From contig NZ_JACIEQ010000003.1 of the NCBI RefSeq assembly GCF_014196965.1, positions 248,001-312,000 of the forward strand: 64,000 bases of DNA, given 5' to 3'. Every line of letters starts with the position of its first letter. Positions within the stretch are counted from its first letter, which is position 1. The position numbers were made by a program, and so were the translations under genes. Below the pieces are notes generated by a model. The model was given only the letters and a program-made list of their open reading frames with translations. It had not been told where the DNA came from and ran no database searches. Of this stretch, positions 1-64,000 are shown piece by piece. The stretch is from Actibacterium naphthalenivorans (GTDB lineage: Bacteria > Pseudomonadota > Alphaproteobacteria > Rhodobacterales > Rhodobacteraceae).

Positions 1-971
1 TGAACCGCGCCATCCCCACTGAAACCCTGAAGGCAGACCCGCAGGGGCTGGCCCGCGCGGCAGAACTCCTTGCGCGGGGAGGGCTTGTCGCCTTTCCCAC
101 CGAAACGGTCTATGGGCTGGGCGCGGATGCGCGCGACGATACCGCCGTCGCCCGGATATTCGAGGCCAAGGGCCGCCCCCGGTTCAACCCGTTGATCGTG
201 CATCTGCCCGATATCGCCGCCGCGCGCCGCATCGCGCTGTTTCCAGACGCGGCCGAACGGCTGGCGGGCGCCTTCTGGCCCGGTCCGCTGACGCTTGTGC
301 TGCCGCTGCGGCCCGATGCGGGGCTTTCGCCGCTGGTGACGGCGGGCAATGATACGGTGGCGCTGCGCCTGCCGGCGCATGCGGTGGCGCGCGCGCTGCT
401 GGTGCGGTTCGGCGGCCCGGTGGCGGCGCCCTCGGCCAACCCGTCGGGCAAGGTCAGCCCGACCCGCGCCGAACATGTGGCCGAAGGGCTTGCCGGACGG
501 ATCGAGGCGGTGCTGGATGGCGGCGCCTGCGACGTGGGGCTGGAATCCACCATCGTCGGCATCGGCGCGGACGGGGCCGCGACCCTGCTGCGCCCGGGTG
601 GCCTGCCCGTCGAGGTGATCGAGGATTGCCTTGGTCACCCTCTGGCCCGCCGCGGCGAGGATGCGGCGATTTCCGCGCCGGGGCAGCTTGGCTCGCATTA
701 CGCGCCGGAGGCCGGGATCAGGCTGGAAGCGCGCGCGCCGCGTGCCGGCGAGCTTTGGCTGGGGTTCGGGCCGGGCTGCGAGGGGGCGGCGATGAACCTG
801 TCGCCCGGCGGTGATCTGGTCGAGGCCGCGGCCAACCTGTTTCACCACCTGCGCGCGATGGACGCACTGGCGCAGACGGGCCAGGTGATTGCCGTGGCGC
901 CGATCCCTGAACACGGGCTGGGCCGGGCCATCAACGACAGGCTGCGCCGCGCCGCTGCCCCCCGGCCCTGA
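1..971 (+). CDS. L-threonylcarbamoyladenylate synthase, Sua5/YrdC type (start just outside window)
   Basis: Cytosolic enzyme that makes threonylcarbamoyl-AMP from threonine, bicarbonate and ATP for the t6A modification of ANN-decoding tRNAs. The frame is open from base 3 (N-R-A-I-P-T-E). Bases 1-2 are TG, so the ATG almost certainly begins one base before the window and the full protein would be about 323 residues. The N-terminal YrdC domain shows PTETVYGLGADA and KGRPRFNPLIVH, the substrate-pocket motifs. The linker SAPGQLGSHYAPEA followed by a shorter C-terminal domain marks the long Sua5 form rather than the short TsaC form. The stop is TGA at 969-971. It is convergent with the next gene. 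Assignment is secure; only the first base of the start is missing. Confidence 0.9.
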   Translation, partial: NRAIPTETLKADPQGLARAAELLARGGLVAFPTETVYGLGADARDDTAVARIFEAKGRPRFNPLIVHLPDIAAARRIALFPDAAERLAGAFWPGPLTLVLPLRPDAGLSPLVTAGNDTVALRLPAHAVARALLVRFGGPVAAPSANPSGKVSPTRAEHVAEGLAGRIEAVLDGGACDVGLESTIVGIGADGAATLLRPGGLPVEVIEDCLGHPLARRGEDAAISAPGQLGSHYAPEAGIRLEARAPRAGELWLGFGPGCEGAAMNLSPGGDLVEAAANLFHHLRAMDALAQTGQVIAVAPIPEHGLGRAINDRLRRAAAPRP

Positions 972-983
972 ACCCCCCCGCGC

Positions 984-1559
984 TCAGGCGTGGCCGCAGG
1001 CCGCCGAAAGCGACAGCGGATCGACGCCCAGCACGTTCAGCGCCCGGCCCCATTTGCTGTCATCATCGCCGGCGAACACGATCTCGGGGCTGGCATCGCA
1101 GGTCAGCCAGCCGTTGGCGCCGATCTCCGCCTCGAGCTGCCCCGGCCCCCAGCCGGAATATCCCAGCGCCAGAAGCGTGTTGTCGGGCCCGGTGCCGCGC
1201 GCCATGTCATCCAGAATGTCCAGCGTCGCGGTCAGGCCGAACTGCGCATCCACCTTCAGCGTCGTCGCGCTGTTCGAACGATAGTCGGACGAATGCAGCA
1301 CAAAGCCGCGCCCGTGTTCCACCGGGCCGCCGAAATGCACCCGGATGTCACGGCCGGTGCCGCGCGGGATCTGCAACTGTTCCAGCATGTCGGACAGGCG
1401 CAGTTCCTGCGACGGCTTGTTGATGATCAGCCCCATCGCGCCCTCGGCGGAATGGGCGCATATGTAGACCACGCTTTTCTCGAACCGCGGATCGCCCATG
1501 CCGGGCATCGCGATCAGAAGCTTGCCGCTGAGGTCCAGTTCGCTGCCTGAAATATCCAT
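984..1559 (-). CDS. YqgE/AlgH family protein
   Basis: A 191-residue member of the YqgE/AlgH family (DUF179), found widely in proteobacteria and of unsettled biochemical role. It is recognised by the N-terminal [17 protein letters not shown] and by [22 protein letters not shown] and [15 protein letters not shown] along the chain. I chose the ATG at 1559 ([15 protein letters not shown]), because the family normally starts a few residues before [10 protein letters not shown]. A longer frame to 1601 adds an unrelated 14-residue leader. There is no signal peptide or membrane segment. It lies tail to tail with the Sua5-type gene and head to head with the DsbD-domain gene. The family call is firm and the function is unknown. 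Confidence 0.88.
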
Positions 1560-1690
1560 GCGCCAAAGGTGGTCGTTGCACCGGTTTGGCGCAAGGGCCA
1601 CGCGCGCCGGGTGGTACGAAAAGCCACACTCGCGCCGCCATCGCCCAATTGTGATTTCGTTCGCGGCCGCCGATGCCTATGTTCTGCGCC

Positions 1691-2506
1691 ATGGTCAAAT
1701 CCGTTCTCACCTGCCTGGCGCTTGCTGCCGGCCTGGCGTTTTCCCCGCTGTCCCCGGCGCGGGCCGAAAGCCCCTACGCGTCTGTCATCACGGCGGAAAT
1801 CCTGCCCGGCTGGGAAACCGCCCGCGGCACCCAGATGGTCGGGCTGCGGCTGAAACTGGCACCCGAATGGAAAACCTACTGGCGCGCGCCCGGCGATGCC
1901 GGCATTCCGCCGCGGTTCGAATGGTCCGGCTCCGAGAACCTTCGCTCGGCCGATCTGTTCTGGCCCCGGCCCGAGGTGATCTATCAGAACGGCATGCGCA
2001 CCATCGCCTACAAGCACGAGGTGGTGCTGCCGATCGAACTGACGCCGCAGAGGCCCGGCGCGCCGATCACCCTGAACGGGGTTGTCGAGCTGGGCGTGTG
2101 CCTCGACATCTGCATGCCGATGGAACTTGCGCTGCACGCCGATCTTCCCGCCGCGCCGGAGCCCGCGCCGATCCGGGCCGCGCTGGCGCAGCGCCCCGTG
2201 CCCGGCTATCAGGCCGGGGTCGGCGATGTGATCTGCAGCGCCACACCGCTGCCCGACGGGCTGCGCCTGACCACGCGCATCACCGTGCCGCCGCTTGGGG
2301 GCAAGGAGATTGCCGTGGTCGAACTGGCCGATCCGTCGATCTGGGTGGCCGAGGCCGAAGTGTCGCGCCGGGGCAATGAGTTGACGGCGGTAACCGATCT
2401 TGTGCCGGCCAATGCCGCCCCCTTCGCGCTGGACCGGTCCGGCGTGCGCATCACGCTGTTGTCGGACAGCCGGGCGATCGACATTCAGGGCTGCGTAGGC
2501 GGCTAG
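1691..2506 (+). CDS. Periplasmic DsbD N-terminal-domain (DsbD_N/ScsB-like) protein
   Basis: A 271-residue exported protein with a clear signal peptide (hydrophobic run ending SPARA, mature start about ESPYAS). The rest resembles the N-terminal immunoglobulin-like domain of the thiol-disulfide reductases DsbD/ScsB: PEWKTYWRAPGDAGIPP early and GVCLDICMP near mid-protein, giving a C-x3-C pair that could exchange disulfides. No transmembrane DsbD beta domain or thioredoxin domain follows, so this is a stand-alone domain that would need a membrane partner encoded elsewhere. An in-frame ATG at 1673 would add six residues. I prefer 1691 because it begins the signal peptide cleanly. The TAG stop overlaps the stop of the convergent efflux permease gene. 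Confidence 0.8.
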   Translation: MVKSVLTCLALAAGLAFSPLSPARAESPYASVITAEILPGWETARGTQMVGLRLKLAPEWKTYWRAPGDAGIPPRFEWSGSENLRSADLFWPRPEVIYQNGMRTIAYKHEVVLPIELTPQRPGAPITLNGVVELGVCLDICMPMELALHADLPAAPEPAPIRAALAQRPVPGYQAGVGDVICSATPLPDGLRLTTRITVPPLGGKEIAVVELADPSIWVAEAEVSRRGNELTAVTDLVPANAAPFALDRSGVRITLLSDSRAIDIQGCVGG

Positions 2507-5500
2507 GCCCCCGCGCTGCGCCGGGCATAGACCAGCGCCGTAACCGTATAGACGATCAGCAAAAGCACCGCCGCCCCGGCCAGAAACAGGCCCAGCGCCG
2601 CCGGCATCGCCGGCACCCCCGCCAGCCCGGGAAACGCGCCGGTGACAATCCCCGGCAGGGCGCCCGTCACCACCGCATGGCCCAGCGTCAGCCCGAACAG
2701 CCCGCCAAGGCCCAGCGCCGCCACGGCGATCACCGCGCCCATCGCCCGCGCGCGCGAAGGCTGCCCCAGCGCCCGCCGCGCGGCGGCAATGTGGCGCGAC
2801 ACATCCTGCTGCATCGCCAGCAGCGCCGGCACCATCAGCAACACCAGAACCATGCCGAAGCCAAGCCCGTAGACCAGCGTCACCACCGTGGGTTTCAGGA
2901 ACTGCGCCTGTTGCGAGCTTTCATAGAGCAGCGGCGCGAGGCCCAGAACCGTGGTCGCGGTGGTCAGGAACACCGGCCGCAGCCGGTCGGCCGTCGCGTC
3001 GATGATCGCGGGCACCAGCCCGCGGGTCTGCGAATATTCATCCACCGTGCCGACCAGCACGATGGAATCGTTGATGATGATCCCGGTCATGCCGATCAGC
3101 CCGACGACCGTGAACATCGACAGCGGAATCTCCCACAGCGCGTGGCCATAGATCGTGCCGACAAGTCCGAAGGGAATGATCGCCATCACCACCACCGGCC
3201 GGGTCCAGCTCGAGAAGATCCAGGCCAGCGTCAGGTAGATGCCCAGAAGGCACAGCATCAGCCCGGTCATCGCGTCGGCCAGAAACTCGTTTTCCTGCTC
3301 GGCCAGGCCCGAAAGCTGCCAGGCGACGCCGTATTCGCTTTCGATGGCGGGCAGGATCGTACGCTCCAGCGCCTCCATCACCGCCTCGGCCCGGGCCGGA
3401 TCATCCTCCGATATATCGCCGGTGACCGACACCACGCGCAGCCCGTTCTCACGCCGGATGGTGGAGAAGCCGGTGCGCCGCTCGACCGTCACGATATCGG
3501 CCAGCGGCAGGTATTGCCCGCTGGCCGAGCGCAGCAGCGTGCGGTCGAGGAAATCCGCGGTAAGCTCGCCGGTGGGCAGTTCCACCCGAATGGCGGCCGA
3601 ACGCGGCCCGTCGGGGTAGGTCGCGGCCTCGATCCCGTTCAGGCGGTTGCGCAGCACCCGGCCGAGCCCGTCTATGGTGAAACCCACCGCGGTGCCCTGC
3701 GCCGTCAGTTCCAGGATCAGCTCTTCCTTGTCATAGGCCAGGCTGTCCTCGAGCGCCGATACTTCGGGGAACTGCGAAACCCTGGCCTTCAGCGCCTCGG
3801 CCGCCGCCTTCAGCGTTTCGGAATCGGCGCCGTAGAATTCCACATCCAGCGCGTCGCCCCCCGGCCCCGAGCGCCAGCCCCGGAAACTGAGCACCTCGAC
3901 CAGCGGATGGCTGCGCACCTCTTCCTGCAGATCGGCCAGAAAGCGGAATGACGAATAGGGCCGCAGATCGGCGTCGATCAGCTCGATCGCGATCGAGCCC
4001 AGCAGCTCCTCGTCCTTGGTGCCGACGCCCGACAGGCCACGGCCGGTGTTGCCGCCGACCTCCGCCAGCACGTAAACCAGCGGATTGCGCCCATGCTCTG
4101 CCTCGTAGCGCGCGGCCACGGCGGCAGTGGCGCGCTGCATCTCGCGCATCATCGCCATCGTGTCTTCGCGCCGGGCGCCGGGCGCCATCGCGAAATTGCC
4201 GGAAATCGAGCCTTGTTCGGGCGAGTTGAAGAACCGCCACTGCACATCGCCCCGGATGAGCAGCGCCACCTGCGTGGCCAGCACCACCAGCACCAGCGCC
4301 ATCACCGGATAGCGCGCCCGGATCACCCCGGCCATCAGCGGCCGGAACAGCGCCGCCTGCACCCAGCCGAACCCCCGGTTCACCACCCGCGAGGGCAGAT
4401 CATACCAATGTTCCTTCGCCGAATGGGCCAACGCATGAGACATGTGGTTGGGCAGGATCAGAAAGCATTCCACCAACGAGGCCATCAACACCGCGATCAC
4501 GGTGAACGGTATGTCGGAAATCAGATCGCCGAACCGGCCGCTGATCGCGGTCAGCCCGAAAAAGGCGATGACCGTGGTGATCGTGGCCGAAATCACCGGC
4601 GGGGCCATCCGCCGGGCCGCATTCTCTGCCGCCTCGACCGGGCCTTCGCCCAGCCGCCGCGACCGGAAATCGGCATGTTCCCCCACCACGATCGCGTCAT
4701 CCACCACGATCCCGGTGGTGATGATCAGCGCGAACAGTGAGATCATGTTGATCGTCAGCCCCGACGCGTACATCAGCGCAATCGTGGCCAACATCGAAAC
4801 CGGAATCCCCGCCGCCACCCAGAAGGCCGTGCGCGCGTTCAGGAACAGGAACAGCAGCGCCACCACCAGCAACAGCCCCATCAGCCCATTGTCCAGCAGG
4901 ATGTTCAGGCGCCCGGTGATCGCCTCGGCGCGGGTGCGGATCAGGTCGATCCGCACCTCGGCGGGCAGGCTCGCCACCATTTCATCGGCGACGTCCTGCA
5001 CCACGTTCTGAATGTCGATCGCATCGCCCCGGTCCGAACGGTCCACCCGCACCGACACCGCCGGATGCGCACCCACGTAATAGGCGCGCTCGCGGTCGAT
5101 CCCCTCGACGATCACCCGCGCCACATCGCCCACCGTCAGGTTCGATCCGTCGTCATTGGCGCGCAGCACCACCGCCTCGATCTCGTCGACGCTGCGCTTG
5201 GCCACGCCGGTACGCACCCGTGCGCTGCCGCCCGACACGTCCCCGGCGGGCGAGGTTTCGGCCGCCGCCTCGATCGCATCGGCGATCTGGGCCATGGTCA
5301 CGTCATGCCGGACCAGCGCGGCCGAGGGCACCTCGACAATCGTATTCGGCGCCGCCAGCCCGCGGATCGTGGTGCGCGTCACCCCCGCCGCGAACAGCCG
5401 GGTGACGAATTCATCGGCGAACCGGCCAAGCTGATCCACCCCCACCGGCCCGGTGATCACCACATCCGTCACCCGGTCGCGCCAGGCACCGCGGCGCACG

Positions 5501-5904
5501 GTGGGCTCATCCGCCTCTTCGGGCAGCTCTGTCACGGCGTCCACCGCCGCTTGCACGTCGGACGCGGCGCGCGCCATGTCCCAGCCCGGCTCGAACGACA
5601 GATCGATATTCGCCCGCCCCTCGGTCGAGCGCGAGGTGGCGTCTTCCACCCCTTCCACCGCCAGCAGCACCGGCTCCAGCACCTGGGTGATGCCGGCATC
5701 CACGTCATCGGCACCGGCGCCGTCCCACGTCACATTCACCGTCACGTCATCGACGATCACATCGGGAAAGAACTGCGCCCGCATCCGCGGCACCGCCGCC
5801 AGGCCCAGCGCGATCAGGATCACCAGCAACAGGTTCGCCGCCGTCCCGTGCCGGGTGAAATAGGAAAGGATCCCTCCGGCCGCCCCGGCCATGCGCCCCG
5901 CCAT
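2503..5904 (-). CDS. RND efflux transporter permease (AcrB/HAE1-like)
   Basis: Inner-membrane proton-driven drug/solute pump of 1133 residues. The N-terminal segment (SYFTRHGTAANLLLVILIAL) is the first membrane helix, followed by the periplasmic porter region. The TM4 stretch GIVVDDAIVVGEH carries the paired aspartates of the proton relay, and the second half repeats the architecture with GIIINDSIVLVG. Typical members are about 1020-1050 residues. This one has a C-terminal extension with about two extra hydrophobic segments (last ~90 residues). It starts 3 bp after the membrane-fusion gene on the same strand, so the two form an operon. No outer-membrane channel gene is adjacent. The substrate cannot be told from sequence. 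Confidence 0.92.
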   Translation of the reverse strand: MAGRMAGAAGGILSYFTRHGTAANLLLVILIALGLAAVPRMRAQFFPDVIVDDVTVNVTWDGAGADDVDAGITQVLEPVLLAVEGVEDATSRSTEGRANIDLSFEPGWDMARAASDVQAAVDAVTELPEEADEPTVRRGAWRDRVTDVVITGPVGVDQLGRFADEFVTRLFAAGVTRTTIRGLAAPNTIVEVPSAALVRHDVTMAQIADAIEAAAETSPAGDVSGGSARVRTGVAKRSVDEIEAVVLRANDDGSNLTVGDVARVIVEGIDRERAYYVGAHPAVSVRVDRSDRGDAIDIQNVVQDVADEMVASLPAEVRIDLIRTRAEAITGRLNILLDNGLMGLLLVVALLFLFLNARTAFWVAAGIPVSMLATIALMYASGLTINMISLFALIITTGIVVDDAIVVGEHADFRSRRLGEGPVEAAENAARRMAPPVISATITTVIAFFGLTAISGRFGDLISDIPFTVIAVLMASLVECFLILPNHMSHALAHSAKEHWYDLPSRVVNRGFGWVQAALFRPLMAGVIRARYPVMALVLVVLATQVALLIRGDVQWRFFNSPEQGSISGNFAMAPGARREDTMAMMREMQRATAAVAARYEAEHGRNPLVYVLAEVGGNTGRGLSGVGTKDEELLGSIAIELIDADLRPYSSFRFLADLQEEVRSHPLVEVLSFRGWRSGPGGDALDVEFYGADSETLKAAAEALKARVSQFPEVSALEDSLAYDKEELILELTAQGTAVGFTIDGLGRVLRNRLNGIEAATYPDGPRSAAIRVELPTGELTADFLDRTLLRSASGQYLPLADIVTVERRTGFSTIRRENGLRVVSVTGDISEDDPARAEAVMEALERTILPAIESEYGVAWQLSGLAEQENEFLADAMTGLMLCLLGIYLTLAWIFSSWTRPVVVMAIIPFGLVGTIYGHALWEIPLSMFTVVGLIGMTGIIINDSIVLVGTVDEYSQTRGLVPAIIDATADRLRPVFLTTATTVLGLAPLLYESSQQAQFLKPTVVTLVYGLGFGMVLVLLMVPALLAMQQDVSRHIAAARRALGQPSRARAMGAVIAVAALGLGGLFGLTLGHAVVTGALPGIVTGAFPGLAGVPAMPAALGLFLAGAAVLLLIVYTVTALVYARRSAGA

Positions 5905-5907
5905 CGC

Positions 5908-7374
5908 CTAGCCCCCCATGCGGCTCTCGATCCGCTCGACCGTGACCGCGGGCACCCTGTCCTGCGTCAACTGCGCCAGCACCCGTTCCTTGGCCTCCGG
6001 CGGCATGAACTGGCTGGCTTCGATAAAGGCGATCAACTGCGCCCTGCGCTCGGGCGACAGTTCCACCATCTCCGGCACCGCCAGAGCGCCGTCGGCGCTG
6101 GCCTCGGGGCGGACCGGGCGCACCTTGATGCCCGCGCCCAGCAGCGGAGAGCGTTCGGCCACCACCTCCTGCCCGTAAAGGCCCGGCGCCCGCACGATCA
6201 CATCGTTGCCCTGACGGCGCAGCAACGTCACCCCGACCTGCTCCAGCCGTTCGTCACCGGCCAGAACCAGTACCGTATTCGCCGCGTCCAGCGCCGTCGA
6301 CGGCAACACCGCCACATCGCCAAGCACCGGCTCTTCAACCCGCACGGTCACGAAATCGCCGGGGCGAAACCCCTTGGCCTGCTCCAGCCGCGCGAACAGC
6401 AGCCGCCCGGTCTGGCCCTCGGCCACGGCCGCGCTTTCGCGGGTGATGACCCCGGGCGCCACCAGATCGGCACCATAGGCATCCAGAGTGACAGCCACCG
6501 GCGCCGGCACCAGCGCGCCACTCTCATCCAGCAGATTCAGGTATTGCGGCGTCGAGATCCGGAACGACACTTCCAGATCGTCGGGATCGATCAGCCGGGC
6601 CACCTGCTCATTATGCGCCACCAGCCCGCCCTCGACGATCGACACCTCGCTCAGCGTACCGGAATATTCGGCGTAAAGCTCGGTATCGGCCAGCCGCCGC
6701 TCGGCCTCGGCCAGATTGATCCGCTCGCGCGAAAGCTGTGTTCCGGCCTGATCCAGCCGGCTTTCGGCGCTGGCCAGCAACTGGCGCCGCGACACCACCG
6801 ATTGCTGCGCCGAGGCCGCTGCCAGCTCCGCCTCTTCGACCAGCGCATCGGTGGCAAAGCCGCGTTCCTGCAGGCTCTGCTGGCGTTCCAGCGCGCGGGT
6901 CCGCAGCGCGGCCTGCTCCTGCGCCGCGGCCAGATCGTCCCGCGCCAGAACCAGCGCACGCTCGGCGTCGCGCAGTTCCGCCTCGGCCTCGCTCAGATCG
7001 GCGCGCGCCACTTCGACGGCCGACTGCGCATCGGCGGGATCGACCCGGAACAAAAGCTGCCCGGCGTCAACGCGCCCGCCCTCTTCGAACCCGTCCGAAA
7101 GCACCACCACCGTGCCCGCCGCCTTGGCCCGCAGATCCAGCGTCCGGCGGCTGCGTACCTGGCCGAATGCGGTCAGCACCGGGGCAACATCCTGCGCGCG
7201 CACGGGCACCACATTCACCGCGAACACTCGTTCGCGGGCGGGGCGCGCGGGCTCCTGCTCCGCCCAGCGGGTGACCAGCGCGGAATAGACAGACTGGCCC
7301 GCGAAGGTCAGCAGGCCCAGGGTCGCCGCCAGAAGAAAAAGCCCCACAAGGCTTCGGCGCAGAAAACGCATCAA
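5908..7374 (-). CDS. RND efflux periplasmic adaptor (membrane fusion protein)
   Basis: A 488-residue HlyD/AcrA-type adaptor that would bridge the RND pump to an outer-membrane channel. It begins with a membrane anchor or signal (LVGLFLLAATLGLLTFAG), then a lipoyl/barrel half with LDLRAKAAGTVV. A long alpha-helical hairpin rich in Ala, Glu, Arg and Gln follows (about residues 120-235), then the returning barrel with beta-barrel and membrane-proximal domains. It lies immediately upstream of the permease with 3 bp between them and begins a two-gene transcription unit. About 160 bp of non-coding sequence separates it from the Nudix gene, so a promoter probably lies there. A second Met directly follows the first, so the start is uncertain by one codon. 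Confidence 0.9.
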   Translation of the reverse strand: MMRFLRRSLVGLFLLAATLGLLTFAGQSVYSALVTRWAEQEPARPARERVFAVNVVPVRAQDVAPVLTAFGQVRSRRTLDLRAKAAGTVVVLSDGFEEGGRVDAGQLLFRVDPADAQSAVEVARADLSEAEAELRDAERALVLARDDLAAAQEQAALRTRALERQQSLQERGFATDALVEEAELAAASAQQSVVSRRQLLASAESRLDQAGTQLSRERINLAEAERRLADTELYAEYSGTLSEVSIVEGGLVAHNEQVARLIDPDDLEVSFRISTPQYLNLLDESGALVPAPVAVTLDAYGADLVAPGVITRESAAVAEGQTGRLLFARLEQAKGFRPGDFVTVRVEEPVLGDVAVLPSTALDAANTVLVLAGDERLEQVGVTLLRRQGNDVIVRAPGLYGQEVVAERSPLLGAGIKVRPVRPEASADGALAVPEMVELSPERRAQLIAFIEASQFMPPEAKERVLAQLTQDRVPAVTVERIESRMGG

Positions 7375-7537
7375 TCGGGTCCTTACCGGGTTCGGCGCAC
7401 GGGAAACTCACGCCGCCGTGATGATAGCGCGCGCCATGCCCGGCGCAAACCACATCTGTGTTACGCACAGCACCCCGCATTCCGTCGCACCCAAGGTGAT
7501 TTTTCCGCGCGCACCGGCCGCGGTTCTGCCGCAAAGT

Positions 7538-7990
7538 TCAGCGTCCGGCCCCGAACCGCTCCAGCACGGCCCGGATCGCGGGCACGGTGTCGAACGCCCG
7601 CACCTGCGCCAGGGTCAGAAAGGCGAACCCGGCCCCTTCGCCCAGCACCACCTCTTCGGGCCGCAGCACCCGCAAGGACCGGTAAACATAAAGCACACCG
7701 CCCTCGGTGGCCGAGGATTCGATGCGCACGAAGGGGCGCAACTCCTCCGGCGCCAGATCCACGCCGGTCTCTTCGGCAAACTCGCGCTGCGCCGATTGCA
7801 CCAGGCTCTCGCCCGCTTCGATGGCCCCGCCGAACAGGCACCACTTCCCCGGCGCGGCGATACCGGAAATGTCGTCGCGCAGCTGCATCAGCACCCGGCC
7901 CGCCGCATCCTCGGCAATCACGATCGCCGCCACATAGCTGGGCACGGCCGGAACGGCGCCCAGCGTTTCGAATTCTGTCAGATCATTCAT
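7538..7990 (-). CDS. NUDIX hydrolase
   Basis: A 150-residue cytosolic pyrophosphohydrolase. The complete Nudix box is visible: G55-x5-E61-x7-R69-E70-x2-E73-E74-x-G76 (GAIEAGESLVQSAQREFAEE, then TGV), which binds the catalytic divalent metal. Substrate specificity (modified nucleotide, NDP-sugar and so on) cannot be read from the sequence. Its start overlaps the moaB stop by 4 bp in an ATGA arrangement, and moaB in turn overlaps the DNA glycosylase gene the same way. The three are therefore very probably cotranscribed from right to left, with this gene last. Confidence 0.88.
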   Translation of the reverse strand: MNDLTEFETLGAVPAVPSYVAAIVIAEDAAGRVLMQLRDDISGIAAPGKWCLFGGAIEAGESLVQSAQREFAEETGVDLAPEELRPFVRIESSATEGGVLYVYRSLRVLRPEEVVLGEGAGFAFLTLAQVRAFDTVPAIRAVLERFGAGR

Positions 7991-8532
7991 TTCCGCCGCC
8001 TGTGTTCTTCCAGTCTGGGAAGGATTTCCACGAAATTGCAGGGCCGATGACGGTAGTCGAGCTGCAGCGAAAGGATCTCATCCCAGGCATCCTTGCAGGC
8101 ACCGGGGCTGCCGGGCAGCGCGAACAGATAGGTGCCCTGCGCCACCCCACCCGTGGCCCGCGACTGTACCGCCGAGGTGCCGATCTTCTGCATCGACACG
8201 ATCGTGAACACCGTTCCGAACGCATCGATCTCTTTCTCATAGACATCCCGATGCGCCTCGACCGTCACATCGCGCCCGGTCAGCCCGGTGCCGCCGGTCG
8301 AAATCACCACATCGATCTCCGGCGCCGCGCACCAATCGCGCAGCTGCGCCGCGATCTCCGCCCGCTCATCGCGCAGGATCGTGCGCGCGGCCACCACATG
8401 CCCCGCCGCCTCGATCCGCTCCACCAGCACCTGGCCCGACCGGTCCTCCGCCAGGCTGCGGCTGTCGGATACGGTCAGCACCGCGATGCGGACCGGCACG
8501 AACGCCTTGTTCTCGTCGATGGATGACATCAC
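7987..8532 (-). CDS. moaB: Molybdenum cofactor biosynthesis protein MoaB
   Basis: A 181-residue MoaB/MogA-type protein that adenylylates molybdopterin before molybdenum insertion, or acts close to that step. Diagnostic sequences are RIAVLTVSDSRS near the N terminus and VVISTGGTGLTGRDVT, the MPT/ATP-binding loop, followed by FALPGSPGACKDAWDEIL. It overlaps the downstream Nudix gene and the upstream glycosylase gene by 4 bp each, so translational coupling is likely. Mo-cofactor supply is relevant here because the window also encodes a large Mo-bis-MGD oxidoreductase (30.5-33.1 kb), although moaB is not linked to it. Confidence 0.92.
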   Translation of the reverse strand: MMSSIDENKAFVPVRIAVLTVSDSRSLAEDRSGQVLVERIEAAGHVVAARTILRDERAEIAAQLRDWCAAPEIDVVISTGGTGLTGRDVTVEAHRDVYEKEIDAFGTVFTIVSMQKIGTSAVQSRATGGVAQGTYLFALPGSPGACKDAWDEILSLQLDYRHRPCNFVEILPRLEEHRRRK

Positions 8533-9302
8533 GCGCCTCTCAGTTTCGCCTGCAGCATCAGCAGGTCGTGCCAGGCCTCACGCTTGGCATGGGGGTTGCG
8601 CAGCAGATAGGCCGGGTGGAACATCGGCAGGGCCGGGCGGCCCAGCGCCTGCATCCAGTGGCCGCGCAACCGGGTGATCCCCTTGCGGCCCAATAGCGCC
8701 TGACAGGAATGATTGCCCATCAGCACCAGCAGATCGGGATCCGCCAGTTCCACATGCCGCTCGACGAAAGGCAGCATCATCGCCACCTCCTCGGGCTTCG
8801 GATCACGGTTCTGCGGCGGCCGCCAGGGCAGAATATTGGTGATATAAAGTGCCGCCCCCGGATCCGGCGCATCGCGCCCCATACCGATCGCGGCGAACAT
8901 CCGGTCCAGCAATTGCCCGGCCCGGCCGACAAAGGGCCTGCCCTGCTGATCCTCCTCGCGCCCCGGCGCCTCGCCGATCACCATCACCCCCGCGCCGGGG
9001 CGGCCATCGGCAAACACCAGATTGCGCGCGCCCTTCTTCAACTCGCAAAACTCGAACGCCTCCAGCGCCGCGCGCAACCCCTCCAGATCGCCCGCCGCAG
9101 CCGCCGCCGCTTTCGCCACCGCCACCGGATCCACCTCCGCCGCGGCCACAGGCGCCACCACCGGCGGCACCGCTGCGGGCACCGGCTCCGCCGCCGCCTC
9201 GTAGCGGTTCACCGCCACCTCGCCGATCGCCTCGGTCGCGCCAAGCTCGACCTGCCAGGCCAGCAGCGCCTTCGCGGTATGATAATCCAGTGCAGAATCC
9301 AT
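8529..9302 (-). CDS. Uracil-DNA glycosylase, family-4-like, lacking the iron-sulfur cysteines
   Basis: A 257-residue base-excision repair enzyme. It has the family 4 motif [18 protein letters not shown], followed by AGQLLDRM, then [14 protein letters not shown] and the C-terminal loop [10 protein letters not shown]. The first ~70 residues form an Ala/Pro/Val-rich low-complexity leader. Classical family 4 enzymes bind a 4Fe-4S cluster with four cysteines. Here the whole protein has only two (FEFCELKK and NHSCQALL), so a four-cysteine cluster is impossible. It is the first gene of the glycosylase-moaB-Nudix operon. It diverges from pyrB across about 200 bp that contain one copy of an interspersed palindromic repeat. 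Confidence 0.88.
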
Positions 9303-9360
9303 GGCCGCACGCTAGGACCGCCACAGCCAAAGGTAAAGAATACCCCGTTCTTCTTCGGCC

Positions 9361-9379
9361 AAATATCCCCGCCGGAGGC
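9361..9379. repeat. Interspersed 19-bp repeat, copy A
   Basis: AAATATCCCCGCCGGAGGC lies between the divergent glycosylase and pyrB genes. Its exact reverse complement occurs at 12381-12399, about 3 kb away, and a near copy at 12437-12455. In each case a TTCTTC/TTCTTTT-like tract lies on the AAATAT side. Here the repeat is a single arm; at 12.4 kb two arms form a hairpin. Confidence 0.8.
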
Positions 9380-9503
9380 AGACGGGCCGCCGCAGGCGGC
9401 CCCAAAGCAATGGCGCGGCACGCGCCGCATGCCCGAGCACCGGCAATCCCTTGCCGCCGCACCCGCCGCTTCCTATAAGCAAACCGATCAGGACGGAGGC
9501 CCC

Positions 9504-10457
9504 ATGACATTCCGCGCGAAACACCTGCTGGGCATCGAACCCCTCGCCCCGGACGAGATTCGCACCATCCTCGACCTGTCCGAACAGTATGTCGATCTCA
9601 ACCGCGGCGCGCTGAAACATTCCGATGTGCTGTCTGGCCTCACCCAGATCAACATGTTCTTCGAAAACTCCACCCGCACCCAGGCCAGCTTCGAACTGGC
9701 CGGAAAACGGCTGGGCGCGGATGTGATGAACATGTCGATGCAGGCCTCCAGCATCAAGAAGGGCGAAACCCTGATCGACACGGCGCTGACGCTGAACGCC
9801 ATGCACCCCGATCTTCTGGTGGTGCGCCACCCGCATTCGGGCGCGGTGGATCTGCTGGCGCAAAAGGTCAACTGCGCCGTGCTGAACGCCGGCGACGGGC
9901 GGCACGAACACCCCACCCAGGCGCTGCTCGATGCGCTGACCATCCGCCGCGCCAAGGGCCGGCTGCACCGGCTCAACATCGCCATCTGCGGCGACATCGC
10001 CCATTCCCGCGTGGCGCGCAGCAACATCCTGCTGCTGGGCAAGCTTGAAAACCGCATCCGGCTGATCGGCCCGCCCACCCTGATGCCCGCCGGCATCGCC
10101 GAATTCGGGGTCGAAGTATACGACGACATGAAACAGGGGCTTCAGGACGTGGACGTGGTCATGATGCTGCGGCTGCAGCGCGAGCGGATGGATGGCGGCT
10201 TCATCCCCTCGGAACGCGAATATTACCACCGTTTCGGGCTCGACGCCGAAAAACTCGCCTATGCCAAGGAAGACGCCATCGTCATGCACCCCGGCCCGAT
10301 GAACCGCGGCGTCGAGATCGACGGAGAGATCGCCGACGACATCAACCGTTCGGTGATTCAGGAACAGGTGGAAATGGGCGTGGCGGTGCGCATGGCCGCG
10401 ATGGATCTGCTGGCCCGCAACCTGCGGGCGCAAAAGGCCGAGGGGGTCTGGGCATGA
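9504..10457 (+). CDS. pyrB: Aspartate carbamoyltransferase catalytic subunit
   Basis: A 317-residue cytosolic enzyme that condenses carbamoyl phosphate and aspartate, the committed step of pyrimidine synthesis. It shows the carbamoyl-phosphate loop [19 protein letters not shown], the HPHSGAV segment, [12 protein letters not shown] and [13 protein letters not shown]. The start is the ATG at 9504, preceded by GGACGGAGG at 9491-9499. A longer open frame upstream lacks coding character. The gene overlaps the next gene by 4 bp (ATGA), so the two are translationally coupled. No regulatory subunit gene (pyrI) is nearby. In bacteria with this arrangement the ATCase often associates with the neighbouring dihydroorotase-like protein. 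Confidence 0.95.
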
Positions 10458-11746
10458 CCGACATCCTGCTCACCAACGCCCGGCTGATCGACCCCGAGGC
10501 CGGAACCGAGACGCCCGGCACCGTTCGGATCTCGGGCGGAAAGATTGCCGAAATATCCCCCGGCCCCCCGGAAGGCGCGAAACAAAAGGCCTCCGCCACC
10601 GTGATCGACTGCCGCGGCAAATGCCTTGCCCCCGGCATTGTCGATATCGGCGTCAAGGTTTGCGAACCCGGCGAGCGGCACAAGGAATCGTTCAAATCCG
10701 CCGGCCTGGCCGCCGCCGCCGGGGGCGTCACCACCATGGTCACCCGCCCCGACACCCTGCCCGCCATCGACACGCCCGAAGTGCTGGAGTTCGTCACCCG
10801 CCGCGCCCGCGAAGCCTCCCCCGTGCGCATCAAGCCCATGGCCACCCTCACCAAGGCCCGCGAAGGCCGCGAGATGGTCGAGATCGGCTTCCTGCTCGAT
10901 GCCGGCGCCGTGGCCTTCACCGATGGCGACAGGGTGACCGAAAACACCAAGGTGCTCAGCCGCGCCATGACCTACGCGCGATCGCTGGACGCGCTGGTCA
11001 TCGCCCACCCGCAAGAGCCCGGCCTGTCGAAGGGCGCCGCCGTCACCTCGGGCAAATTCGCCTCGCTGCGCGGCCTGCCCGCCGTTTCGCCCATGGCCGA
11101 ACGCATGGCACTGGACCGGGACATGGCGCTGGTCGAAATGACCGGGGTGAAATACCACGCCGACCAGATCAGCACCGCCCGCGCCCTGCCCGCGCTGGAA
11201 CGGGCCAAGAAAAACGGGCTGAACGTCACCGCCGGCGTCTCGATCCACCATCTGGCGCTGAACGAGCTCGACGTGGGCGACTACCGCACCTTCTTCAAGG
11301 TCAAGCCCCCCCTGCGCAGCGAAGACGACCGGGTGGCGATGGTGCAGGCCGTGGCCAGCGGCCTGATCGACGTGATCTCGTCGATGCACACCCCGCAGGA
11401 CGAGGAATCCAAGCGCCTGCCCTATGAAGAGGCCGCGTCGGGCGCCGTGGCGCTGGAAACCCTGCTGCCCGCCGCGCTGCGCCTCGTCCATTCCGGCGCG
11501 ATCGCCCTGCCCGCGCTCTGGCGCGCCCTGTCGCTGAACCCGGCCCGGCGGCTGGGGCTCGACACCGGGCGGCTGGCCGTGGGCGCCCCCGCCGACCTGG
11601 TGCTGTTCGACCCCGACGCACCCTTCGTGCTCGACCGGTTCAAACTGCGCTCCAAATCCAAGAACACGCCGTTTGACGGCGCGCGGATGCAGGGCCGGGT
11701 GCTGGCCACCTTCGTCGCCGGCACTCAGGTCTTCGGAGAGCTCTGA
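10454..11746 (+). CDS. Dihydroorotase-like protein (PyrC'), metal-site residues lost
   Basis: A 430-residue amidohydrolase-fold protein of the class I dihydroorotase family, coupled to pyrB by an ATGA overlap. The metal-binding HxH after the first strand (normally VDxHxHLREPG) reads [11 protein letters not shown], so Gly66 and Lys68 replace both histidines. The late motif normally DHAPH reads SSMHTPQ, so the catalytic aspartate is replaced (Met311). Equivalents of the later histidines survive (H185 in AHPQE, H265 in SIHHL). It is therefore unlikely to hydrolyse dihydroorotate. The closest known parallel is pyrC' of Pseudomonas, an inactive homologue needed to assemble active ATCase. A functional pyrC must be elsewhere in the genome. 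Confidence 0.85.
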
Positions 11747-11749
11747 CCC

Positions 11750-12355
11750 ATGCCCGATCTCGTCACCCCACCCCCGATACTGGCCCTCGTGGCGCTGCTC
11801 GCCTATCTCGCCGGGGCGGTGCCCTTCGGCATCGTCATCGCCCGGATCTTCGGGCTGGGCGATCTGCGCCGGATCGGCTCGGGCAATATCGGCGCCACCA
11901 ACGTGCTGCGCACCGGCAACAAGCCGGCGGCCTTCCTGACGCTGGTGCTGGACGCGGGCAAGGGCGCCTTTGCCGTGCTGATCGCCCGCGCCGCGGTGGG
12001 CGAGGATGCCGCACAGCTCGCCGGGCTGGCCGCCTTCACCGGCCACATCTTCCCGGTCTACCTCGGCTTTCGGGGCGGCAAGGGCGTGGCCACGTTTCTG
12101 GGCACCCTGCTGGCGCTGGCCTGGCCCGTCGGGCTGGCCGCCTGCGCCACCTGGCTGATCGTGGCGCTGGCAACGCGCTATTCCTCGCTCTCGGCGCTGA
12201 TGGCCGCCGCGCTGTCACCGCTTTACATGATCTTCCTCGGTCACGGGCAGATGGTGATGCTGGGCATCGTGCTGACCGTACTGATCTATGCCCGCCACTG
12301 GCCGAATATCGAACGCCTGAAGGCGGGCACCGAACCGAAGATCGGCAAGGGCTGA
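11750..12355 (+). CDS. plsY: Acyl-phosphate:glycerol-3-phosphate acyltransferase PlsY
   Basis: A 201-residue polytopic inner-membrane enzyme that acylates glycerol-3-phosphate from acyl-phosphate, the first step of phospholipid synthesis. It has the three family motifs: RIGSGNIGATNVLRTG (motif 1), HIFPVYLGFRGGKGVAT (motif 2) and a C-terminal region (IYARHWPNIERLKAGTEPKIG) carrying motif 3. Five or so hydrophobic helices can be seen. It starts 3 bp after the dihydroorotase-like gene and is the last gene of the pyrB unit. A hairpin made from the interspersed repeat follows its stop. Confidence 0.95.
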   Translation: MPDLVTPPPILALVALLAYLAGAVPFGIVIARIFGLGDLRRIGSGNIGATNVLRTGNKPAAFLTLVLDAGKGAFAVLIARAAVGEDAAQLAGLAAFTGHIFPVYLGFRGGKGVATFLGTLLALAWPVGLAACATWLIVALATRYSSLSALMAAALSPLYMIFLGHGQMVMLGIVLTVLIYARHWPNIERLKAGTEPKIGKG

Positions 12356-12380
12356 GTCCGGTTCGCGCCTGCGGCGCGCT

Positions 12381-12455
12381 GCCTCCGGCGGGGATATTTC
12401 CGGCGGAAAAGAAGGCCGGAGCTTTCTTCTTGGCAAAAATACTCCCGCCGGAGGC
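12381..12455. terminator. Hairpin built from two copies of the interspersed repeat, between convergent genes
   Basis: Arm 12381-12399 (GCCTCCGGCGGGGATATTT) and arm 12437-12455 (AAATACTCCCGCCGGAGGC) are inverted copies pairing at 17 of 19 positions, with a 37-base loop that carries A/T-rich tracts. It sits between the plsY and gshA stops, which face each other, and so is a plausible bidirectional terminator. The left arm is the exact reverse complement of 9361-9379. The structure is seen directly; the terminator role is inferred. Confidence 0.65.
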
Positions 12456-12496
12456 ATCGCACGAAGTGCATGTCTCTTGCGCCGAAGGCGCGCCGC

Positions 12497-13867
12497 TCAG
12501 TAGCTGTATTCGGCGTAGATCCGGCTCAGATCGCCGGCCCAGTCGCCGTGGTAATGCTCCAGAAGCTCGTCGGCGGGTACGCGGCCATCCTCCACACTGT
12601 CCTCCAGCGCGTGCAGGAAATGACGCTCGTCGGGGATCATGCCGCCGGCGCCGGGCCTGGCCCGCGCCTTCAGCCCTTCGCGTGAAATTGCCAGAACCTG
12701 GCGCGACAGCTCGAGCATGTTGATGTCGCCCACCTGCGCCTGCAGCGCATCCTTCGACGCCGCGACCCGCAGCGCCTCGCGCGTTTCCGCGTCCCAGCCC
12801 TTTACCAGATCCCAGGCCGCATCCAGCGCGCCCTGATCGTACATCAGCCCGACCCAGAAGGCGGGCAGCGCGCAGAGCCGCCGCCAGGGCCCGCCATCGG
12901 CACCGCGCATTTCCATGAATTTCTTGATCCGCGCCTCGGGGAAGATCGTGGTCAGGTGATCGGCCCAATCCGAAAGCGTCGGCGTTTCGCCCGGCAGCGC
13001 GGGCAGCCTGCCCTTCATGAAATCCCGGAACGACTGGCCCAGCGCGTTGATGTATTTGCCGTCGCGATAGACGAAATACATCGGGACATCCAGGGCGTAG
13101 TCCACATAGCGCTCGAACCCGAACCCGTCTTCGAAGACGAAGGGCAGCATCCCGGTGCGGTCGGCGTCCAGATCGCGCCAGACCCGGCTGCGCCAGCTTT
13201 TGTGGCCGTTGGGCTTGCCCTCGAGGAACGGCGAATTGGCGAAGAGCGCGGTCGCCACCGGCTGCAGCGCCAGCGCCACGCGGAACTTCTGCACCATGTC
13301 GGCCTCTGACCCGAAATCCAGGTTCACCTGAACCGTGCAGGTCCGGTACATCATGGTTTTGCCCATGGTCCCGACCTTGTCCATATATTCGGTCATCAGC
13401 TTGTAGCGGCCCTTGGGCATGACCGGCATCTGCTCATGGGTCCAGATCGGCGCCGCGCCCAGCCCGATGAAACCCACGCCGACCTCGTCGGCGATCCCCT
13501 TCACCTCGCGCAGGTGGGTATTCACCTCGTCGCAGGTTTCATGGATGCTCTCGAGCGGGGCGCCCGACAGTTCGAGCTGGCCGCCCGGTTCGAGGCTGAC
13601 GTTGGCGCCGTCCTTTTCCAGCCCGATCAGATAGTCGCCCTCGTGGATCGGCTTCCAGCCGTGCCGGTCGCGCAGCCCCTCGAGCACCGCCAGCACCGAT
13701 CGCGGCCCGGCATAGGGAATCGGGTTCAGCGTATCCTTGCAATATCCGAACTTCTCATGCTCGGTGCCGATGCGCCAATCCGTCTTCGGCTTGCAGCCAT
13801 CGTCAAGGTATTCGGCAAGCTGGTCGAAGCTTTCGATCGGTCCGCCGCCGGACTGGGGAATTGACAT
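12497..13867 (-). CDS. gshA: Glutamate--cysteine ligase, plant/alphaproteobacterial type
   Basis: A 456-residue cytosolic ligase that makes gamma-glutamylcysteine, the first step of glutathione synthesis. The N-terminal region WRIGTEHEKFGYC is the ATP/glutamate-binding signature of the GCS2 group shared by plants and alphaproteobacteria. Further markers are LEPGGQLELSGAPLESIHET and MYRTCTVQVNLDFGSE. The length matches that family and there is no targeting signal. It is a single gene, convergent with plsY, with about 55 bp separating its start from the membrane-protein gene upstream. Confidence 0.93.
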   Translation of the reverse strand: MSIPQSGGGPIESFDQLAEYLDDGCKPKTDWRIGTEHEKFGYCKDTLNPIPYAGPRSVLAVLEGLRDRHGWKPIHEGDYLIGLEKDGANVSLEPGGQLELSGAPLESIHETCDEVNTHLREVKGIADEVGVGFIGLGAAPIWTHEQMPVMPKGRYKLMTEYMDKVGTMGKTMMYRTCTVQVNLDFGSEADMVQKFRVALALQPVATALFANSPFLEGKPNGHKSWRSRVWRDLDADRTGMLPFVFEDGFGFERYVDYALDVPMYFVYRDGKYINALGQSFRDFMKGRLPALPGETPTLSDWADHLTTIFPEARIKKFMEMRGADGGPWRRLCALPAFWVGLMYDQGALDAAWDLVKGWDAETREALRVAASKDALQAQVGDINMLELSRQVLAISREGLKARARPGAGGMIPDERHFLHALEDSVEDGRVPADELLEHYHGDWAGDLSRIYAEYSY

Positions 13868-13924
13868 GTAAGGCGCTCCGATCTGTTCATCCGCGTGGGG
13901 CCAAGAGGTGCGGCGTTGCGCCGG

Positions 13925-14449
13925 TCAAGTCAAGGCCGGGGCTGCGTTCCGCTGCCACACAATCACGGGACCATCCGCCGGGTTGCGGTCCAGCGCGGCC
14001 AGAAACCGCGAGGGCTGCGCCCCCGGCAGGGCAACGAACGCGTCGAACAGCGCCTCTGCCCCCAGCGCCGCCACGGGGATGGCGAGCGGCGGCGCGCCGG
14101 TCTGGCTGATCCGCCACTGTGCCTGTCCACCGGGCGCGAAGCCGAGCGCGACCGCCGTGATCTCGCTGCGCGCGGCAAACCCGCCGCCCCGCGCCGCCAG
14201 ATAGGTGATCTGCCCCTCTGTCACCTCGACAGCGCCGGGGGCAGACCCGTCGCGGCGAAAGCGCAGGCGCCGCAGCGCCACAAGGCCGAGCGCCAGGCCC
14301 AGCGCGCAAGAAAGCGCCCCGGCGGCCTGAAAGAACAGCCCGCCGAGGCCGAAGAGCCAGAGCCCCGCCAGCACGACCCCGAGCCCGATCAGCACCTCGC
14401 GCCAGCGGGCCAGCGCGGCACGCAGTTCGGGGCGGATCAGGCCGGGCAC
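13925..14449 (-). CDS. Hypothetical protein with two membrane segments
   Basis: A 174-residue protein I cannot assign. Residues about 18-40 and 42-60 are hydrophobic (VLIGLGVVLAGLWLFGLGGL and a second Ala/Leu-rich run) and form a membrane hairpin. The remaining ~110 residues are soluble and beta-rich (VEVTEGQITYLAARGGG, WRISQTGAPPLAIPV), reminiscent of small PH-like domains. Its start overlaps the end of the acetyltransferase gene by 13 bp, so it belongs to the rsmE-GNAT transcription unit as the last member. No function is proposed. Confidence 0.7.
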   Translation of the reverse strand: MPGLIRPELRAALARWREVLIGLGVVLAGLWLFGLGGLFFQAAGALSCALGLALGLVALRRLRFRRDGSAPGAVEVTEGQITYLAARGGGFAARSEITAVALGFAPGGQAQWRISQTGAPPLAIPVAALGAEALFDAFVALPGAQPSRFLAALDRNPADGPVIVWQRNAAPALT

Positions 14450-15303
14450 GGGGCCACCTGCTGCGCGCCGTCGAACAGGACGAGCGCGAAGCTGCCCCAG
14501 CGGGCGAAGCCGATGGCGCGATAGGCTTTGGCCGCCGCGTCACTGGCCGCGAACAACACGGCGCGGGTGACACCGGCGCGGCGCGCCTCCTGCAGATGCA
14601 AGGCCACCGCCAGGCGCGCATAGCCGCGCCCGCGCAGCTCTGGCGGGGTGAAGACGGCGCCGATCTGCACCGTATCGGGCAGGGTGGCGTTGAAGCCAGT
14701 CATTGCCACGGGCTGTGCGCCGATGCGCAGGATGCGGTGCGTGCCGCGCCCCAGAAAGCTGGCGATGTCCTGCTCCGCGCGGGCCTCTGCGTCTGCCGCG
14801 GGGGTGCCCAGAACCTCGGTATGATAGGCACGGCGCCAGCCGACCAGCAGCGCCCGGTCGGCCTGCCCCGCGGGATCGAGCCGCGCGTCGGGGCGGGCGG
14901 GAATATGCAGATCGCCGAGATCGAGGGTGAAGGCCGGCTCATCGTGATCGAGAAGTGTGGGCGCCCCGGTCAGCCCTGTCGCGGCGAGGCAGGCGCGTAC
15001 CTGCCCGGCCTCGCCCAGCACACCGATCAGACGGCGCCCGGCCAGCGCCGCCGCGACGGCCCGCCAATCGGCGACCGCCGCGCCCGGCATCTGCGGCATC
15101 GCCATGCCTTCGCGCGTCAGGCCGAGCACCCGGCGCGGGCCGGCGGGCCCCTCGTTCAGCCAGAACCGCATCGACCGGGGCGCGGGGCCGTCGATCCCGT
15201 GTTCGCGCAGGTTGGTCAGCGGAAACATCGACGATTCGGCCCGGCCCAGCAGAAACCGGTCGATCGCGGCGGCATCGCCCGGTGTCGCCCGGCGCAGGGT
15301 CAT
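14437..15303 (-). CDS. GNAT family N-acetyltransferase
   Basis: A 288-residue cytosolic protein whose C-terminal half is a GNAT fold. The acetyl-CoA loop is PPELRGRGYARLAVALHL (the R/Q-x-x-G-x-G/A signature as R-G-R-G-Y-A), followed by FAASDAAAKAYRAIGFARWG, the usual last strand and helix. The N-terminal half (about 140 residues) is less conserved, as in two-domain GNATs. I start it at the ATG at 15303 (MTLRRATPGDAAAIDRFL), a typical GNAT opening. The frame remains open much further upstream, but that part is antisense to ubiA. The start overlaps the rsmE stop by 4 bp. The acyl acceptor is unknown. Confidence 0.85.
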   Translation of the reverse strand: MTLRRATPGDAAAIDRFLLGRAESSMFPLTNLREHGIDGPAPRSMRFWLNEGPAGPRRVLGLTREGMAMPQMPGAAVADWRAVAAALAGRRLIGVLGEAGQVRACLAATGLTGAPTLLDHDEPAFTLDLGDLHIPARPDARLDPAGQADRALLVGWRRAYHTEVLGTPAADAEARAEQDIASFLGRGTHRILRIGAQPVAMTGFNATLPDTVQIGAVFTPPELRGRGYARLAVALHLQEARRAGVTRAVLFAASDAAAKAYRAIGFARWGSFALVLFDGAQQVAPCPA

Positions 15304-16052
15304 CCCCAATCCCCCAAGGTGCTTTGCCACAGGGTCAGCGCCGCCACCGCCGCCGTATCGGCGCGCAGGATGCGGGGGCCCAGGCTGACAGCGACGGCCT
15401 GGGGCATTGCCGCCAGACGGGCGCGCTCGGCTTCGGAAAAGCCGCCTTCGGGGCCGATCAGGATGGCCCAGGGGGCCGCCCGCGCGCCTTGGTCGGCGAA
15501 GAATGCCCCGAGGCGTGATGCGCGGCCCGACAGCGCCTCGTCGCAGAACATCAGGCGGCGGTCTGCGGGCCAGTCGGCCAGCACCCGGTCCAGCCGCGCC
15601 AGTTCGGCCACCTCGGGGACGAAGGTGCCGCCGCATTGTTCCGCCGCCTCCACCGCATGGGCCTGGAGCCTGTCGCGCCGGATACGTTCGGCATTGGTGA
15701 AATCGGTCTGTACCGGACAGATCCGCGCCGCCCCCATCTCGGCGGCCTTTTCGACGATGAAGTCGGTGCGCGCCTTCTTGATCGGCGCGAACAAAAGCCA
15801 CAGGTCGGGCGGGTTTTGCTGCGGGCGCGTCTGCTCGCGGCACACAAGCGTTCCGCCGCGCTTGCCGGCCTCGGAGACCTCGGCCAGCCATTCGCCGTTG
15901 CGCCCGTCGAACACCAGCACAGCGGCGCCTTCGCCCAGCCGCATCACGCCGAAAAGGTAATGCGCCTGATCGCGGGTCAGAGGAATGGATTGCCCCGCCC
16001 CGAGCGGGTGCTCTACATACAGCCGTATCTTGGCGGGTGCGCGCGTGTTCAT
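15300..16052 (-). CDS. rsmE: 16S rRNA (uracil1498-N3)-methyltransferase
   Basis: A 250-residue SPOUT-class methyltransferase acting on U1498 of 16S rRNA. An N-terminal PUA-like part (RLYVEHPLGAGQSIPLTRDQAHYLFGVMRL) is followed by the RsmE core with EKAAEMGAARICPVQT, then EQCGG, and the SAM-binding knot ILIGPEGGFSEAERA ... SLGPRILRADTAA. I chose the ATG at 16052 (MNTRAPAKIRLYVEHP); an upstream in-frame ATG adds 25 residues unlike the family. It begins only 13 bp from the divergent ubiA start, so the promoters of the two genes must overlap the neighbouring coding region. Confidence 0.92.
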   Translation of the reverse strand: MNTRAPAKIRLYVEHPLGAGQSIPLTRDQAHYLFGVMRLGEGAAVLVFDGRNGEWLAEVSEAGKRGGTLVCREQTRPQQNPPDLWLLFAPIKKARTDFIVEKAAEMGAARICPVQTDFTNAERIRRDRLQAHAVEAAEQCGGTFVPEVAELARLDRVLADWPADRRLMFCDEALSGRASRLGAFFADQGARAAPWAILIGPEGGFSEAERARLAAMPQAVAVSLGPRILRADTAAVAALTLWQSTLGDWG

Positions 16053-16065
16053 GGGGGCGGACGAT

Positions 16066-17028
16066 ATGACCGGAACGAGGGAAATGCCAGAGGCCGCGGG
16101 CCAGGTCGCGGATGCGGTGCGGGGCAACTGGGTTGATCATCTGGCCCCCGAAAAGGCCCGCCCCTATCTGCGCCTGTCTCGGGCCGACCGGCCGATCGGC
16201 ACGTGGCTGTTGCTGCTGCCCTGCTGGTGGGGCGTGCTGCTGGCCGCGGCCAGCACCGGCTGGCGCTGGTTCGATCTGTGGATCATCGCGGGCAGCGCGC
16301 TCGGCGCCTGGCTGATGCGCGGGGCGGGCTGCACATGGAACGACATCACCGACCGCGAGTTCGATGCGCAGGTGGCGCGCACCCGGTCGCGCCCGATCCC
16401 GTCGGGGCAGGTGACGGCAAGGCAGGCCGCGATCTGGATGGGCGCGCAGGCGCTGTTGGCCTTCGCCATTCTGCTGACGTTCAACCGGGCCGCCATCGCG
16501 CTTGGCGTCGCGTCGCTGGTGCTGGTCGCGATCTACCCTTTCGCCAAGCGTTTCACATGGTGGCCGCAGGTGTTTCTGGGGCTGGCCTTCAACTGGGGCG
16601 CACTGCTGGCCTGGACGGCGCATACCGGCGCGCTGGCCCTGCCGGCGGTGTTTCTCTACCTGTCCGGCATCGCCTGGACGATCTTCTACGACACGATCTA
16701 TGCCCATCAGGACAAGGAGGATGACGCGATGATCGGCGTGAAATCCACCGCCCGCCTGTTCGGCGACGATACCCATGGCTGGCTGCGGCTGTTCCTGATG
16801 GTCAGCGTGATGCTGATGGCGGCGGCCGTGGTCATGGCGCTGATCGGCACCGGGATGCTGAACCTTGTACTGGGCCTTGCCGGGGTGGCGGCCTTCGGCT
16901 GGCACATGGCCTGGCAACTGGCGGTGCTGGACACCGAGGACAGCGACACCTGCCTGATGCTGTTCCGTATCAACCGCAACACGGGGCTGATCCCTGCGCT
17001 GTTTCTTGCCGCCGCCATCGTGCTGTGA
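16066..17028 (+). CDS. ubiA: 4-hydroxybenzoate polyprenyltransferase
   Basis: Inner-membrane prenyltransferase that attaches the polyprenyl tail to 4-hydroxybenzoate in ubiquinone synthesis. It shows RLSRADRPIGTWLLLLPCWW at the first helix, the first aspartate-rich motif NDITDREFD (about residue 90), the second motif YDTIYAHQDKEDD, and about eight hydrophobic helices. The start is ambiguous among ATGs at 16051, 16066 and 16084. The last (MPEAAGQVADAVRGNWVD) has the nearest AGGGAA ribosome site and matches how I recall relatives beginning. It is divergent from rsmE. A 70-bp gap leads to the OmpA-family gene. Confidence 0.93.
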   Translation: MTGTREMPEAAGQVADAVRGNWVDHLAPEKARPYLRLSRADRPIGTWLLLLPCWWGVLLAAASTGWRWFDLWIIAGSALGAWLMRGAGCTWNDITDREFDAQVARTRSRPIPSGQVTARQAAIWMGAQALLAFAILLTFNRAAIALGVASLVLVAIYPFAKRFTWWPQVFLGLAFNWGALLAWTAHTGALALPAVFLYLSGIAWTIFYDTIYAHQDKEDDAMIGVKSTARLFGDDTHGWLRLFLMVSVMLMAAAVVMALIGTGMLNLVLGLAGVAAFGWHMAWQLAVLDTEDSDTCLMLFRINRNTGLIPALFLAAAIVL

Positions 17029-17099
17029 TTGCACAGTGACGCCCGGGCAACTAGAAGACGTCCCACAAGAAAAACAAGACGCGGAGTAACCACGGATCC

Positions 17100-19061
17100 A
17101 TGCGCAAAGCCTCCAACATGATTGCCCTGTCGGCGATTCTGCTTGCCGCCCTTCTGGCCGGGCTGAGCGCCGTCTATGCCGCCAACCTGATCGAACGCCG
17201 CTCCGCCACCGAGATCCGCCATGCGCTGGCCGCCGAGGGAATCACATGGGCCGGGGTCGAGACTGACGGTCTTCAGGTGCGGCTCTACGGCACCGCGCCG
17301 ACCGAGGCGATCCGCTTTCGCGCGCTCACGATCACCGGTACCGTGGTCGATGCCGCGCGGGTGATAGACCAGATGAATGTCACCCCCGCCAGCCCGGTCG
17401 CGCCACCGCGCTTTTCGCTGGAGCTTTTGCGCAACAATGACGGGTTGTCGATGATCGGGCTGATCCCCGGCGGCGATCAGCGCGAGACGATCATCAAATC
17501 GGTGAAGAAGGCCGCTGACGGCGCCCGGATCACCGATATGCTCGACGTGGCCGAGTTTGAGCGGCCCGAAGGCTGGGATGCCGCGCTGGAGTTCGGGCTG
17601 GAGGCGATGCGGCTGCTGCCCCGCTCCAAGATCTCGATTTCCGCGGATCAGGTCGCCGTCACCGCCATCTCGGACAGCCCCGCCCAGAAGCGCAAGCTGG
17701 AGGCGGCGCTGGCGCGCGAGGCCCCCGACGGCATCGCCGCGCACATTGACATTTCGTCGCCGCGCCCGGTGATCGCCCCCTTCACCCTGCGCTTCGTGAT
17801 CGGCCCCGATGGCGCGCGGTTCGACGCCTGCTCGGCCCACACGGCCGAGGGGCGCGAGCGCATTCTGGCCGCGGCCCGGGCCGCCGGTCTGCCGGACGAC
17901 GCCGGCGGCTGCACCCTGGGTCTGGGCGTGCCGTCGCCGAATTGGGCGGCGGCAGTGGAAACCGGCATCGCGGCGCTGGCGCGTCTGGGCGGCGGCGCGC
18001 TGACCTTTTCGGATGCCGACGTAACCCTCGTGGCGCTGGACGACGCCCCGCGCAGCCTGTTCGACACGGTAACCGCAGAGTTGGAGGCAGACCTGCCCGA
18101 GGTCTTCTCGTTGCACGCGGTGCTGCCCGAGCCGGTCAAGCTGGACGGGTCGGGCGACCCCAAGGGGCCGCCGGAGTTCGTGGCCACGCTCAGCCCGGAG
18201 GGGCAAACCCAGCTGCGCGGCCGCGTCACCGACGAGGTGATGCGCACCGCCGCCGAAAGCTATGCCCGGTCACGCTTCGGGCTGGGCAATGTCTATTCCG
18301 CGATGAACCTGGACGAGACGCTGCCCGACGGCTGGCCGCGCCGGGTTCTGACCGGGCTGGAGGGGTTGGCCGAGCTGAGCAACGGGGTGGTGATCGTGCA
18401 GCCCGAATTCGTCGCCCTGCGCGGCGCCACCGGCGACCCCGAGGCCAGGGCGCGCATCGCCCGGCTGTTCGGCGAGAAGCTGGGCGAGGCGCAGAATTTC
18501 AGCATCGAGGTGGCGTATGAGGAACGGCTCGATCCGGTCGCCTCGATGCCCACGCCGCAGGAATGCGTGGATGGCATCAACGCCATCCTCGCCGAGCAGA
18601 AGATCACCTTCGCGCCCGGATCGGTCACGCTGGAGGGCGACGCGCTGAAGGTGGTGGACCGCATCGCCTCGGCGCTGCGCGACTGCCCCGGCGTGAGGAT
18701 GGAGATCGGCGGCCACACCGACAGCCAGGGGCGCGAGGTGATGAACGAACAGCTCAGCCAGCAGCGCGCCGAAGCGGTGCTGACCGCGCTGATCGCCCGG
18801 CGCATCCTGACCACGGACCTGACGGCCCGGGGCTATGGCGAATCCGTGCCGATCGCCGAGAATGACACCGAAGACGGGCGCGAGGCCAACCGGCGGATCG
18901 AATTCAGGCTGATAACGCCGAAAACCGACGCCGCACCGGAAGAGGCCGCGCAAACCGATGGCGCGGAGGCGCCGGATGGTTCACAAGCGCCGGAAACGGA
19001 CGCGGACACGCCCGAAGAGGCGGGTGCACCAGAAACGGAGACTGCCGATGAACAGGACTGA
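17100..19061 (+). CDS. OmpA-family envelope protein with BON-like domains
   Basis: A 653-residue protein anchored at the N terminus by one hydrophobic segment (MIALSAILLAALLAGLSAVYA). BON-like repeats follow (VETDGLQVRLYGTAPTEA, and later RGRVTDEVMRTAAE). The C-terminal OmpA/MotB peptidoglycan-binding domain lies at about residues 500-605: ITFAPGSVTLEGDALKV, IGGHTDSQGREVMNEQLSQQ and REANRRIEFRL contain the usual peptidoglycan contacts. A Glu/Asp/Pro-rich tail of ~45 residues closes it. Such proteins probably link the inner membrane to the cell wall; the exact role is unknown. It overlaps the next small membrane-protein gene by 14 bp. Confidence 0.82.
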   Translation: MRKASNMIALSAILLAALLAGLSAVYAANLIERRSATEIRHALAAEGITWAGVETDGLQVRLYGTAPTEAIRFRALTITGTVVDAARVIDQMNVTPASPVAPPRFSLELLRNNDGLSMIGLIPGGDQRETIIKSVKKAADGARITDMLDVAEFERPEGWDAALEFGLEAMRLLPRSKISISADQVAVTAISDSPAQKRKLEAALAREAPDGIAAHIDISSPRPVIAPFTLRFVIGPDGARFDACSAHTAEGRERILAAARAAGLPDDAGGCTLGLGVPSPNWAAAVETGIAALARLGGGALTFSDADVTLVALDDAPRSLFDTVTAELEADLPEVFSLHAVLPEPVKLDGSGDPKGPPEFVATLSPEGQTQLRGRVTDEVMRTAAESYARSRFGLGNVYSAMNLDETLPDGWPRRVLTGLEGLAELSNGVVIVQPEFVALRGATGDPEARARIARLFGEKLGEAQNFSIEVAYEERLDPVASMPTPQECVDGINAILAEQKITFAPGSVTLEGDALKVVDRIASALRDCPGVRMEIGGHTDSQGREVMNEQLSQQRAEAVLTALIARRILTTDLTARGYGESVPIAENDTEDGREANRRIEFRLITPKTDAAPEEAAQTDGAEAPDGSQAPETDADTPEEAGAPETETADEQD

Positions 19062-19374
19062 ATTCATACTGGTGACGGCGGTCATCCTGTTCGTGGCCTT
19101 CCTTCTGGGCTGGTTCGCCGCATGGCTGGTTCACCGCGTCAGCCGCGTTACCCAGTCGGAGATGGGCGAGCTGGACAAGATGGCGCATGAGCTGCACGAG
19201 GCCGAGGAAACCCGCGATCAGGCCATCGCCTATCTGCAGCAGCGCGAGGCGGAACTGACCAGCCAGCTCAGCCAGACCGAGGCTGAGCTGCGCGCCGCGA
19301 TGGACGGGCTGCGCGAGGCCCGGCACGAGGCAGAAGAGCTGCGCGCCTGGGTGGAGCGCCAGAACGCCGGCTGA
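19048..19374 (+). CDS. Small membrane-anchored coiled-coil protein
   Basis: A 108-residue protein starting at the ATG at 19048, inside the end of the OmpA-family gene, so translation is probably coupled. An N-terminal helix (FILVTAVILFVAFLLGWFAAW) anchors it. Residues about 38-105 are a continuous charged heptad-like helix (ELDKMAHELHEAEETRDQAI and onward), predicted to be a coiled coil. I do not recognise a named family. Coupling to the OmpA-family protein suggests the two act together in the envelope. Confidence 0.75.
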   Translation: MNRTEFILVTAVILFVAFLLGWFAAWLVHRVSRVTQSEMGELDKMAHELHEAEETRDQAIAYLQQREAELTSQLSQTEAELRAAMDGLREARHEAEELRAWVERQNAG

Positions 19375-19386
19375 GGCCCCGCGCCG

Positions 19387-19743
19387 TCAGCCCGCGATCA
19401 GGGCGAAAACGAACAGCGCGCCGACCGCCAGCGCACCCAGACTGGCAACCAGAACCGCGGCCGCCGCGATATCCTTGACCACGCCGACTTCGGGGTGGGT
19501 ATCGGGGTGCAGGTGATCGATCAGCGCCTCCAGCGCCGAATTCACCAGTTCCAGCGCAAGAACCACCGAGATGGTCACCAGAAACAGCGCCCACCAGACC
19601 GTCTGCGCCCCGGTCACGATCAGGGCGATGATGGCCAGCGCCGCGCAGACGGTCTGGGCGCGGAAGCTGCGTTCGCGCCGCCAGGCGGTGCGCAGGCCCA
19701 GCAGGGCGAACCCGGCCCTGCAATGAAAAGACTGGTTCTTCAT
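19387..19743 (-). CDS. dgkA: Diacylglycerol kinase
   Basis: A 118-residue, three-helix inner-membrane kinase that phosphorylates diacylglycerol to phosphatidic acid with ATP. The hallmark ELVNSALEALIDHLHPDTHP is present, with the catalytic Glu and conserved Asn, after an amphipathic N terminus (FALLGLRTAWRRERSFRAQ). I start it at the ATG at 19743 (MKNQSFHCRAGFALLGL). The longer open frame is antisense and unlike the family. The start overlaps the PAP2 phosphatase stop by 4 bp, so kinase and phosphatase genes are coupled. Confidence 0.92.
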   Translation of the reverse strand: MKNQSFHCRAGFALLGLRTAWRRERSFRAQTVCAALAIIALIVTGAQTVWWALFLVTISVVLALELVNSALEALIDHLHPDTHPEVGVVKDIAAAAVLVASLGALAVGALFVFALIAG

Positions 19744-20600
19744 CTCCGCTCCCGCTCCTCTGCCGCTTGGCCCGGCCGCTTGTGCGGGCGCAGCAACTCT
19801 GCCGCGATCACCCCGATCAGCAGCCAGAATCCCCCCACAAGGAACCCGCCGACGATATCCGAGGCATAGTGTACGTTCAGTATGACCCGGCTCAGCCCGA
19901 TCAGCCCGATCATCACGGCGGTGCAATAGGCAATCGCAAAGCGGGCGTGCGGGTTCGGCAGATCACGTGCGATCGCATAGGCCAGATAGCCGTAAACCGC
20001 CATCGCCACCGTGGCATGGCCGCTTGGAAACGACCAGAACGTGGCGCTGTCCAGCATCGCGCCAGGGCGCGGGCGGGCCACGATCAGCTTGCCCAGAGAC
20101 ATGGTGATCTCGGCACCGGCCAGGGTGATCCACAGCGGCAGGATCGGCGCCCGACGCCCTTCGGCGAACAGGAAGCCGGTGGCGATGATCATGCTGGCCA
20201 CGATCGCCGGGCTGGCCCCGAACGCCGTGATCCAGCGGAACACGGTGATCACCGGCGCGGCCCGCCACGGATCGAACAGCGCGCTGATGATCCGGTCGAG
20301 GGTCACGACCTTGTCGGCCTCCAGCACATCCTCGGTCAGGCCGAGCATCAGCGCCGCGAGGTAGAGCGCCGCGGCGGTCAGCAAGGTCAGCGGCAGGCCC
20401 CGGAACCGCGTCGGCGCGGTACGGGCCCGGACAAGGCGGCAAAGCGCGGGCTGGGCGCCCGTGCCCGCCGCCCCATGCGCGGCGTCAAGCCTTGCCGACA
20501 GCCGGCCGGCGCGGGCGACAAACCGGGGCACGAGCCGCAGGCCGATCACGAAAAGCGCCACGATCAGCGCGGCCGCAAGGGCGACGCTCAGCAGCAGCAT
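19740..20600 (-). CDS. PAP2-family membrane phosphatase
   Basis: A 286-residue polytopic membrane phosphatase. The tripartite acid-phosphatase signature is complete: KLIVARPRPGA (K-x6-RP), FPSGHATVA (PSGH) and SRVILNVHYASD (SR-x5-H-x3-D). Five or six hydrophobic helices surround these. The family dephosphorylates phosphatidate, phosphatidylglycerol phosphate or undecaprenyl diphosphate. Coupling to dgkA fits lipid phosphate recycling, but the substrate is not determined. It is the first gene of the two-gene unit, starting 13 bp from the moaE stop. Confidence 0.88.
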   Translation of the reverse strand: MLLLSVALAAALIVALFVIGLRLVPRFVARAGRLSARLDAAHGAAGTGAQPALCRLVRARTAPTRFRGLPLTLLTAAALYLAALMLGLTEDVLEADKVVTLDRIISALFDPWRAAPVITVFRWITAFGASPAIVASMIIATGFLFAEGRRAPILPLWITLAGAEITMSLGKLIVARPRPGAMLDSATFWSFPSGHATVAMAVYGYLAYAIARDLPNPHARFAIAYCTAVMIGLIGLSRVILNVHYASDIVGGFLVGGFWLLIGVIAAELLRPHKRPGQAAEERERR

Positions 20601-20613
20601 CGCCTGCCCCCGC

Positions 20614-21066
20614 TCACCCCTTTGCCCAGCGCCCCAGCGCGGCCTCGTCGGCGTCTTTGCTGTCGACCCAGAGAGCGCCGTCGCGGGTGTATTCCTTCTT
20701 CCAGAAGGGCGCGCGGGATTTGAGGTAATCCATCAGGAATTCCGCCGCCTGAAACGCATCCGCGCGGTGCGGCGACGCGGTGGCGACCATCATGATCATG
20801 TCGCCGGGCACCATCGTGCCGAAGCGGTGGATGATCAGGCAATCGCGCAGATCCCAGCGGGCGCGGGCCTCGGCCTCGATCCCGCCCAGCGCGCGTTCGG
20901 TCATGCCGGGGTAATGCTCGATCTCCATCCGGTCCAGATCGCCGCGCGCCAGATCGCGCACGATGCCGGTGAAGGTGACAACCGCGCCGGCATCGCTGCG
21001 CCCGGCGGCAAAGGCATTCGCCTCGGCGCCGAAATCGAACGGCTCGTGCTGAACGCGCACCGCCAT
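20614..21066 (-). CDS. moaE: Molybdopterin synthase catalytic subunit
   Basis: A 150-residue cytosolic MoaE that transfers sulfur from MoaD thiocarboxylate to precursor Z to form molybdopterin. It shows GAVVTFTGIVRD near residue 30, LEIEHYPGM-like text (IEHYPGMTERAL), IIHRFGTMVPGD and the C-terminal KSRAPFWKKEY with the conserved lysines. It follows moaD with 1 bp between stop and start, giving the order pgsA-moaD-moaE on the minus strand, a common alphaproteobacterial arrangement. Confidence 0.94.
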   Translation of the reverse strand: MAVRVQHEPFDFGAEANAFAAGRSDAGAVVTFTGIVRDLARGDLDRMEIEHYPGMTERALGGIEAEARARWDLRDCLIIHRFGTMVPGDMIMMVATASPHRADAFQAAEFLMDYLKSRAPFWKKEYTRDGALWVDSKDADEAALGRWAKG

Positions 21067-21067
21067 G

Positions 21068-21316
21068 TCAGCCGCCCGTCATCGGCGGAAAGAACGCAAC
21101 CTCGCGCACCCCGTCCAGCGGCGCGTCGAATTCGGTCAGTTCCTGATCGACGGCGACGCGCAGCGCCGTCAGATCGGCAAAGGCGGCGGCATAGCGCTCT
21201 TCGCGGGCCTTCAGTTCCTCGACCAGATCGGCCACGGTGGCGGCCGAGGTCTCCAGCCGCTCTTTCGGCAGGCCGATGCGTTCGCGCACCCAGGCGAAAT
21301 ACAGAATTTCGATCAT
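21068..21316 (-). CDS. moaD: Molybdopterin synthase sulfur carrier subunit
   Basis: An 82-residue ubiquitin-like sulfur carrier. It ends in the diagnostic Gly-Gly (FFPPMTGG), which is adenylylated and thiocarboxylated, and contains VAVDQELTEFDAPL in the middle strand. The ATG at 21316 (MIEILYFAWVRERIG) overlaps the pgsA stop by 4 bp. The downstream moaE begins 1 bp after this stop, so the two synthase subunits are translated together. Confidence 0.93.
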   Translation of the reverse strand: MIEILYFAWVRERIGLPKERLETSAATVADLVEELKAREERYAAAFADLTALRVAVDQELTEFDAPLDGVREVAFFPPMTGG

Positions 21317-21987
21317 GGCTGTGCCTCGTCGTCGCGCAGATAGGGCAGCGCCTTTATGAAATAGTCCCAGCCGGTGGTCAGCGTCAGGATCGCGGCCAGC
21401 CACAGCAGCGCGACGCCCAGGTAAAGCGTGCCCACCGCGCCGCGATATGTCCAGACCAGCCCGCCGACGTCTTCCACGCGCCCGGCCAGAATCTCGGCCA
21501 CCGTCGCCGCGTCCATGCCGAAGCTGCCCATGCCGAAGTAATGCTCGAACAGCCCCTGCGCCAGCAGCACCGCAATCGCCACCATCTGAACTGTGGTTTT
21601 CCACTTGGCCAGCCTCGTGACCTGCAGCAACCCGGCGGCGGGGCCCAGATATTCGCGCAGGCCCGAAACGAACACCTCGCGGAACAGGATCAGCGCGGCG
21701 GGAAGCATGATGGCAAAGCTCATCCCGAACAGGCTGGTGACGGTCAGCAGCGCGATGGTCACCATCGCCTTGTCGGCGATCGGATCCAGCATCGCGCCAA
21801 AGCGGCTTTGCTGGTTCCATTTGCGGGCGATATAGCCATCGAACCAATCCGTCACCGCCGCCCCCACGAACAGGATCAGCGCGGCCCAGTCGGCCACCGG
21901 GCGCGGCAGCAGCAGAAACACGATGGCCACGCAGGGCGCGGCCAGCAGGCGCAGCACGGTCAGGATATTGGGGATGTTCCAGGTCAT
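21313..21987 (-). CDS. pgsA: CDP-diacylglycerol--glycerol-3-phosphate 3-phosphatidyltransferase
   Basis: A 224-residue integral-membrane enzyme that makes phosphatidylglycerol phosphate. It carries the CDP-alcohol phosphotransferase signature D-x2-D-G-x2-A-R-x8-G-x3-D-x3-D as DWFDGYIARKWNQQSRFGAM followed by LDPIADK, with several hydrophobic helices. It starts with MTWNIPNILTVLRLLAAP, the standard PgsA opening. It lies 18 bp after uvrC and overlaps moaD by 4 bp, forming a uvrC-pgsA-moaD-moaE unit. Confidence 0.94.
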   Translation of the reverse strand: MTWNIPNILTVLRLLAAPCVAIVFLLLPRPVADWAALILFVGAAVTDWFDGYIARKWNQQSRFGAMLDPIADKAMVTIALLTVTSLFGMSFAIMLPAALILFREVFVSGLREYLGPAAGLLQVTRLAKWKTTVQMVAIAVLLAQGLFEHYFGMGSFGMDAATVAEILAGRVEDVGGLVWTYRGAVGTLYLGVALLWLAAILTLTTGWDYFIKALPYLRDDEAQP

Positions 21988-22005
21988 GGGGCCAGCTTTA
22001 CCCGC

Positions 22006-23895
22006 TCAGCCCGTCGCATGGAAGAAGCCATAGATGGTTTCGGCCATCGCATCCGAAATCCCCTCCACCGCCTTGAGATCGGCCAGCCCGGCGCGGCTGA
22101 CCGCCTTGGCCGAGCCGAAATGGGCCAGCAGCGCCCGTTTGCGCGTGGCGCCGACGCCGGGAATCTCGTCCAGCGGCGTGGCGCCGATGGCCTTGGCGCG
22201 TTTCTGGCGGTGCGCGCCGATGGCAAAGCGGTGCGCCTCGTCCCGCAGGCGCTGTATGAAATACAGCACCGGGTCGTTGTGACGCAGGGCGAAGGGGCGG
22301 GCGCCGGGGCGGTGAAACTCTTCCTTGCCGGCGTCACGGTCGATGCCCTTGGCCACGCCGACCACCGGAATATCCTCGACCCCCAGTTCAGCCATGATAC
22401 CGGCCACCGCGCTGATCTGCCCGGCGCCGCCGTCGATCAGCAAAAGGTCGGGCCAGGCGCCGCTTTCGCGATCCGGGTCTTCCTTGAGCAGGCGCTTGAA
22501 CCGGCGCGTCAGCACCTCTTTCATCATCCCGAAATCATCGCCCGGGGTCAGCTCTTCGCCCTTGATGTTGAACTTACGGTACTGGCTTTTCAGAAAACCG
22601 TCGGCCCCGGCCACGATCATCGCGCCGACGGCGTTGGTGCCCTGGATATGCGAGTTGTCATAGACCTCGATCCGCTGCGGCGGGCCGTCCAGCGCGAAGG
22701 CCTCGGCCAGGCCAGCCAGCAGCTTGGCCTGGGTCGCGGTTTCGGCCATCCGGCGGGCCAGGCTTTCACGGGCGTTGCGCGCGGCCCCCGCCACCAGCTC
22801 GGCCTTTTCGCCGCGCAGCGGAACCGACAGCTCGACCTTGCGCCCGGCCTTTTCCGAAAGCGCCTGTGCCATCAGGTCTTCATCCTCGATCCCGTGCGAC
22901 AGCAGGATCAGGCGCGGCGGCTCCTTGTTGTCATAGAACTGGCCCAGAAAGGCCTGCAGCACCTCGGCCTCATCCGCGCCGGCGCCGGTGCGCGGATAGT
23001 AATCGCGGTTGCCCCAGTTCTGATGCGCGCGGATGAAAAAGACCTGCACACATGCCTGCCCGCCCTCCATATGCAGGGCGACGACATCGGCCTCGGCCAC
23101 GCCGCGCGGGTTGATGCCCTGGGCCTGCTGCACCTGGGTCAGCGCGCGGATACGGTCGCGCAGCGCGGCGGCGCGCTCGAACTCCAGCGCCTCGGACGCC
23201 TCTTCCATCTGCCGGGCAAGCTGTTCCTGCACGCCGGTGCTCTTGCCCTGAAGAAAGCGTTCGGCATCGGCGACGGTGGCAAGGTAATCGGCCTGCGAGA
23301 TCTTTCCGACGCAGGGCGCGCTGCAACGCCTGATCTGATAGAGAAGGCAGGGCCGGGTGCGGCTTTCGAAGGTGGCATCGGTGCAACTGCGCAGCAAAAA
23401 CACCTTCTGCAACTGATTCAGCGTCCGGTTCACCGCGCCGGCGCTGGCGAAGGGGCCGTAGTAGCCGCCCTTTTCGGTCTTGGCGCCGCGATGCTTCTTG
23501 ATCTGGGGAAAGGCGTGGTTCTTGGCCACGAGGATGTTCGGAAAGCTTTTGTCATCGCGCAGCAGCACGTTGTAGCGCGGCTTGAGCTGCTTGATCAGGT
23601 TCTGCTCCAGCAGCAGCGCCTCGGTCTCCGTGCGCGTGGTCAGGAACATCATCGACGCGGTTTCGCGGATCATCCGGGCGATGCGCGGCGTGTGCCCGGT
23701 GGGCTTGGCGTAGGAGGACACGCGCTTTTTCAGGCTGCGCGCCTTGCCCACGTACAGCACCCGCCCCTGTGCATCCAGCATCCGGTAGACGCCGGGCGAG
23801 TTGTCCAGCGTGGGCAGATAGGATTGCACACAGGCATGGCCCGACGGGCGGTCGGGCGCTGTGTGGGCGGTGCGGTTCGTGCTATCTTCCGGCAT
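22006..23895 (-). CDS. uvrC: Excinuclease ABC subunit C
   Basis: A 629-residue nuclease subunit of nucleotide-excision repair. In order it has a GIY-YIG domain at the N terminus ([20 protein letters not shown]), a cysteine-containing segment ([16 protein letters not shown]), a UvrB-binding UVR region ([20 protein letters not shown]), an RNase H-like endonuclease core ([30 protein letters not shown]) and C-terminal helix-hairpin-helix motifs ([17 protein letters not shown]). The length is typical. It is the first gene of the unit, transcribed from the AT-rich spacer to its right. Confidence 0.96.
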
Positions 23896-24201
23896 AGGCT
23901 TCAGATCGTGATTCCATGGCGTAGCTGCAATGTTACCCGGGCGGGGGCAAGAAAAAACCTGTCCACGACTTCTGTGGATAACTCTGCGGGTAACTATTCG
24001 AGCAGCCGGATTTTCCCTTGTTTTCGTGTAACTTCGTCGGTTTGCCCGCTTTTTGGGCGATATTGCAAGGCATTGTTTTCCGGGAATAAATTTTTGAACT
24101 GTGCCAAATTATTGAAAACACTATAAAATTCTTAAACATTTTGTGAAGGTAATGTTAAGGGTGGAAAACTTGCGGCGTGGGGGCAATTACCTGCCCCCGG
24201 G
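23896..24201. other. AT-rich intergenic region upstream of uvrC
   Basis: This 306-bp gap between the SDR stop and the uvrC start differs sharply in base composition from its surroundings. About 24075-24160 looks near 30% G+C by eye, in an otherwise G+C-rich window. It holds A/T runs (AATAAATTTTTGAA, TATAAAATTCTTAAACATTT) and a perfect DnaA box. A short inverted repeat TCCAC-N7-GTGGA lies at 23962-23978, and a DnaA-box-like TTTTCCACC (minus strand, 24160-24168). The uvrC promoter must lie here. A replication-origin-like or horizontally derived patch is possible but unproven. Confidence 0.6.
23973..23981 (-). promoter_or_regulatory. Perfect DnaA box
   Basis: The plus strand reads TGTGGATAA, the exact complement of the consensus TTATCCACA. 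It sits at the uvrC-proximal edge of an AT-rich patch, with the weak match TGCGGGTAA 4 bp further on at 23985-23993. A single perfect 9-mer can occur by chance in this length of DNA; its position next to a low-G+C stretch makes it notable. Confidence 0.5.
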
Positions 24202-24987
24202 TCACTCTTTTCCCAGCACATCCGGCGTCTGCCAGCCCAGGTGCTGACCCCCGTCGACGCATATCAGCTGCCCGGTGACAGAGCGGGCCTTCAGCAGATA
24301 CTCCAGCGCCCCCGTCACATCCGCTTCGTCCGCGCCGCGCGACAGGACAGTGGCCCGGCGCTGCGCCGTGAAATGCGCCTCGCTCTGGCGCGCGCCGCGC
24401 AGCGTGGGGCCCGGGCCGATGCCGTTGACCCGCACCGCGGGGGCCAGCGCCTGCGCCGCCGTCCGCGTAAAGGCCCAGAGGCCCATCTTGGCCAGCGTGT
24501 AGGTCATGAACTCCGGCGTCAGCTTTCGCACCCGCTGATCGATCATGTTCACCACCAGCCCCTTGGCCACCGGTTCGCCCCGGTCATCGTGGTCGGGCGC
24601 GGGCACCTGCGCGGCGAAATGCTGGGTCAGCACGAAAGGCGCGCGCAGGTTTGAATCGAAATGCCTGTCCCAGCTGTCGCGGGTCGCGCTTTCGATATTG
24701 TCATATTCAAAGATCGACGCGTTGTTCACCAGCACCGTCAGCGGCCCGCCAAGCCCCGCCACCGCGCGCCCGACAAGCGCGTCACAGGCGGCGCCCTCCA
24801 GCAGATCGGCCTGAAGCGCGACCGCCCGGCGCCCCATCGCGGTGATCTGCGCCACCAGATCTTCGGCATCGTCCCGCGAGGTCGCGTAATGCACCGCCAC
24901 GTCATGACCGCCGCGCGCCAGGCTCAGCGCCATCGCCCGGCCCAGCCGTTTTGCCGCGCCCGTGACCAGCGCCCGCCCCTTGCTCAT
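24202..24987 (-). CDS. Short-chain dehydrogenase, pteridine reductase/FolM-like
   Basis: A 261-residue Rossmann-fold oxidoreductase. The cofactor loop is TGAAKRLG (T-G-x3-R-x-G), the variant seen in pteridine reductases and FolM, which use NADPH. VLVNNASIFEYD gives the NNA motif. The catalytic Tyr and Lys are in YTLAK. The usual catalytic-serine region reads VVNMIDQRV, with Asp instead of Ser, again as in pteridine reductases. The C terminus has ITGQ-like VTGQLICVDGG. A role in reducing dihydropterins or dihydromonapterin is likely but inferred. It is a single gene; the next gene on the same strand ends 10 bp beyond its start. Confidence 0.8.
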   Translation of the reverse strand: MSKGRALVTGAAKRLGRAMALSLARGGHDVAVHYATSRDDAEDLVAQITAMGRRAVALQADLLEGAACDALVGRAVAGLGGPLTVLVNNASIFEYDNIESATRDSWDRHFDSNLRAPFVLTQHFAAQVPAPDHDDRGEPVAKGLVVNMIDQRVRKLTPEFMTYTLAKMGLWAFTRTAAQALAPAVRVNGIGPGPTLRGARQSEAHFTAQRRATVLSRGADEADVTGALEYLLKARSVTGQLICVDGGQHLGWQTPDVLGKE

Positions 24988-24997
24988 GATTGCCTCC

Positions 24998-25996
24998 CTA
25001 GAACAGCAGGATCAGAACATAGACGAAATAGAGCCCGGTCAAGACCACGCCCCAGATCCTGGTCATGTTCCAGCCCAGGAACACGAAGGGCATGAGCAGA
25101 AGCGAGGATGCCAGCATCACCCAGATGTCGAAGCGCAGCATTTCGGGCGGCAAAGGCATGTCGCCCACGAAGGTGGCGATGCCGATGATGGCCAGAAGGT
25201 TGAACACGTTCGACCCGATCACATTGCCAAGCGCCACATCCGCCTGACGCCGCAGCGCGGCCATGACGGTTGTCGCGAGTTCCGGCAGCGACGTGCCGAT
25301 AGCCACGAGCGTCAGGCCGATCACTGTCTCGCTGACGCCGATCACGCGGGCGATGTTCACCGCGCTGTCGACCAGAAGATCGGCGCCCAGCGGCAATCCG
25401 ATCAGGCCAAGCACCAGAAACATGCCGATCTTCCAGCCCGCGAGCGTGGGGTCGGCGCCCTCGATCTCCTCCTCTTCCTCTTCGGCTTCGTCTTCTTCAC
25501 CCTGCTCGGCCGCGGCGTCTGCCGCGCCCCGGATCGCATCGCGCCGGTGGCTCCGGGCGCTGACGAACGCGTCGTAGAGCACGAAGGAAAGCCCCGCGAG
25601 CAGGATCAGGCCATGCACCCAGGTCAGCGGCCCGGCAAAGCACAGCGCGATGAACAGGGCCGTCGCGGCCAGCATGAACACATAGTTGCGCCGCGTGTCG
25701 CATTCATCGGTCTTCAATCCGGAAATCAGCGCCGGCACGCCCAGCACCAGCAGCACGTTGGCCGTGTTGGAACCCACCACATTGCCGAAGGCGATGCCCG
25801 GCGCATTGTCCAGCACGGCCTTGACCGCGATCAGAAGCTCGGGCGCCGAGGTGCCGAAGGCGACAATGGTCAGGCTGACGATCAGCGCCGGAATGCCAAG
25901 GCGCAGGCTGAGGTTCACCGCCCCTTTCACAAGGGAATCGCCGGCAAGCAGAAGGATCACGAGCCCCAGGGCGGCATAAAGCAGATCGGCAGTCAT
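24998..25996 (-). CDS. Calcium/sodium antiporter (CaCA family)
   Basis: A 332-residue inner-membrane cation antiporter of the YrbG type. The two inverted alpha repeats are clear: GTSAPELLIAVKAVLDNAPG with GNVVGSNTANVLLVLG in the first half, and GTSLPELATTVMAAL with GNVIGSNVFNLLAIIG in the second. These carry the acidic cation ligands. About ten hydrophobic helices can be traced. A strongly acidic cytoplasmic loop (EQGEEDEAEEEEEEIEG) separates the halves and might bind calcium. It lies 9 bp after the zinc-ribbon gene, so it may be cotranscribed with that gene and the peptidase. Confidence 0.9.
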   Translation of the reverse strand: MTADLLYAALGLVILLLAGDSLVKGAVNLSLRLGIPALIVSLTIVAFGTSAPELLIAVKAVLDNAPGIAFGNVVGSNTANVLLVLGVPALISGLKTDECDTRRNYVFMLAATALFIALCFAGPLTWVHGLILLAGLSFVLYDAFVSARSHRRDAIRGAADAAAEQGEEDEAEEEEEEIEGADPTLAGWKIGMFLVLGLIGLPLGADLLVDSAVNIARVIGVSETVIGLTLVAIGTSLPELATTVMAALRRQADVALGNVIGSNVFNLLAIIGIATFVGDMPLPPEMLRFDIWVMLASSLLLMPFVFLGWNMTRIWGVVLTGLYFVYVLILLF

Positions 25997-26005
25997 TCCA
26001 GGCGT

Positions 26006-26182
26006 TTACCCCTTGCTGCAGGGGCACGGCCCCTTGCCAAGCCTGTAGCGCCCGCAGCGGGGGCACTTGGCCGGTTTCTTCATTGTCATCCCGCGCGCCC
26101 CGGCGCCCGGCATCCGCAGCCGCCCGAACATGGCAAGCACCAGCATCCCGATCAGAAACAGGCTGACAATCTTGATGATCAC
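26006..26182 (-). CDS. Small membrane-anchored zinc-ribbon protein (58 aa, GTG start)
   Basis: A short frame not obvious to length-limited gene finders. It begins at the GTG at 26182, 1 bp after the S49 peptidase stop (TAA at 26186-26184), and ends at TAA 26008-26006. The first ~20 residues (VIIKIVSLFLIGMLVLAMFG) form one membrane helix. A basic stretch follows, then the C-terminal ribbon KCPRCGRYRLGKGPCPCSKG with two Cys pairs (C40/C43 and C53/C55) able to bind zinc. Tight spacing to the peptidase and the cysteine pattern make it a real gene. I do not know its function. Confidence 0.75.
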   Translation of the reverse strand: MIIKIVSLFLIGMLVLAMFGRLRMPGAGARGMTMKKPAKCPRCGRYRLGKGPCPCSKG

Positions 26183-26183
26183 G

Positions 26184-26987
26184 TTACAGACCGAACCGGG
26201 CCCAATGGGCGCGTTCCTCTATCTCGTCGGCCAGTCCGCCCAGCATCTTCGCGCCGAGCCGCTGCAGAAGCGGCCGCCGCATGCCATAGGGCAGGAACCG
26301 CACCTTTTCGCCATAAAGCTCTTTCATCTTCGGCACCAGATGGCCAACCCCGTCGGCCAGCCCCAGATCGACCGCGCCGCGGCCCACCCAGATGTCGCCG
26401 TTGAACAGATCCGTCCCGGTGGCCAGCCGGACCCCACGCCGTGCCTGCACATGGGCGATGAACCCGTCGTGTATCTGCTGCTGAAGCTGTTTCAGCCGCG
26501 CGATATCGTCGGGCTTTTCGGGCTGGAACGGGTCCAGCATGCTCTTGGACCGTCCGGCGGTATAGACCCGCCGTTCGACCCCGTGCCGGGCGATGAAATC
26601 ATGAAACCCGAAGCCCGAGGAAATCACGCCGATCGACCCGACGATGGAATGTTCGTCCACCCAGATCTCATCCGCCGCCGCCGCTAGGTAATAGCCGCCA
26701 GAGGCCGCCACATCTTCGACGAAGGCATAGACGGGCAGCTCTTTCTCTTCGGCCAGTCGGCGCAGGCGCGCGGCGATCAGGGAGCTTTGCGCGGGCGAGC
26801 CGCCGGGGGAGTTGATGACCAGCGCCACGGCGTCGGGCCGGCCGCGCCGGAAGGCCCGTTCGACCATCGGCGCCAGGCCGAAATCGTTCAGCCCGCCGGG
26901 GGCACGCGCGCCCGCCGCGATCTGGCCGGCCAGACGCAGGACAGCGACCACGGGGTCGGATTTCACGAAGGGCAGCCAGCGTTTCAT
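26184..26987 (-). CDS. S49 family serine peptidase (SppA/SohB-like)
   Basis: A 267-residue protease of the signal-peptide-peptidase A family, one-domain form. The Ser-centred motif is VAASGGYYLAAAADEIW (nucleophile in the ASGGY segment). The preceding VINSPGGSPAQSSLIAARL is the oxyanion/substrate loop, and SIVGSIGVISSGFGF follows. The ATG at 26987 (MKRWLPFVKSDPVVAVLRL) is the natural start; a longer frame adds 45 residues without family likeness. No clear signal peptide or membrane helix is present. It heads a probable unit with the zinc-ribbon and antiporter genes. Confidence 0.85.
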   Translation of the reverse strand: MKRWLPFVKSDPVVAVLRLAGQIAAGARAPGGLNDFGLAPMVERAFRRGRPDAVALVINSPGGSPAQSSLIAARLRRLAEEKELPVYAFVEDVAASGGYYLAAAADEIWVDEHSIVGSIGVISSGFGFHDFIARHGVERRVYTAGRSKSMLDPFQPEKPDDIARLKQLQQQIHDGFIAHVQARRGVRLATGTDLFNGDIWVGRGAVDLGLADGVGHLVPKMKELYGEKVRFLPYGMRRPLLQRLGAKMLGGLADEIEERAHWARFGL

Positions 26988-27131
26988 AAGGTGGATGTAG
27001 AGGCCCCGCGCAGCGGGAACAAGGCGGCTTCGCCAATCGCGCCGCAATGTTGCGCCGCTGCCGCTGCCCATTTCATGCGGCGTGTCTGCGAAAGCCGTCC
27101 GCACAACGGGCAGATGCGGCAAGGACGAAGA

Positions 27132-27614
27132 TCAAAACCCGAACCGGTAACGCAGGCTCAGCTTTTCGACGCCGGGATTGAAACTGCCGGTGTCGCGGTT
27201 GGACTTGTGATCCGTCGCGATCGACAGGTCCGCCCCGTTCGGCAGGCGCATACCGATCCCCCCGAGGGTCCTGAACTCCAGCCCGGGCCCCAGTTCTATC
27301 CCTCCGGGCGACTGGTCGTAATATCCGGTCACGAGGCTCGCCTCGAAGAAATACCGGCTTGCAAACCGTCTGATCACCGCAGGGCCGATACCGGTCCAGA
27401 TATCGCCCTCGTCATCGGCGGTTATCGCGCCGGCGCGGGCGATGTCGAAACCGCCGACCCGCCAGAGCGGCGCGCTGTGCAGTTCCAGGTCAAGCGCCAG
27501 GGCACGGTATCCGCGCCGATTCTGGAAATCCTCTCGGGCGAGGCCGAAAATCAGCTCGCTCTGCCATGTTTCGGCTTCCATGCGTTTCGGTGCGAAAGGC
27601 GAAGATGTATCCAT
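27132..27614 (-). CDS. PagL-like lipid A 3-O-deacylase (acyloxyacyl hydrolase family), no visible signal peptide
   Basis: A 160-residue protein ending in a beta-barrel-like half: IELGPGLEFRTLGGIGMRL, SIATDHKSNRDTGSFNPG, VEKLSLRYRFGF. His136, Ser138 and Glu150 reproduce the spacing of the PagL triad (H-x-S, Glu 12 residues after Ser), and the terminal aromatic matches an outer-membrane protein. PagL removes the 3-linked acyl chain of lipid A. Oddly, the N terminus from the ATG at 27614 (MDTSSPFAPKRMEAETW) is hydrophilic and no export signal is visible upstream either. Either the start is misread, the gene is truncated, or export is unusual. Family confidence is moderate. Confidence 0.65.
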   Translation of the reverse strand: MDTSSPFAPKRMEAETWQSELIFGLAREDFQNRRGYRALALDLELHSAPLWRVGGFDIARAGAITADDEGDIWTGIGPAVIRRFASRYFFEASLVTGYYDQSPGGIELGPGLEFRTLGGIGMRLPNGADLSIATDHKSNRDTGSFNPGVEKLSLRYRFGF

Positions 27615-27661
27615 GCCGGCAAACGTGCAATCGCGAAAAGCCCGCGCCCTGGGCCGCCTGT

Positions 27662-28183
27662 TCAGGCCACCCGGCGCACCGGCCGGCTCAGCGCATCGAA
27701 CCAGCCGGTCAACGCGTCCTGGCACAGCGGCAATGGCGCGGCCAGCCCGCCGGTGAACTCCAGAAACGCCTCGAGGTTCAGCGCGTTGACACCGGTGATC
27801 ACCGGGATGTCGCGCATCAGGGCTTCGCCGATGAGTTCGCGAAACCCCCTGCCCTCTGCCTCATGCTTGCCGAACTTGTTCAGGATCAGGATGCCGGTCT
27901 CGTCGCTCAAACCCGCGGCCACCTCGGCGACCGCCTGTTCCAGCGCGGCAGCGTTCAGCCGGCAGCCTTTCGCGCCACGCCCGAGATATTGCGAAATGCG
28001 GATGACCGGCCCGTCCGGCAGCACCCTGACATCCATGTCGCAGGGCCCGTCGCCCTGCCTCTCGGTGTTGATCTGCACCACACCCGCAACCCGCGTGCCA
28101 CGGGCGGCGAGCCGGGCGGCGAACTGCGCCAGGGCACGGTCGGCCTCTCCTCTCTGGGTGGAGGTGATATAGGCTATGTTCAT
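27662..28183 (-). CDS. DUF2478 family protein, last gene of the iodate-reductase cluster
   Basis: A 173-residue cytosolic protein that I recognise as DUF2478, a family usually encoded next to molybdate transport or molybdoenzyme genes. It has a P-loop-like opening (MNIAYITSTQRGEADRALAQ), GVVQINTER, and GILILNKFGKHEAEGRGFRE, whose NKFGKxEAEG core is the family hallmark. The start is the ATG at 28183; an in-frame ATG at 28237 would run into the HEAT gene. It lies 50 bp after the HEAT-repeat gene on the same strand. A role in molybdenum handling for the adjacent oxidoreductase is inferred from context only. Confidence 0.75.
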   Translation of the reverse strand: MNIAYITSTQRGEADRALAQFAARLAARGTRVAGVVQINTERQGDGPCDMDVRVLPDGPVIRISQYLGRGAKGCRLNAAALEQAVAEVAAGLSDETGILILNKFGKHEAEGRGFRELIGEALMRDIPVITGVNALNLEAFLEFTGGLAAPLPLCQDALTGWFDALSRPVRRVA

Positions 28184-28233
28184 GATCTCGGGCTTTCTGT
28201 CTGGAGCCTCAGTTATGGCAAAATGGCCGGAGT

Positions 28234-30390
28234 TCAACCCGCCGGGCGTGATGCGGCGGGATCGCGGACGGCGGCAAAGGCCTCGAGCAGCACGAAAGCC
28301 TGCTTGCCGCCCAGCCCGCCCTCCAGCAGGCGCCCGGCCGCGCAGGCGTGCAGATCGGCCGACAGGCCGATGGCCCGGGCCAGCGTGTCGATATGATCCG
28401 AGGCCATCAGCGCATCGACAATGGTCTCCGCCCGGCCGCCGGCATCGCCCTGCGACAGGCGGTCAAGCGCCGCGTCGCGCACGATCCGGGCCGGATCGTT
28501 GAGAAAGGGCAGCAACGCATCCGCATCTTCGCCGCTATCGATACGCAGGGCGATGGCGCGGACAAGCGCATCCTCATCGCGCAGGCACAGGGCGCGCAAC
28601 TCCGGTTTCGGGTCGGGATCCGACAGCACCAGTTGCGCCGCCGCCGCCCGCACCACCGGCAGCGGATCGCGCAGGGCCACGCGCGCCGCCAGGGCCACGT
28701 CACCGCAAGGCACGGCATCCGTGTAGCGTTTGCGCATCGCCTCCCACGCCGCAGCGCGCAGCATGTCGTCTTCGGCCGTGGCCTGAACCATCAGCGCCGC
28801 CCCGATCCGGTCTGACGGAAGGTCCGCCGCGATCCCCATGGCGAGCCGCGCCAGATCATCCGCCACTGTCTCGGGGCCTTCGACGGCACGGCGCTTGCGG
28901 CGCTTGGGGGCGGTTTCCTCCGGCGTTTCCTCGGCGGCTTCGGGCGCGCCCGGCTGATACTGGATCGCCGCCAGCGTCGAGGCCATGGCCGCATCCGCGC
29001 CCTGCGCCCCGGCCTCGATGATGTCGCCGTCGGGCGAAATCCGGACCGATGGCGCCGGGCCCTCATCCATCCGCGAGGCGCCCAGATCGGTGGCCGGTTC
29101 CGGCGCATGGGCAACGGTCGCGGCGGTGGCGGGCAGCAAGCGTCCGGTCATCGCCTTGGCCAGCGCCGCTTCGGCGCCGACCTCCCCTTGGCCCGCGCGG
29201 CTGCGAAGCGCGGTCAGTGCGACCATGCGGATCTGCTGCGACGGGTTCGCCAGAAGCGCGATCAGCCGTCCGGTGGCATGCGGATCTTCCAGGCGCGCCA
29301 GCCCCTCTACCGCCGCGATCCGTGCCTCCAGCGGGCGGGTGGCGTCATCCGCCAGTTCGACCAGCGCCAGATCGGCCCGGTTCGGCGCCAGCCGGGCAAC
29401 CGACAGGGCCGCCGCCGCGGCCAGCGTGGCGCCGGCGCTGCGCAGCCATGCCAGCAGGTTGTCCACGAGCGCGGCGTGAAGCTCATGCTCCAGCGGCAAT
29501 TGCAGCCGGTCCAGCGCGGCCGCCTGAACCTTTTCGTCAGCGTCGGACAAGGCCGCGATCGCCAGTTCGGGCCGGCCGGCCGCGAACCGCAGAACGGCGG
29601 CGCGGCGCAGGCCGGCATCGGGATCTTTCAGCGCCAGGGCCGCCGCCCTGTCATCGCCCGCATCCAGCAAGGGCAACCCCAGCGCGCGCAGCGCGGCCAT
29701 GTCATCGCCCAGAATGTGATCCAGATGCGGCGCCAGCGCCTCGGCGCCGGTCGCGGCCAGCGCGGAAAGCGCCCGCTTGCGCCCCAGCCCCTCCTCCGTC
29801 TGGGCCACGGCCAGAAGCCAGGCGGCGCCTTCGCTGCCAAGCCGGGCCAGCGCGCCGAAAACGGGGGCGTCGAGGGTCTGGCCGAACTCGTCATCGCGGG
29901 CGGCGAGCATGTCTTGCACCGCATCCGCGATGCCAAGCCGGGCCAGCGCCTCTATCGCGGCGATCTGCACGTCGAGCCAATCGTCCCAGACGTCATCCTC
30001 ATCTTCCCACGCGACACGGTCGTCACAGCGGCTGGTCACAAGCGCGCGCAGCAGATCGACCGAGCCGCCATCCCCCAGCTCGGCCAGCAGGTGCACGGCG
30101 GCGACCTTGACCTCGCGCACCGGATCGCCCTGGAGCGAGCGCCGGATCGCCGGCGCATCCTCGGGCGCGGCGAAACGGAACAGCGCCTCCATCGCGTCGG
30201 AGCGCACATCGGGGTCTTCGTCGACCAGCGCATCCAGCAGCGCGGCACGGGCGCGTTCGTCGCCGGACGATTGCGCCGCCAGCGCCCGCACCGCGGCGGT
30301 GCGCAGCACGTCGTTCCCGGTGCCCAGATGATGCAAAAGCGCGGGCGTCAGGTCAGGCGCGGCGGGCCGGGGCGTGAGGCGTTGCAACAT
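28234..30390 (-). CDS. HEAT-repeat protein of the iodate-reductase cluster
   Basis: A 718-residue alpha-helical repeat protein. HEAT/PBS-lyase-like units recur throughout: VLRTAAVRALAAQSSGDERA, DEDPDVRSDAMEALFRFA, PVREVKVAAVHLLAELGD, QIRMVALTALRSRAGQG, LPVVRAAAAQLVLSDPD. A low-complexity hinge rich in Glu, Ala and Lys/Arg (about residues 460-530) splits two repeat blocks. There is no signal peptide, so it is cytosolic. The ATG at 30390 follows AAGGAA at a good distance. It sits 69 bp after idrA with a hairpin in the gap. Such scaffolds bind other proteins; a chaperone or assembly role for the Mo enzyme is possible but not shown. Confidence 0.8.
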   Translation of the reverse strand: MLQRLTPRPAAPDLTPALLHHLGTGNDVLRTAAVRALAAQSSGDERARAALLDALVDEDPDVRSDAMEALFRFAAPEDAPAIRRSLQGDPVREVKVAAVHLLAELGDGGSVDLLRALVTSRCDDRVAWEDEDDVWDDWLDVQIAAIEALARLGIADAVQDMLAARDDEFGQTLDAPVFGALARLGSEGAAWLLAVAQTEEGLGRKRALSALAATGAEALAPHLDHILGDDMAALRALGLPLLDAGDDRAAALALKDPDAGLRRAAVLRFAAGRPELAIAALSDADEKVQAAALDRLQLPLEHELHAALVDNLLAWLRSAGATLAAAAALSVARLAPNRADLALVELADDATRPLEARIAAVEGLARLEDPHATGRLIALLANPSQQIRMVALTALRSRAGQGEVGAEAALAKAMTGRLLPATAATVAHAPEPATDLGASRMDEGPAPSVRISPDGDIIEAGAQGADAAMASTLAAIQYQPGAPEAAEETPEETAPKRRKRRAVEGPETVADDLARLAMGIAADLPSDRIGAALMVQATAEDDMLRAAAWEAMRKRYTDAVPCGDVALAARVALRDPLPVVRAAAAQLVLSDPDPKPELRALCLRDEDALVRAIALRIDSGEDADALLPFLNDPARIVRDAALDRLSQGDAGGRAETIVDALMASDHIDTLARAIGLSADLHACAAGRLLEGGLGGKQAFVLLEAFAAVRDPAASRPAG

Positions 30391-30416
30391 GAAGTGTTCC
30401 TTTCCTGATGAAGGAA

Positions 30417-30443
30417 GCCCCGGCGGCATTGCACCACCGGGGC
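30417..30443 (-). terminator. Hairpin between idrA and the HEAT-repeat gene
   Basis: Arms 30417-30426 (GCCCCGGCGG) and 30434-30443 (CCACCGGGGC) pair at 9 of 10 positions around a 7-base loop, 17 bp after the idrA stop. No clear U-run follows on the minus strand, so it is more likely an attenuator or mRNA-stability element lowering expression of the HEAT and DUF2478 genes than a full terminator. Confidence 0.5.
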
Positions 30444-30459
30444 CGTTGGGCCATGCCGT

Positions 30460-33135
30460 TCAGGCGATATCGCGGCGGGCGAAAGACATGGAGCGGAACT
30501 GCTTTTTATACGGGCTCTCGCCCATGCGCCGCACCTGCCCCACGCCCATCTTGTAGTTGTAGTTGCCGCTGATCCAGTCGACGACCCGGCCCGACAGCGC
30601 GTTCGCCGGCTGCGCGGTGTGCAGGAAATCCATGTAGCCCATGTTCTCCTTCACCGCCGGGGTAACGATGGCCACCGCCGTGATCGAGGCGCGGGTCAGT
30701 TCGATATGGCCGTTCTTGAGCAGCTTGGCGAAATCGAAATCATCGCCCTCGACACCCACGATCGTATCGGTCTGCACCGGGATCCGGTCGGAGTAGACCT
30801 GCACATAGTCACCGCTTTCGATGCCGTGGGCCTCGGCAAAGCCGGGGTGCAGCTCGATCCAGTTCTCGGGCCAGCGCTGCACGATATAGGGACGGCGGCG
30901 ATCGTCATAGCCCGACTGCCAGCGCTCGTTGATGCGGCCCGAGGTGATCCAGATTTCACCCTCGCGCGGCTTGAGCCATTCCCAGTAGCTGGAAAACAGC
31001 CCCCATGGCGCCTTCTGCAGGTTGCACTTGCCGGTCTGGGTATTGAAATGCGTCAGCTTCTTGTTGAACACATTCGCCCCGCTCGGCCCGGTTTCGGGCA
31101 GCGTGCGCGTGGTGTCATGCAGGCGCTTGGTGCCCTGCAGGCTGCCATCCTCCAGCATCAGAACCGGGCCCTGAATGCCGTTGGTGCCGAACTCGCCCAG
31201 CTTTTCATGCAGGGTCTTGCCCTCGCGTCGCGCGGCCACCAGAACCATGTTGAAATCCTTGCGCGAGCCGCGCGAATGGCGCGCGCCCTCTTCCAGCACG
31301 TCGTTGGAGGTCTGCCAGTCGAAGCCTTCGAAGCCCATCTTGCGCGCAAGCTGGGCGATGATCCACCAATCCGGCTTCGCCTCGCCCGGCGCGTCGTAGA
31401 ATTTGGGATAGAGCCGCAGCCGGCGTTCGCCATTGGCGCGGGTAAAGGTCTCTTCGCCCCAGCCAGAGGCCGGAAAGACGATATCGGCGTAGCGCGCCCC
31501 GATCGGATCGACCAGATAGATATCCTGGTTCCACACCACCATGCCGCCGCTGTCGGCGCGCCGCTTCAGCGTATCGATGATGTCTTTCTTGTCAAAGCTC
31601 ATCACCTGATGCGGGTTGCGCGTGGTCAGTTCGTCGAACTTGGCCTGAAGCGATTGCGACCCGCACATCGCCTGCACCCATGTGGTGCCGATCACATGCG
31701 CCAGCCGCGTGTGGCCCCCCATCAGATAGCGGTCGGTATCCATCGCGCGGCGCCGGCGGCCGGGCAGCTTTTCCGGCGACTTGTTGCGCGGATAGCCGCC
31801 ACCGCGCAGGCCCCCCCGCTGGTGGCCACCGGCACGGCCGATCACCTGGCCCGGCCGCCCGCCCGCACCGACGATGATGCCGAGCGCGGAAATCGCGTTG
31901 GTGTTGCCGGTGTTGTTGGACCAGTAGAACCCCTTTTCGATCATGACCGAGGTCTTGGGCCGGGTGCCGTCGGCCTTGGGCTTGGCCATCCACTCGGCGG
32001 CGGTATAGATCTTCTGCACGTCGATCTGGGCGATCTCGGCGGCCTTTTCGGGCACCGCGTAATCCTGCGCCAGCAGCCATTCCTTCCAGTCTTCGAAACC
32101 GTCTGTCTGAAACATGCCCCAGGTCGTGCGCCACTGCCACGGCGTGTTGCGGGTGCCCTGGCCAAAGCCGGAAGACGACTCCCACTTGCTGTTGACCCAG
32201 TTCCTGATCCACGCGTCATCCTGCCAGCCGTTTTCGACGATCACCCGCGCGATGGCCAGAACCACCGGCAGGTCGGTGCCCGGCTGAATGTCGAGCAGCA
32301 GCCCGCCATTCTTCTCGGCAAAGGCCACGCCCGTGGTGCGCCGCGGCACCATGAAGATCGCCTTCTGCCCGCCCTGGATCGCGGGCATGATGAAATCGGT
32401 GAACAGGATCGTCTTGGTTTCGTAGGGATCGGTGCCGCAGATCAGCAGCGTATCCGCCTCGGCCCAGTCATCATAGGAAGGGCCGAAATTGTCGAAACCC
32501 GCATCGCGGAAGCCGGGGGTCGAGGTTACGTCTGACGGGGTGTCGTGGAAGGTGAAATTCGCCGTGCGCACGTGGCGCAGCGCGTATTTCGTGATGGCGT
32601 AGGTATTCTCCATGTAGCCATAGGAGAATGTCTTGACGTTATAGGCGTTGGTGCCGTGCTTTTCGAGCACGTGGTTGCCGACCTCGGCCGCGATATCCAG
32701 CGCGAAATCCCAGGTCACAGGCATCAGCACGCCGAACATGCGCACCATCGGTGATTTCAGCCGGTCGCGGGTGGGCGTCTGCGGGTTATAGACCTTCTGC
32801 GCGATGGCCCCGCCCCGGATCGACGAGTTACCGGTGTAGTTGACGAACTCGGTATCCTTGTCGGGGATGATCACCACATGGTGCGGCTCGCCGTTGTGCA
32901 GCACGATATTGTGCTGGTTCGGCGCGATCCACGGGCCCAGCGGGTTGACCGGGAAATCCTCGCCAAAGGCGTTCTGATCGGCCAGCGGGCCACCCTGGTG
33001 GCCGCCCCGCACCGGCCAGCGGTAAACCTTGTAGCCACAGGCCACGATGCAATAGTCGCAGGCGGTGGAGATCACATCGGCGTCGGGCGGCGGCAGCGGA
33101 ACGGTTTCTTCCGGAACGTAATACGGTGTGGACAT
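30460..33135 (-). CDS. idrA: Iodate reductase catalytic subunit (Mo-bis-MGD, arsenite-oxidase family)
   Basis: An 891-residue DMSO-reductase-family enzyme that would reduce iodate at a molybdenum centre in the periplasm. The N-terminal cluster motif C26-x2-C29-x3-C33 with Ser104 71 residues later is the 3Fe-4S pattern of arsenite oxidase AioA. The pocket R434-AGG-H438 is shared too. However, the AioA Glu expected 8 residues after the pocket His (H197) is Ser205, and the AioA signature EKGIIWGND reads EKGFYWSNN. Two di-heme peroxidase genes and a Rieske gene in the same operon match idrABP1P2. No own signal peptide is present; export on the Tat signal of IdrB is expected. AGGAGG of its ribosome site overlaps the idrB stop. 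Confidence 0.82.
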   Translation of the reverse strand: MSTPYYVPEETVPLPPPDADVISTACDYCIVACGYKVYRWPVRGGHQGGPLADQNAFGEDFPVNPLGPWIAPNQHNIVLHNGEPHHVVIIPDKDTEFVNYTGNSSIRGGAIAQKVYNPQTPTRDRLKSPMVRMFGVLMPVTWDFALDIAAEVGNHVLEKHGTNAYNVKTFSYGYMENTYAITKYALRHVRTANFTFHDTPSDVTSTPGFRDAGFDNFGPSYDDWAEADTLLICGTDPYETKTILFTDFIMPAIQGGQKAIFMVPRRTTGVAFAEKNGGLLLDIQPGTDLPVVLAIARVIVENGWQDDAWIRNWVNSKWESSSGFGQGTRNTPWQWRTTWGMFQTDGFEDWKEWLLAQDYAVPEKAAEIAQIDVQKIYTAAEWMAKPKADGTRPKTSVMIEKGFYWSNNTGNTNAISALGIIVGAGGRPGQVIGRAGGHQRGGLRGGGYPRNKSPEKLPGRRRRAMDTDRYLMGGHTRLAHVIGTTWVQAMCGSQSLQAKFDELTTRNPHQVMSFDKKDIIDTLKRRADSGGMVVWNQDIYLVDPIGARYADIVFPASGWGEETFTRANGERRLRLYPKFYDAPGEAKPDWWIIAQLARKMGFEGFDWQTSNDVLEEGARHSRGSRKDFNMVLVAARREGKTLHEKLGEFGTNGIQGPVLMLEDGSLQGTKRLHDTTRTLPETGPSGANVFNKKLTHFNTQTGKCNLQKAPWGLFSSYWEWLKPREGEIWITSGRINERWQSGYDDRRRPYIVQRWPENWIELHPGFAEAHGIESGDYVQVYSDRIPVQTDTIVGVEGDDFDFAKLLKNGHIELTRASITAVAIVTPAVKENMGYMDFLHTAQPANALSGRVVDWISGNYNYKMGVGQVRRMGESPYKKQFRSMSFARRDIA

Positions 33136-33147
33136 GTCGGTTCCTCC

Positions 33148-33735
33148 TCAGCCCTGCAGATTGTCAAAACGGCCGTAGATCAGCCCGAACATGCCGACGG
33201 CGTAGATATCGTCGCCATCAAGCTCCAGCAGCACCTGCGGCAGCGACTGATAGGCCTGCCCGGAGATGAAGATGCCATGGCGGGTCAGATCGAACGTCGT
33301 CAGGTGAAGCGGGCATGGGCCCAGCGCCTTGTCGGCGGCCTGGTAGGTGCCCTGCAGCGGCCCGCCCTGATGGGTGCAGGTGTAGTTGAAGGCCACCACA
33401 TCCTTTTCGGGGCCGATACCACCCCCGGCGGCCTTGCCCAGTTTCACGAGGATGGATTCCGCGTAGAGCCCCTCGTCGGGATAGGTGAAATCGAACGGTT
33501 CATCCTGCGCAAGTTCCGACAGTCTGGCGATGAACTTGCGCTCGTAGGTGGATATCACGGCGGGCGTCTGTGCCTGCGGCATGCCCGGCACCCCCACCAT
33601 CACCACGGTGGTGGCGATGCCGCTGGTCAGCAGGAACTGGCGGCGGTTCATCAGGCATTTGCGGGTGCCGGCCTGCGCGGCCTCGCCCTGGGCGCCGTTG
33701 ATGGCGGCGGCGATATTCGGATCGACTTTGGTCAT
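33148..33735 (-). CDS. idrB: Iodate reductase Rieske subunit
   Basis: A 195-residue AioB-like protein passing electrons to the Mo subunit. A twin-arginine signal (NRRQFLLTSG, residues 30-39) follows a 29-residue leader, so the folded heterodimer would be exported by Tat. The 2Fe-2S ligands are C120-T-H122 and C141-PL-H144 (CTHQGGPL, CPLHLTTFD). The extra cysteine pair that forms a disulfide in bc1-type Rieske proteins is replaced by Gly and Leu. I keep the ATG at 33735, which has GGAG 7 bp upstream; an ATG at 33651 starts right at the RR motif but lacks a ribosome site. It is 15 bp after the peroxidase gene and 12 bp before idrA. Confidence 0.85.
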   Translation of the reverse strand: MTKVDPNIAAAINGAQGEAAQAGTRKCLMNRRQFLLTSGIATTVVMVGVPGMPQAQTPAVISTYERKFIARLSELAQDEPFDFTYPDEGLYAESILVKLGKAAGGGIGPEKDVVAFNYTCTHQGGPLQGTYQAADKALGPCPLHLTTFDLTRHGIFISGQAYQSLPQVLLELDGDDIYAVGMFGLIYGRFDNLQG

Positions 33736-33749
33736 CTCCGGTCTCCTTT

Positions 33750-34874
33750 TCAGTTCTGCGCCACGGGCAGCGGTTCCATTTCGGGAAGCTCCGGATCGTC
33801 GGTCAGGATCTCTTCGCCGCTGAGGCTTTCGAGGAAGGCGACAAGATCGTCGATCTCGGCGTCGGACAGGCCGAGCGGCTGGATCAGCGGGCTCTTGTTC
33901 GCGGCGAATTCATTCTCGCCGCCGCCTTCGTTGTAGAACACCACCACATCGCGCAGCGTCTCGAGCATGCCGTTGTGCATGTAGGGATAGGTGTATTGCG
34001 TGTAGCGCAGGCTGGGGGTGCGGAACTTGCCCTTGTCGGATTTTTCCTTGGTGCGGAAATAGAGGCCGGGGTCGTCCTTGGTGTGGCGATACATCTCTTC
34101 GGTCGAACCTTTTCCGTAAAGCTCGAACCGGAAGGTGATCTGGGCGATCGGGTCGTCTTCCCAACCGTCATAGGGCGGCACGCCGGTGTTGTAGTATTTC
34201 TCGTCCGACAGCAGCGGCCCGTTGTGGCAGCTTACGCACTGCGCCTTGCCGGTGAACAGCTCCAGCCCGTTCTTCTGCTGATCGGTCAGCGCATCGTCAT
34301 CGCCGCGCATGTAGTTGTCGAACGGCGTGTCGGTCTGCACCAGCGTCCGCTCATAGGCGGCGATGGCCATATAGGCGTGGCGGATGCTGGGCCAGTCGTC
34401 GCCGAACACCTCGCGGAAGGCTGCGCGGTATTCGGGCACGAAGGCCAGCCGGGCCTCCATCATGTCATCCTCGCCATTGCCGGCAACCCCGCCGCGCGCG
34501 GCCGAACGGGCCTGATGCTCGAGCGAGCCCGAGGCGCCGGCCCAGAAGGTCTTGCCGTAATAGGCAGAGTTGATCACCGTCTGGCTGTTGCGCCAGTGGG
34601 TCGTGCCCGGATAGCCGAAGCTGATCGGCGATTGCACGGCCCAGCCCGCCTCGGGGCGGTGGCAGGACGAACAGGGCATGCCGTAGTTGCCCGACAGGAT
34701 CGGGTCGAAATAGAGCTTCTTGCCCAGTTCGATCTTCGCGGGCGTCATCGGGTTATCCGCGGGGATCGGCGGCGGGCCAAGCGGGGCCAGCGCGGCCGGG
34801 CGATCCGATTGCGCGGCCACCGGCGCGGCGGCCACAGCCGCCAGACCCAGGGCCAAAAGGAATTTGCGTGTCAT
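33750..34874 (-). CDS. Di-heme cytochrome c peroxidase, IdrP1/IdrP2 type (first of two)
   Basis: A 374-residue periplasmic protein of the bacterial cytochrome c peroxidase/MauG superfamily. A cleavable signal (FLLALGLAAVAAAPVAAQ) precedes ELGKKLYFDPILSGN. Two heme sites follow: C68-SS-C71-H72 and C213-VS-C216-H217, with the C-terminal RTPSLRYTQYTYPYMHNGML typical of the family. In iodate reducers the two IdrP peroxidases are proposed to remove peroxide formed during iodate reduction. It is 13 bp from its paralogue gene and 15 bp from idrB, with a GAGGAGG ribosome site overlapping the upstream stop. Which of the pair is P1 or P2 needs a tree. Confidence 0.85.
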   Translation of the reverse strand: MTRKFLLALGLAAVAAAPVAAQSDRPAALAPLGPPPIPADNPMTPAKIELGKKLYFDPILSGNYGMPCSSCHRPEAGWAVQSPISFGYPGTTHWRNSQTVINSAYYGKTFWAGASGSLEHQARSAARGGVAGNGEDDMMEARLAFVPEYRAAFREVFGDDWPSIRHAYMAIAAYERTLVQTDTPFDNYMRGDDDALTDQQKNGLELFTGKAQCVSCHNGPLLSDEKYYNTGVPPYDGWEDDPIAQITFRFELYGKGSTEEMYRHTKDDPGLYFRTKEKSDKGKFRTPSLRYTQYTYPYMHNGMLETLRDVVVFYNEGGGENEFAANKSPLIQPLGLSDAEIDDLVAFLESLSGEEILTDDPELPEMEPLPVAQN

Positions 34875-34887
34875 TGTGCCGGCCTCC

Positions 34888-35961
34888 TCAGTTGTTCACG
34901 TTGCGCCAGTCTTCGATCAGCGAGTAATCGTAATCGTCCTCGCGCCAGACATAGGCGTCGGTGTCGAAGCTCTCGCCCGAAAGGCTTTCGAGATAGGCGA
35001 CCAGATCGGCCTTCTCGCTGGGCACCAGGCCAAGCGGCTTCAGGCGCGGATCCTTCAGCGGGTCGTCGCCACCGCCGGCGTTGTAGAAATCCACCACCTC
35101 TTCCAGCGTCTCCAGCGTGCCGTTGTGCATGTAGGGCGCTGTCCAGGTCAGTTCGCGCAGGCTCGGCGTCAGAAAGCTGCGGGCCTTGTCGGGGTTGTGG
35201 GTGCGGATATAGGCGCCCGGATCCTCGCGCAGGTTCATGTAATTCTCGATGCCCATGAACTTGGCATAGGTCACGAAGGCCGAATGCCGTTCCGGGTCGG
35301 CCCAGATTTCGGGGTTGTCGGCAACGCCGGTGTTGTGGGGCCGGTCGTCGGTGAAGCGCAGGCCGGAATGGCAGCTTGCGCATTGCCCCTTGCCCTCGAA
35401 GATGCCCTGCCCGCGCTGCGCGGCGGCCGAAAGAGCACCGGTATCGACAGGCGCCCCGCGCGACACGATGGTTTTCATGAAATCCATCAGCGCGTTGCGC
35501 GCGCCACCGTTCGACGGCTCGCTCATGCCCGCGGCCCTGAACATCTCGACATAGACCGGGTCCTGCTTGAGCCGCTCCTGCATGATGCGCATGTCCATGT
35601 TCATCAGATAGGTCTCTGTGATCATCTCGCGCGCGACGTCGTTGAGGTTGGTGCCAAGGCGCCCGTCATGCAGCCAGGCGTCGCGATAGCCCACATTGGC
35701 CAGCGTCGGCGTGTTCCGGAAATGCGCGGCGCCGCTATAGGCGTCCGACAGCGGCTGGCCATCGGTAAAGGCCTTGTCGGGCTGGTGGCAGCTTGCGCAG
35801 GCAAGCGCGGTGTCGCCTGACAGACGGTAATCATAGAACAGACGCTTGCCCAACTCGGCTCGCGCCGCGTTGACATCCATCGGCGCGATGGGGGCGCTGT
35901 CTTGGGCGATTGCGGCGGTGCCCGAAAGCAGCACGCAGATAAAAGCGGTTCTCAGCATCAT
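34888..35961 (-). CDS. Di-heme cytochrome c peroxidase, IdrP1/IdrP2 type (second of two)
   Basis: A 357-residue paralogue of the neighbouring peroxidase. The start is the first of two tandem ATGs at 35961, with AAGGAGG 6 bp upstream, giving a signal peptide (MMLRTAFICVLLSGTAAIAQ). A longer frame to 36084 has no signal. Heme motifs are C55-AS-C58-H59 and C194-AS-C197-H198, with LGKRLFYDYRLSGD at the front and TPSLRELTWTAPYMHNGTLE at the back. It lies 141 bp after the cytochrome c gene, so it could have a promoter of its own as well as readthrough. The proposed role is peroxide or intermediate removal next to iodate reductase. Confidence 0.85.
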   Translation of the reverse strand: MMLRTAFICVLLSGTAAIAQDSAPIAPMDVNAARAELGKRLFYDYRLSGDTALACASCHQPDKAFTDGQPLSDAYSGAAHFRNTPTLANVGYRDAWLHDGRLGTNLNDVAREMITETYLMNMDMRIMQERLKQDPVYVEMFRAAGMSEPSNGGARNALMDFMKTIVSRGAPVDTGALSAAAQRGQGIFEGKGQCASCHSGLRFTDDRPHNTGVADNPEIWADPERHSAFVTYAKFMGIENYMNLREDPGAYIRTHNPDKARSFLTPSLRELTWTAPYMHNGTLETLEEVVDFYNAGGGDDPLKDPRLKPLGLVPSEKADLVAYLESLSGESFDTDAYVWREDDYDYSLIEDWRNVNN

Positions 35962-36073
35962 TGCCAGCCTCCTTTCCGGCTGCCCGAACCGGCAACCGGC
36001 CTGTGCCACATCCGCCCGTCGCGGTCTGTTTGCGGCTTGTCCTGTGTCATGGTGTCGTCCTTTCGGCGCGGCG

Positions 36074-36096
36074 GCCGGCCACAACGCGGGGCCGGC
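36074..36096 (-). terminator. Hairpin after the cytochrome c gene
   Basis: GCCGGCC (36074-36080) and GGCCGGC (36090-36096) form a perfect 7-bp stem with a 9-base loop, starting 6 bp after the cytochrome c stop on the minus strand. There is no U-run. It may limit readthrough into the peroxidase genes or stabilise the cytochrome transcript. Function is inferred from position only. Confidence 0.35.
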
Positions 36097-36102
36097 GCGC
36101 GT

Positions 36103-36528
36103 TCATTCGCTGATCCGGGTTCCGTCGGCCTGGAAGGAGGCGAGATAGGCGATCACATTCGCCGCATCCTCGGGCTTGCGCAGCCCCGCGAAACTCATCT
36201 TGTTGCCCGGCAGGAATTTTCGCGGAGCGGCCAGATAGTCCGCCAGCGCCTCTTCGGTCCAGATCAGGCCGCTGCCGCTCATCGCGTCGGAATAGCGGAA
36301 ACCCTCATAGCTTCCCGCCGCGCGGCCCACGACACCGTTCAAAGCCGGGCCGACCCGGGATTTCGCGCCCTCGCCCACCTGATGGCAGGCAGCGCATTTC
36401 TTGAAGATCTTCTCACCCGCCGCCACGTCGCGTGCCTGTGCCGGTGCCGCCAGCGCGATGCCGGCGCACAGGGCCGCGATCGCCCCGCTCCGATTCCGTG
36501 TGTGATTGCCTGAATTCGTCTTGCGCAT
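36103..36528 (-). CDS. Cytochrome c (class I) at the head of the iodate-reductase cluster
   Basis: A 141-residue exported mono-heme cytochrome. A basic N terminus and hydrophobic run ending APAQA form the signal. The heme site is C45-AA-C48-H49 (KKCAACHQVGEGAKSRVGPAL), and the sixth ligand is probably Met111 in NKMSFAG. The overall form is that of cytochrome c2/c550. A GGAGGGG ribosome site precedes the ATG at 36528. As first gene of the cluster it is a natural electron donor between the quinol-oxidising bc1 complex and the Rieske subunit or the peroxidases; that route is inferred. Confidence 0.88.
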   Translation of the reverse strand: MRKTNSGNHTRNRSGAIAALCAGIALAAPAQARDVAAGEKIFKKCAACHQVGEGAKSRVGPALNGVVGRAAGSYEGFRYSDAMSGSGLIWTEEALADYLAAPRKFLPGNKMSFAGLRKPEDAANVIAYLASFQADGTRISE

Positions 36529-36678
36529 GTCGCACCCCTCCGCCCGTTAAAAGGCCCGCGCGCGGTGGGGTTTCAGCCGGGGCTCACCCGGACGACCGCC
36601 GCGCATGATGATCTGCGGTCAGGCTAGCGGATTCGGTATTTGCAGATGTTGCGCGCGGCGTGGCGGTTTGGAACTTTT

Positions 36679-36693
36679 TGTGACGAAATGTGA
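36679..36693 (-). promoter_or_regulatory. Tandem TGTGA repeats, candidate response-regulator site
   Basis: Two TGTGA pentamers (36679-36683 and 36689-36693; TCACA on the coding strand) are spaced exactly 10 bp apart, one helical turn, about 150 bp upstream of the cytochrome c start. Such direct repeats are typical of binding by OmpR-family dimers, and an OmpR-type regulator is encoded 2.3 kb away. The repeats are seen; the binding is inferred. Confidence 0.4.
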
Positions 36694-36713
36694 TGGCGCC
36701 GAAAACGCCCCCG

Positions 36714-38933
36714 TCATGCGCCACGCGTATCGAGCATTGCCCGCACGCGCCGGGCCAGCAGCGCGGGATCGACAGGCTTGTCCAGAACGTCGGGCGCGGG
36801 ACCGGACAGGGTGATCCCCGAGGGCGCGTAGCCGGTGCAGAAGATGATCGGAACATCGGGGCGCAGCCGGCGCATGGCTTCGGCCAGTTCCTCGCCGCTC
36901 AGGCCGGGCATGACGACATCGGTGATCACCAGATCATATTGCCGGGGGCGGCGGCTGAACCGCTCCAGCGCGACCACCGAAGAGGTGAACGCCTCGACCT
37001 GATAGCCAAGCCGCAGCAGCATCCGGCGAAAGGTTCCGGCGACTTCGCTTTCATCGTCGATCAGCATCACCCGTTCGCGGCCGCGCGGGATCTCGTCGGG
37101 CGGGGCCTCGCTTTCCAGTTCGGCCTCGCGCGCGCCGGGCAGGAAGATCGCGAAGGTGGTTCCGGTGCCAAGCGCGCTGTCAAGCGCGATCCCGCCCCCC
37201 ATCTCCTCGACCAGCGCCGAGACCACGGCCAGCCCAAGGCCGGAGCCCTTGCCCAGCGGCTTTGTGGTGAAAAACGGATCAAAGAGCTGGCGCCGCGTAT
37301 CGGCGGACATTCCGGGCCCATCGTCTGTCACTTCCAGCCGGACCCAGCCGTCGGGCCGTGGCGCGAGCCCCTCGGGCAGATCCTCGGTAACGGCATGGGC
37401 CGACACGCGGATCGTTCCGCTTGCGCCGCCGATGGCCTCGGCCGCGTTGCGGCACAGGTTCATCAGGATCTGGTGCAGATGCGTGGGGTCGGCCATCACG
37501 ATGAAGGGCTCGACGCCGTCGCAGCAATCGAGCGCGATGGTGGGCGGAATCGAGGCGCGCATCAGGCGCGTGACCTCGAGCATCAGCGTGGTCAGGTTGG
37601 TCGGCTGCGGCCGGCCGGGCTGACGCCGGGCAAAGGTCAGAAGCTCTTTCACCAGGCTTTGCGCCCGCCGCGCGGCGATGTCGATCTGCTCGATCTCGCC
37701 GGCGATCGCGCTGCCTGCGGGCGCGTCCAGCGCGGCCAGATGCGCGGCACCGACGATGGTGGTCAGGATGTTGTTGAAATCATGCGCCACGCCGCCCGCC
37801 AGAAGGCCCACGGCCTCGAGCTTCTGCGCGCGCACCACCTGATCGCGCGCATGGCGCCTTTCGGTGATATCCTCGGCAATGCCGATGAAGTTCTGCACCG
37901 TTCCGTCGGGTCCGATCAGCGGCAGGATGGTCGTTTCCGCCCAGTAGCTGCCACTGTCCTTGCGCCGGTTGCGGAACACCCCCTGCCATGTTTCCCCGCG
38001 CGCGAGGCTTTCCCGGATCTCGCGATAGACCTCGGGCGGGGTGTCGCCCGATTGCAGAAAGCGCGGCGTCTTGCCCTCGACCTCGGCGCGCGTCCAGCCG
38101 GTGATATCCTCGAAACGGCGATTGGCATAGAGTATCCTTGCATCCATATCGGTGATGAAGATCGTCGCCGGGCTCTGCTCGACAGCGGTGGCCAGCCGCA
38201 CCTCGGAGGTTTCCAGCCGGCGACGCACCCGCAGTTCATCGGCCAGACGGTGCATCGCCCGGCGCATATCAAGCAACAGCACCGCGAACAGCACCCCCAG
38301 CGTCAGCGCCGCCACCACCAGCGAGACGACCGACAGGAAACCGACCCAGATCAGCCGCTCGCCTTCTCCGACCGCCTGAATGATCCGCTCGGTGCTTTTC
38401 TGTCGGTTGGCCTGCCACAGGCGTTCAAGCTGGCCCAGTGCCTCTATCGCCGCGGTATCATCGACCCGCACCAGCCGGTCGGTGCGCGCCACGTCCCAGC
38501 CTTCCTGCGCGGCCTGCACGGCGATGGGCAGCTTGACCTCGTATTCGCGCACCGTGGCGCCGATCACCTCCAGCGCGGCGCGTTCCTCGGGGCCGATGGG
38601 TGCGGCCAGGTAATCCTCGATCACCGCCTGGAACTGCTCGAGCTGCACCCTGGTCTGATCCAGACAGAACGGGTCCTGCCGCAGAATGTAATTCTTGAAA
38701 TCGTGGATGACGCCGCCGTATCCCAGATAGCCGCGGATCGAGCTGATCCAGACGCCCTTCTTCCCGGCATCGCCGGAATAGTTCAGCCAGCTTGCCTCGA
38801 TCTCGCGGAACTGGGCGCGGGTCTGGATGCCCAGATAGGGGCCCAGCGACACCGTGACGAGCAGCAGGAAAAGCGCGGCGACACCGATTGCGTAGGATCG
38901 TGCAAGGGATTTGCCGGTGTTCGACCCGTCCAC
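36714..38933 (-). CDS. Hybrid sensor histidine kinase (periplasmic sensor, PAS, HisKA, HATPase, receiver)
   Basis: A 739-residue inner-membrane kinase if begun at the GTG at 38933, which has GGGAG 7 bp upstream. The frame is open to an ATG at 39029, but that would overlap the regulator start. In order: TM1 (about 14-34), a ~160-residue periplasmic sensor region, TM2 (about 195-222), PAS (FITDMDARILYANRRFEDIT), HisKA with His384 in GGVAHDFNNIL, HATPase (NAAEAIGG, DDGPGM, GKGSGLGLAVV), and a C-terminal receiver (MLIDDES, VITDVVMPG, LDKPV). It is divergent from the OmpR-type regulator gene. Its position next to the iodate cluster suggests it controls that cluster. Confidence 0.87.
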   Translation of the reverse strand: MDGSNTGKSLARSYAIGVAALFLLLVTVSLGPYLGIQTRAQFREIEASWLNYSGDAGKKGVWISSIRGYLGYGGVIHDFKNYILRQDPFCLDQTRVQLEQFQAVIEDYLAAPIGPEERAALEVIGATVREYEVKLPIAVQAAQEGWDVARTDRLVRVDDTAAIEALGQLERLWQANRQKSTERIIQAVGEGERLIWVGFLSVVSLVVAALTLGVLFAVLLLDMRRAMHRLADELRVRRRLETSEVRLATAVEQSPATIFITDMDARILYANRRFEDITGWTRAEVEGKTPRFLQSGDTPPEVYREIRESLARGETWQGVFRNRRKDSGSYWAETTILPLIGPDGTVQNFIGIAEDITERRHARDQVVRAQKLEAVGLLAGGVAHDFNNILTTIVGAAHLAALDAPAGSAIAGEIEQIDIAARRAQSLVKELLTFARRQPGRPQPTNLTTLMLEVTRLMRASIPPTIALDCCDGVEPFIVMADPTHLHQILMNLCRNAAEAIGGASGTIRVSAHAVTEDLPEGLAPRPDGWVRLEVTDDGPGMSADTRRQLFDPFFTTKPLGKGSGLGLAVVSALVEEMGGGIALDSALGTGTTFAIFLPGAREAELESEAPPDEIPRGRERVMLIDDESEVAGTFRRMLLRLGYQVEAFTSSVVALERFSRRPRQYDLVITDVVMPGLSGEELAEAMRRLRPDVPIIFCTGYAPSGITLSGPAPDVLDKPVDPALLARRVRAMLDTRGA

Positions 38934-39017
38934 AAGATGGCTCCCGACAGCGGTCTTTTGTTGCGAATGCAGCCTGACTGTGCAAGATAAAGTCTGTAAA
39001 TAAAAGGAAAAAGACCG

Positions 39018-39761
39018 ATGCAGGATCATATCCTGATCGTGGATGACGACCGGCAGCTGACGTCATTTCTGGAACGTTTCCTTGCGAAACAGGGTTTTCG
39101 CGCCACCTCGGCCGGAAGCGGTGAACAGATGCGCATGGCGATGGCCCGGCACGAGTTCAGCCTGATCATCCTCGATCTGATCCTGCCGGATGTGGACGGG
39201 TTCGAAATGGCCCGCGAGGTGCGGCGCGACAACCGGGTGCCGATGATCATGCTCAGCGCCCGCGACGAGGTTTATGACCGGATCATCGGGCTGGAACTGG
39301 GCGCCGACGATTATCTCACCAAACCCTATGAGCCGCGCGAGTTGCTGGCGCGCATCCGTTCGGTCCTGCGCCGCAGCAAGCCCGCCGATGCCGAACTCGC
39401 CGGCGCCCTGCCGCCGGTCCGCTTTCTTCGGTTCGGCGATCTGACGCTCGATCTGGTCGAGCGCCGGCTGACGCGTGACGGCGGGGCCGAAGATGTCTAT
39501 CTGACAAGCACGGAATTCGCGCTGCTGCGCGCGCTGGCCCAGGGCGCCGGAGAGGTTCAGACCCGCGAGCGTATCCTCGAAACCGTCTATGGCAATGCGG
39601 TCTCGATCACCGACCGGGCGATCGACGCGCATATCGTCCGGCTGCGGCGCAAGATTGACAATGGCGATGCGGCGGATTCAATGATCCGGACCGTGCATGG
39701 CAGCGGGTACCTGCTTGCCGCCGAGGTCGAGGCCGCGCAGGGCGACGGCACGTCGCAGTGA
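39018..39761 (+). CDS. OmpR-family response regulator
   Basis: A 247-residue two-domain regulator. The receiver (residues 1-120) has the acidic pair in LIVDDDRQ, the phosphorylatable Asp53 (IILDLILPDVDGFE) and Lys102 (YLTKPYEP). The C-terminal winged helix carries YLTSTEFALLRALAQGAGEV, TDRAIDAHIVRLRRKI and RTVHGSGYLL, the PhoB/OmpR DNA-binding fold. The ATG at 39018 follows AAAAGGAAAAAG. It is divergent from the hybrid kinase with 84 bp between the chosen starts, which must hold both promoters. The probable partner is the adjacent kinase, and the probable target is the iodate operon; both are inferences. Confidence 0.9.
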   Translation: MQDHILIVDDDRQLTSFLERFLAKQGFRATSAGSGEQMRMAMARHEFSLIILDLILPDVDGFEMAREVRRDNRVPMIMLSARDEVYDRIIGLELGADDYLTKPYEPRELLARIRSVLRRSKPADAELAGALPPVRFLRFGDLTLDLVERRLTRDGGAEDVYLTSTEFALLRALAQGAGEVQTRERILETVYGNAVSITDRAIDAHIVRLRRKIDNGDAADSMIRTVHGSGYLLAAEVEAAQGDGTSQ

Positions 39762-39818
39762 ACCGCCGCCGCGCCCGCCCCGGCGGCCCGTTGCCCCGGC
39801 CACAGAAGGAGGCACAGA

Positions 39819-40451
39819 ATGGAGCCCGATGATCCCGACCCGCTTTCGCCGCTGATTGCCTGCCCGGGATGCGACGCCCTCTACCGGGTTGTCGATGTGC
39901 CCGACAATGCGCGTGCCCGCTGCAATCGCTGCGGCGCGGTTCTGATCACCCCTCGGCCGGGGGCCTTCGCGCGGATCACCGCCTTGTCGCTTGCCGCCGT
40001 CGTCCTGATGGTTGCGGCGGTGTTCTTCCCGTTTCTCGCGCTCGATGCCGCCGGGCTGCACAACTTTGCCTCGGTGTTCGATGCGGTGCGCGCCTTTTCC
40101 TCGGGGCTGATGCTGCCGCTGTCGGTGGCGGTGGCGGGGCTGATCGTGCTGATCCCGCTCGCCCGGCTGGCGGCGATCCTTTATACGCTGGCGCCGATGG
40201 CGCTCGGGCGCGCGCCGCTTGTCCATGCCCGCGCCGCGTTCCGGCTGGCCGAGGCGCTGAAACCCTGGTCGATGGCCGAGGTCTTCATCGTCGGCGTCGC
40301 GGTCGCGCTGATCAAGGTGTCGGGGCTGGCCACGGTCTCGCTCGGGCCGGCGTTCTGGGCGTTTGTCGGCCTCGTTCTCGTCACAGTACTTCAGGACAAT
40401 TTCATGTGCAGGTATTCGATATGGAAATCGCTGGAAAACCGGGCCCCCTGA
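39819..40451 (+). CDS. PqiA-domain membrane protein, N-terminal half equivalent
   Basis: A 210-residue inner-membrane protein corresponding to one half of E. coli PqiA/LetA. A zinc ribbon (CPGCDALY ... CNRCGAVL) precedes about four hydrophobic helices, with ISxxPRPG-like text and FSSGLMLPLSVAVAG, KPWSMAEVFIVGVAVALIK typical of the family. E. coli PqiA is one polypeptide with two such halves; here they are separate genes overlapping by 31 bp. With PqiB and PqiC it would form an MCE-type lipid transport route between the membranes. Confidence 0.85.
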   Translation: MEPDDPDPLSPLIACPGCDALYRVVDVPDNARARCNRCGAVLITPRPGAFARITALSLAAVVLMVAAVFFPFLALDAAGLHNFASVFDAVRAFSSGLMLPLSVAVAGLIVLIPLARLAAILYTLAPMALGRAPLVHARAAFRLAEALKPWSMAEVFIVGVAVALIKVSGLATVSLGPAFWAFVGLVLVTVLQDNFMCRYSIWKSLENRAP

Positions 40452-41050
40452 CCGCCCGCGCGGCGGGGCTGGTGGCCTGCCGCCGCTGCGGCCGCGTCCA
40501 TCCGGGCGGGGCGCAGATCTGTCAGCGCTGCGGCGGGCCGATTTCCAGCCGCGAGATCAAAAGCCTGCAACGGGTCTGGGCCTGGCTGTTTGCCGGCATG
40601 ATCCTCTACATTCCCGCCAATATCTATCCCATGCTGCTGACCTCGACCCTGGTCAGCAAACGCGAAAGCACGATCATCGGCGGCGTGATAGACTTGGCGC
40701 ATCACGGGTCTTACGGGGTTGCGCTGATCGTGTTCGTGGCCAGCGTGATGATCCCGATCGGCAAGTTCATCGCCATCAGCTATCTGGCGCTCAGCGTGCA
40801 GTGGCCCATCCGCCAGCACAGCCATTTGCGCCACAGGCTGTACGAAGTGACAGACTTCATCGGCCGCTGGTCGATGATCGACGTGTTTGTGGTTGCGATC
40901 CTGTCATCGCTCGTGCAACTGGATACGGTGGCTACGATCAACCCCGGCATCGCCGCCGTCAGCTTTGCACTATCGGTGGCCTTCACGATGCTTTCGGCCC
41001 AAAGTTTCGATTCACGAACAATCTGGGACAGTGACAGACCCGCGGAATGA
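40421..41050 (+). CDS. PqiA-domain membrane protein, C-terminal half equivalent
   Basis: A 209-residue partner of the preceding gene, starting at the ATG at 40421 inside it in another frame. It has its own zinc ribbon (CRRCGRVHPG ... CQRCGGPI) followed by AGMILYIPANIYPMLLTSTL, HHGSYGVALIVFVASVMIPIGK and FIGRWSMIDVFVVAILSSLV, the strongly conserved PqiA core. It ends with an ATGA overlap into the MCE gene, so the split PqiA and PqiB are translationally coupled. Confidence 0.87.
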   Translation: MEIAGKPGPLTARAAGLVACRRCGRVHPGGAQICQRCGGPISSREIKSLQRVWAWLFAGMILYIPANIYPMLLTSTLVSKRESTIIGGVIDLAHHGSYGVALIVFVASVMIPIGKFIAISYLALSVQWPIRQHSHLRHRLYEVTDFIGRWSMIDVFVVAILSSLVQLDTVATINPGIAAVSFALSVAFTMLSAQSFDSRTIWDSDRPAE

Positions 41051-43137
41051 ACGACGTTACCCCCCCTGAACCCGAGATCCGGCCGGCACGGCCCGCATTC
41101 TGGCAGCGGCTGTCGGTGGTCTGGCTGGTGCCGGTTCTGGCGCTGGCCATTTCGCTGGGCGTGGCCTGGCAGAACTATTCGCATCGCGGCCGGCTGGTTG
41201 AAATCTCTTTCGCCAATGCCACCGGCGTGGTGGCCGGCAGCACCGCGATCAAGTTTCGCGACGTGACGGTCGGCACGGTCGAGAAGGTCGGCTTTTCCGG
41301 CGACCTGTCGCGCGTCATCATCACCGCCCGGATCGACAGGGATGTCATCCCGTTTCTCGACGAAGACGCGCGGTTCTGGGTGGTGCGCCCGCAGGTTTCC
41401 GTGCGCGGCATCTCGGGGCTCGATACGGTTCTGTCGGGCGTGTTCATCGAAGGATCGTGGAATTCACAGAGAGGTACCGCGCGGCGCAGCTTTACGGGGC
41501 AGGACGAGCCGCCGCTGGTGCGCCCGGGCCAGCCCGGCACCCAGATCGAACTGCACGCCCGCGACGGCAACAAGCTGGCCGCCGGGGCGCCGATCCTGCA
41601 CAAGGGGGTCAAGGTGGGCTATATCGAGGAACCGCGGCTGAGCCCGTCGGGCGATGGGGTGGTGGTTCAGGCCTTCATCGAAGGCCCGCATGACCGGCGC
41701 ATCACCTCGGCCACGCGGTTCTGGGACACGTCGGGATTTTCCGTCTCGCTCGGGACGGCGGGGGTGACGCTGAACATGAGCAGCCTTGCCTCGCTGGTGG
41801 AAGGCGGGGTCAGCTTCGACACGCTGATCTCGGGTGGCGATCCGATCACCCAGGGGCAGGTGTTCGACATCTATGAAGACGAGGCTGCCGCCCGCGAAAG
41901 CCTGTTCAACGACGCGACCGCCGCGCCGGACGATCTGCACCTGTCGGTGCTGTTCGACGGGTCGGTCAGCGGGCTGACCCCCGGCGCCGATGTGCGCTTT
42001 CGGGGCGTTCGGATCGGCGAGGTGTCAGACCTGATCGCGCAGGTGGAAGAGGTTGACGGGCGGCGCCGCATCCGGCTTCTGGTCAACCTCACGATCAAGC
42101 CGAGCCGCCTGGGCTTTGGCGATGATCTGAGCGCCGAAGGCGTGATGACGCTGTTGCAGGATTACGTTGCGCGCGGCCTGCGCGCCCGGCTCGCGACCAG
42201 CAGCATCCTGACCGGCGCGCTGATCGTCGAACTCGTCGAGCTGACCGAGTACACCCCCGCCACCATCGACATGGAGGCGAAACCCTATCCCGTGCTGCCC
42301 GCCACCGAAGCCGAGCTTTCGGATTTCGACGCGACGGCAGAGGGGGTATTCGAACGCATCAACGCGCTTCCGGTCGAAGAGCTTCTGTCTTCGGCCATAT
42401 CGCTGATGGACAGTCTGGAGCGGCTGGCCAACGATCAGGCATTGCAGGAAACGCCCCGCACCATGAACGCGCTTCTGGACGAGGCGCGCGCGCTGATCGG
42501 ATCGGCCGACACCCAGGCGGTGCCGGGCGAGGTGCGGGCCGCGATCGGCGATCTGCGCAAGATCACCGACGAGCTGGAACAGGCCCGCACGGTGGCAAAG
42601 CTGAACGACGCGATCGACAGCGCAGCCTCGGCTGCCGCCAATATCGACACGGCCGCGGCCGACCTTCCGGAGATCACCGAACAGGTCAAGGCGCTGGGCG
42701 ACAAGGCCAACAGCCTGGCCGTGGAAGAGCTGGTCGACGCCGCCACCAGGGCGCTGGCCTCGATCGATGCGCTGATCGGCACCGAGGATGCGCGGCAGCT
42801 TCCTCCGGCCCTGACCGGCGCGCTGAACCAGGTGCGCGGCTTTCTGGCCGAACTGCGTGAAGGCGGCGCCATCGGTAACGTCAACTCCGCGCTGGCATCG
42901 GCCGAGGCGGCGGCGGATGCCGTCGAAAACGCCGCCGCCAGCCTGCCCGCCCTGTCGGAACGTCTGAGCCGGGTCGTGGCCGAGGCCGAAGCCCTGCTTG
43001 GCAGCTACGGCGAGCGATCCCGTTTCAACGCCGAAACACTTGCCACCTTCCGCGACATCCAATCCGCGGCCAACGCCATACGCACGCTGGCCCGGACGCT
43101 GGAGCGTGACCCCAACTCGATCCTGTTTGGAAAATGA
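41047..43137 (+). CDS. pqiB: PqiB-type MCE (MlaD-domain) lipid transport protein
   Basis: A 696-residue protein anchored by one N-terminal helix (VVWLVPVLALAISLGVAW). Three MCE domains follow: EISFANATGVVAGSTAIKFR (about 50-130), IELHARDGNKLAAGAPILHK (about 158-260) and LSVLFDGSVSGLTPGADVRF (about 300-400). The long Ala/Glu-rich helical C terminus (about 430-696) could build the needle that spans the periplasm in E. coli PqiB, and is longer than that of the E. coli protein. It moves lipids between inner and outer membranes. It sits between the split pqiA genes and a PqiC-like lipoprotein gene. Confidence 0.88.
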   Translation: MNDVTPPEPEIRPARPAFWQRLSVVWLVPVLALAISLGVAWQNYSHRGRLVEISFANATGVVAGSTAIKFRDVTVGTVEKVGFSGDLSRVIITARIDRDVIPFLDEDARFWVVRPQVSVRGISGLDTVLSGVFIEGSWNSQRGTARRSFTGQDEPPLVRPGQPGTQIELHARDGNKLAAGAPILHKGVKVGYIEEPRLSPSGDGVVVQAFIEGPHDRRITSATRFWDTSGFSVSLGTAGVTLNMSSLASLVEGGVSFDTLISGGDPITQGQVFDIYEDEAAARESLFNDATAAPDDLHLSVLFDGSVSGLTPGADVRFRGVRIGEVSDLIAQVEEVDGRRRIRLLVNLTIKPSRLGFGDDLSAEGVMTLLQDYVARGLRARLATSSILTGALIVELVELTEYTPATIDMEAKPYPVLPATEAELSDFDATAEGVFERINALPVEELLSSAISLMDSLERLANDQALQETPRTMNALLDEARALIGSADTQAVPGEVRAAIGDLRKITDELEQARTVAKLNDAIDSAASAAANIDTAAADLPEITEQVKALGDKANSLAVEELVDAATRALASIDALIGTEDARQLPPALTGALNQVRGFLAELREGGAIGNVNSALASAEAAADAVENAAASLPALSERLSRVVAEAEALLGSYGERSRFNAETLATFRDIQSAANAIRTLARTLERDPNSILFGK

Positions 43138-43138
43138 C

Positions 43139-43702
43139 ATGAGCCCACTGCGCGCCCTGGCCGTCGCCCTCGTTCTGCTGCTTCCCGCCTGTTCCGCGAC
43201 CGGTCCGGGCTATCAGATGGAGCCGGTCACCTCGGACCTGCGCGTCAGGCCGGCGGTCCGCTCCGTGGTGGTGCGCACCGTTTCCCTGCCGGCCTATGCC
43301 GCGGCCGACGAGATCGCGCTGCAGAGCGCCACCGGCGCCATCGAAACCCCCGGCGGGCTCTGGGCCGACACGCCCGAGCGTGCGGCGACGCTGGTGATCG
43401 CCCGCCACCTGGCCGAGATCACCTCGGCCACCGTGGCCGCCGAACCCTGGCCGCTTGACGCATTGCCCGATGTCAGCGTCGATATCCGGGCCGAACGGCT
43501 GCTGGCCGGGGCCGACGGTGTGTTGCGGCTGAGCGGGATGTATTACGTCAGCGGCGAAGGGCGGCCGTTTGACAACACCGCCGGCCGGTTCGACATTCCG
43601 GTGCCGCTGGAGGGCGCAACCCCCGGCGCGATCGCCGCGGCACAGGCGAACGCGCTGCGGCAATTGTCGGAAACCATCGCTCGCGCGCTGGCGGCCCGCT
43701 AG
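43139..43702 (+). CDS. pqiC: PqiC-like outer-membrane lipoprotein
   Basis: A 187-residue lipoprotein with the signal LRALAVALVLLLPAC and lipobox LPAC, so Cys18 would be acylated. The body (VRSVVVRTVSLPAYAAADEI, TLVIARHLAEITSA) fits the ABC-type auxiliary lipoprotein/PqiC family (DUF330), which docks the MCE needle at the outer membrane. The ATG at 43139 is 1 bp after the PqiB stop. The gene ends directly against the stop of the convergent universal stress protein gene. Confidence 0.85.
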   Translation: MSPLRALAVALVLLLPACSATGPGYQMEPVTSDLRVRPAVRSVVVRTVSLPAYAAADEIALQSATGAIETPGGLWADTPERAATLVIARHLAEITSATVAAEPWPLDALPDVSVDIRAERLLAGADGVLRLSGMYYVSGEGRPFDNTAGRFDIPVPLEGATPGAIAAAQANALRQLSETIARALAAR

Positions 43703-44134
43703 CTAGCGCACCACATAGACAGAGCATTTGGAGTGGCGCACCACCCGCGCCGCGTTGGGCCCGAGCAGGTAATCGCGCAGCTCGGGCTTGTGCGAGCCGA
43801 TCACGATCAGATCCGACCCCGCCTCGCGCGCCGCATGCAGGATTTCCTCGTAGGCCTTGCCGGTCGCCACGATGTGGCGCACCTTGGCGTTGGCTTCGGC
43901 GCCGATCGTGGACGACACGAAATCGTTCAGCATCTCCCGCGATTTGGCGACCGCCTTGTCATGAAAGCTGTTGTCGAAATAGGATCCCACCACGCTCATC
44001 CCGAAATCGGGAACGACGGTGATGACATCAAGCCGCGCGTCATCCAGCCGGGCCAGCTTGTCGGCGGTCAGCAGCACGTTGCGGTCAACCTCGGGCTGGC
44101 TCACGTCGATTGCGCAAAGGATCGAGGTGCTCAT
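43703..44134 (-). CDS. Universal stress protein (UspA family) coupled to a TRAP transporter
   Basis: A 143-residue cytosolic UspA-fold protein (SILCAIDVSQPEVDRNVLLT at the front; DLIVIGSHKPELRDYLLGPN near the end). The ATP-binding glycine motif G-x2-G-x9-G is only partly kept: the second Gly is Lys in GSHK. Its start overlaps the TRAP permease stop by 4 bp, a coupling known from TeaD, which regulates the ectoine TRAP transporter TeaABC in Halomonas. A regulatory role on this transporter is therefore likely. Confidence 0.87.
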   Translation of the reverse strand: MSTSILCAIDVSQPEVDRNVLLTADKLARLDDARLDVITVVPDFGMSVVGSYFDNSFHDKAVAKSREMLNDFVSSTIGAEANAKVRHIVATGKAYEEILHAAREAGSDLIVIGSHKPELRDYLLGPNAARVVRHSKCSVYVVR

Positions 44135-46746
44135 GCGGGAACTCCTTGCTGAGTGCGGGCCCGCGCCCGCTGAATGAACGCCAGCCCCGCCAGCAACAGC
44201 AGCACCGGAATGAAGATCAGCTCTTTCGGCGCCTGATCCGCCGCCGCCTGAACCGAGGCCACGCTGACCGGCGTATCGCCGTAAAAGTCAAACGAGCCAA
44301 GAGTTTCAAAGAAGGGCGTGCCGGGGAACGGCTCTTCCAGCAGCATCCCGTCGCCCTCGGGGATCGCGGTCAGCCCCAGCGCCTGCAGGCGCGCCGCGCC
44401 GCCCTCCTCCGGGCCGGCGGGCAGCACAAGGGTGGTTTCCTTGATCTCGCCCGTATCGAAATCCGGGCCCGACACGACGATGCGCAGCTCCTGCCCCTCA
44501 TCCGCCGCGCCCATCGCCTGTTCGAGCGCGGCGGGCGCGATCGTTTCATAGGCGGGCTGAAACTTGTTCATCACGTAGTCGGGCCGGAACAGCGCAAAGG
44601 CGATCAGCACCAGCGCGATGCTTTCATAGATGCGGCTTTTGGTGACGAAATAGCCCATCGTTCCGGCGGTGAAGACCAGAATGGCGATCGTCGCGGTGAC
44701 CAACACCAGAATGCCCTGTGCCCAGCCCACGTCGATCAGCAGAAGATCGGTGTTGAAGATGAACACGAAAGGCAGCGCCACCGTGCGCAGCGAGTAGAAA
44801 AAGGCGATGAAGCCGGTGCGGATCGCATCACCGCCCGAAACGGCGGCGGCGGCGAAACTGGCCAGCCCCACCGGCGGCGTCACATCCGCCATGATGCCAA
44901 AGTAGAACACGAACAGATGCACCGCGATCAACGGCACGATCAGCCCCGATTGCGCGCCCAGCTCGACCACGACCCCGGCCATCAGCGAGCTGACCACGAT
45001 ATAGTTCGCCGTGGTCGGCAACCCCATGCCCAGAACGAGGCTCAGCAACCCGACCATCACCAGCATCAGGATCAGATTGCCCCCCGACAGGAACTCTACC
45101 AGATCGGCCATCACCTGCCCCACCCCTGTCAGGGTGACGGTGCCGACGATCACCCCTGCGGTGGCGGTGGCCAGGCCGATGCCGATCATGTTGCGCGCGC
45201 CGTCGATCAGCCCCTGGATCAGATCACCCACGCCGGCACGAAAGGCGTTGACGGTTTCGCTTTGCCCGCGAAACATCGCCTTGATCGGGCGCTGGGTCAG
45301 CAGGATCGCGAACAACAGCGCGGTCGCCCAGAAGGCCGACAGGCCCGGCGATTTCTGTTCGATCATCAGGAAATAGACCAGCACCACGATCGGCAGCAGG
45401 AAATACAGCCCCGCCTTGTAGATCTTGCCCACCTCGGGCAGTTCCACCTGCTCGGCATTGGGGTCGTCGGGTTCCAGATCGGGCACCTGCGCGGCCAGCC
45501 ACAACAGCGCCACATAGGCCACGAAGACCAGCGCCGCCAGCACCCAGCCCGCCCCCTCGGGCACCACCGAGGCAACCCAGCGCACCGGATATTGCACGCC
45601 GTAGCACATCGCCGCGAAACCGGCGAAGAAGACGAACATGCCGCCGATCGTCCTGGCCAGCGAAGTGGTGCGGTTGCCCAGCGTGGGCATGTTCCGCTTC
45701 ACCGCCTCCAGATGCACGATATAGACCAGCGCGATGTAGGAAATCACGGCGGGCAGAAAGGCGTGGGTGATGACCTCGACATAGGAAATACCGACATATT
45801 CCACCATCAGGAAGGCCGCGGCGCCCATCACGGGGGGCATGATCTGGCCGTTGACCGAGCTTGCCACCTCGACCGAGCCGGCCTGTTCGCTGCTGAACCC
45901 GACCCGCTTCATCAGCGGAATGGTGAAGGTGCCGGTGGTGACGACATTGGCGATGGACGAGCCCGAGATCAGGCCCGTCGCGGCGGAGCCCACAACCGCC
46001 GCCTTGGCCGGGCCGCCGCGCAGGTGGCCCAGCGCGCCGAAGGCCATCTTGATGAAGTAGTTGCCCGCCCCGGCCTTGTCGAGCAGGGCGCCGAACAGCA
46101 CGAACAGGAACACGAATTTGGTGGAGACGCCCAGCGCGATGCCGAAAACGCCCTCTGACGTGATCCACATGTGGCTCATCGCCTTTTTCAGCGAGGCGCC
46201 CTTCCAGCGGATCACCTCCGGCACGATCTCCGACGAGCCGAAGAACACGTAGAGCAGGAAGATCGTGGCGATGATCGCCATGGCCGGACCCAGCGCGCGG
46301 CGCGCGGCCTCGAACAACAGGATCAGCCCGACCAGCGCCACCCATTTGTCGGTATCGTCGGCCAGCCCGCCGGAATTGACGACCTTCTGATAAAAGAAAT
46401 AGCCGTAAAGCGCGATGAAGGCGCCGGTGACGGCGAAGATCCAATCCTGAACGGGGATATAGCTGCGCGGGCTGGTGCGCAGGGCGGGATAGGCGCAGAA
46501 GGCCAGAAAGATGGCAAAGGCGAGATGGATCTGGCGCGAGTTGTTGATCACGTCGCCGGGCAGGATCACATTCGAAACCGGCGAGGCCAGCAGCACCTGA
46601 AACAGCGACCAGACAACCGCGACAACCGCCAGGAAGATCCCGACCGGCCCGGCCGGGTTGCGCGCGCCGGAGTCGGAGGCGGCGACCAGCTCCTGAAGTT
46701 CCTCTTCCGAAAGTGCGCGGCCATTGCTCGGCGACTTGTCCGTCAT
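44131..46746 (-). CDS. TRAP transporter fused permease, TAXI type
   Basis: An 871-residue inner-membrane permease combining the small and large TRAP membrane subunits. About 18-20 hydrophobic segments are visible. Family landmarks include GGPAKAAVVGSAATGLISGS, VNGQIMPPVMGAAAFLMVEY and SLVLGMGLPTTANYIVVSSL. A C-terminal region (about residues 720-840) matches the extra domain of TAXI-associated permeases (DUF3394) and is followed by a last helix. The ATG at 46746 is preferred to one at 46794 because the added residues are hydrophilic and cysteine-rich without likeness. The substrate is unknown. Confidence 0.9.
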   Translation of the reverse strand: MTDKSPSNGRALSEEELQELVAASDSGARNPAGPVGIFLAVVAVVWSLFQVLLASPVSNVILPGDVINNSRQIHLAFAIFLAFCAYPALRTSPRSYIPVQDWIFAVTGAFIALYGYFFYQKVVNSGGLADDTDKWVALVGLILLFEAARRALGPAMAIIATIFLLYVFFGSSEIVPEVIRWKGASLKKAMSHMWITSEGVFGIALGVSTKFVFLFVLFGALLDKAGAGNYFIKMAFGALGHLRGGPAKAAVVGSAATGLISGSSIANVVTTGTFTIPLMKRVGFSSEQAGSVEVASSVNGQIMPPVMGAAAFLMVEYVGISYVEVITHAFLPAVISYIALVYIVHLEAVKRNMPTLGNRTTSLARTIGGMFVFFAGFAAMCYGVQYPVRWVASVVPEGAGWVLAALVFVAYVALLWLAAQVPDLEPDDPNAEQVELPEVGKIYKAGLYFLLPIVVLVYFLMIEQKSPGLSAFWATALLFAILLTQRPIKAMFRGQSETVNAFRAGVGDLIQGLIDGARNMIGIGLATATAGVIVGTVTLTGVGQVMADLVEFLSGGNLILMLVMVGLLSLVLGMGLPTTANYIVVSSLMAGVVVELGAQSGLIVPLIAVHLFVFYFGIMADVTPPVGLASFAAAAVSGGDAIRTGFIAFFYSLRTVALPFVFIFNTDLLLIDVGWAQGILVLVTATIAILVFTAGTMGYFVTKSRIYESIALVLIAFALFRPDYVMNKFQPAYETIAPAALEQAMGAADEGQELRIVVSGPDFDTGEIKETTLVLPAGPEEGGAARLQALGLTAIPEGDGMLLEEPFPGTPFFETLGSFDFYGDTPVSVASVQAAADQAPKELIFIPVLLLLAGLAFIQRARARTQQGVPA

Positions 46747-46823
46747 GTCCCAGATTCCCCGTTGGGCCGCGTTTCTGCGGCAATCATTACACACCGGCCT
46801 GTTGCGGGCCTGTCTCCGGGCGC

Positions 46824-46842
46824 GGGCGGTTCATCCGCCCGT
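46824..46842 (-). terminator. Stem-loop 1 between TRAP binding-protein and permease genes
   Basis: CGGGCGG (46824-46830) and CCGCCCG (46836-46842) pair perfectly around a 5-base loop. It lies on the permease side of a stronger hairpin. Together they separate two cotranscribed genes, a common way to raise the ratio of binding protein to permease. Confidence 0.5.
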
Positions 46843-46854
46843 CGGTTCAGAGAG

Positions 46855-46881
46855 GCCGGGGGCGGCATGCGCCCCCGGCCC
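46855..46881 (-). terminator. Stem-loop 2 between TRAP binding-protein and permease genes
   Basis: GGCCGGGGGCG (46855-46865) and CGCCCCCGGCC (46871-46881) form a perfect 11-bp G+C stem with a 5-base loop, starting 24 bp after the binding-protein stop. No U-run follows on the minus strand, so it is a candidate mRNA stabiliser or attenuator rather than a strong terminator. Confidence 0.6.
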
Positions 46882-46904
46882 TGTCGTCATACTGTCACAG
46901 TTGG

Positions 46905-47873
46905 TTATTCAATCCAGCCCTGTTCTTTGTAATATTTCGCGGCACCGGGGTGCAGCGGGGCGGAAAGGCCGGCCGTGGCCATTTCCTCGGGCTTCAGAAT
47001 GGCGAAGGCCGGGTGCAGCTTCTTGAAATCCTCGAAGTTTTCGAACACCGATTTCACCACCGTGTACACGGCCTCTTCCGACACCGCATCAGAGGTCACG
47101 AAAGTGGCGCCCACGCCGAAGGTTTTCACATCCTCATCCGAGCCGCGATACATCCCGCCGGGGATGGTGGCCGAACGGTAGAACGCGTTTTCGGAAATCA
47201 GCTTGTCGATCTCGGTGCCTTCGACCGCCACGATGACGGAATCGCATGCGGTGGTCGCCTCCTGGATGGTGCCCGAGGGATGGCCGACGGTGAAGACGAT
47301 CGCATCCACCTGATTGTCACACAGCGCCGCGGCCTGCTCTGCCGGTTTGAGCTCGGCGGCCAGCGCGAAGTCATCGGTGGTCCAGCCCTTTTCGGCCATC
47401 ACCACCTCGAAAGTGCCGCGCGCGCCCGAGCCGGGGTTGCCCAGGTTCACCCGCTTGCCCTTCAGGTCGTCGAAGGTCTTGATACCGCTGTCGGCGCGGG
47501 CCACCACGGTGAAGGGCTCGGGGTGCACCGAGAAGACGGCGCGCAGGCCTTCGAACGGGCCGGCCTCTTCGAATTTCGAGGTGCCGTGATAGGCGTGGTA
47601 CTGCCAGTCGGACTGGGCCACGCCGAATTCCAGCTCGCCCTCGCGAATGGTGTTGATGTTATAGACCGAGCCGCCGGTGGATTCGACCGAGCAGCGGATG
47701 CCATGTTCTTTGCGGCCCTTGTTGACCAGACGGCAGATCGCGCCGCCGGTGGGGTAGTACACCCCGGTCACACCGCCGGTGCCGATGGTGATGAACTCTT
47801 CGGCCTGCGCCGCCGGCGCGGCCATCAGGCCCACCGCCATGGCGGCGGCTGTGAATTTCAGTTTGGCAAACAT
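46905..47873 (-). CDS. TAXI family TRAP transporter solute-binding protein
   Basis: A 322-residue periplasmic binding protein with signal peptide KLKFTAAAMAVGLMAAPAAQ ending at AQA-EEF. Mature-sequence markers of the TAXI group are ITIGTGGVTGVYYPTGGAIC, EGELEFGVAQSDWQYHAYHG, KGKRVNLGNPGSGARGTFEV and YTVVKSVFENFEDFKKLHPA. GGGAG lies 6 bp upstream of the ATG at 47873. It precedes the permease in the same operon and lies 43 bp from the RpiR regulator stop. TAXI substrates include glutamate and other carboxylates; this one is undetermined. Confidence 0.92.
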   Translation of the reverse strand: MFAKLKFTAAAMAVGLMAAPAAQAEEFITIGTGGVTGVYYPTGGAICRLVNKGRKEHGIRCSVESTGGSVYNINTIREGELEFGVAQSDWQYHAYHGTSKFEEAGPFEGLRAVFSVHPEPFTVVARADSGIKTFDDLKGKRVNLGNPGSGARGTFEVVMAEKGWTTDDFALAAELKPAEQAAALCDNQVDAIVFTVGHPSGTIQEATTACDSVIVAVEGTEIDKLISENAFYRSATIPGGMYRGSDEDVKTFGVGATFVTSDAVSEEAVYTVVKSVFENFEDFKKLHPAFAILKPEEMATAGLSAPLHPGAAKYYKEQGWIE

Positions 47874-47916
47874 CGTGAACTCCCGTGGTTGGTTTTGGGT
47901 TTGATACTCAGGGCGG

Positions 47917-48786
47917 TTATGCCCAGAATTCTTCCAGCATGTGGCTGCGGGCCTCGATCTCTTCGATCCTGGCCTTCGCCTCGGGCCCGGCGCGGGCCAC
48001 CAGCATGCCTATGATGGCTTCCATCAGCACCAGCGTCGCGGCATAGGACGAAAAGAACTGCGGGCTGTCTGACGGCAGGATGAACTGTGCCGACGCATAT
48101 TGCAGGGCGGGGCATGTGTGGGTGTCGGTGATGACCAGAACATAGGCGCCCTTTTGCGATGCCATTTCCGCGGCAAGGATGGCGCGGCGGGCAAACGGGG
48201 GTTTGGTGACGACGATCAGCGCGTCCTGCTCCCCCAGATCGGCCATGGCCGAAGACAGCGACGCGCCCATGCGCCCCGCCATCGACCAGTTCGCCGCAAA
48301 GTAATTGCCCATATAGGCCATGTATTCCGCCAGCCCGGTGGACCCGAGCGCGCCGAACAGAACCACGTTGCGCGCCACATGCAGCCGGTCGACCGCGGCC
48401 TCGAGCCGGGCAGGCTCGATCAGGCGGGTCGCCGCTTCGATATTGGCGATGCAGGCCGCGCCCTGACGCTCGAGGAAAGGGGCCGACTCGCCATTGGCCT
48501 TTTCCGCCTGCAACCGGCGGGCCTTTTCCGAAAAGCTGATGACCTGGCGGCCGATGGCATTGCGCGACAGCTCGCGCATGTCTTCATAGCTGTCGAATCC
48601 CAGCGCCCGCGACAGCCGCGAAAACGTCGATGGCGCAAGCCCCGAACTGGCCGAGATCGCGCGCAGCGACCGGGTGGCGACCTCTACCGGGTTTGCGGCA
48701 ACGAAATCCGCCGCGACCCTGAGCTTCGCGCTCAGGCCGCCATATTCGGCCGCGATCTTTTCCTCAATCGACACAGCGTCGGGCAT
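47917..48786 (-). CDS. MurR/RpiR family transcriptional regulator
   Basis: A 289-residue regulator: an N-terminal helix-turn-helix (LRVAADFVAANPVEVATRSL, then SGLAPSTFSRLSRALGFDSY) and a C-terminal SIS domain (about 125-260) that would bind a phosphosugar-like or other small ligand (VVLFGALGSTGLAEYMAYMG, DALIVVTKPPFARRAILAAE). It is the first gene before the TRAP genes and divergent from the aminotransferase gene. The intergenic region contains two palindromes suited to this family, so it probably controls both directions. Confidence 0.9.
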   Translation of the reverse strand: MPDAVSIEEKIAAEYGGLSAKLRVAADFVAANPVEVATRSLRAISASSGLAPSTFSRLSRALGFDSYEDMRELSRNAIGRQVISFSEKARRLQAEKANGESAPFLERQGAACIANIEAATRLIEPARLEAAVDRLHVARNVVLFGALGSTGLAEYMAYMGNYFAANWSMAGRMGASLSSAMADLGEQDALIVVTKPPFARRAILAAEMASQKGAYVLVITDTHTCPALQYASAQFILPSDSPQFFSSYAATLVLMEAIIGMLVARAGPEAKARIEEIEARSHMLEEFWA

Positions 48787-48805
48787 GAGCCCCCCAAGGA
48801 TTCGA

Positions 48806-48822
48806 TGAAACGGAGCGTTTCA
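48806..48822. promoter_or_regulatory. Palindromic operator candidate 1 (RpiR)
   Basis: TGAAACGGAGCGTTTCA is a perfect inverted repeat with 7-bp arms and a 3-bp centre, 20 bp upstream of the RpiR start. RpiR-family operators often have TGAAA...TTTCA form. Autoregulation is the likely role. Confidence 0.6.
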
Positions 48823-48846
48823 CGTGTTTTATTTGTTGTCAATAAA

Positions 48847-48862
48847 TGAAACATATGTTCCA
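48847..48862. promoter_or_regulatory. Palindromic operator candidate 2 (RpiR)
   Basis: TGAAACATATGTTCCA pairs at 7 of 8 positions and shares TGAAAC with the first palindrome, whose start lies 41 bp (about four helical turns) away. It is 54 bp upstream of the aminotransferase start, fitting control of the divergent gene. Confidence 0.5.
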
Positions 48863-48915
48863 AAAATGATGGACGGCAGCATGGCCGCCGGGGATTCGCA
48901 CGAAAGGAAGCCCCC

Positions 48916-50235
48916 ATGTCACATATCTTTCCCCGCCACACGAAATCGGCCCCGCCCACGGTGGCGCGCGGTGAGGGCGTGTATCTGTATGACCAGACGG
49001 GCAAGCAGTATCTGGACGGATCGGGCGGCGCGGCCGTGTCTTGCCTGGGCCATGGCGATGCCGATGTGACCGCCGCGATCAAGGCGCAGCTGGATCAGGT
49101 GGCCTTTGCCCATACCGGCTTTTTCACCTCGGCACCGGCCGAGGCGCTGGCCGATCTTCTGATCGAGCATGCGCCTGCGGGGCTGGAGCGTGTCTATCTG
49201 GTGTCGGGCGGATCGGAGGCGATGGAGGCGGCGCTGAAACTGGCGCGGCAATATTATCTGGAAATCGGCCAGCCGGCGCGGCGCAGCATCATCGCCCGCC
49301 GGCAAAGCTATCACGGCAACACGCTTGGCGCGCTGGCCACCGGCGGCAACATGTGGCGCCGCGAGCCGTTTGCGCCGCTGATGATCGACACCAGCCATAT
49401 CGCCCCCTGCTATGCCTATCGCCACCAGCAAGCCGGCGAAAGCGCCGAAGCCTACGGCCTGCGCGCGGCGAATGAGCTGGAGGCCGAAATCCTGCGCCTC
49501 GGGCCGGAAACGGTCATGGCCTTTGTCGCCGAGCCCGTGGTCGGCGCCACCGCCGGCGCCGTGCCCCCTGCGCCGGGCTATTTCAAACGTATCCGCGAGA
49601 TCTGCGACCAATACGGTGTTCTGCTGATCCTCGACGAGGTGATGTGCGGCATGGGCCGCACCGGAACGCTGTTCGCCTGCGCGCAGGACGGCATCGCGCC
49701 GGATATCACCGCCATCGCCAAGGGGCTGGGCGCGGGGTATCAGCCGATCGGCGCCATGCTGTGCAGCGGCGCGATCTACAAGGCGATCGAGGATGGCTCC
49801 GGCTTTTTTCAGCATGGCCACACCTACATCGGCCATCCGGTGGCCGCCGCCGCCGCCCTTGCCGTGGTAACCAAGCTGACCAGCGGCGGCCTGGTCGGGC
49901 GCGCGCAGGCCATGGGCGAGACGCTCCAGGCCGCGCTTGCCGATGCGTTCGGCCAGCACCCCCATGTCGGCGACATCCGGGGGCGCGGCCTGTTTCGCGG
50001 CATCGAACTGGTCGAGGATCGGGAAAGCAAACGCCCCTTCGCCCCGGAACGCGGCATCGCCAAGGCGCTGAAGAAGGCGACCTTCGAGGCAGGGCTGATC
50101 TGCTATCCGATGGGCGGCACGATCGACGGGAAAAACGGCGACCACATATTGCTGGCGCCGCCCTTTATCCTGGACGACAGCCATGTCGAAGAGATCGTTA
50201 CCAAGCTGGAAACGGCGATGCGCCAGGTTCTGTGA
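48916..50235 (+). CDS. Class III aminotransferase (aspartate aminotransferase family)
   Basis: A 439-residue PLP enzyme that moves an amino group from an omega-amino compound to an oxo acid. The PLP-binding lysine is K269 in ITAIAKGLGAGYQPIGAML. The D240-E-V motif (LLILDEVMCGMGRTG) contacts the pyridine nitrogen, and SGGSEAMEAALKLARQY and SYHGNTLGAL hold the phosphate and cofactor face. AAGGAAG precedes the ATG. It is divergent from the RpiR/TRAP unit, so the transporter probably brings in its amine substrate or a related compound. The exact substrate cannot be assigned. Confidence 0.9.
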   Translation: MSHIFPRHTKSAPPTVARGEGVYLYDQTGKQYLDGSGGAAVSCLGHGDADVTAAIKAQLDQVAFAHTGFFTSAPAEALADLLIEHAPAGLERVYLVSGGSEAMEAALKLARQYYLEIGQPARRSIIARRQSYHGNTLGALATGGNMWRREPFAPLMIDTSHIAPCYAYRHQQAGESAEAYGLRAANELEAEILRLGPETVMAFVAEPVVGATAGAVPPAPGYFKRIREICDQYGVLLILDEVMCGMGRTGTLFACAQDGIAPDITAIAKGLGAGYQPIGAMLCSGAIYKAIEDGSGFFQHGHTYIGHPVAAAAALAVVTKLTSGGLVGRAQAMGETLQAALADAFGQHPHVGDIRGRGLFRGIELVEDRESKRPFAPERGIAKALKKATFEAGLICYPMGGTIDGKNGDHILLAPPFILDDSHVEEIVTKLETAMRQVL

Positions 50236-50298
50236 CACAGCGCGCCGGCGCCGGGCGTTTCGGCACCGGCGCCATGCCAAGCGAAACGACATAAAACC

Positions 50299-50889
50299 AT
50301 GCCCGACATGCCCGTGTTCCCGCCCCTGTCCGACGCCGACTGGCCCGCCCTTGCCGATGGCATGCAGGATGGCTTTGCCGGGCGGCTGAATGTCTATCGC
50401 ACCATGGCGTACAACCCCGCCCTGCTGAAGGCATGGGCACCGCTGCGCCAGCATGTGGTGCTGGACAACGCCCTTGGCGCGCAGCTCAGCGAGGTCGCGA
50501 TCCTGCGCACGGGCGTTCGGCTGGGCTCGTCCTACGAATGGGGGCAGCATGTGGTGCGCGCCCGTGCCTGCGGGATGGACGATGCGCGCATCGGCTCGAT
50601 CCGCGGCCGGGCCGAGGGCATGGCGCCGCAGGATGCCACGATCGCCCGCGCGGTTGACGAGCTGTTCGACCAAAAGCGCCTGTCGCCGGCCATTCAGGCG
50701 GCGCTTGTGGATATGGTCGGCACGGCGGGACTGTTCGACGTGATCGCGACAGTGGGGTTCTATTCGACCCTGGGGTACATCCTGAACAGCTGCGACACCC
50801 CGCTTGACGAGGATATCGCCGCCGAACTCGACGCGCGACCCCTTGCCGGAGAGCCGGACCCGGCCGATCGCAAGGGGGCGCGCAGCTAG
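50299..50889 (+). CDS. Carboxymuconolactone decarboxylase family protein
   Basis: A 196-residue CMD/AhpD-fold protein. The core NPALLKAWAPLRQHVVLDNA followed by LSEVAILRTGVRLGSSYEW and GQHVVRARACGMDD matches the family, including the Glu-rich YEW-x-x-H segment. The AhpD redox CxxC is absent, so peroxide reduction is unlikely. It starts 63 bp after the aminotransferase and is probably cotranscribed with it, suggesting a step in the same catabolic route. The true reaction is unknown. Confidence 0.83.
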   Translation: MPDMPVFPPLSDADWPALADGMQDGFAGRLNVYRTMAYNPALLKAWAPLRQHVVLDNALGAQLSEVAILRTGVRLGSSYEWGQHVVRARACGMDDARIGSIRGRAEGMAPQDATIARAVDELFDQKRLSPAIQAALVDMVGTAGLFDVIATVGFYSTLGYILNSCDTPLDEDIAAELDARPLAGEPDPADRKGARS

Positions 50890-50966
50890 CGCAACTCCGG
50901 TTCAGCGGGCCCCGAAGCGGGCGGGGTCGGGATCGCGCAGGTGGCGTGTTGTGAGGGCAAAGGCGC

Positions 50967-52766
<1,800 letters not shown>

Positions 52767-53025
52767 TGCGCCGATATGATGTGGATTTCGAAGGCGGTCA
52801 AGCGGGGGTGAGGCCTGAGCACAAGAAGTACCGGGGGCATTGCTGAACCACACCGGACACGCTGCGGCAATCATTTGCTTTTACCTGGGCGCGAAGACGC
52901 GGTAGCCTTTGCCTGCAATCCCGGTCGCGGCTCGGGCCGCCGTCATCCTCGGGCGCGTCATCGGAGCAGGCGCGATTGAAACGGAACACAATTGGCACTG
53001 ATGAGCCGCGCAAGGATCAGCACAC

Positions 53026-55314
53026 ATGGCAGGCATTGAAAACCCGGCGCCGGAGGGCACCGAACCGCTGCGGGCGGAGTATCTCATCATTGGCGGCGGG
53101 CTGGCCGCGGCATCCGCCGCCGAAACGCTGCGGGCCGAGGGCGCCACCGGATCGGTGATGATGCTTTGCGCCGAAAACCTGCCACCCTACCACCGCCCGT
53201 CCCTGTCCAAGGCGCCCACGATGCGCGAAGCGGTGGCGCCCCAGATCCTGGTCCACCCCGAACAGTTCTATCGCGAACATGCGATCGAGCTGCGCCTTGG
53301 CACGACCGTGCGCGCGGTCGATCCCGAAAGGCGGATCGTGACGACAAAAGCGGGCGAGGAGATCGGATATCGCCGGCTGCTGATCGCGACGGGCAGCACC
53401 CCGCGGCCGCTGAAGGCGCGCGGGGCGGAACTGCGGGGGGTGCATACCTTGCGCACGGTCGCCGATGCCGAAGCGATCCGGCAGACGGCGGCGGGTGCGA
53501 AGCATGCCGTCGTGCTCGGCGGCAGCTTTCTGGGCCTGGAGATCGCGATGGCCCTGCGCGAACTGGGCCTCGAGGTCACGATCATCGAGCGCGGCCCGGA
53601 GCTGCTGTACCGGCTCGAAGCGCCCGGCCTTTCAAAGCGATTTCAGCAGCATGTGGAAAGCCGCGGCCTGAAGCTGCTCTTTGACACCACCACCGCCGCG
53701 CTGCATGGCAGGGATGCCGTGCGCGAGCTGGAGACCGTGACCGGAATACGCATGCCCTGCGAGTTGGTGGTGGTCAGCATCGGCGTGACGCCGACCACCG
53801 AATTCCTGGCCGGAAGCGGGATCGCGCTCGAGAATGGCTATATCGTCGCCGACGATCAGCTCCGAACCAACGTGCCGGATATCTTCGCCGCGGGCGATGT
53901 CACGGCGTTCTACGATCCCGTCTTCGCCCAGCGCCGCCACATCGAACATTGGGACAATGCCGTCAAACAGGGGCGGCTCGCGGCGCGCAACATGATGGGG
54001 CGCCGCCTGCGTTATGACGAGGTTTCCTATTTTTTCTGCGAGATCGGCGATGTCGGGTTCAACGTGCTCGGGGTTACCGAAGGGGCGGATGAATGGATCG
54101 GCCGGGGCGATCCCGATCCCGCAGAACGCTCGTTTGCGCTGTTCTACCTCAAGGATGACGTGCCGCGGGCGCTGTTTTCGATCGGACGCCCGGCAGACGA
54201 GACGCGAATCGCGGAGGATATGATCCGCTACCGGATCAACCTGCAGGGGGTGAAGGACAGGTTGCCCGATTCCGATTTCGATCTGGAGCACCTTCCGCTT
54301 CAGACGGCGCTGATTCTGCAAGGCGGCGGCGCGCTCGGCGCATTCGAATGCGGCGTGGTGAAAGCGCTCGAGGAACAGCAGATCTTTCCCGACATCGTCG
54401 CCGGTGTCTCGATCGGGGCGTTCAACGGCGCGATCATCGCCAGCCATCCGCATGGCGCCACCGAAGCGCTGGAAGCCTTCTGGGAGGAACTGGCCGTCGC
54501 CGCGCCGCCGTTGCCCGCCGCCTGGGCCAGCCAGACCGCCGTCGCGATGAGGATCCTCGCGCTCGGGGTGCCGAATTTCTTCCGGCCGCGCTGGATGCCC
54601 TCGTTCCAGAACATGCTGGACCTGCCGGTGAACTGGAAAAGCTTTTACGACACGGCGCCGATGCGCGCCCTTCTGATGAAATATGTCGATTTCCCGCGCC
54701 TCAAGTCCAGCCCGGTGCGGCTGCTGGTCAGCGCGATCAACGTGGCAACCGCAGAGCTGGAGATATTCGACAGCTATGTCGATGATCTGACCCCCGATCA
54801 CATCCTGGCCAGCGGCAGCCTGCCGCCGGGGTTTCCCTGGACCGTCATCGACGGCAAGGCCTATTGGGACGGCGGCATCATCAGCAACTCGCCGCTTGAT
54901 CTGGTGAACGAACGCTGCGGGCCGGATGGCAAACGCGTGTTCATCGTCGATCTCTTTTCCAATGAGCGCGAGCTTCCCTCCAACATAATGGAGGTCATGG
55001 CCCGGCGCGACGAGATCATCTATTCCGAACGGGTGCGGAGCGATCTGCGCCACCGCGAGACCTCTGCCGCCTATCGCCGGCTGACCGATTTTGTACTTTC
55101 CCATCTCGAACCGGCCGAAGCATCGCGGATCAGGCATCTGCCATCCTATATCCAGCTCATGGGGCGCGGCGCGCCGACAAGCATCACCCGTTTCGTGCGC
55201 GAGGCACGCTCGGGCGAGCATCCTTCGCGCGACTATGATTTCTCCGATATCGCGATCCGCGCCGAGCAGGAGGAGGGCTACATGGTCGCCAGCAAAGAGC
55301 TCACGGAGAACTGA
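53026..55314 (+). CDS. Fusion of ferredoxin-reductase-like FAD/NAD(P)H oxidoreductase and patatin phospholipase
   Basis: A 762-residue two-enzyme fusion. Residues about 17-415 are a class I flavoprotein reductase: FAD loop YLIIGGGLAAASAAE, ATG-type motif LLIATGSTPRPL, NAD(P)H loop VVLGGSFLGLEIAMAL and the second FAD motif NVPDIFAAGDVTAF, with a reductase C-terminal domain after it. Residues about 425-760 are a patatin lipase: oxyanion loop GGGALG (433-438), nucleophile Ser462 in GVSIG and Asp615 in DGG, then a tail resembling DUF3734. All catalytic residues are intact. No lipoamide-dehydrogenase CxxxxC is present, so it is not the E3 for the operon downstream. Joint function is unknown. Confidence 0.88.
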   Translation: MAGIENPAPEGTEPLRAEYLIIGGGLAAASAAETLRAEGATGSVMMLCAENLPPYHRPSLSKAPTMREAVAPQILVHPEQFYREHAIELRLGTTVRAVDPERRIVTTKAGEEIGYRRLLIATGSTPRPLKARGAELRGVHTLRTVADAEAIRQTAAGAKHAVVLGGSFLGLEIAMALRELGLEVTIIERGPELLYRLEAPGLSKRFQQHVESRGLKLLFDTTTAALHGRDAVRELETVTGIRMPCELVVVSIGVTPTTEFLAGSGIALENGYIVADDQLRTNVPDIFAAGDVTAFYDPVFAQRRHIEHWDNAVKQGRLAARNMMGRRLRYDEVSYFFCEIGDVGFNVLGVTEGADEWIGRGDPDPAERSFALFYLKDDVPRALFSIGRPADETRIAEDMIRYRINLQGVKDRLPDSDFDLEHLPLQTALILQGGGALGAFECGVVKALEEQQIFPDIVAGVSIGAFNGAIIASHPHGATEALEAFWEELAVAAPPLPAAWASQTAVAMRILALGVPNFFRPRWMPSFQNMLDLPVNWKSFYDTAPMRALLMKYVDFPRLKSSPVRLLVSAINVATAELEIFDSYVDDLTPDHILASGSLPPGFPWTVIDGKAYWDGGIISNSPLDLVNERCGPDGKRVFIVDLFSNERELPSNIMEVMARRDEIIYSERVRSDLRHRETSAAYRRLTDFVLSHLEPAEASRIRHLPSYIQLMGRGAPTSITRFVREARSGEHPSRDYDFSDIAIRAEQEEGYMVASKELTEN

Positions 55315-55949
55315 GCGCGGGGCAAACACGCGGACTCGCAAAACCGCGTCCAGAGTGCTGAGGAGGCGACGCGGGCGGCCGCGAGATAATGTCGCGCCGC
55401 CTGCGCATATCGTGTCGCACCGTTCCGGAATTGCCTGGGCTTTCTGAAGAACCGCCCGCCAAGCGCAGCGATCAGCCCGAAGATCGCCCGGACGAGATCG
55501 TGATGCCACTGGCAAGCCATGGCATTGTTCTTAAAGCTCAATCCGCACGAGAACGACCGATGGCACGATTTGCGCCTCTTTACCCGGCGCCACGTGCCGA
55601 CAGGAAAAAGCGGCTCTGTCAGCGCGCGCACGAAATCCGTCAGGGCGAAACATGAGCGGCCGTTTTCGGCCGCCGATCCGGCCCCCGCGCCAAGATTGAT
55701 TTGGATCAACGCCCGGCTCTGCATCCCGTGACAGCCTGTCTTCCAAGGCGAAGGGTGGAGCAAACACATGAACAGCCTCTCGGTGACGGTACAAAAAACG
55801 ACCCACCGGGACAGGTTTGTTTGCCAGCAAATCGCCAGATGCCGGCGCGGCGCAGGGCGGGTTCATGACCTGCTTTCCGCGCGTCCGCCAAGGCACGTCA
55901 GACGCGGGACAGTTCTACGTTCATCCCCGATACCGAGGAGGTATTTCCC
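55315..55949. other. Long intergenic region upstream of the dehydrogenase operon
   Basis: These 635 bp contain no frame that I accept as a gene; short frames on both strands are Arg/Pro/Ala-rich and unlike known proteins. The notable element is a perfect FNR-type palindrome at 55696-55709. A small inverted repeat TTTGC-CA-GCAAA lies at 55820-55831. The ribosome site GAGGAGG of the next gene closes it. The region probably holds a regulated promoter and a leader of about 200 bp. Confidence 0.6.
55696..55709. promoter_or_regulatory. FNR/CRP-family binding site (anaerobox)
   Basis: TTGATTTGGATCAA is a perfect match to the TTGAT-N4-ATCAA consensus of FNR, FnrL and Dnr regulators. It lies 240 bp upstream of the E1-alpha start and well after the stop of the preceding gene, so it most likely controls the dehydrogenase operon in response to oxygen or nitric oxide. 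The match is seen; the regulation is inferred. Confidence 0.7.
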
Positions 55950-56918
55950 ATGAAGATCGACAAACAGCGGCTACTCGACGGATATCGCACCATGCGCGTT
56001 ATCCGGGAGTTCGAAGAGCGGGTGCACAAAGAGTTCATGACCGGGCAAATTCCGGGCTTCGTCCATCTTTACGCGGGTGAAGAAGCCTCGGCGGCGGCCG
56101 TGTGCCAGCAGCTGGGCGAATATGACACTGTTGCAAGCACCCATCGCGGGCATGGCCATTCGATCGCCAAGGGCTGCGACGTGATGGGCATGATGAAAGA
56201 GATCTATGGCCGCGAGGGCGGGCTTTGCGGTGGCAAGGGCGGCTCGATGCATATCGCCGATCTCGATGTCGGGATGCTTGGCGCGAACGGTATCGTGGGC
56301 GGCGGTGCGCCGCTGGTGTGTGGTGCGGCGCTGACGGCCAAGACGCTGAAGACCGGCGGCCTGTCGGTCGCGTTTTTCGGGGATGGCGCGTTCAACCAGG
56401 GAACCACGCTGGAATCGATGAACTTCGCGCGGGTCTATGATCTGCCGGTTCTGTTCGTGCTCGAAGACAACGGCTATGCCGAGTCGACGGCAAGTTCGTG
56501 GTCGATCGGAGGCCATGATCCGGTGCGCCGCGCCGAAGGCTTCGGCATCAAGGGCGCACGGGTTGACGGGCATGACTACTTCGCCGTCTACCGCGCCGCC
56601 GAAGAGGCTGTCGCCGCGATCCGCAACGGCGAGGGCCCGCGCTTCATCCATATCGAGTTCACGCGCTATTACGGCCACTTCGAAGGCGACGCGGCAACCT
56701 ACAAGAAGCCGGGCGAGGTGCAGGACGAGCGGCGCTATCTTGATGCGCTCAAGTTCTTCCGGGCCCGCACCACGGGCGGTGGAATGCTGAAAGCCGAAGA
56801 TCTGGATGCCATCGACGCCGAGGTCGATACGCTGATCGACGCAGCCGTCCGCGAAGCGAAAGCGGCGCCGCCCCCGGCGCTGTCGACGCTCACGACCGAC
56901 GTCTATCTTTCCTATTGA
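55950..56918 (+). CDS. Thiamine-diphosphate-dependent 2-oxo-acid/acetoin dehydrogenase E1 alpha subunit
   Basis: A 322-residue E1 alpha subunit. The thiamine diphosphate motif is GDGAFNQGTTLESMNFARVY through LEDN (GDG ... N). GGKGGSMHIADLDVGMLGAN and THRGHGHSIAKGCDV are family landmarks shared by pyruvate and acetoin dehydrogenases. The length fits the AcoA/short PdhA group. GAGGAGG lies 8 bp before the ATG. It is the first gene of a five-gene unit (E1 alpha, E1 beta, lipoyl protein, DUF6506, E2 catalytic). Acetoin is slightly favoured over pyruvate because of length and gene style, but this is not certain. Confidence 0.87.
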   Translation: MKIDKQRLLDGYRTMRVIREFEERVHKEFMTGQIPGFVHLYAGEEASAAAVCQQLGEYDTVASTHRGHGHSIAKGCDVMGMMKEIYGREGGLCGGKGGSMHIADLDVGMLGANGIVGGGAPLVCGAALTAKTLKTGGLSVAFFGDGAFNQGTTLESMNFARVYDLPVLFVLEDNGYAESTASSWSIGGHDPVRRAEGFGIKGARVDGHDYFAVYRAAEEAVAAIRNGEGPRFIHIEFTRYYGHFEGDAATYKKPGEVQDERRYLDALKFFRARTTGGGMLKAEDLDAIDAEVDTLIDAAVREAKAAPPPALSTLTTDVYLSY

Positions 56919-56939
56919 CCTCTGAAGAGGAGACTCGAA

Positions 56940-57980
56940 ATGTCTGTTAAATCAATTCGTGAAGCCCTGAACGAGGCCATGCGCGACGAAATGCGCCGTG
57001 ACCCGACCGTCATCATCATGGGCGAGGATGTCGCGGGCGGCATGGGCGCCGGCGGCGAACAGGATGCCTGGGGCGGTGTCATGGGCGTGACCAAGGGGCT
57101 GATGCCGGAATTCGGGCGCGAGCGTGTGCTTGACACCCCGATCAGCGAAAGCGCCTTTATCGGGGCCGCCGCCGGGGCCGCCATGACCGGGCTGCGCCCG
57201 ATCGCCCAGCTGATGTTCGTCGATTTCTTCGGCGTCTGCGGCGACCAGATCATCAACCAGCTGGCCAAGTTCCGCTATATGTTCGGCGGCAAGGCCAAGA
57301 CGCCCTGCGTCATCCGCACCCTTTATGGGGCGGGCACGCGCGCGGCCAGCCAGCACAGTCAGTGCGTCTATCCGGTCTTCACCCATTTCCCGGGGCTCAA
57401 GGTCGTGATCCCCTCTTCCGCCTATGAGGCAAAGGGCCTGATGACCCAGGCGATCCGGGATGACGATCCGGTGATCTTTTTCGAACACAAGGCGATGTTC
57501 GACGAAACCGGTGAGGTGCCGGACGAGCCCTATACGATCCCGTTCGGGGTGGCCAACCTCACACGCGAGGGCAAGGATGTCACCGTGGTGGCGATCGGGC
57601 GGATGGTCGGTTTTGCCAATCAGGCGGCCGATGCGCTGGCCAAGGAAGGCATCGAATGCACCGTGATCGACCCGCGGACGACCTCGCCGCTCGATAGCGA
57701 AACGATCATCGCATCGGTGCGCAAGACCGGGCGTCTGGTCGTGGTCGACGAAGCCTCGCCCCGCTGCGGCCTGGCTTCGGACATCTCGGCCATCATCGCC
57801 GAGGACGCCTTTGACGCGCTGAAGGCGCCGATCAAGCGGGTCACGCCGCCGCATTCGCCGGTGCCGTTCTCGCCCGTGCTTGAGGATGCTTACGTCCCGA
57901 GTGTCGCCGACATTCAGGAAAGCGTCCGTTCGGTGATGGGCTCTGGCGCAAGCGCGCGCGTGCTTGAAGGTGCCGACTGA
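56940..57980 (+). CDS. 2-oxo-acid/acetoin dehydrogenase E1 beta subunit
   Basis: A 346-residue transketolase-like E1 beta subunit (SIREALNEAMRDEMRRDPTV, VIIMGEDVAGG, DTPISESAFIGAAAGAAMTG, VVVDEASPRCGLASDISAII). It pairs with E1 alpha, 21 bp upstream, to decarboxylate or cleave the oxo substrate and transfer the acyl group to the lipoyl domain. GAGGAG precedes the ATG. The stop TGA shares one base with the ATG of the lipoyl-protein gene (TGATG), so translation is coupled. Confidence 0.9.
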   Translation: MSVKSIREALNEAMRDEMRRDPTVIIMGEDVAGGMGAGGEQDAWGGVMGVTKGLMPEFGRERVLDTPISESAFIGAAAGAAMTGLRPIAQLMFVDFFGVCGDQIINQLAKFRYMFGGKAKTPCVIRTLYGAGTRAASQHSQCVYPVFTHFPGLKVVIPSSAYEAKGLMTQAIRDDDPVIFFEHKAMFDETGEVPDEPYTIPFGVANLTREGKDVTVVAIGRMVGFANQAADALAKEGIECTVIDPRTTSPLDSETIIASVRKTGRLVVVDEASPRCGLASDISAIIAEDAFDALKAPIKRVTPPHSPVPFSPVLEDAYVPSVADIQESVRSVMGSGASARVLEGAD

Positions 57981-58291
57981 TGAGTCCGGCCAGGATAACC
58001 GCTGTCGTCATGCCGAAACTCGGCATGACGATGACCGAGGGCAAGGTCGTCGACTGGCATGTCGAGGCCGGAGACGAGGTGATGGAGGGCGATGAGCTTG
58101 TCGGGATCGAAACCGAAAAGATCACCAACATCTGCGAATCCCCGGCCGACGGCGTATTCCGTCGGCGGGTCGCCCATGATGGCGATACGCTTGCGGTTGG
58201 CGCGCTCATCGGCGTGATCGCGCAGGCTGAAACGCCCGAGGCCGATATCGACGCCTTCGTCGCAAATTTCAAAGCAGAGGAGGAGGCGTGA
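57980..58291 (+). CDS. Stand-alone lipoyl-domain protein (detached E2 lipoyl domain)
   Basis: A 103-residue protein consisting of a single biotinyl/lipoyl domain. The lipoylated lysine is K47 in IETEKITN, with MPKLGMTMTEGKVVDWHVEA before it and ESPADGVFRRRV after. In usual E2 proteins this domain is the N-terminal part of the acyltransferase. Here it ends after a short Glu-rich tail and the catalytic domain is encoded about 390 bp downstream as a separate gene. It would act as a mobile acyl carrier between E1 and the E2 core. Confidence 0.87.
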   Translation: MSPARITAVVMPKLGMTMTEGKVVDWHVEAGDEVMEGDELVGIETEKITNICESPADGVFRRRVAHDGDTLAVGALIGVIAQAETPEADIDAFVANFKAEEEA

Positions 58292-58324
58292 CCGCCCGAA
58301 CGCGGCCACCCTCTATGTGACATC

Positions 58325-58630
58325 ATGAGCCTGAAAGCAGCATTCATCTTCCTTGCCGGCGGGGCCGATGCGGATACCCACCGGCAGGTCGTGTCCACCC
58401 CGACCGTCAATCTTACGGTTGTCGGCGTCGAGAACTACGCCCAGGCCGAGGCCGTTGCCGCCGAACTGGTCGCCGATGGCATCGGCGCGATCGAACTGTG
58501 CGGCGGCTTCGGCATTTCGGGGACCGAGAGGATCCGCCAGGCCGTCGGCGGAAAGGCGGCCATCGGCGTGGTCCGCTTCGATATCCACCCGGGCATCGGA
58601 AACGTGAGCGGCGACACCCTGTTCGGGTAG
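58325..58630 (+). CDS. DUF6506 family protein
   Basis: A 101-residue protein that I recognise as DUF6506 from the pattern KAAFIFLAGGADADTHRQVV, GVENYAQAEAVAAELVADGI, AIELCGGFGISGTERIRQAV and GVVRFDIHPG. It contains one conserved Cys in ELCGGFG. There is no membrane segment or signal. It lies between the lipoyl-domain gene and the E2 catalytic gene, with 33 and 52 bp gaps, so it is cotranscribed with the complex. The position suggests a role tied to the dehydrogenase, such as substrate or product handling. The function is unknown. Confidence 0.75.
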   Translation: MSLKAAFIFLAGGADADTHRQVVSTPTVNLTVVGVENYAQAEAVAAELVADGIGAIELCGGFGISGTERIRQAVGGKAAIGVVRFDIHPGIGNVSGDTLFG

Positions 58631-58682
58631 GCCGGAAACAACGTTCTGCCAATCGCCTTGCGCAAAGAAAGCGAGCTGAAAA

Positions 58683-59444
58683 ATGACTTCATCCGATCAG
58701 GGTTCGACGTCCCGTCTGACCGTTCCGACCTATGACTATTCGCTGTTCGGCAAGGTCGAGGAGCGCCCGCTCGACAACATCCGGCAGATCGTCGGCCGCC
58801 GGATGGCCGCGAGTTGGCAGAACGTGCCCCATGTCACCCATCACGATGAGGCCGACATCACCGCCCTGGAAGCGGCGCGGCATGACTTTAACGCCTCCAA
58901 CCCCGACGGCCCGAAACTTTCGGCGCTGTCGTTCATCGTCATGGCCTGTCTGGCGGGGCTGAAGGAATTTCCCGATTTCAACGCGTCGCTGGGCGACACG
59001 GGAAAGACGCTATTCCTGAAGGAATACTACAACATCGGCATCGCCGTGGACACGCCCGCCGGGCTGATCGTTCCGGTGCTGAAAGACGCCGACAGCCTGA
59101 GCGTTTCGGAATTGGCCGCGGCGGTCGCTGCCCTGGCCGAAAAGGCGCGCAGCGGCAAGCTTGGGTATGCCGATACCGAGGGCGGAACCTTCACCGTCAC
59201 CAGCCTGGGGAAGATCGGCGGAACGGCGTTCACGCCGATCATCAACGCCCCCGAGGTTGCCATCATGGGCGTCTCACGGGCGCAGCGCAAACCCGTCGAA
59301 CACGAAGGGGAGATCGCGCTGCGGACAATGGTGCCGCTGTCGCTGTCCTATGATCACCGGGTGATCGACGGGGCCAAAGCCGCCCGGTTCATTGGCTTTG
59401 TCCGCGACCGTCTTGCCGACGCCAGCGGGTGGACCTTGAGCTGA
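58683..59444 (+). CDS. 2-oxo-acid dehydrogenase E2 acyltransferase, catalytic domain only
   Basis: A 253-residue CoA-dependent acyltransferase of the chloramphenicol-acetyltransferase fold. The active site is H225-R-V-I-D229-G (SYDHRVIDGAKAARF), and FTVTSLGKIGGTAFTPIIN is the usual internal motif. The lipoyl and subunit-binding domains of a normal E2 are missing. The protein opens with a short linker and LDNIRQIVGRRMAASWQNVP, where the catalytic domain normally begins. The lipoyl domain is supplied by the separate upstream gene. No E3 gene is in this cluster, so E3 must be shared from elsewhere. Confidence 0.88.
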   Translation: MTSSDQGSTSRLTVPTYDYSLFGKVEERPLDNIRQIVGRRMAASWQNVPHVTHHDEADITALEAARHDFNASNPDGPKLSALSFIVMACLAGLKEFPDFNASLGDTGKTLFLKEYYNIGIAVDTPAGLIVPVLKDADSLSVSELAAAVAALAEKARSGKLGYADTEGGTFTVTSLGKIGGTAFTPIINAPEVAIMGVSRAQRKPVEHEGEIALRTMVPLSLSYDHRVIDGAKAARFIGFVRDRLADASGWTLS

Positions 59445-59832
59445 ACAGGCAAAGGCCCGGCGCCAGCCGCCGACGCCCGCCATCGCATTCCCTCAAGATC
59501 GGGTCGGCGCGCCCACGAGACTGTAATCCAGACAGGTGAGTGTCTGGGCCGAGGGCCGAGCCGTTCATGATGGTCCGAAGCCCCAGTGCACCAGCGTCAG
59601 AAGGTCCTGAACGACCCCATCGATGAGTTCCCGGCGCATGGGATTTTCTTCGGCCGGGCCGAAAATCGGGTTCAGCCCGACGCATGTATGAGACGCCGCC
59701 AAGCTTTCTCGCTCTTCGGAAACGATGCTCACGGAACGGTTTGCCCGTCTTCCGACCCGCCTCTGCACGCGTGAAAATCTGGGAACAATCCCTCCCTGCG
59801 CCGGTTCCCGTAGTCCGCAAAGGAGATTTCAG
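59445..59832. other. Intergenic region without a recognised gene
   Basis: These 388 bp follow the E2 gene. A minus-strand frame at 59565-59768 (67 codons, ending ELIDGVVQDLLTLVHWGFGP) has some protein-like character but no recognised family and no clear ribosome site; it may be a gene remnant. AAGGAGA at the right end serves the SRPBCC gene. I see no hairpin or regulator site that I would defend. Confidence 0.5.
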
Positions 59833-60474
59833 ATGCCGCCAAAAAACACACCTCCGCACTCGGCCGTTCGCGCCGTCGCTGTATCGGTCTGCGTCGGCTT
59901 GCTGGCCGCCGGTGCCGCCTCGCTCTGGCTGTCATCCGGCAGGAACCGGCAAGACCGCCGGGCGGATGACGCCCCCGGCCGCACCGGCCGCCTGCCCCGG
60001 TACGGCGACTATGCCGTGGTGGGGAAGACCGTGACCATAAACAGCCCGCGCCACGAACTTTATGCGTTCTGGCGCGAATTCAAGAACCTGCCCCGGTTCA
60101 TGGAAAACGTGGAGGCGGTCGAGGCCAGCGGCGACACGCTTGTGTGGACCATAAGGGGGCCGGCCGGCAGCAGCTACACGTTGCGCACCCGGATCATCAG
60201 CGATCGCAAGAACGAGCAGATCGCCTGGCGCTCGATCGATGGGTCGGACATCGATACCGAGGGCAAGGTGATGTTCCGCGACGCTCCGGGCGGGCGCGGT
60301 ACGGAGGTGGAGGCGATCATCGCCTATGTTCCCCCCGGCGGCGCAGCGGGCCGGGCGATCGCCAGGCTGTTCCGGCGCGAACCTGCGGTGCAGGGCCGCC
60401 ACGAACTCAAACGTTTCAAGATGCTGATGGAAACGGGCGAGGTTGCGACCGCCAACAACCGCAAGCTGGCCTGA
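59833..60474 (+). CDS. SRPBCC-family protein with N-terminal membrane anchor
   Basis: A 213-residue protein with one hydrophobic segment near the N terminus (AVRAVAVSVCVGLLAAGAAS). It is followed by a START/SRPBCC ligand-binding domain from about residue 60: GKTVTINSPRHELYAFWREF, NLPRFMENVEAVEA, RSIDGSDIDTEGKVMFRDAP and GRAIARLFRREPAVQ. Members of this group are often annotated as cyclase/dehydrase. I start at the ATG at 59833, with AAGGAGA upstream; a longer frame has no likeness. It is 12 bp before the alcohol dehydrogenase gene and cotranscribed with it. The ligand is unknown. Confidence 0.83.
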   Translation: MPPKNTPPHSAVRAVAVSVCVGLLAAGAASLWLSSGRNRQDRRADDAPGRTGRLPRYGDYAVVGKTVTINSPRHELYAFWREFKNLPRFMENVEAVEASGDTLVWTIRGPAGSSYTLRTRIISDRKNEQIAWRSIDGSDIDTEGKVMFRDAPGGRGTEVEAIIAYVPPGGAAGRAIARLFRREPAVQGRHELKRFKMLMETGEVATANNRKLA

Positions 60475-60486
60475 AGGGAGGATACA

Positions 60487-61656
60487 ATGCGCGCACTGAC
60501 TTATCACGGAACACATGACGTCCGGGTCGAGACGGTACCCGACCCCGAAATCATCAATCCCCGCGACGCGGTGATCGAAGTGACCGCCACCGCGATCTGC
60601 GGATCGGACCTGCATCTTTATGACGGGGTGATCCCCGGCATGATGCCCGGCGACATCCTTGGCCATGAATTCATGGGCCGGGTCGTCGAGACCGGGCCCG
60701 CCAGTACGCTGAAGAAGGGCCAGCGGGTCGTGGTGCCTTTCACCATTTCCTGCGGCAAGTGCTTTCACTGCATGAAGCAGCAATATTCGGCCTGCGACAA
60801 TTCCAACCCGGTGGAGACGCAAGATCTGACCGAGCCGCTCTACGGCCACGCGCTTTCGGGGCTTTTCGGGTATTCTCATCTCACCGGCGGCTATCCCGGC
60901 GGACAGGCCCAGTATGTCCGTGTGCCCTATTCCGACGTGGGGCCGATCGTCATCCCAGACGGGCTGGAGGACGAACAGGTTCTGTTTCTGTCCGACATCC
61001 TGCCCACCGGGTGGATGGCGGCCGAGAATTGCGACATCGAAGAGGGCGACACCGTTGCCGTCTGGGGTTGCGGTCCGGTAGGCCTTTTCGCGGTTCAGAG
61101 CGCGCTGATCATGGGCGCGCATCAGGTCATCGCCATTGACCATTACCCGCATCGGCTGGAACTGGCGCGAAAATTCGGCGCCAAGGTGATCGACTACCGC
61201 CAGACGCATGTTCTGGAGGCGTTGATGGAAATGACGGGCGGATTTGGCCCCGATGCAGTGATTGATGCCGTGGGTATGGAAAGCCATGGCCTCACACCCG
61301 ACAACGTGCTGGACAGGGCGAAGCAGACGGTCGGTATCGGCGCGGACCGTGGCCATGCCCTGCGCCAGGCGATCCTGGCCTGCCGAAAGGGCGGGCGCAT
61401 TTCGATGCCCGGCGTCTACGGCGGCTTTCTCGACAAGTTTCCGCTTGGCGCCTTCATGGAGAAGGGGCTGCAGTGGCGCACCGGGCAGACCCATGTCCAG
61501 AAGTATTCGAAAGATCTGCTGCGACGGATCGGAGAAGGCGAGGTTGATACCACGTTCCTGATCTCGCACCGCCTGTCGCTGGAAGAGGCGCCGGAGGGCT
61601 ATCGCAACTTTCACGGCAACCAGAACGAATGGACCAAGGTGGTCATGACGCCATGA
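60487..61656 (+). CDS. Zinc-dependent alcohol dehydrogenase (MDR family)
   Basis: A 389-residue medium-chain dehydrogenase. Catalytic zinc ligands are visible in ICGSDLHLYDG (Cys) and GHEFMGRV (His, Glu). The structural zinc site is SCGKCFHCMKQQYSACDN, with four cysteines. The NAD(P) loop is VAVWGCGPVGLFAVQSALIM. An insertion after the cofactor domain (AVGMESHGLTPDN, QTVGIGADRGHALRQAI) resembles the glutathione-independent formaldehyde dehydrogenase-like subgroup. GGGAGG precedes the ATG. It lies between the SRPBCC gene and a decayed SDR gene. The physiological alcohol or aldehyde is not known. Confidence 0.9.
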   Translation: MRALTYHGTHDVRVETVPDPEIINPRDAVIEVTATAICGSDLHLYDGVIPGMMPGDILGHEFMGRVVETGPASTLKKGQRVVVPFTISCGKCFHCMKQQYSACDNSNPVETQDLTEPLYGHALSGLFGYSHLTGGYPGGQAQYVRVPYSDVGPIVIPDGLEDEQVLFLSDILPTGWMAAENCDIEEGDTVAVWGCGPVGLFAVQSALIMGAHQVIAIDHYPHRLELARKFGAKVIDYRQTHVLEALMEMTGGFGPDAVIDAVGMESHGLTPDNVLDRAKQTVGIGADRGHALRQAILACRKGGRISMPGVYGGFLDKFPLGAFMEKGLQWRTGQTHVQKYSKDLLRRIGEGEVDTTFLISHRLSLEEAPEGYRNFHGNQNEWTKVVMTP

Positions 61657-61680
61657 CCATCCCCGAACAGAAGAGATGAG

Positions 61681-61862
61681 ATGACTGGGCGAAACGCCTT
61701 GCCGTGATAACGGGCGCGCCCACCGGTGCCGGCCACGAACTGGCCGGCATCTGCGTTTAAGGCGGACATGATGTGGTGCTTTGCGCAAACGAGGCCGAAC
61801 TGGAGCAAACCGCCGTTTCCCTGCGGGGTTACGGCGGGCAGGTCGAACCGGACAACGGATAG
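61681..61862 (+). pseudogene. Decayed short-chain dehydrogenase remnant (N-terminal part)
   Basis: From 61692 the frame reads KRLAVITGAPTGAGHELAGI and continues, after an in-frame TAA at 61758-61760, as GGHDVVLCANEAELEQTAVS LRGYGGQVE to TAG at 61860-61862. This is the Rossmann opening of an SDR (TG-x3-G-x-G as TGAPTGAG). A likely start ATG at 61681 is in a different frame, so a frameshift is also present, and the remaining ~190 residues of an SDR are absent. It follows the alcohol dehydrogenase by 24 bp, suggesting a former third gene of that operon. Confidence 0.8.
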
Positions 61863-61994
61863 CGCACGATCAGCCTGCGATTGCCCGGCCTTTCGCGCGG
61901 CAGCCGGTTCGCATTGCCTTTGTTGACCATTTTGCACCGGCAGAGCGGTCACCGCGGACCCCAATTGCGCGGGGCCCGCGGGCCGCGCGGATTC

Positions 61995-63305
61995 TCAGTC
62001 CCGCTTTGCTTCCGCGTCTCCTCGCAGTTCGGCCACCTGGGCAGGCGTAACCGGCTGCGCCCCATTGTTCCAGGCGCTGCGGACGAAACTCGCCAGCTCG
62101 GCCACCTCCTCGTCCGACAGCCGGTCACCGAAACCCGGCATGCGCAGGGAAGAGGGCCGTTCGGCCGTCGAGGGCAATTCCGAGCCGGTCAGGATCATCG
62201 ATATCAGCCCGGTCGGGCTTTGCGCCGTGACCAGCGAACTGCCGTCGAGTTCGGGGAACACCTCGTCCGCGCCGCGCCCGTCGGCGAAATGGCAGGCGTT
62301 GCAATTGTCGAGGTAGAGACGTGGCCCGAGCGGCATGTCGGGATCTGCCGAAACAAGCAGGGCTTCGGTTTCCGTCTCCTCGGCCCTGTCGGGGGCTGTG
62401 CTGCCATCGTTCAGGTTGACGAGATAGGCGGCGAGCGCCTGCAGATCCTCATCGTTCATGAACTGGGTGGAATCGCGCACGACGAGCTGCATTTCGCCAT
62501 TGATCGCGGCATGCGCGTTTCGGCCGGTGGCGAGGATGGCCGCCATGTCCTGCGCGCTCCAGCCGCGGATCGCACTGTCGGGCCCCCGCAGGGGCGGGGC
62601 TGTCCAGCCGTCGATTTCACCGCCCGACAGGAACGCCTCGTCAGGGGTTTCCAGCGCAGCCTCGGCCATCAGGTTATTGCGAGGCGTATGACACGCGCCA
62701 CAATGGCCCGGCCCTTCGACCAGGTATTCGCCGCGCGCAAGGACCGGATCATCGGTGTCGGCGACGAACCCGGGATCACCCAGCGCCACCCATTTCCACG
62801 CCCGCAAGCCCCACCTCTGATCAAAGGGGAACGACAGGTCCGACTGCAGTGTACGGTTCTCGACCGGCTCCAGCTCTTCCATGAAGTAGTGATAAAGCGC
62901 GCGTATGTCCTCTTCGGTCAGCTTGCGATAGTTTTCATAGGGCATGGCGGGATAGAGATGGGTGCCATCAGGCCGCACCCCATCATAGAGCGCGGCGCGA
63001 AAATCATCGAGGCTCCAGCCGCCGATACCGGTGGCCTCGTCCGGTGTGATGTTGGACGAATAGATGGTCCCGAGGGGACTTTCGATCGGGCGATTGCCGG
63101 CGAACAGCTCTCCATCCGGGGCGGTGTGGCAGGCGGCGCAATCGGCGAGGCGCATGGCATACTCGCCCTGCCCCTCCTCCGGCCGCCAGTCGTCGGCCAG
63201 GGCTGTCTGCGGTTCGGTGCGCTGGACCGGGACGGTGATGAAGGCCAGGAAGCCCAGGCCCGTGATCAGCAGCGCGGCGAACAGGATATGTATGAAATTC
63301 CGCAT
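61995..63305 (-). CDS. Membrane-anchored tri-heme cytochrome c, electron acceptor of the GMC oxidoreductase
   Basis: A 436-residue exported cytochrome with an N-terminal hydrophobic segment (FIHILFAALLITGLGFLAFI) that is a signal or anchor. Three heme sites are present: C56-AA-C59-H60, C202-GA-C205-H206 and C335-NA-C338-H339, matching the three-domain cytochrome subunit of membrane-bound alcohol and gluconate dehydrogenases. It starts 9 bp after the GMC gene on the same strand, so the two make a periplasmic dehydrogenase that feeds electrons to the respiratory chain. The substrate depends on the GMC partner. Confidence 0.9.
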   Translation of the reverse strand: MRNFIHILFAALLITGLGFLAFITVPVQRTEPQTALADDWRPEEGQGEYAMRLADCAACHTAPDGELFAGNRPIESPLGTIYSSNITPDEATGIGGWSLDDFRAALYDGVRPDGTHLYPAMPYENYRKLTEEDIRALYHYFMEELEPVENRTLQSDLSFPFDQRWGLRAWKWVALGDPGFVADTDDPVLARGEYLVEGPGHCGACHTPRNNLMAEAALETPDEAFLSGGEIDGWTAPPLRGPDSAIRGWSAQDMAAILATGRNAHAAINGEMQLVVRDSTQFMNDEDLQALAAYLVNLNDGSTAPDRAEETETEALLVSADPDMPLGPRLYLDNCNACHFADGRGADEVFPELDGSSLVTAQSPTGLISMILTGSELPSTAERPSSLRMPGFGDRLSDEEVAELASFVRSAWNNGAQPVTPAQVAELRGDAEAKRD

Positions 63306-63314
63306 GTCGTCACC

Positions 63315-64000
63315 TCATACCAGCGGCCTGGGGTTCGGCAGGTAATCCTTGCGGATCGCCTCTGCGGCCCAATAGGCCAGTGCGCCGACCGCGCCGGTGG
63401 GGTTGTACTGGATGTTCTGGGGGAAGGCGCCCGCCCCCATGACGAAGACGTTGTGCTGCCCCCACGCCTGCAGATAGCGGTTGAGCGCCGATGCGTTCGG
63501 ATCGGTTCCCATGATCGCCCCGCCGACGTTGTGGGTCGTCTGATAGGGGCGGATATCGTAACGCGCGCCGTCACCCTTGTAGCTCGATTTCCAGCTATCG
63601 GGGTTCATCGACTGCGCGATGGGTTCGATCTTGCTGCGCATGAACTGCGTCATGCGGATGTCGTTCGGTTTCCAGTTGAAGGTCATCCGCATCAAGGGGC
63701 GACCGTGCCGATCCTTGTAGGTGGGATCGAGATCCAGAAAGCAGTCGCGATAGGCAAGGTTCGACCCGTGCGACCCGATGGACATGGAATGCCCGTACCA
63801 GTCGCCGATGCCCTTCTTCCACTCCGCACCCCAGGACGGCACCCCGGACGGAAGTGCGATGCCCCGGATCGGCTGGCCGTTTGACTGCCCGGCGGTGATA
63901 TAGCTGCCACCGATGAACCCTTCGGCCGCAAAGTCGATCTGGTTGATCGCGAAATCGTCGATCGAGATGCCCGACGATCCGGCGGCGGCAAACGGGTTGA
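63315..64000 (-). CDS. GMC family FAD-dependent oxidoreductase (C-terminal part; start outside window)
   Basis: The frame is open from the window edge to the stop at 63315, giving the last ~227 residues of a glucose-methanol-choline oxidoreductase. The C-terminal signature includes TTHNVGGAIMGTDPNASALN, QHNVFVMGAGAFPQN and NPTGAVGALAYWAAEAIRKD, which contain the active-site His/Asn region and the FAD-contacting end. Internal GTG/ATG codons are not the start. It is coupled with the tri-heme cytochrome gene downstream, as in membrane-bound gluconate/sorbitol/alcohol dehydrogenase systems. The FAD-binding N terminus lies beyond base 64000. Confidence 0.88.
   Translation of the reverse strand, partial: NPFAAAGSSGISIDDFAINQIDFAAEGFIGGSYITAGQSNGQPIRGIALPSGVPSWGAEWKKGIGDWYGHSMSIGSHGSNLAYRDCFLDLDPTYKDRHGRPLMRMTFNWKPNDIRMTQFMRSKIEPIAQSMNPDSWKSSYKGDGARYDIRPYQTTHNVGGAIMGTDPNASALNRYLQAWGQHNVFVMGAGAFPQNIQYNPTGAVGALAYWAAEAIRKDYLPNPRPLV

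Follow-up and report, generated by a model that had tools for sequence, protein, structure and literature searches.

The iodate reductase genes idrABP1P2 of Pseudomonas sp. SCT, Denitromonas sp. IR-12, Azoarcus sp. DN11 and Aromatoleum sp. TC-10 make up an iodate reduction island, whose enzyme subunits have published signatures: CX2CX3CX70S in IdrA, and CXHX18CX2H together with a Tat motif in IdrB (PMC10149662). Further marks of the system are two heme motifs in each P protein and Sec signal peptides on IdrP1 and IdrP2, with none on IdrA. A cytochrome c gene near idr is known in strain SCT (PMC10149662) and in five of ten genomes (PMC8801600), and every iodate respirer confirmed by 2022 belongs to a single small clade (PMC8801600). 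Within the class to which our host belongs, the four idr genes are found in Roseovarius azorensis, Notoacmeibacter marinus and Aliiroseovarius sediminilitoris; the marine aerobic relatives that were tested reduced iodate, and anaerobic growth on iodate was impossible for them (PMC11445184). The other close system is the AioAB arsenite oxidase of NT-26 (Pseudorhizobium banfieldiae), of the same molybdoenzyme family, with like cofactor motifs and a Rieske partner.

The cluster and its core genes

The window (the whole 64-kb stretch of Actibacterium naphthalenivorans DNA that was analyzed) carries at 30460-36528 what is very probably an iodate reductase operon of an IdrA lineage here called clade I; a regulator pair of its own and likely maturation partners go with it. 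The host sequence and its comparison with relatives directly show the gene content, the motifs, the clade, the changed residues and the conservation of the neighbors. The features are:

30460..33135, minus strand: idrA, molybdopterin catalytic subunit of clade I, 891 aa (Molybdopterin and Rieske_3 domains, tree position, second-sphere residues)
33148..33735, minus strand: idrB, Rieske [2Fe-2S] subunit with a Tat-like signal, 195 aa (TIGR02694, CXHX18CX2H, NRRQFLL)
33750..34874, minus strand: idrP1, di-heme cytochrome c peroxidase-like, adjoining idrB, 374 aa (CCP_MauG, two CxxCH)
34888..35961, minus strand: idrP2, second di-heme cytochrome c peroxidase-like protein, 357 aa (CCP_MauG, two CxxCH)
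36103..36528, minus strand: small mono-heme cytochrome c, outside the four idr genes, 141 aa (Cytochrom_C, one CxxCH)
28234..30390, minus strand: HEAT-repeat protein directly downstream of idrA, 718 aa (HEAT_2, 7.1e-21)
27662..28183, minus strand: DUF2478 protein, the gene after the HEAT gene (PF10649, 1.1e-52)
36714..38933, minus strand: membrane hybrid histidine kinase (periplasmic helical sensor, PAS, HisKA, HATPase, receiver)
39018..39761, plus strand: OmpR-type response regulator, divergent from the kinase (Response_reg, Trans_reg_C)

The original prediction had described five genes on one strand, separated by 12-15 bp except for one gap of 141 bp, with two CxxCH motifs in each di-heme peroxidase and a Tat signal on the Rieske protein. 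Open reading frames, Pfam and motifs bear this out: the frames encode cytochrome c, IdrP2, IdrP1, IdrB and IdrA, and the gaps, from idrA to the cytochrome, measure 12, 14, 13 and 141 bp with the idrP2 start taken at 35961 (the ORF list opens this gene at a TTG at 36084). The Pfam matches are far beyond chance, at 2.2e-32 for Molybdopterin and 4.3e-34 for Rieske_3 (IdrA carries both domains) and, for CCP_MauG, at E 7e-42 for IdrP1 and 7.8e-36 for IdrP2 (scanned from the 36084 start). The IdrA motif, CX2CX3CX71S, is one residue longer than the published one; IdrB has both NRRQFLL and CXHX18CX2H; and CxxCH occurs twice in IdrP1, twice in IdrP2 and once in the cytochrome. Judged by eye, a purine-rich, ribosome-site-like stretch precedes all five starts, and hydrophobic N-termini are visible in IdrP1 and IdrP2 and not in IdrA. 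The order idrP2-P1-B-A (35961 to 30460, gaps of 12-14 bp) is kept in relatives; promoter and terminator scans gave nothing above shuffled sequences.

The host thus shares with the iodate reduction island the P2-P1-B-A order, the IdrB Tat motif, the [3Fe-4S] and Rieske motifs and two CxxCH per P protein. A further likeness is that no chlorite dismutase was matched in the 99.99%-complete host genome, in line with PMC8692401. It differs in that its IdrA appears to fall in another clade (judged through an Azonexus relative, to which IdrA is 50%, IdrP1 58% and IdrP2 45% identical), in the HEAT gene after idrA, and in its regulators, an OmpR-type protein and a hybrid kinase, whereas DN11 is reported with a sigma-54 regulator and an AtoS-like kinase. 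No match to the Azonexus moaA was found within the window. The claim that the locus holds exactly the idrABP1P2 set was overstated, because that set is four genes: all four are present, but the cytochrome c is an optional extra.

Distinction from arsenite oxidase and placement of IdrA

As had been forecast, automatic annotation would name these genes arsenite oxidase: TIGR02693 scores 434.6 bits (cut-off 359.05) and TIGR02694, on IdrB, 113.7 (cut-off 95.65), and these two models cannot tell Idr from Aio. The tree comprises 90 rows (13 AioA, 4 clade B and 73 clade I, among them the IdrA of 30460..33135), with AioA and IdrA as references; 17 near-duplicate rows (Ruegeria, Pseudovibrio, Labrenzia) stand outside the tree and inside the HEAT, di-heme and residue tallies, on which Fisher p-values ignore relatedness. 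The relatives come from a search that gave 147 confirmed in genome contigs, of which the best 80 were kept, so the sample favors near relatives; their genes were called with a home-made codon scorer, and some misses (e.g., L012, L016) were recovered by profile search. Among these best 80 of 147, the nearest named relative of the host IdrA is that of Thalassovita taeanensis, at 92% identity.

A long branch with SH-aLRT 100 separates the 13 AioA rows from the 77 IdrA rows, and the host protein lies outside AioA, whereas a place inside that clade would have spoken against the original prediction. Support is 89 for clade I and 100 each for AioA and clade B, each group being one change on the tree. 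The residues tell the same groups apart. The second sphere of the NT-26 enzyme consists of D169, H199, R201, E207, K413, R447, H451 and E453 (PMC10448176). Four of these, D169, R201, E207 and E453 (NT-26 numbers), are constant in 13/13 AioA; at these positions the host carries S, T, S and R, and clade I as a whole has S, T/H, S/A and R (90/90 rows at each position). The remaining four, H199, K413, R447 and H451, are the same in every row. Two separate di-heme genes were found at 80 of the 90 clade-I loci, two of the four clade-B loci and none of the 13 AioA stretches (4.6-12 kb each), as had been claimed for arsenite oxidase operons; the other 12 IdrA loci have less than 1.9 kb of sequence upstream of idrA.

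That the locus encodes an AioAB arsenite oxidase with unusual neighbors would fit the two scores above the curated cut-offs, the fact that the best solved structural relatives of IdrA are AioA, and the retention of His199, Arg447 and His451, which are among four residues described as pivotal for the NT-26 enzyme (PMC10448176). We nevertheless regard it as highly improbable: the tree sets IdrA apart from AioA with full support, four of the eight second-sphere residues are replaced in 94/94 IdrA rows, di-heme partners are absent from all of the AioA stretches, and no ars or aioX gene was recognized nearby in a family scan that covered part of the neighbors. NT-26 AioAB itself does have a related cytochrome c adjoining its operon (51% to the host's 36103-36528 cytochrome), but it is only 27-29% identical, lacks di-heme proteins, has AioX/AioR-type regulators and differs at the four second-sphere positions.

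Among iodate reductases, the host protein sits in clade I, which is mostly alphaproteobacterial, and not with the Azonexus-like clade B; both clades are present in Rhodobacteraceae, the host's own family. Judged from its two-component system, cytochrome and moaA neighbors, the small clade of confirmed respirers looks like clade B rather than clade I. For the three tested marine alphaproteobacteria, the main text of PMC11445184 gives neither IdrA identity nor clade, and it quotes 99.4 kDa for the IdrA of Roseovarius azorensis, whose accession is WP_093034476.1; since this is just under the predicted clade-I range (99.5-101.7 kDa) and on a clade-B value (99.4-99.7 kDa), it does not settle the clade and, if anything, leans to B.

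Neighboring genes

The roles of the cytochrome, the HEAT protein, the DUF2478 protein and the kinase in the host are ones that we infer. The 36103-36528 cytochrome is likely the electron carrier to IdrB. That it is a regular member of the cluster was rejected as a rule, since 79 of 80 loci lack a match at E 1e-8 and the single match (L025) lies about 4.9 kb from the idrA start on the other strand; it was partly reinstated as a cluster gene because a relative with 59% identity occupies the same place in L143, of the same family. Diverged small cytochromes in the relatives may have escaped the search.

The HEAT gene, 69 bp from idrA, directly follows it at 83 of 88 assessable clade-I loci, at none of four clade-B loci and at none of 11 AioA loci. 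Its AlphaFold2 model is a solenoid (mean pLDDT 89), for which structure comparison returned only generic HEAT and designed-repeat matches (PP2A scaffold, karyopherins, CAND1), and a literature search combining HEAT repeat, molybdoenzyme and chaperone found no paper. We propose that the protein is a maturation or assembly factor for IdrA; to our knowledge, a cytoplasmic HEAT-repeat factor for maturation or export proofreading is known for no other molybdoenzyme. The DUF2478 gene has a match at 17 of the 80 loci, and at 10 of these the match lies downstream on the same strand; it also directly follows idrA in clade B (L143, L211), lies near one aioBA (L149), and possibly serves molybdenum cofactor supply.

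The kinase, proposed here as the sensor for idr, has an uncertain start codon (the frame is open to 39029) and is accompanied in idr loci by the OmpR-type regulator. Its sensor scores highly in 7 of 198 family genomes, with idrA nearby in all seven, while the sensor domain is matched at E 1e-10 or better in 30 of 385 class genomes, the host's included; the link to idr thus holds only for the high-scoring group and not for the domain at large. Related kinases and regulators stand beside both IdrA clades in the host's family, which argues for one shared signal. The fold of the sensor does not support iodate sensing: it is a predicted helical bundle with unspecific matches, the best by Foldseek being another kinase sensor (4k0d, E 9e-4) and a NarQ fragment third (E 0.014), and VIA-align found many bundles alike, designed ones too (Z 10.6-14.9 among the 50 matches listed).

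Comparison of gene neighborhoods among relatives suggests that some of the adjoining genes, including the one for a large and unstudied HEAT-repeat protein, belong to the Idr system. The main text of PMC11445184 does not contain the words HEAT, regulator or two-component. More tentatively, and with rather less than even weight, we suggest that Idr of clade I has the HEAT protein as a fifth component of its own, acting in the cytoplasm in maturation or in export proofreading of IdrA, and that the kinase/OmpR pair is an iodate sensor fronting two iodate reductase lineages in the family.

Probable substrate and proposed working

Because the tree holds no IdrA from a biochemically or genetically tested enzyme, we infer iodate as the substrate; this, the periplasmic site and the chemistry are carried over from papers on other strains. 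The periplasmic cue read by the kinase would be iodate or a redox signal related to it, and the OmpR-type regulator that the kinase drives would switch the operon on. The HEAT-repeat protein may hold IdrA while the molybdenum cofactor is inserted in the cytoplasm, after which IdrA would be exported together with IdrB via the Tat system. In the periplasm, electrons from quinol would pass through bc1 and the 36103-36528 cytochrome to the Rieske center of IdrB, and from there over the [3Fe-4S] cluster to the molybdenum of IdrA. Iodate would thus be reduced to hypoiodous acid, which would disproportionate to iodide and iodate, and IdrP1 and IdrP2 would remove peroxide. By likeness to the marine aerobic clusters (PMC11445184), the expected physiology would be iodate reduction at low oxygen; respiration of iodate, as put forward in the original prediction, would go beyond what these tested relatives could do.

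Clade I could instead act mainly on an oxyanion other than iodate (bromate, for example) while having its gene order in common with true Idr. The two clades are only about 50% identical, they differ at the NT-26 R201 (T/H in clade I vs. K in clade B) and E207 (S/A vs. D) positions, and the HEAT gene is found with clade I only. Against this, the same family has a related kinase and regulator, in the same order, on clade-B operons (L143, L211, L212), an arrangement that points to a common signal and a common substrate, and three marine alphaproteobacteria with idr clusters, of a clade not stated, do reduce iodate (PMC11445184), so that we consider another main substrate unlikely. It is barely conceivable that the cluster has decayed or fallen silent and no longer has a function: idrA was not found in the one same-genus genome searched, and in another family genome (L218) a transposase-like gene lies downstream of a truncated idrA, but in the host the genes are open and of full length, the cofactor motifs are intact, there is no GC break at the locus, and the 92% identity to relatives spans all 891 residues of IdrA. 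A recent mobile-element origin found no support, with no tRNA gene within the window and no GC break; the break in synteny with the sister genome is compatible with gain in the host or loss in the sister.

As a probable iodate reductase operon, the cluster adds to a known enzyme type with partner genes that are unstudied, and the conserved HEAT gene, kinase and regulator bear on the induction of idr at sub-micromolar iodate and on any further requirements of the enzyme. Bacterial reduction of iodate is among the sources of iodide in surface seawater, and this iodide influences ozone and aerosol chemistry (PMC11445184). Because current models accept genes of the clade-I type as arsenite oxidase, the frequency of the trait is easily underestimated; in the rows compared, Idr and Aio are told apart by residues at four positions and by the pair of di-heme genes.

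The idr operon and its catalytic subunit

The genes at 30460-36528 very probably make up a working iodate reductase (Idr) operon, a system of a known kind, and both the coordinates and gaps and the domains and motifs given for its five genes in the original prediction were borne out. The operon and its neighbors are as follows:

36528 to 30460, minus strand: cytochrome c, IdrP2, IdrP1, IdrB and IdrA, in that order, with gaps of 141, 13, 14 and 12 bp
28234-30390, minus strand: HEAT-repeat gene
27662-28183, minus strand: DUF2478 gene
36714-38933, minus strand: membrane hybrid kinase
39018-39761, plus strand: OmpR-type regulator

IdrP1 and IdrP2 each have a CCP_MauG domain and two CxxCH motifs; IdrB is a Rieske protein with a Tat-like motif and CXHX18CX2H, and IdrA is the molybdopterin subunit, with the motif CX2CX3CX71S. 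Since both subunits exceed the cut-offs of the NCBIfam arsenite oxidase (Aio) models and the closest solved structures to IdrA by sequence are AioA, the forecast that automatic annotation would read “arsenite oxidase” holds.

A search for relatives confirmed 147 loci (the best at 92% identity), of which the best 80 were kept; with plasmid records and further genomes, and 17 near-duplicates removed beforehand, these gave a 90-row tree. AioA formed one group of 13 rows, among them the copies on NT-26 and Thermus plasmids (SH-aLRT 100); the window fell in a mostly alphaproteobacterial group of 73 rows, clade I (SH-aLRT 89); and the other IdrA group, clade B, comprised four rows (SH-aLRT 100) from Azonexus hydrophilus and Thiothrix subterranea plasmids and genomes G437 and G629. 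We compared the eight second-sphere residues listed for NT-26 arsenite oxidase (PMC10448176) across 107 rows (13 AioA, 90 clade I, 4 clade B). All eight are constant in 13/13 AioA, whereas D169, R201, E207 and E453 are replaced in 90/90 clade-I rows (S; T or H; S or A; R) and read S; K; D; R or C in 4/4 clade-B rows; H199, K413, R447 and H451 are retained in all 107. In clade I, 80 of 90 loci have two separate di-heme genes alongside idrA, and in clade B 2 of 4 do (the remaining 12 having <1.9 kb of sequence upstream of idrA on which to judge), as against 0/13 AioA stretches.

Iodate as substrate and a proposed mechanism

Gene deletion has been published for Denitromonas IR-12 (PMC8692401). 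No chlorite dismutase match was found in the window's genome, which agrees with the description of Denitromonas IR-12 in that paper. All iodate respirers confirmed by the time of PMC8801600 are placed there in a single small clade, whose ten genomes include two without a two-component system, five without a c551-like cytochrome and five without moaA. Their neighborhood matches clade B, as in Azonexus locus L089 (an ATP-binding protein that we take for the kinase, followed by sigma-54 regulator, P2, P1, B, A, cytochrome and moaA), whereas the window belongs to clade I. Iodate reduction is documented in three marine alphaproteobacteria, in one of which idr transcripts rise with iodate under static conditions (PMC11445184). 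Because the main text of that paper gives no clade for their IdrA, and because both clades are present in the window's family, iodate is a well-supported but unproven substrate for clade I. The mass quoted for the R. azorensis enzyme that was tested, 99.4 kDa, does not favor clade I, which slightly lowers the iodate reading and slightly raises the rival one, that clade I is an oxyanion reductase with a different main substrate; we consider the latter quite improbable and retain iodate.

The gene set, cofactor motifs, altered active-site shell and conserved partners are established in this analysis, and the window's cytochrome c is 51% identical to the cytochrome beside NT-26 aioBA, presumably c552. 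Given this identity and the analogy with NT-26 Aio, which works with cytochrome c552 (PMC5574378), the window's cytochrome would pass electrons to IdrB, in the opposite direction to NT-26 Aio. In other strains, periplasmic IdrAB is described as turning iodate into hypoiodous acid, which then disproportionates, with peroxide removed by IdrP1 and IdrP2 (PMC8692401); the SCT model departs from this in invoking a Cld-like enzyme. DUF2478 may serve cofactor supply, since it is also found near one aioBA (L149).

A further gene module, placed next to P2 or following HEAT, recurs in several idr loci. It combines a cytochrome bd subunit I-like protein with multi-heme cytochromes c and a heme protein of the ethylbenzene-dehydrogenase type, and is a candidate for a quinol-to-cytochrome unit dedicated to Idr:

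L130, 21-5182 (by Pfam scan)
L133, 14432-19328 (by sequence resemblance)
L139, 259-5927 (by Pfam scan)
L217, 14167-19900 (by sequence resemblance)
L219, 5177-10315 (by sequence resemblance)

A small cupredoxin gene is near idr in 22/81 loci (e.g., L012:14859-15353, cupredoxin by Pfam), as are MoeA-like genes (22/81) and Crp-like regulators (19/81), both named by eye.

Conserved partners and genome context

Directly downstream of idrA, on the same strand after 69 bp, is a 718-aa HEAT-repeat gene. With a profile built on 42 proteins of this type, all taken from clade I, the gene was found next to idrA in 83 of the 88 clade-I loci with enough sequence to judge (2 more cut short), four of these matches being low-scoring (three at contig ends and one distant relative, L139). 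No such match lies beside idrA in clade-I loci L075, L078, L088, L136 and L141, in any of the 4 clade-B loci or the further clade-B loci L211 and L212, or in any of the 11 AioA loci with enough sequence (2 more cut short). AlphaFold2 models the protein as a solenoid, mostly with confidence (mean pLDDT 89) and with a loose linker at ~430-510, and its structure matches are generic only. As its sequence has no heme motif and no visible signal peptide, our best guess is a cytoplasmic helper, which would assist IdrA. The word “HEAT” is absent from the main text of PMC10149662, PMC11445184 and PMC10989891; in the text of PMC8801600 and PMC8692401 “heat” refers only to heat-killed controls and heats of formation, although Figure 3 of the former may show the gene. 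No paper was found that combines iodate, idrA and “HEAT repeat”; the three that pair “HEAT repeat” with another of these terms concern Huntington or eye disease.

Upstream of idr are the hybrid kinase and the divergent OmpR-type regulator. A kinase match >350 bits lies ~5.2-6.1 kb from idrA in 32/107 loci, the window included; in Ruegeria loci with a regulator match, this is on the other side, ~6.9 kb beyond the idrA start. IdrA occurs in 11 of 198 genomes of the window's family, in four as pieces only (G834, G810, G404, G927). With a profile made from idr loci, and thus biased toward idr-linked copies, the kinase sensor scored >200 bits in seven of the 198, all seven being IdrA genomes with the kinase within ~10 kb of idrA (Fisher 1.6e-10, kinship ignored); a high-scoring sensor is missing from 4/11 IdrA genomes. 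The next score, 112 bits, is from an IdrA genome (G805) on a different contig from idrA, and the best in a family genome without IdrA is 70 bits. Across the class, 30/385 genomes had a sensor match, all except the window's own at ~162 bits or below.

The window's genome (4.09 Mb, 99.99% complete) has one TIGR02693 match above cut-off, and no IdrA was found in the one same-genus genome searched. That genome matches 21 of the 24 genes called at 5.9-27.0 kb of the window, in the same order, the match ending at the idr side, and for the 41047-43137 gene there is only a 36% relative elsewhere; idr is located in a variable stretch of the genome. The moaE, ThiS-family (moaD-like) and MoCF_biosynth genes at 20614-21316 and 7987-8529 look like housekeeping genes, since this sister genome without idrA also has them. 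Between DUF2478 and an S49 peptidase is a PagL-type lipid A deacylase gene (27132-27581), with no match in 80 idr loci at E 1e-8, and 53026-55314 is a single 762-aa ORF joining pyridine nucleotide-disulphide reductase, patatin-like phospholipase and DUF3734.

Enzyme exchange within a fixed frame

Three genomes of the window's family (G629, assigned by the tree, and G894 and G910, by identity) have a clade-B-like IdrA, 64-65% identical to the Azonexus protein and 51% to the window's, together with a related kinase (52-60%) and regulator (49-60%) in the same gene order. DUF2478 directly follows idrA in G629 and G894, and G629 also has the cytochrome c. In the stretch of G927 examined (L218:9979-11145), a clade-B-like idrA is represented by its 3' part alone, and a transposase-like gene lies downstream of it. 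The G629, G894 and G910 loci gave no match to the HEAT profile, so that in this family the kinase and regulator accompany either IdrA clade, while HEAT tracks clade I. The sharing of kinase and regulator, the best evidence here, suggests that clades I and B respond to the same signal, and the main value of the finding is a better-defined system surrounding the idr operon.
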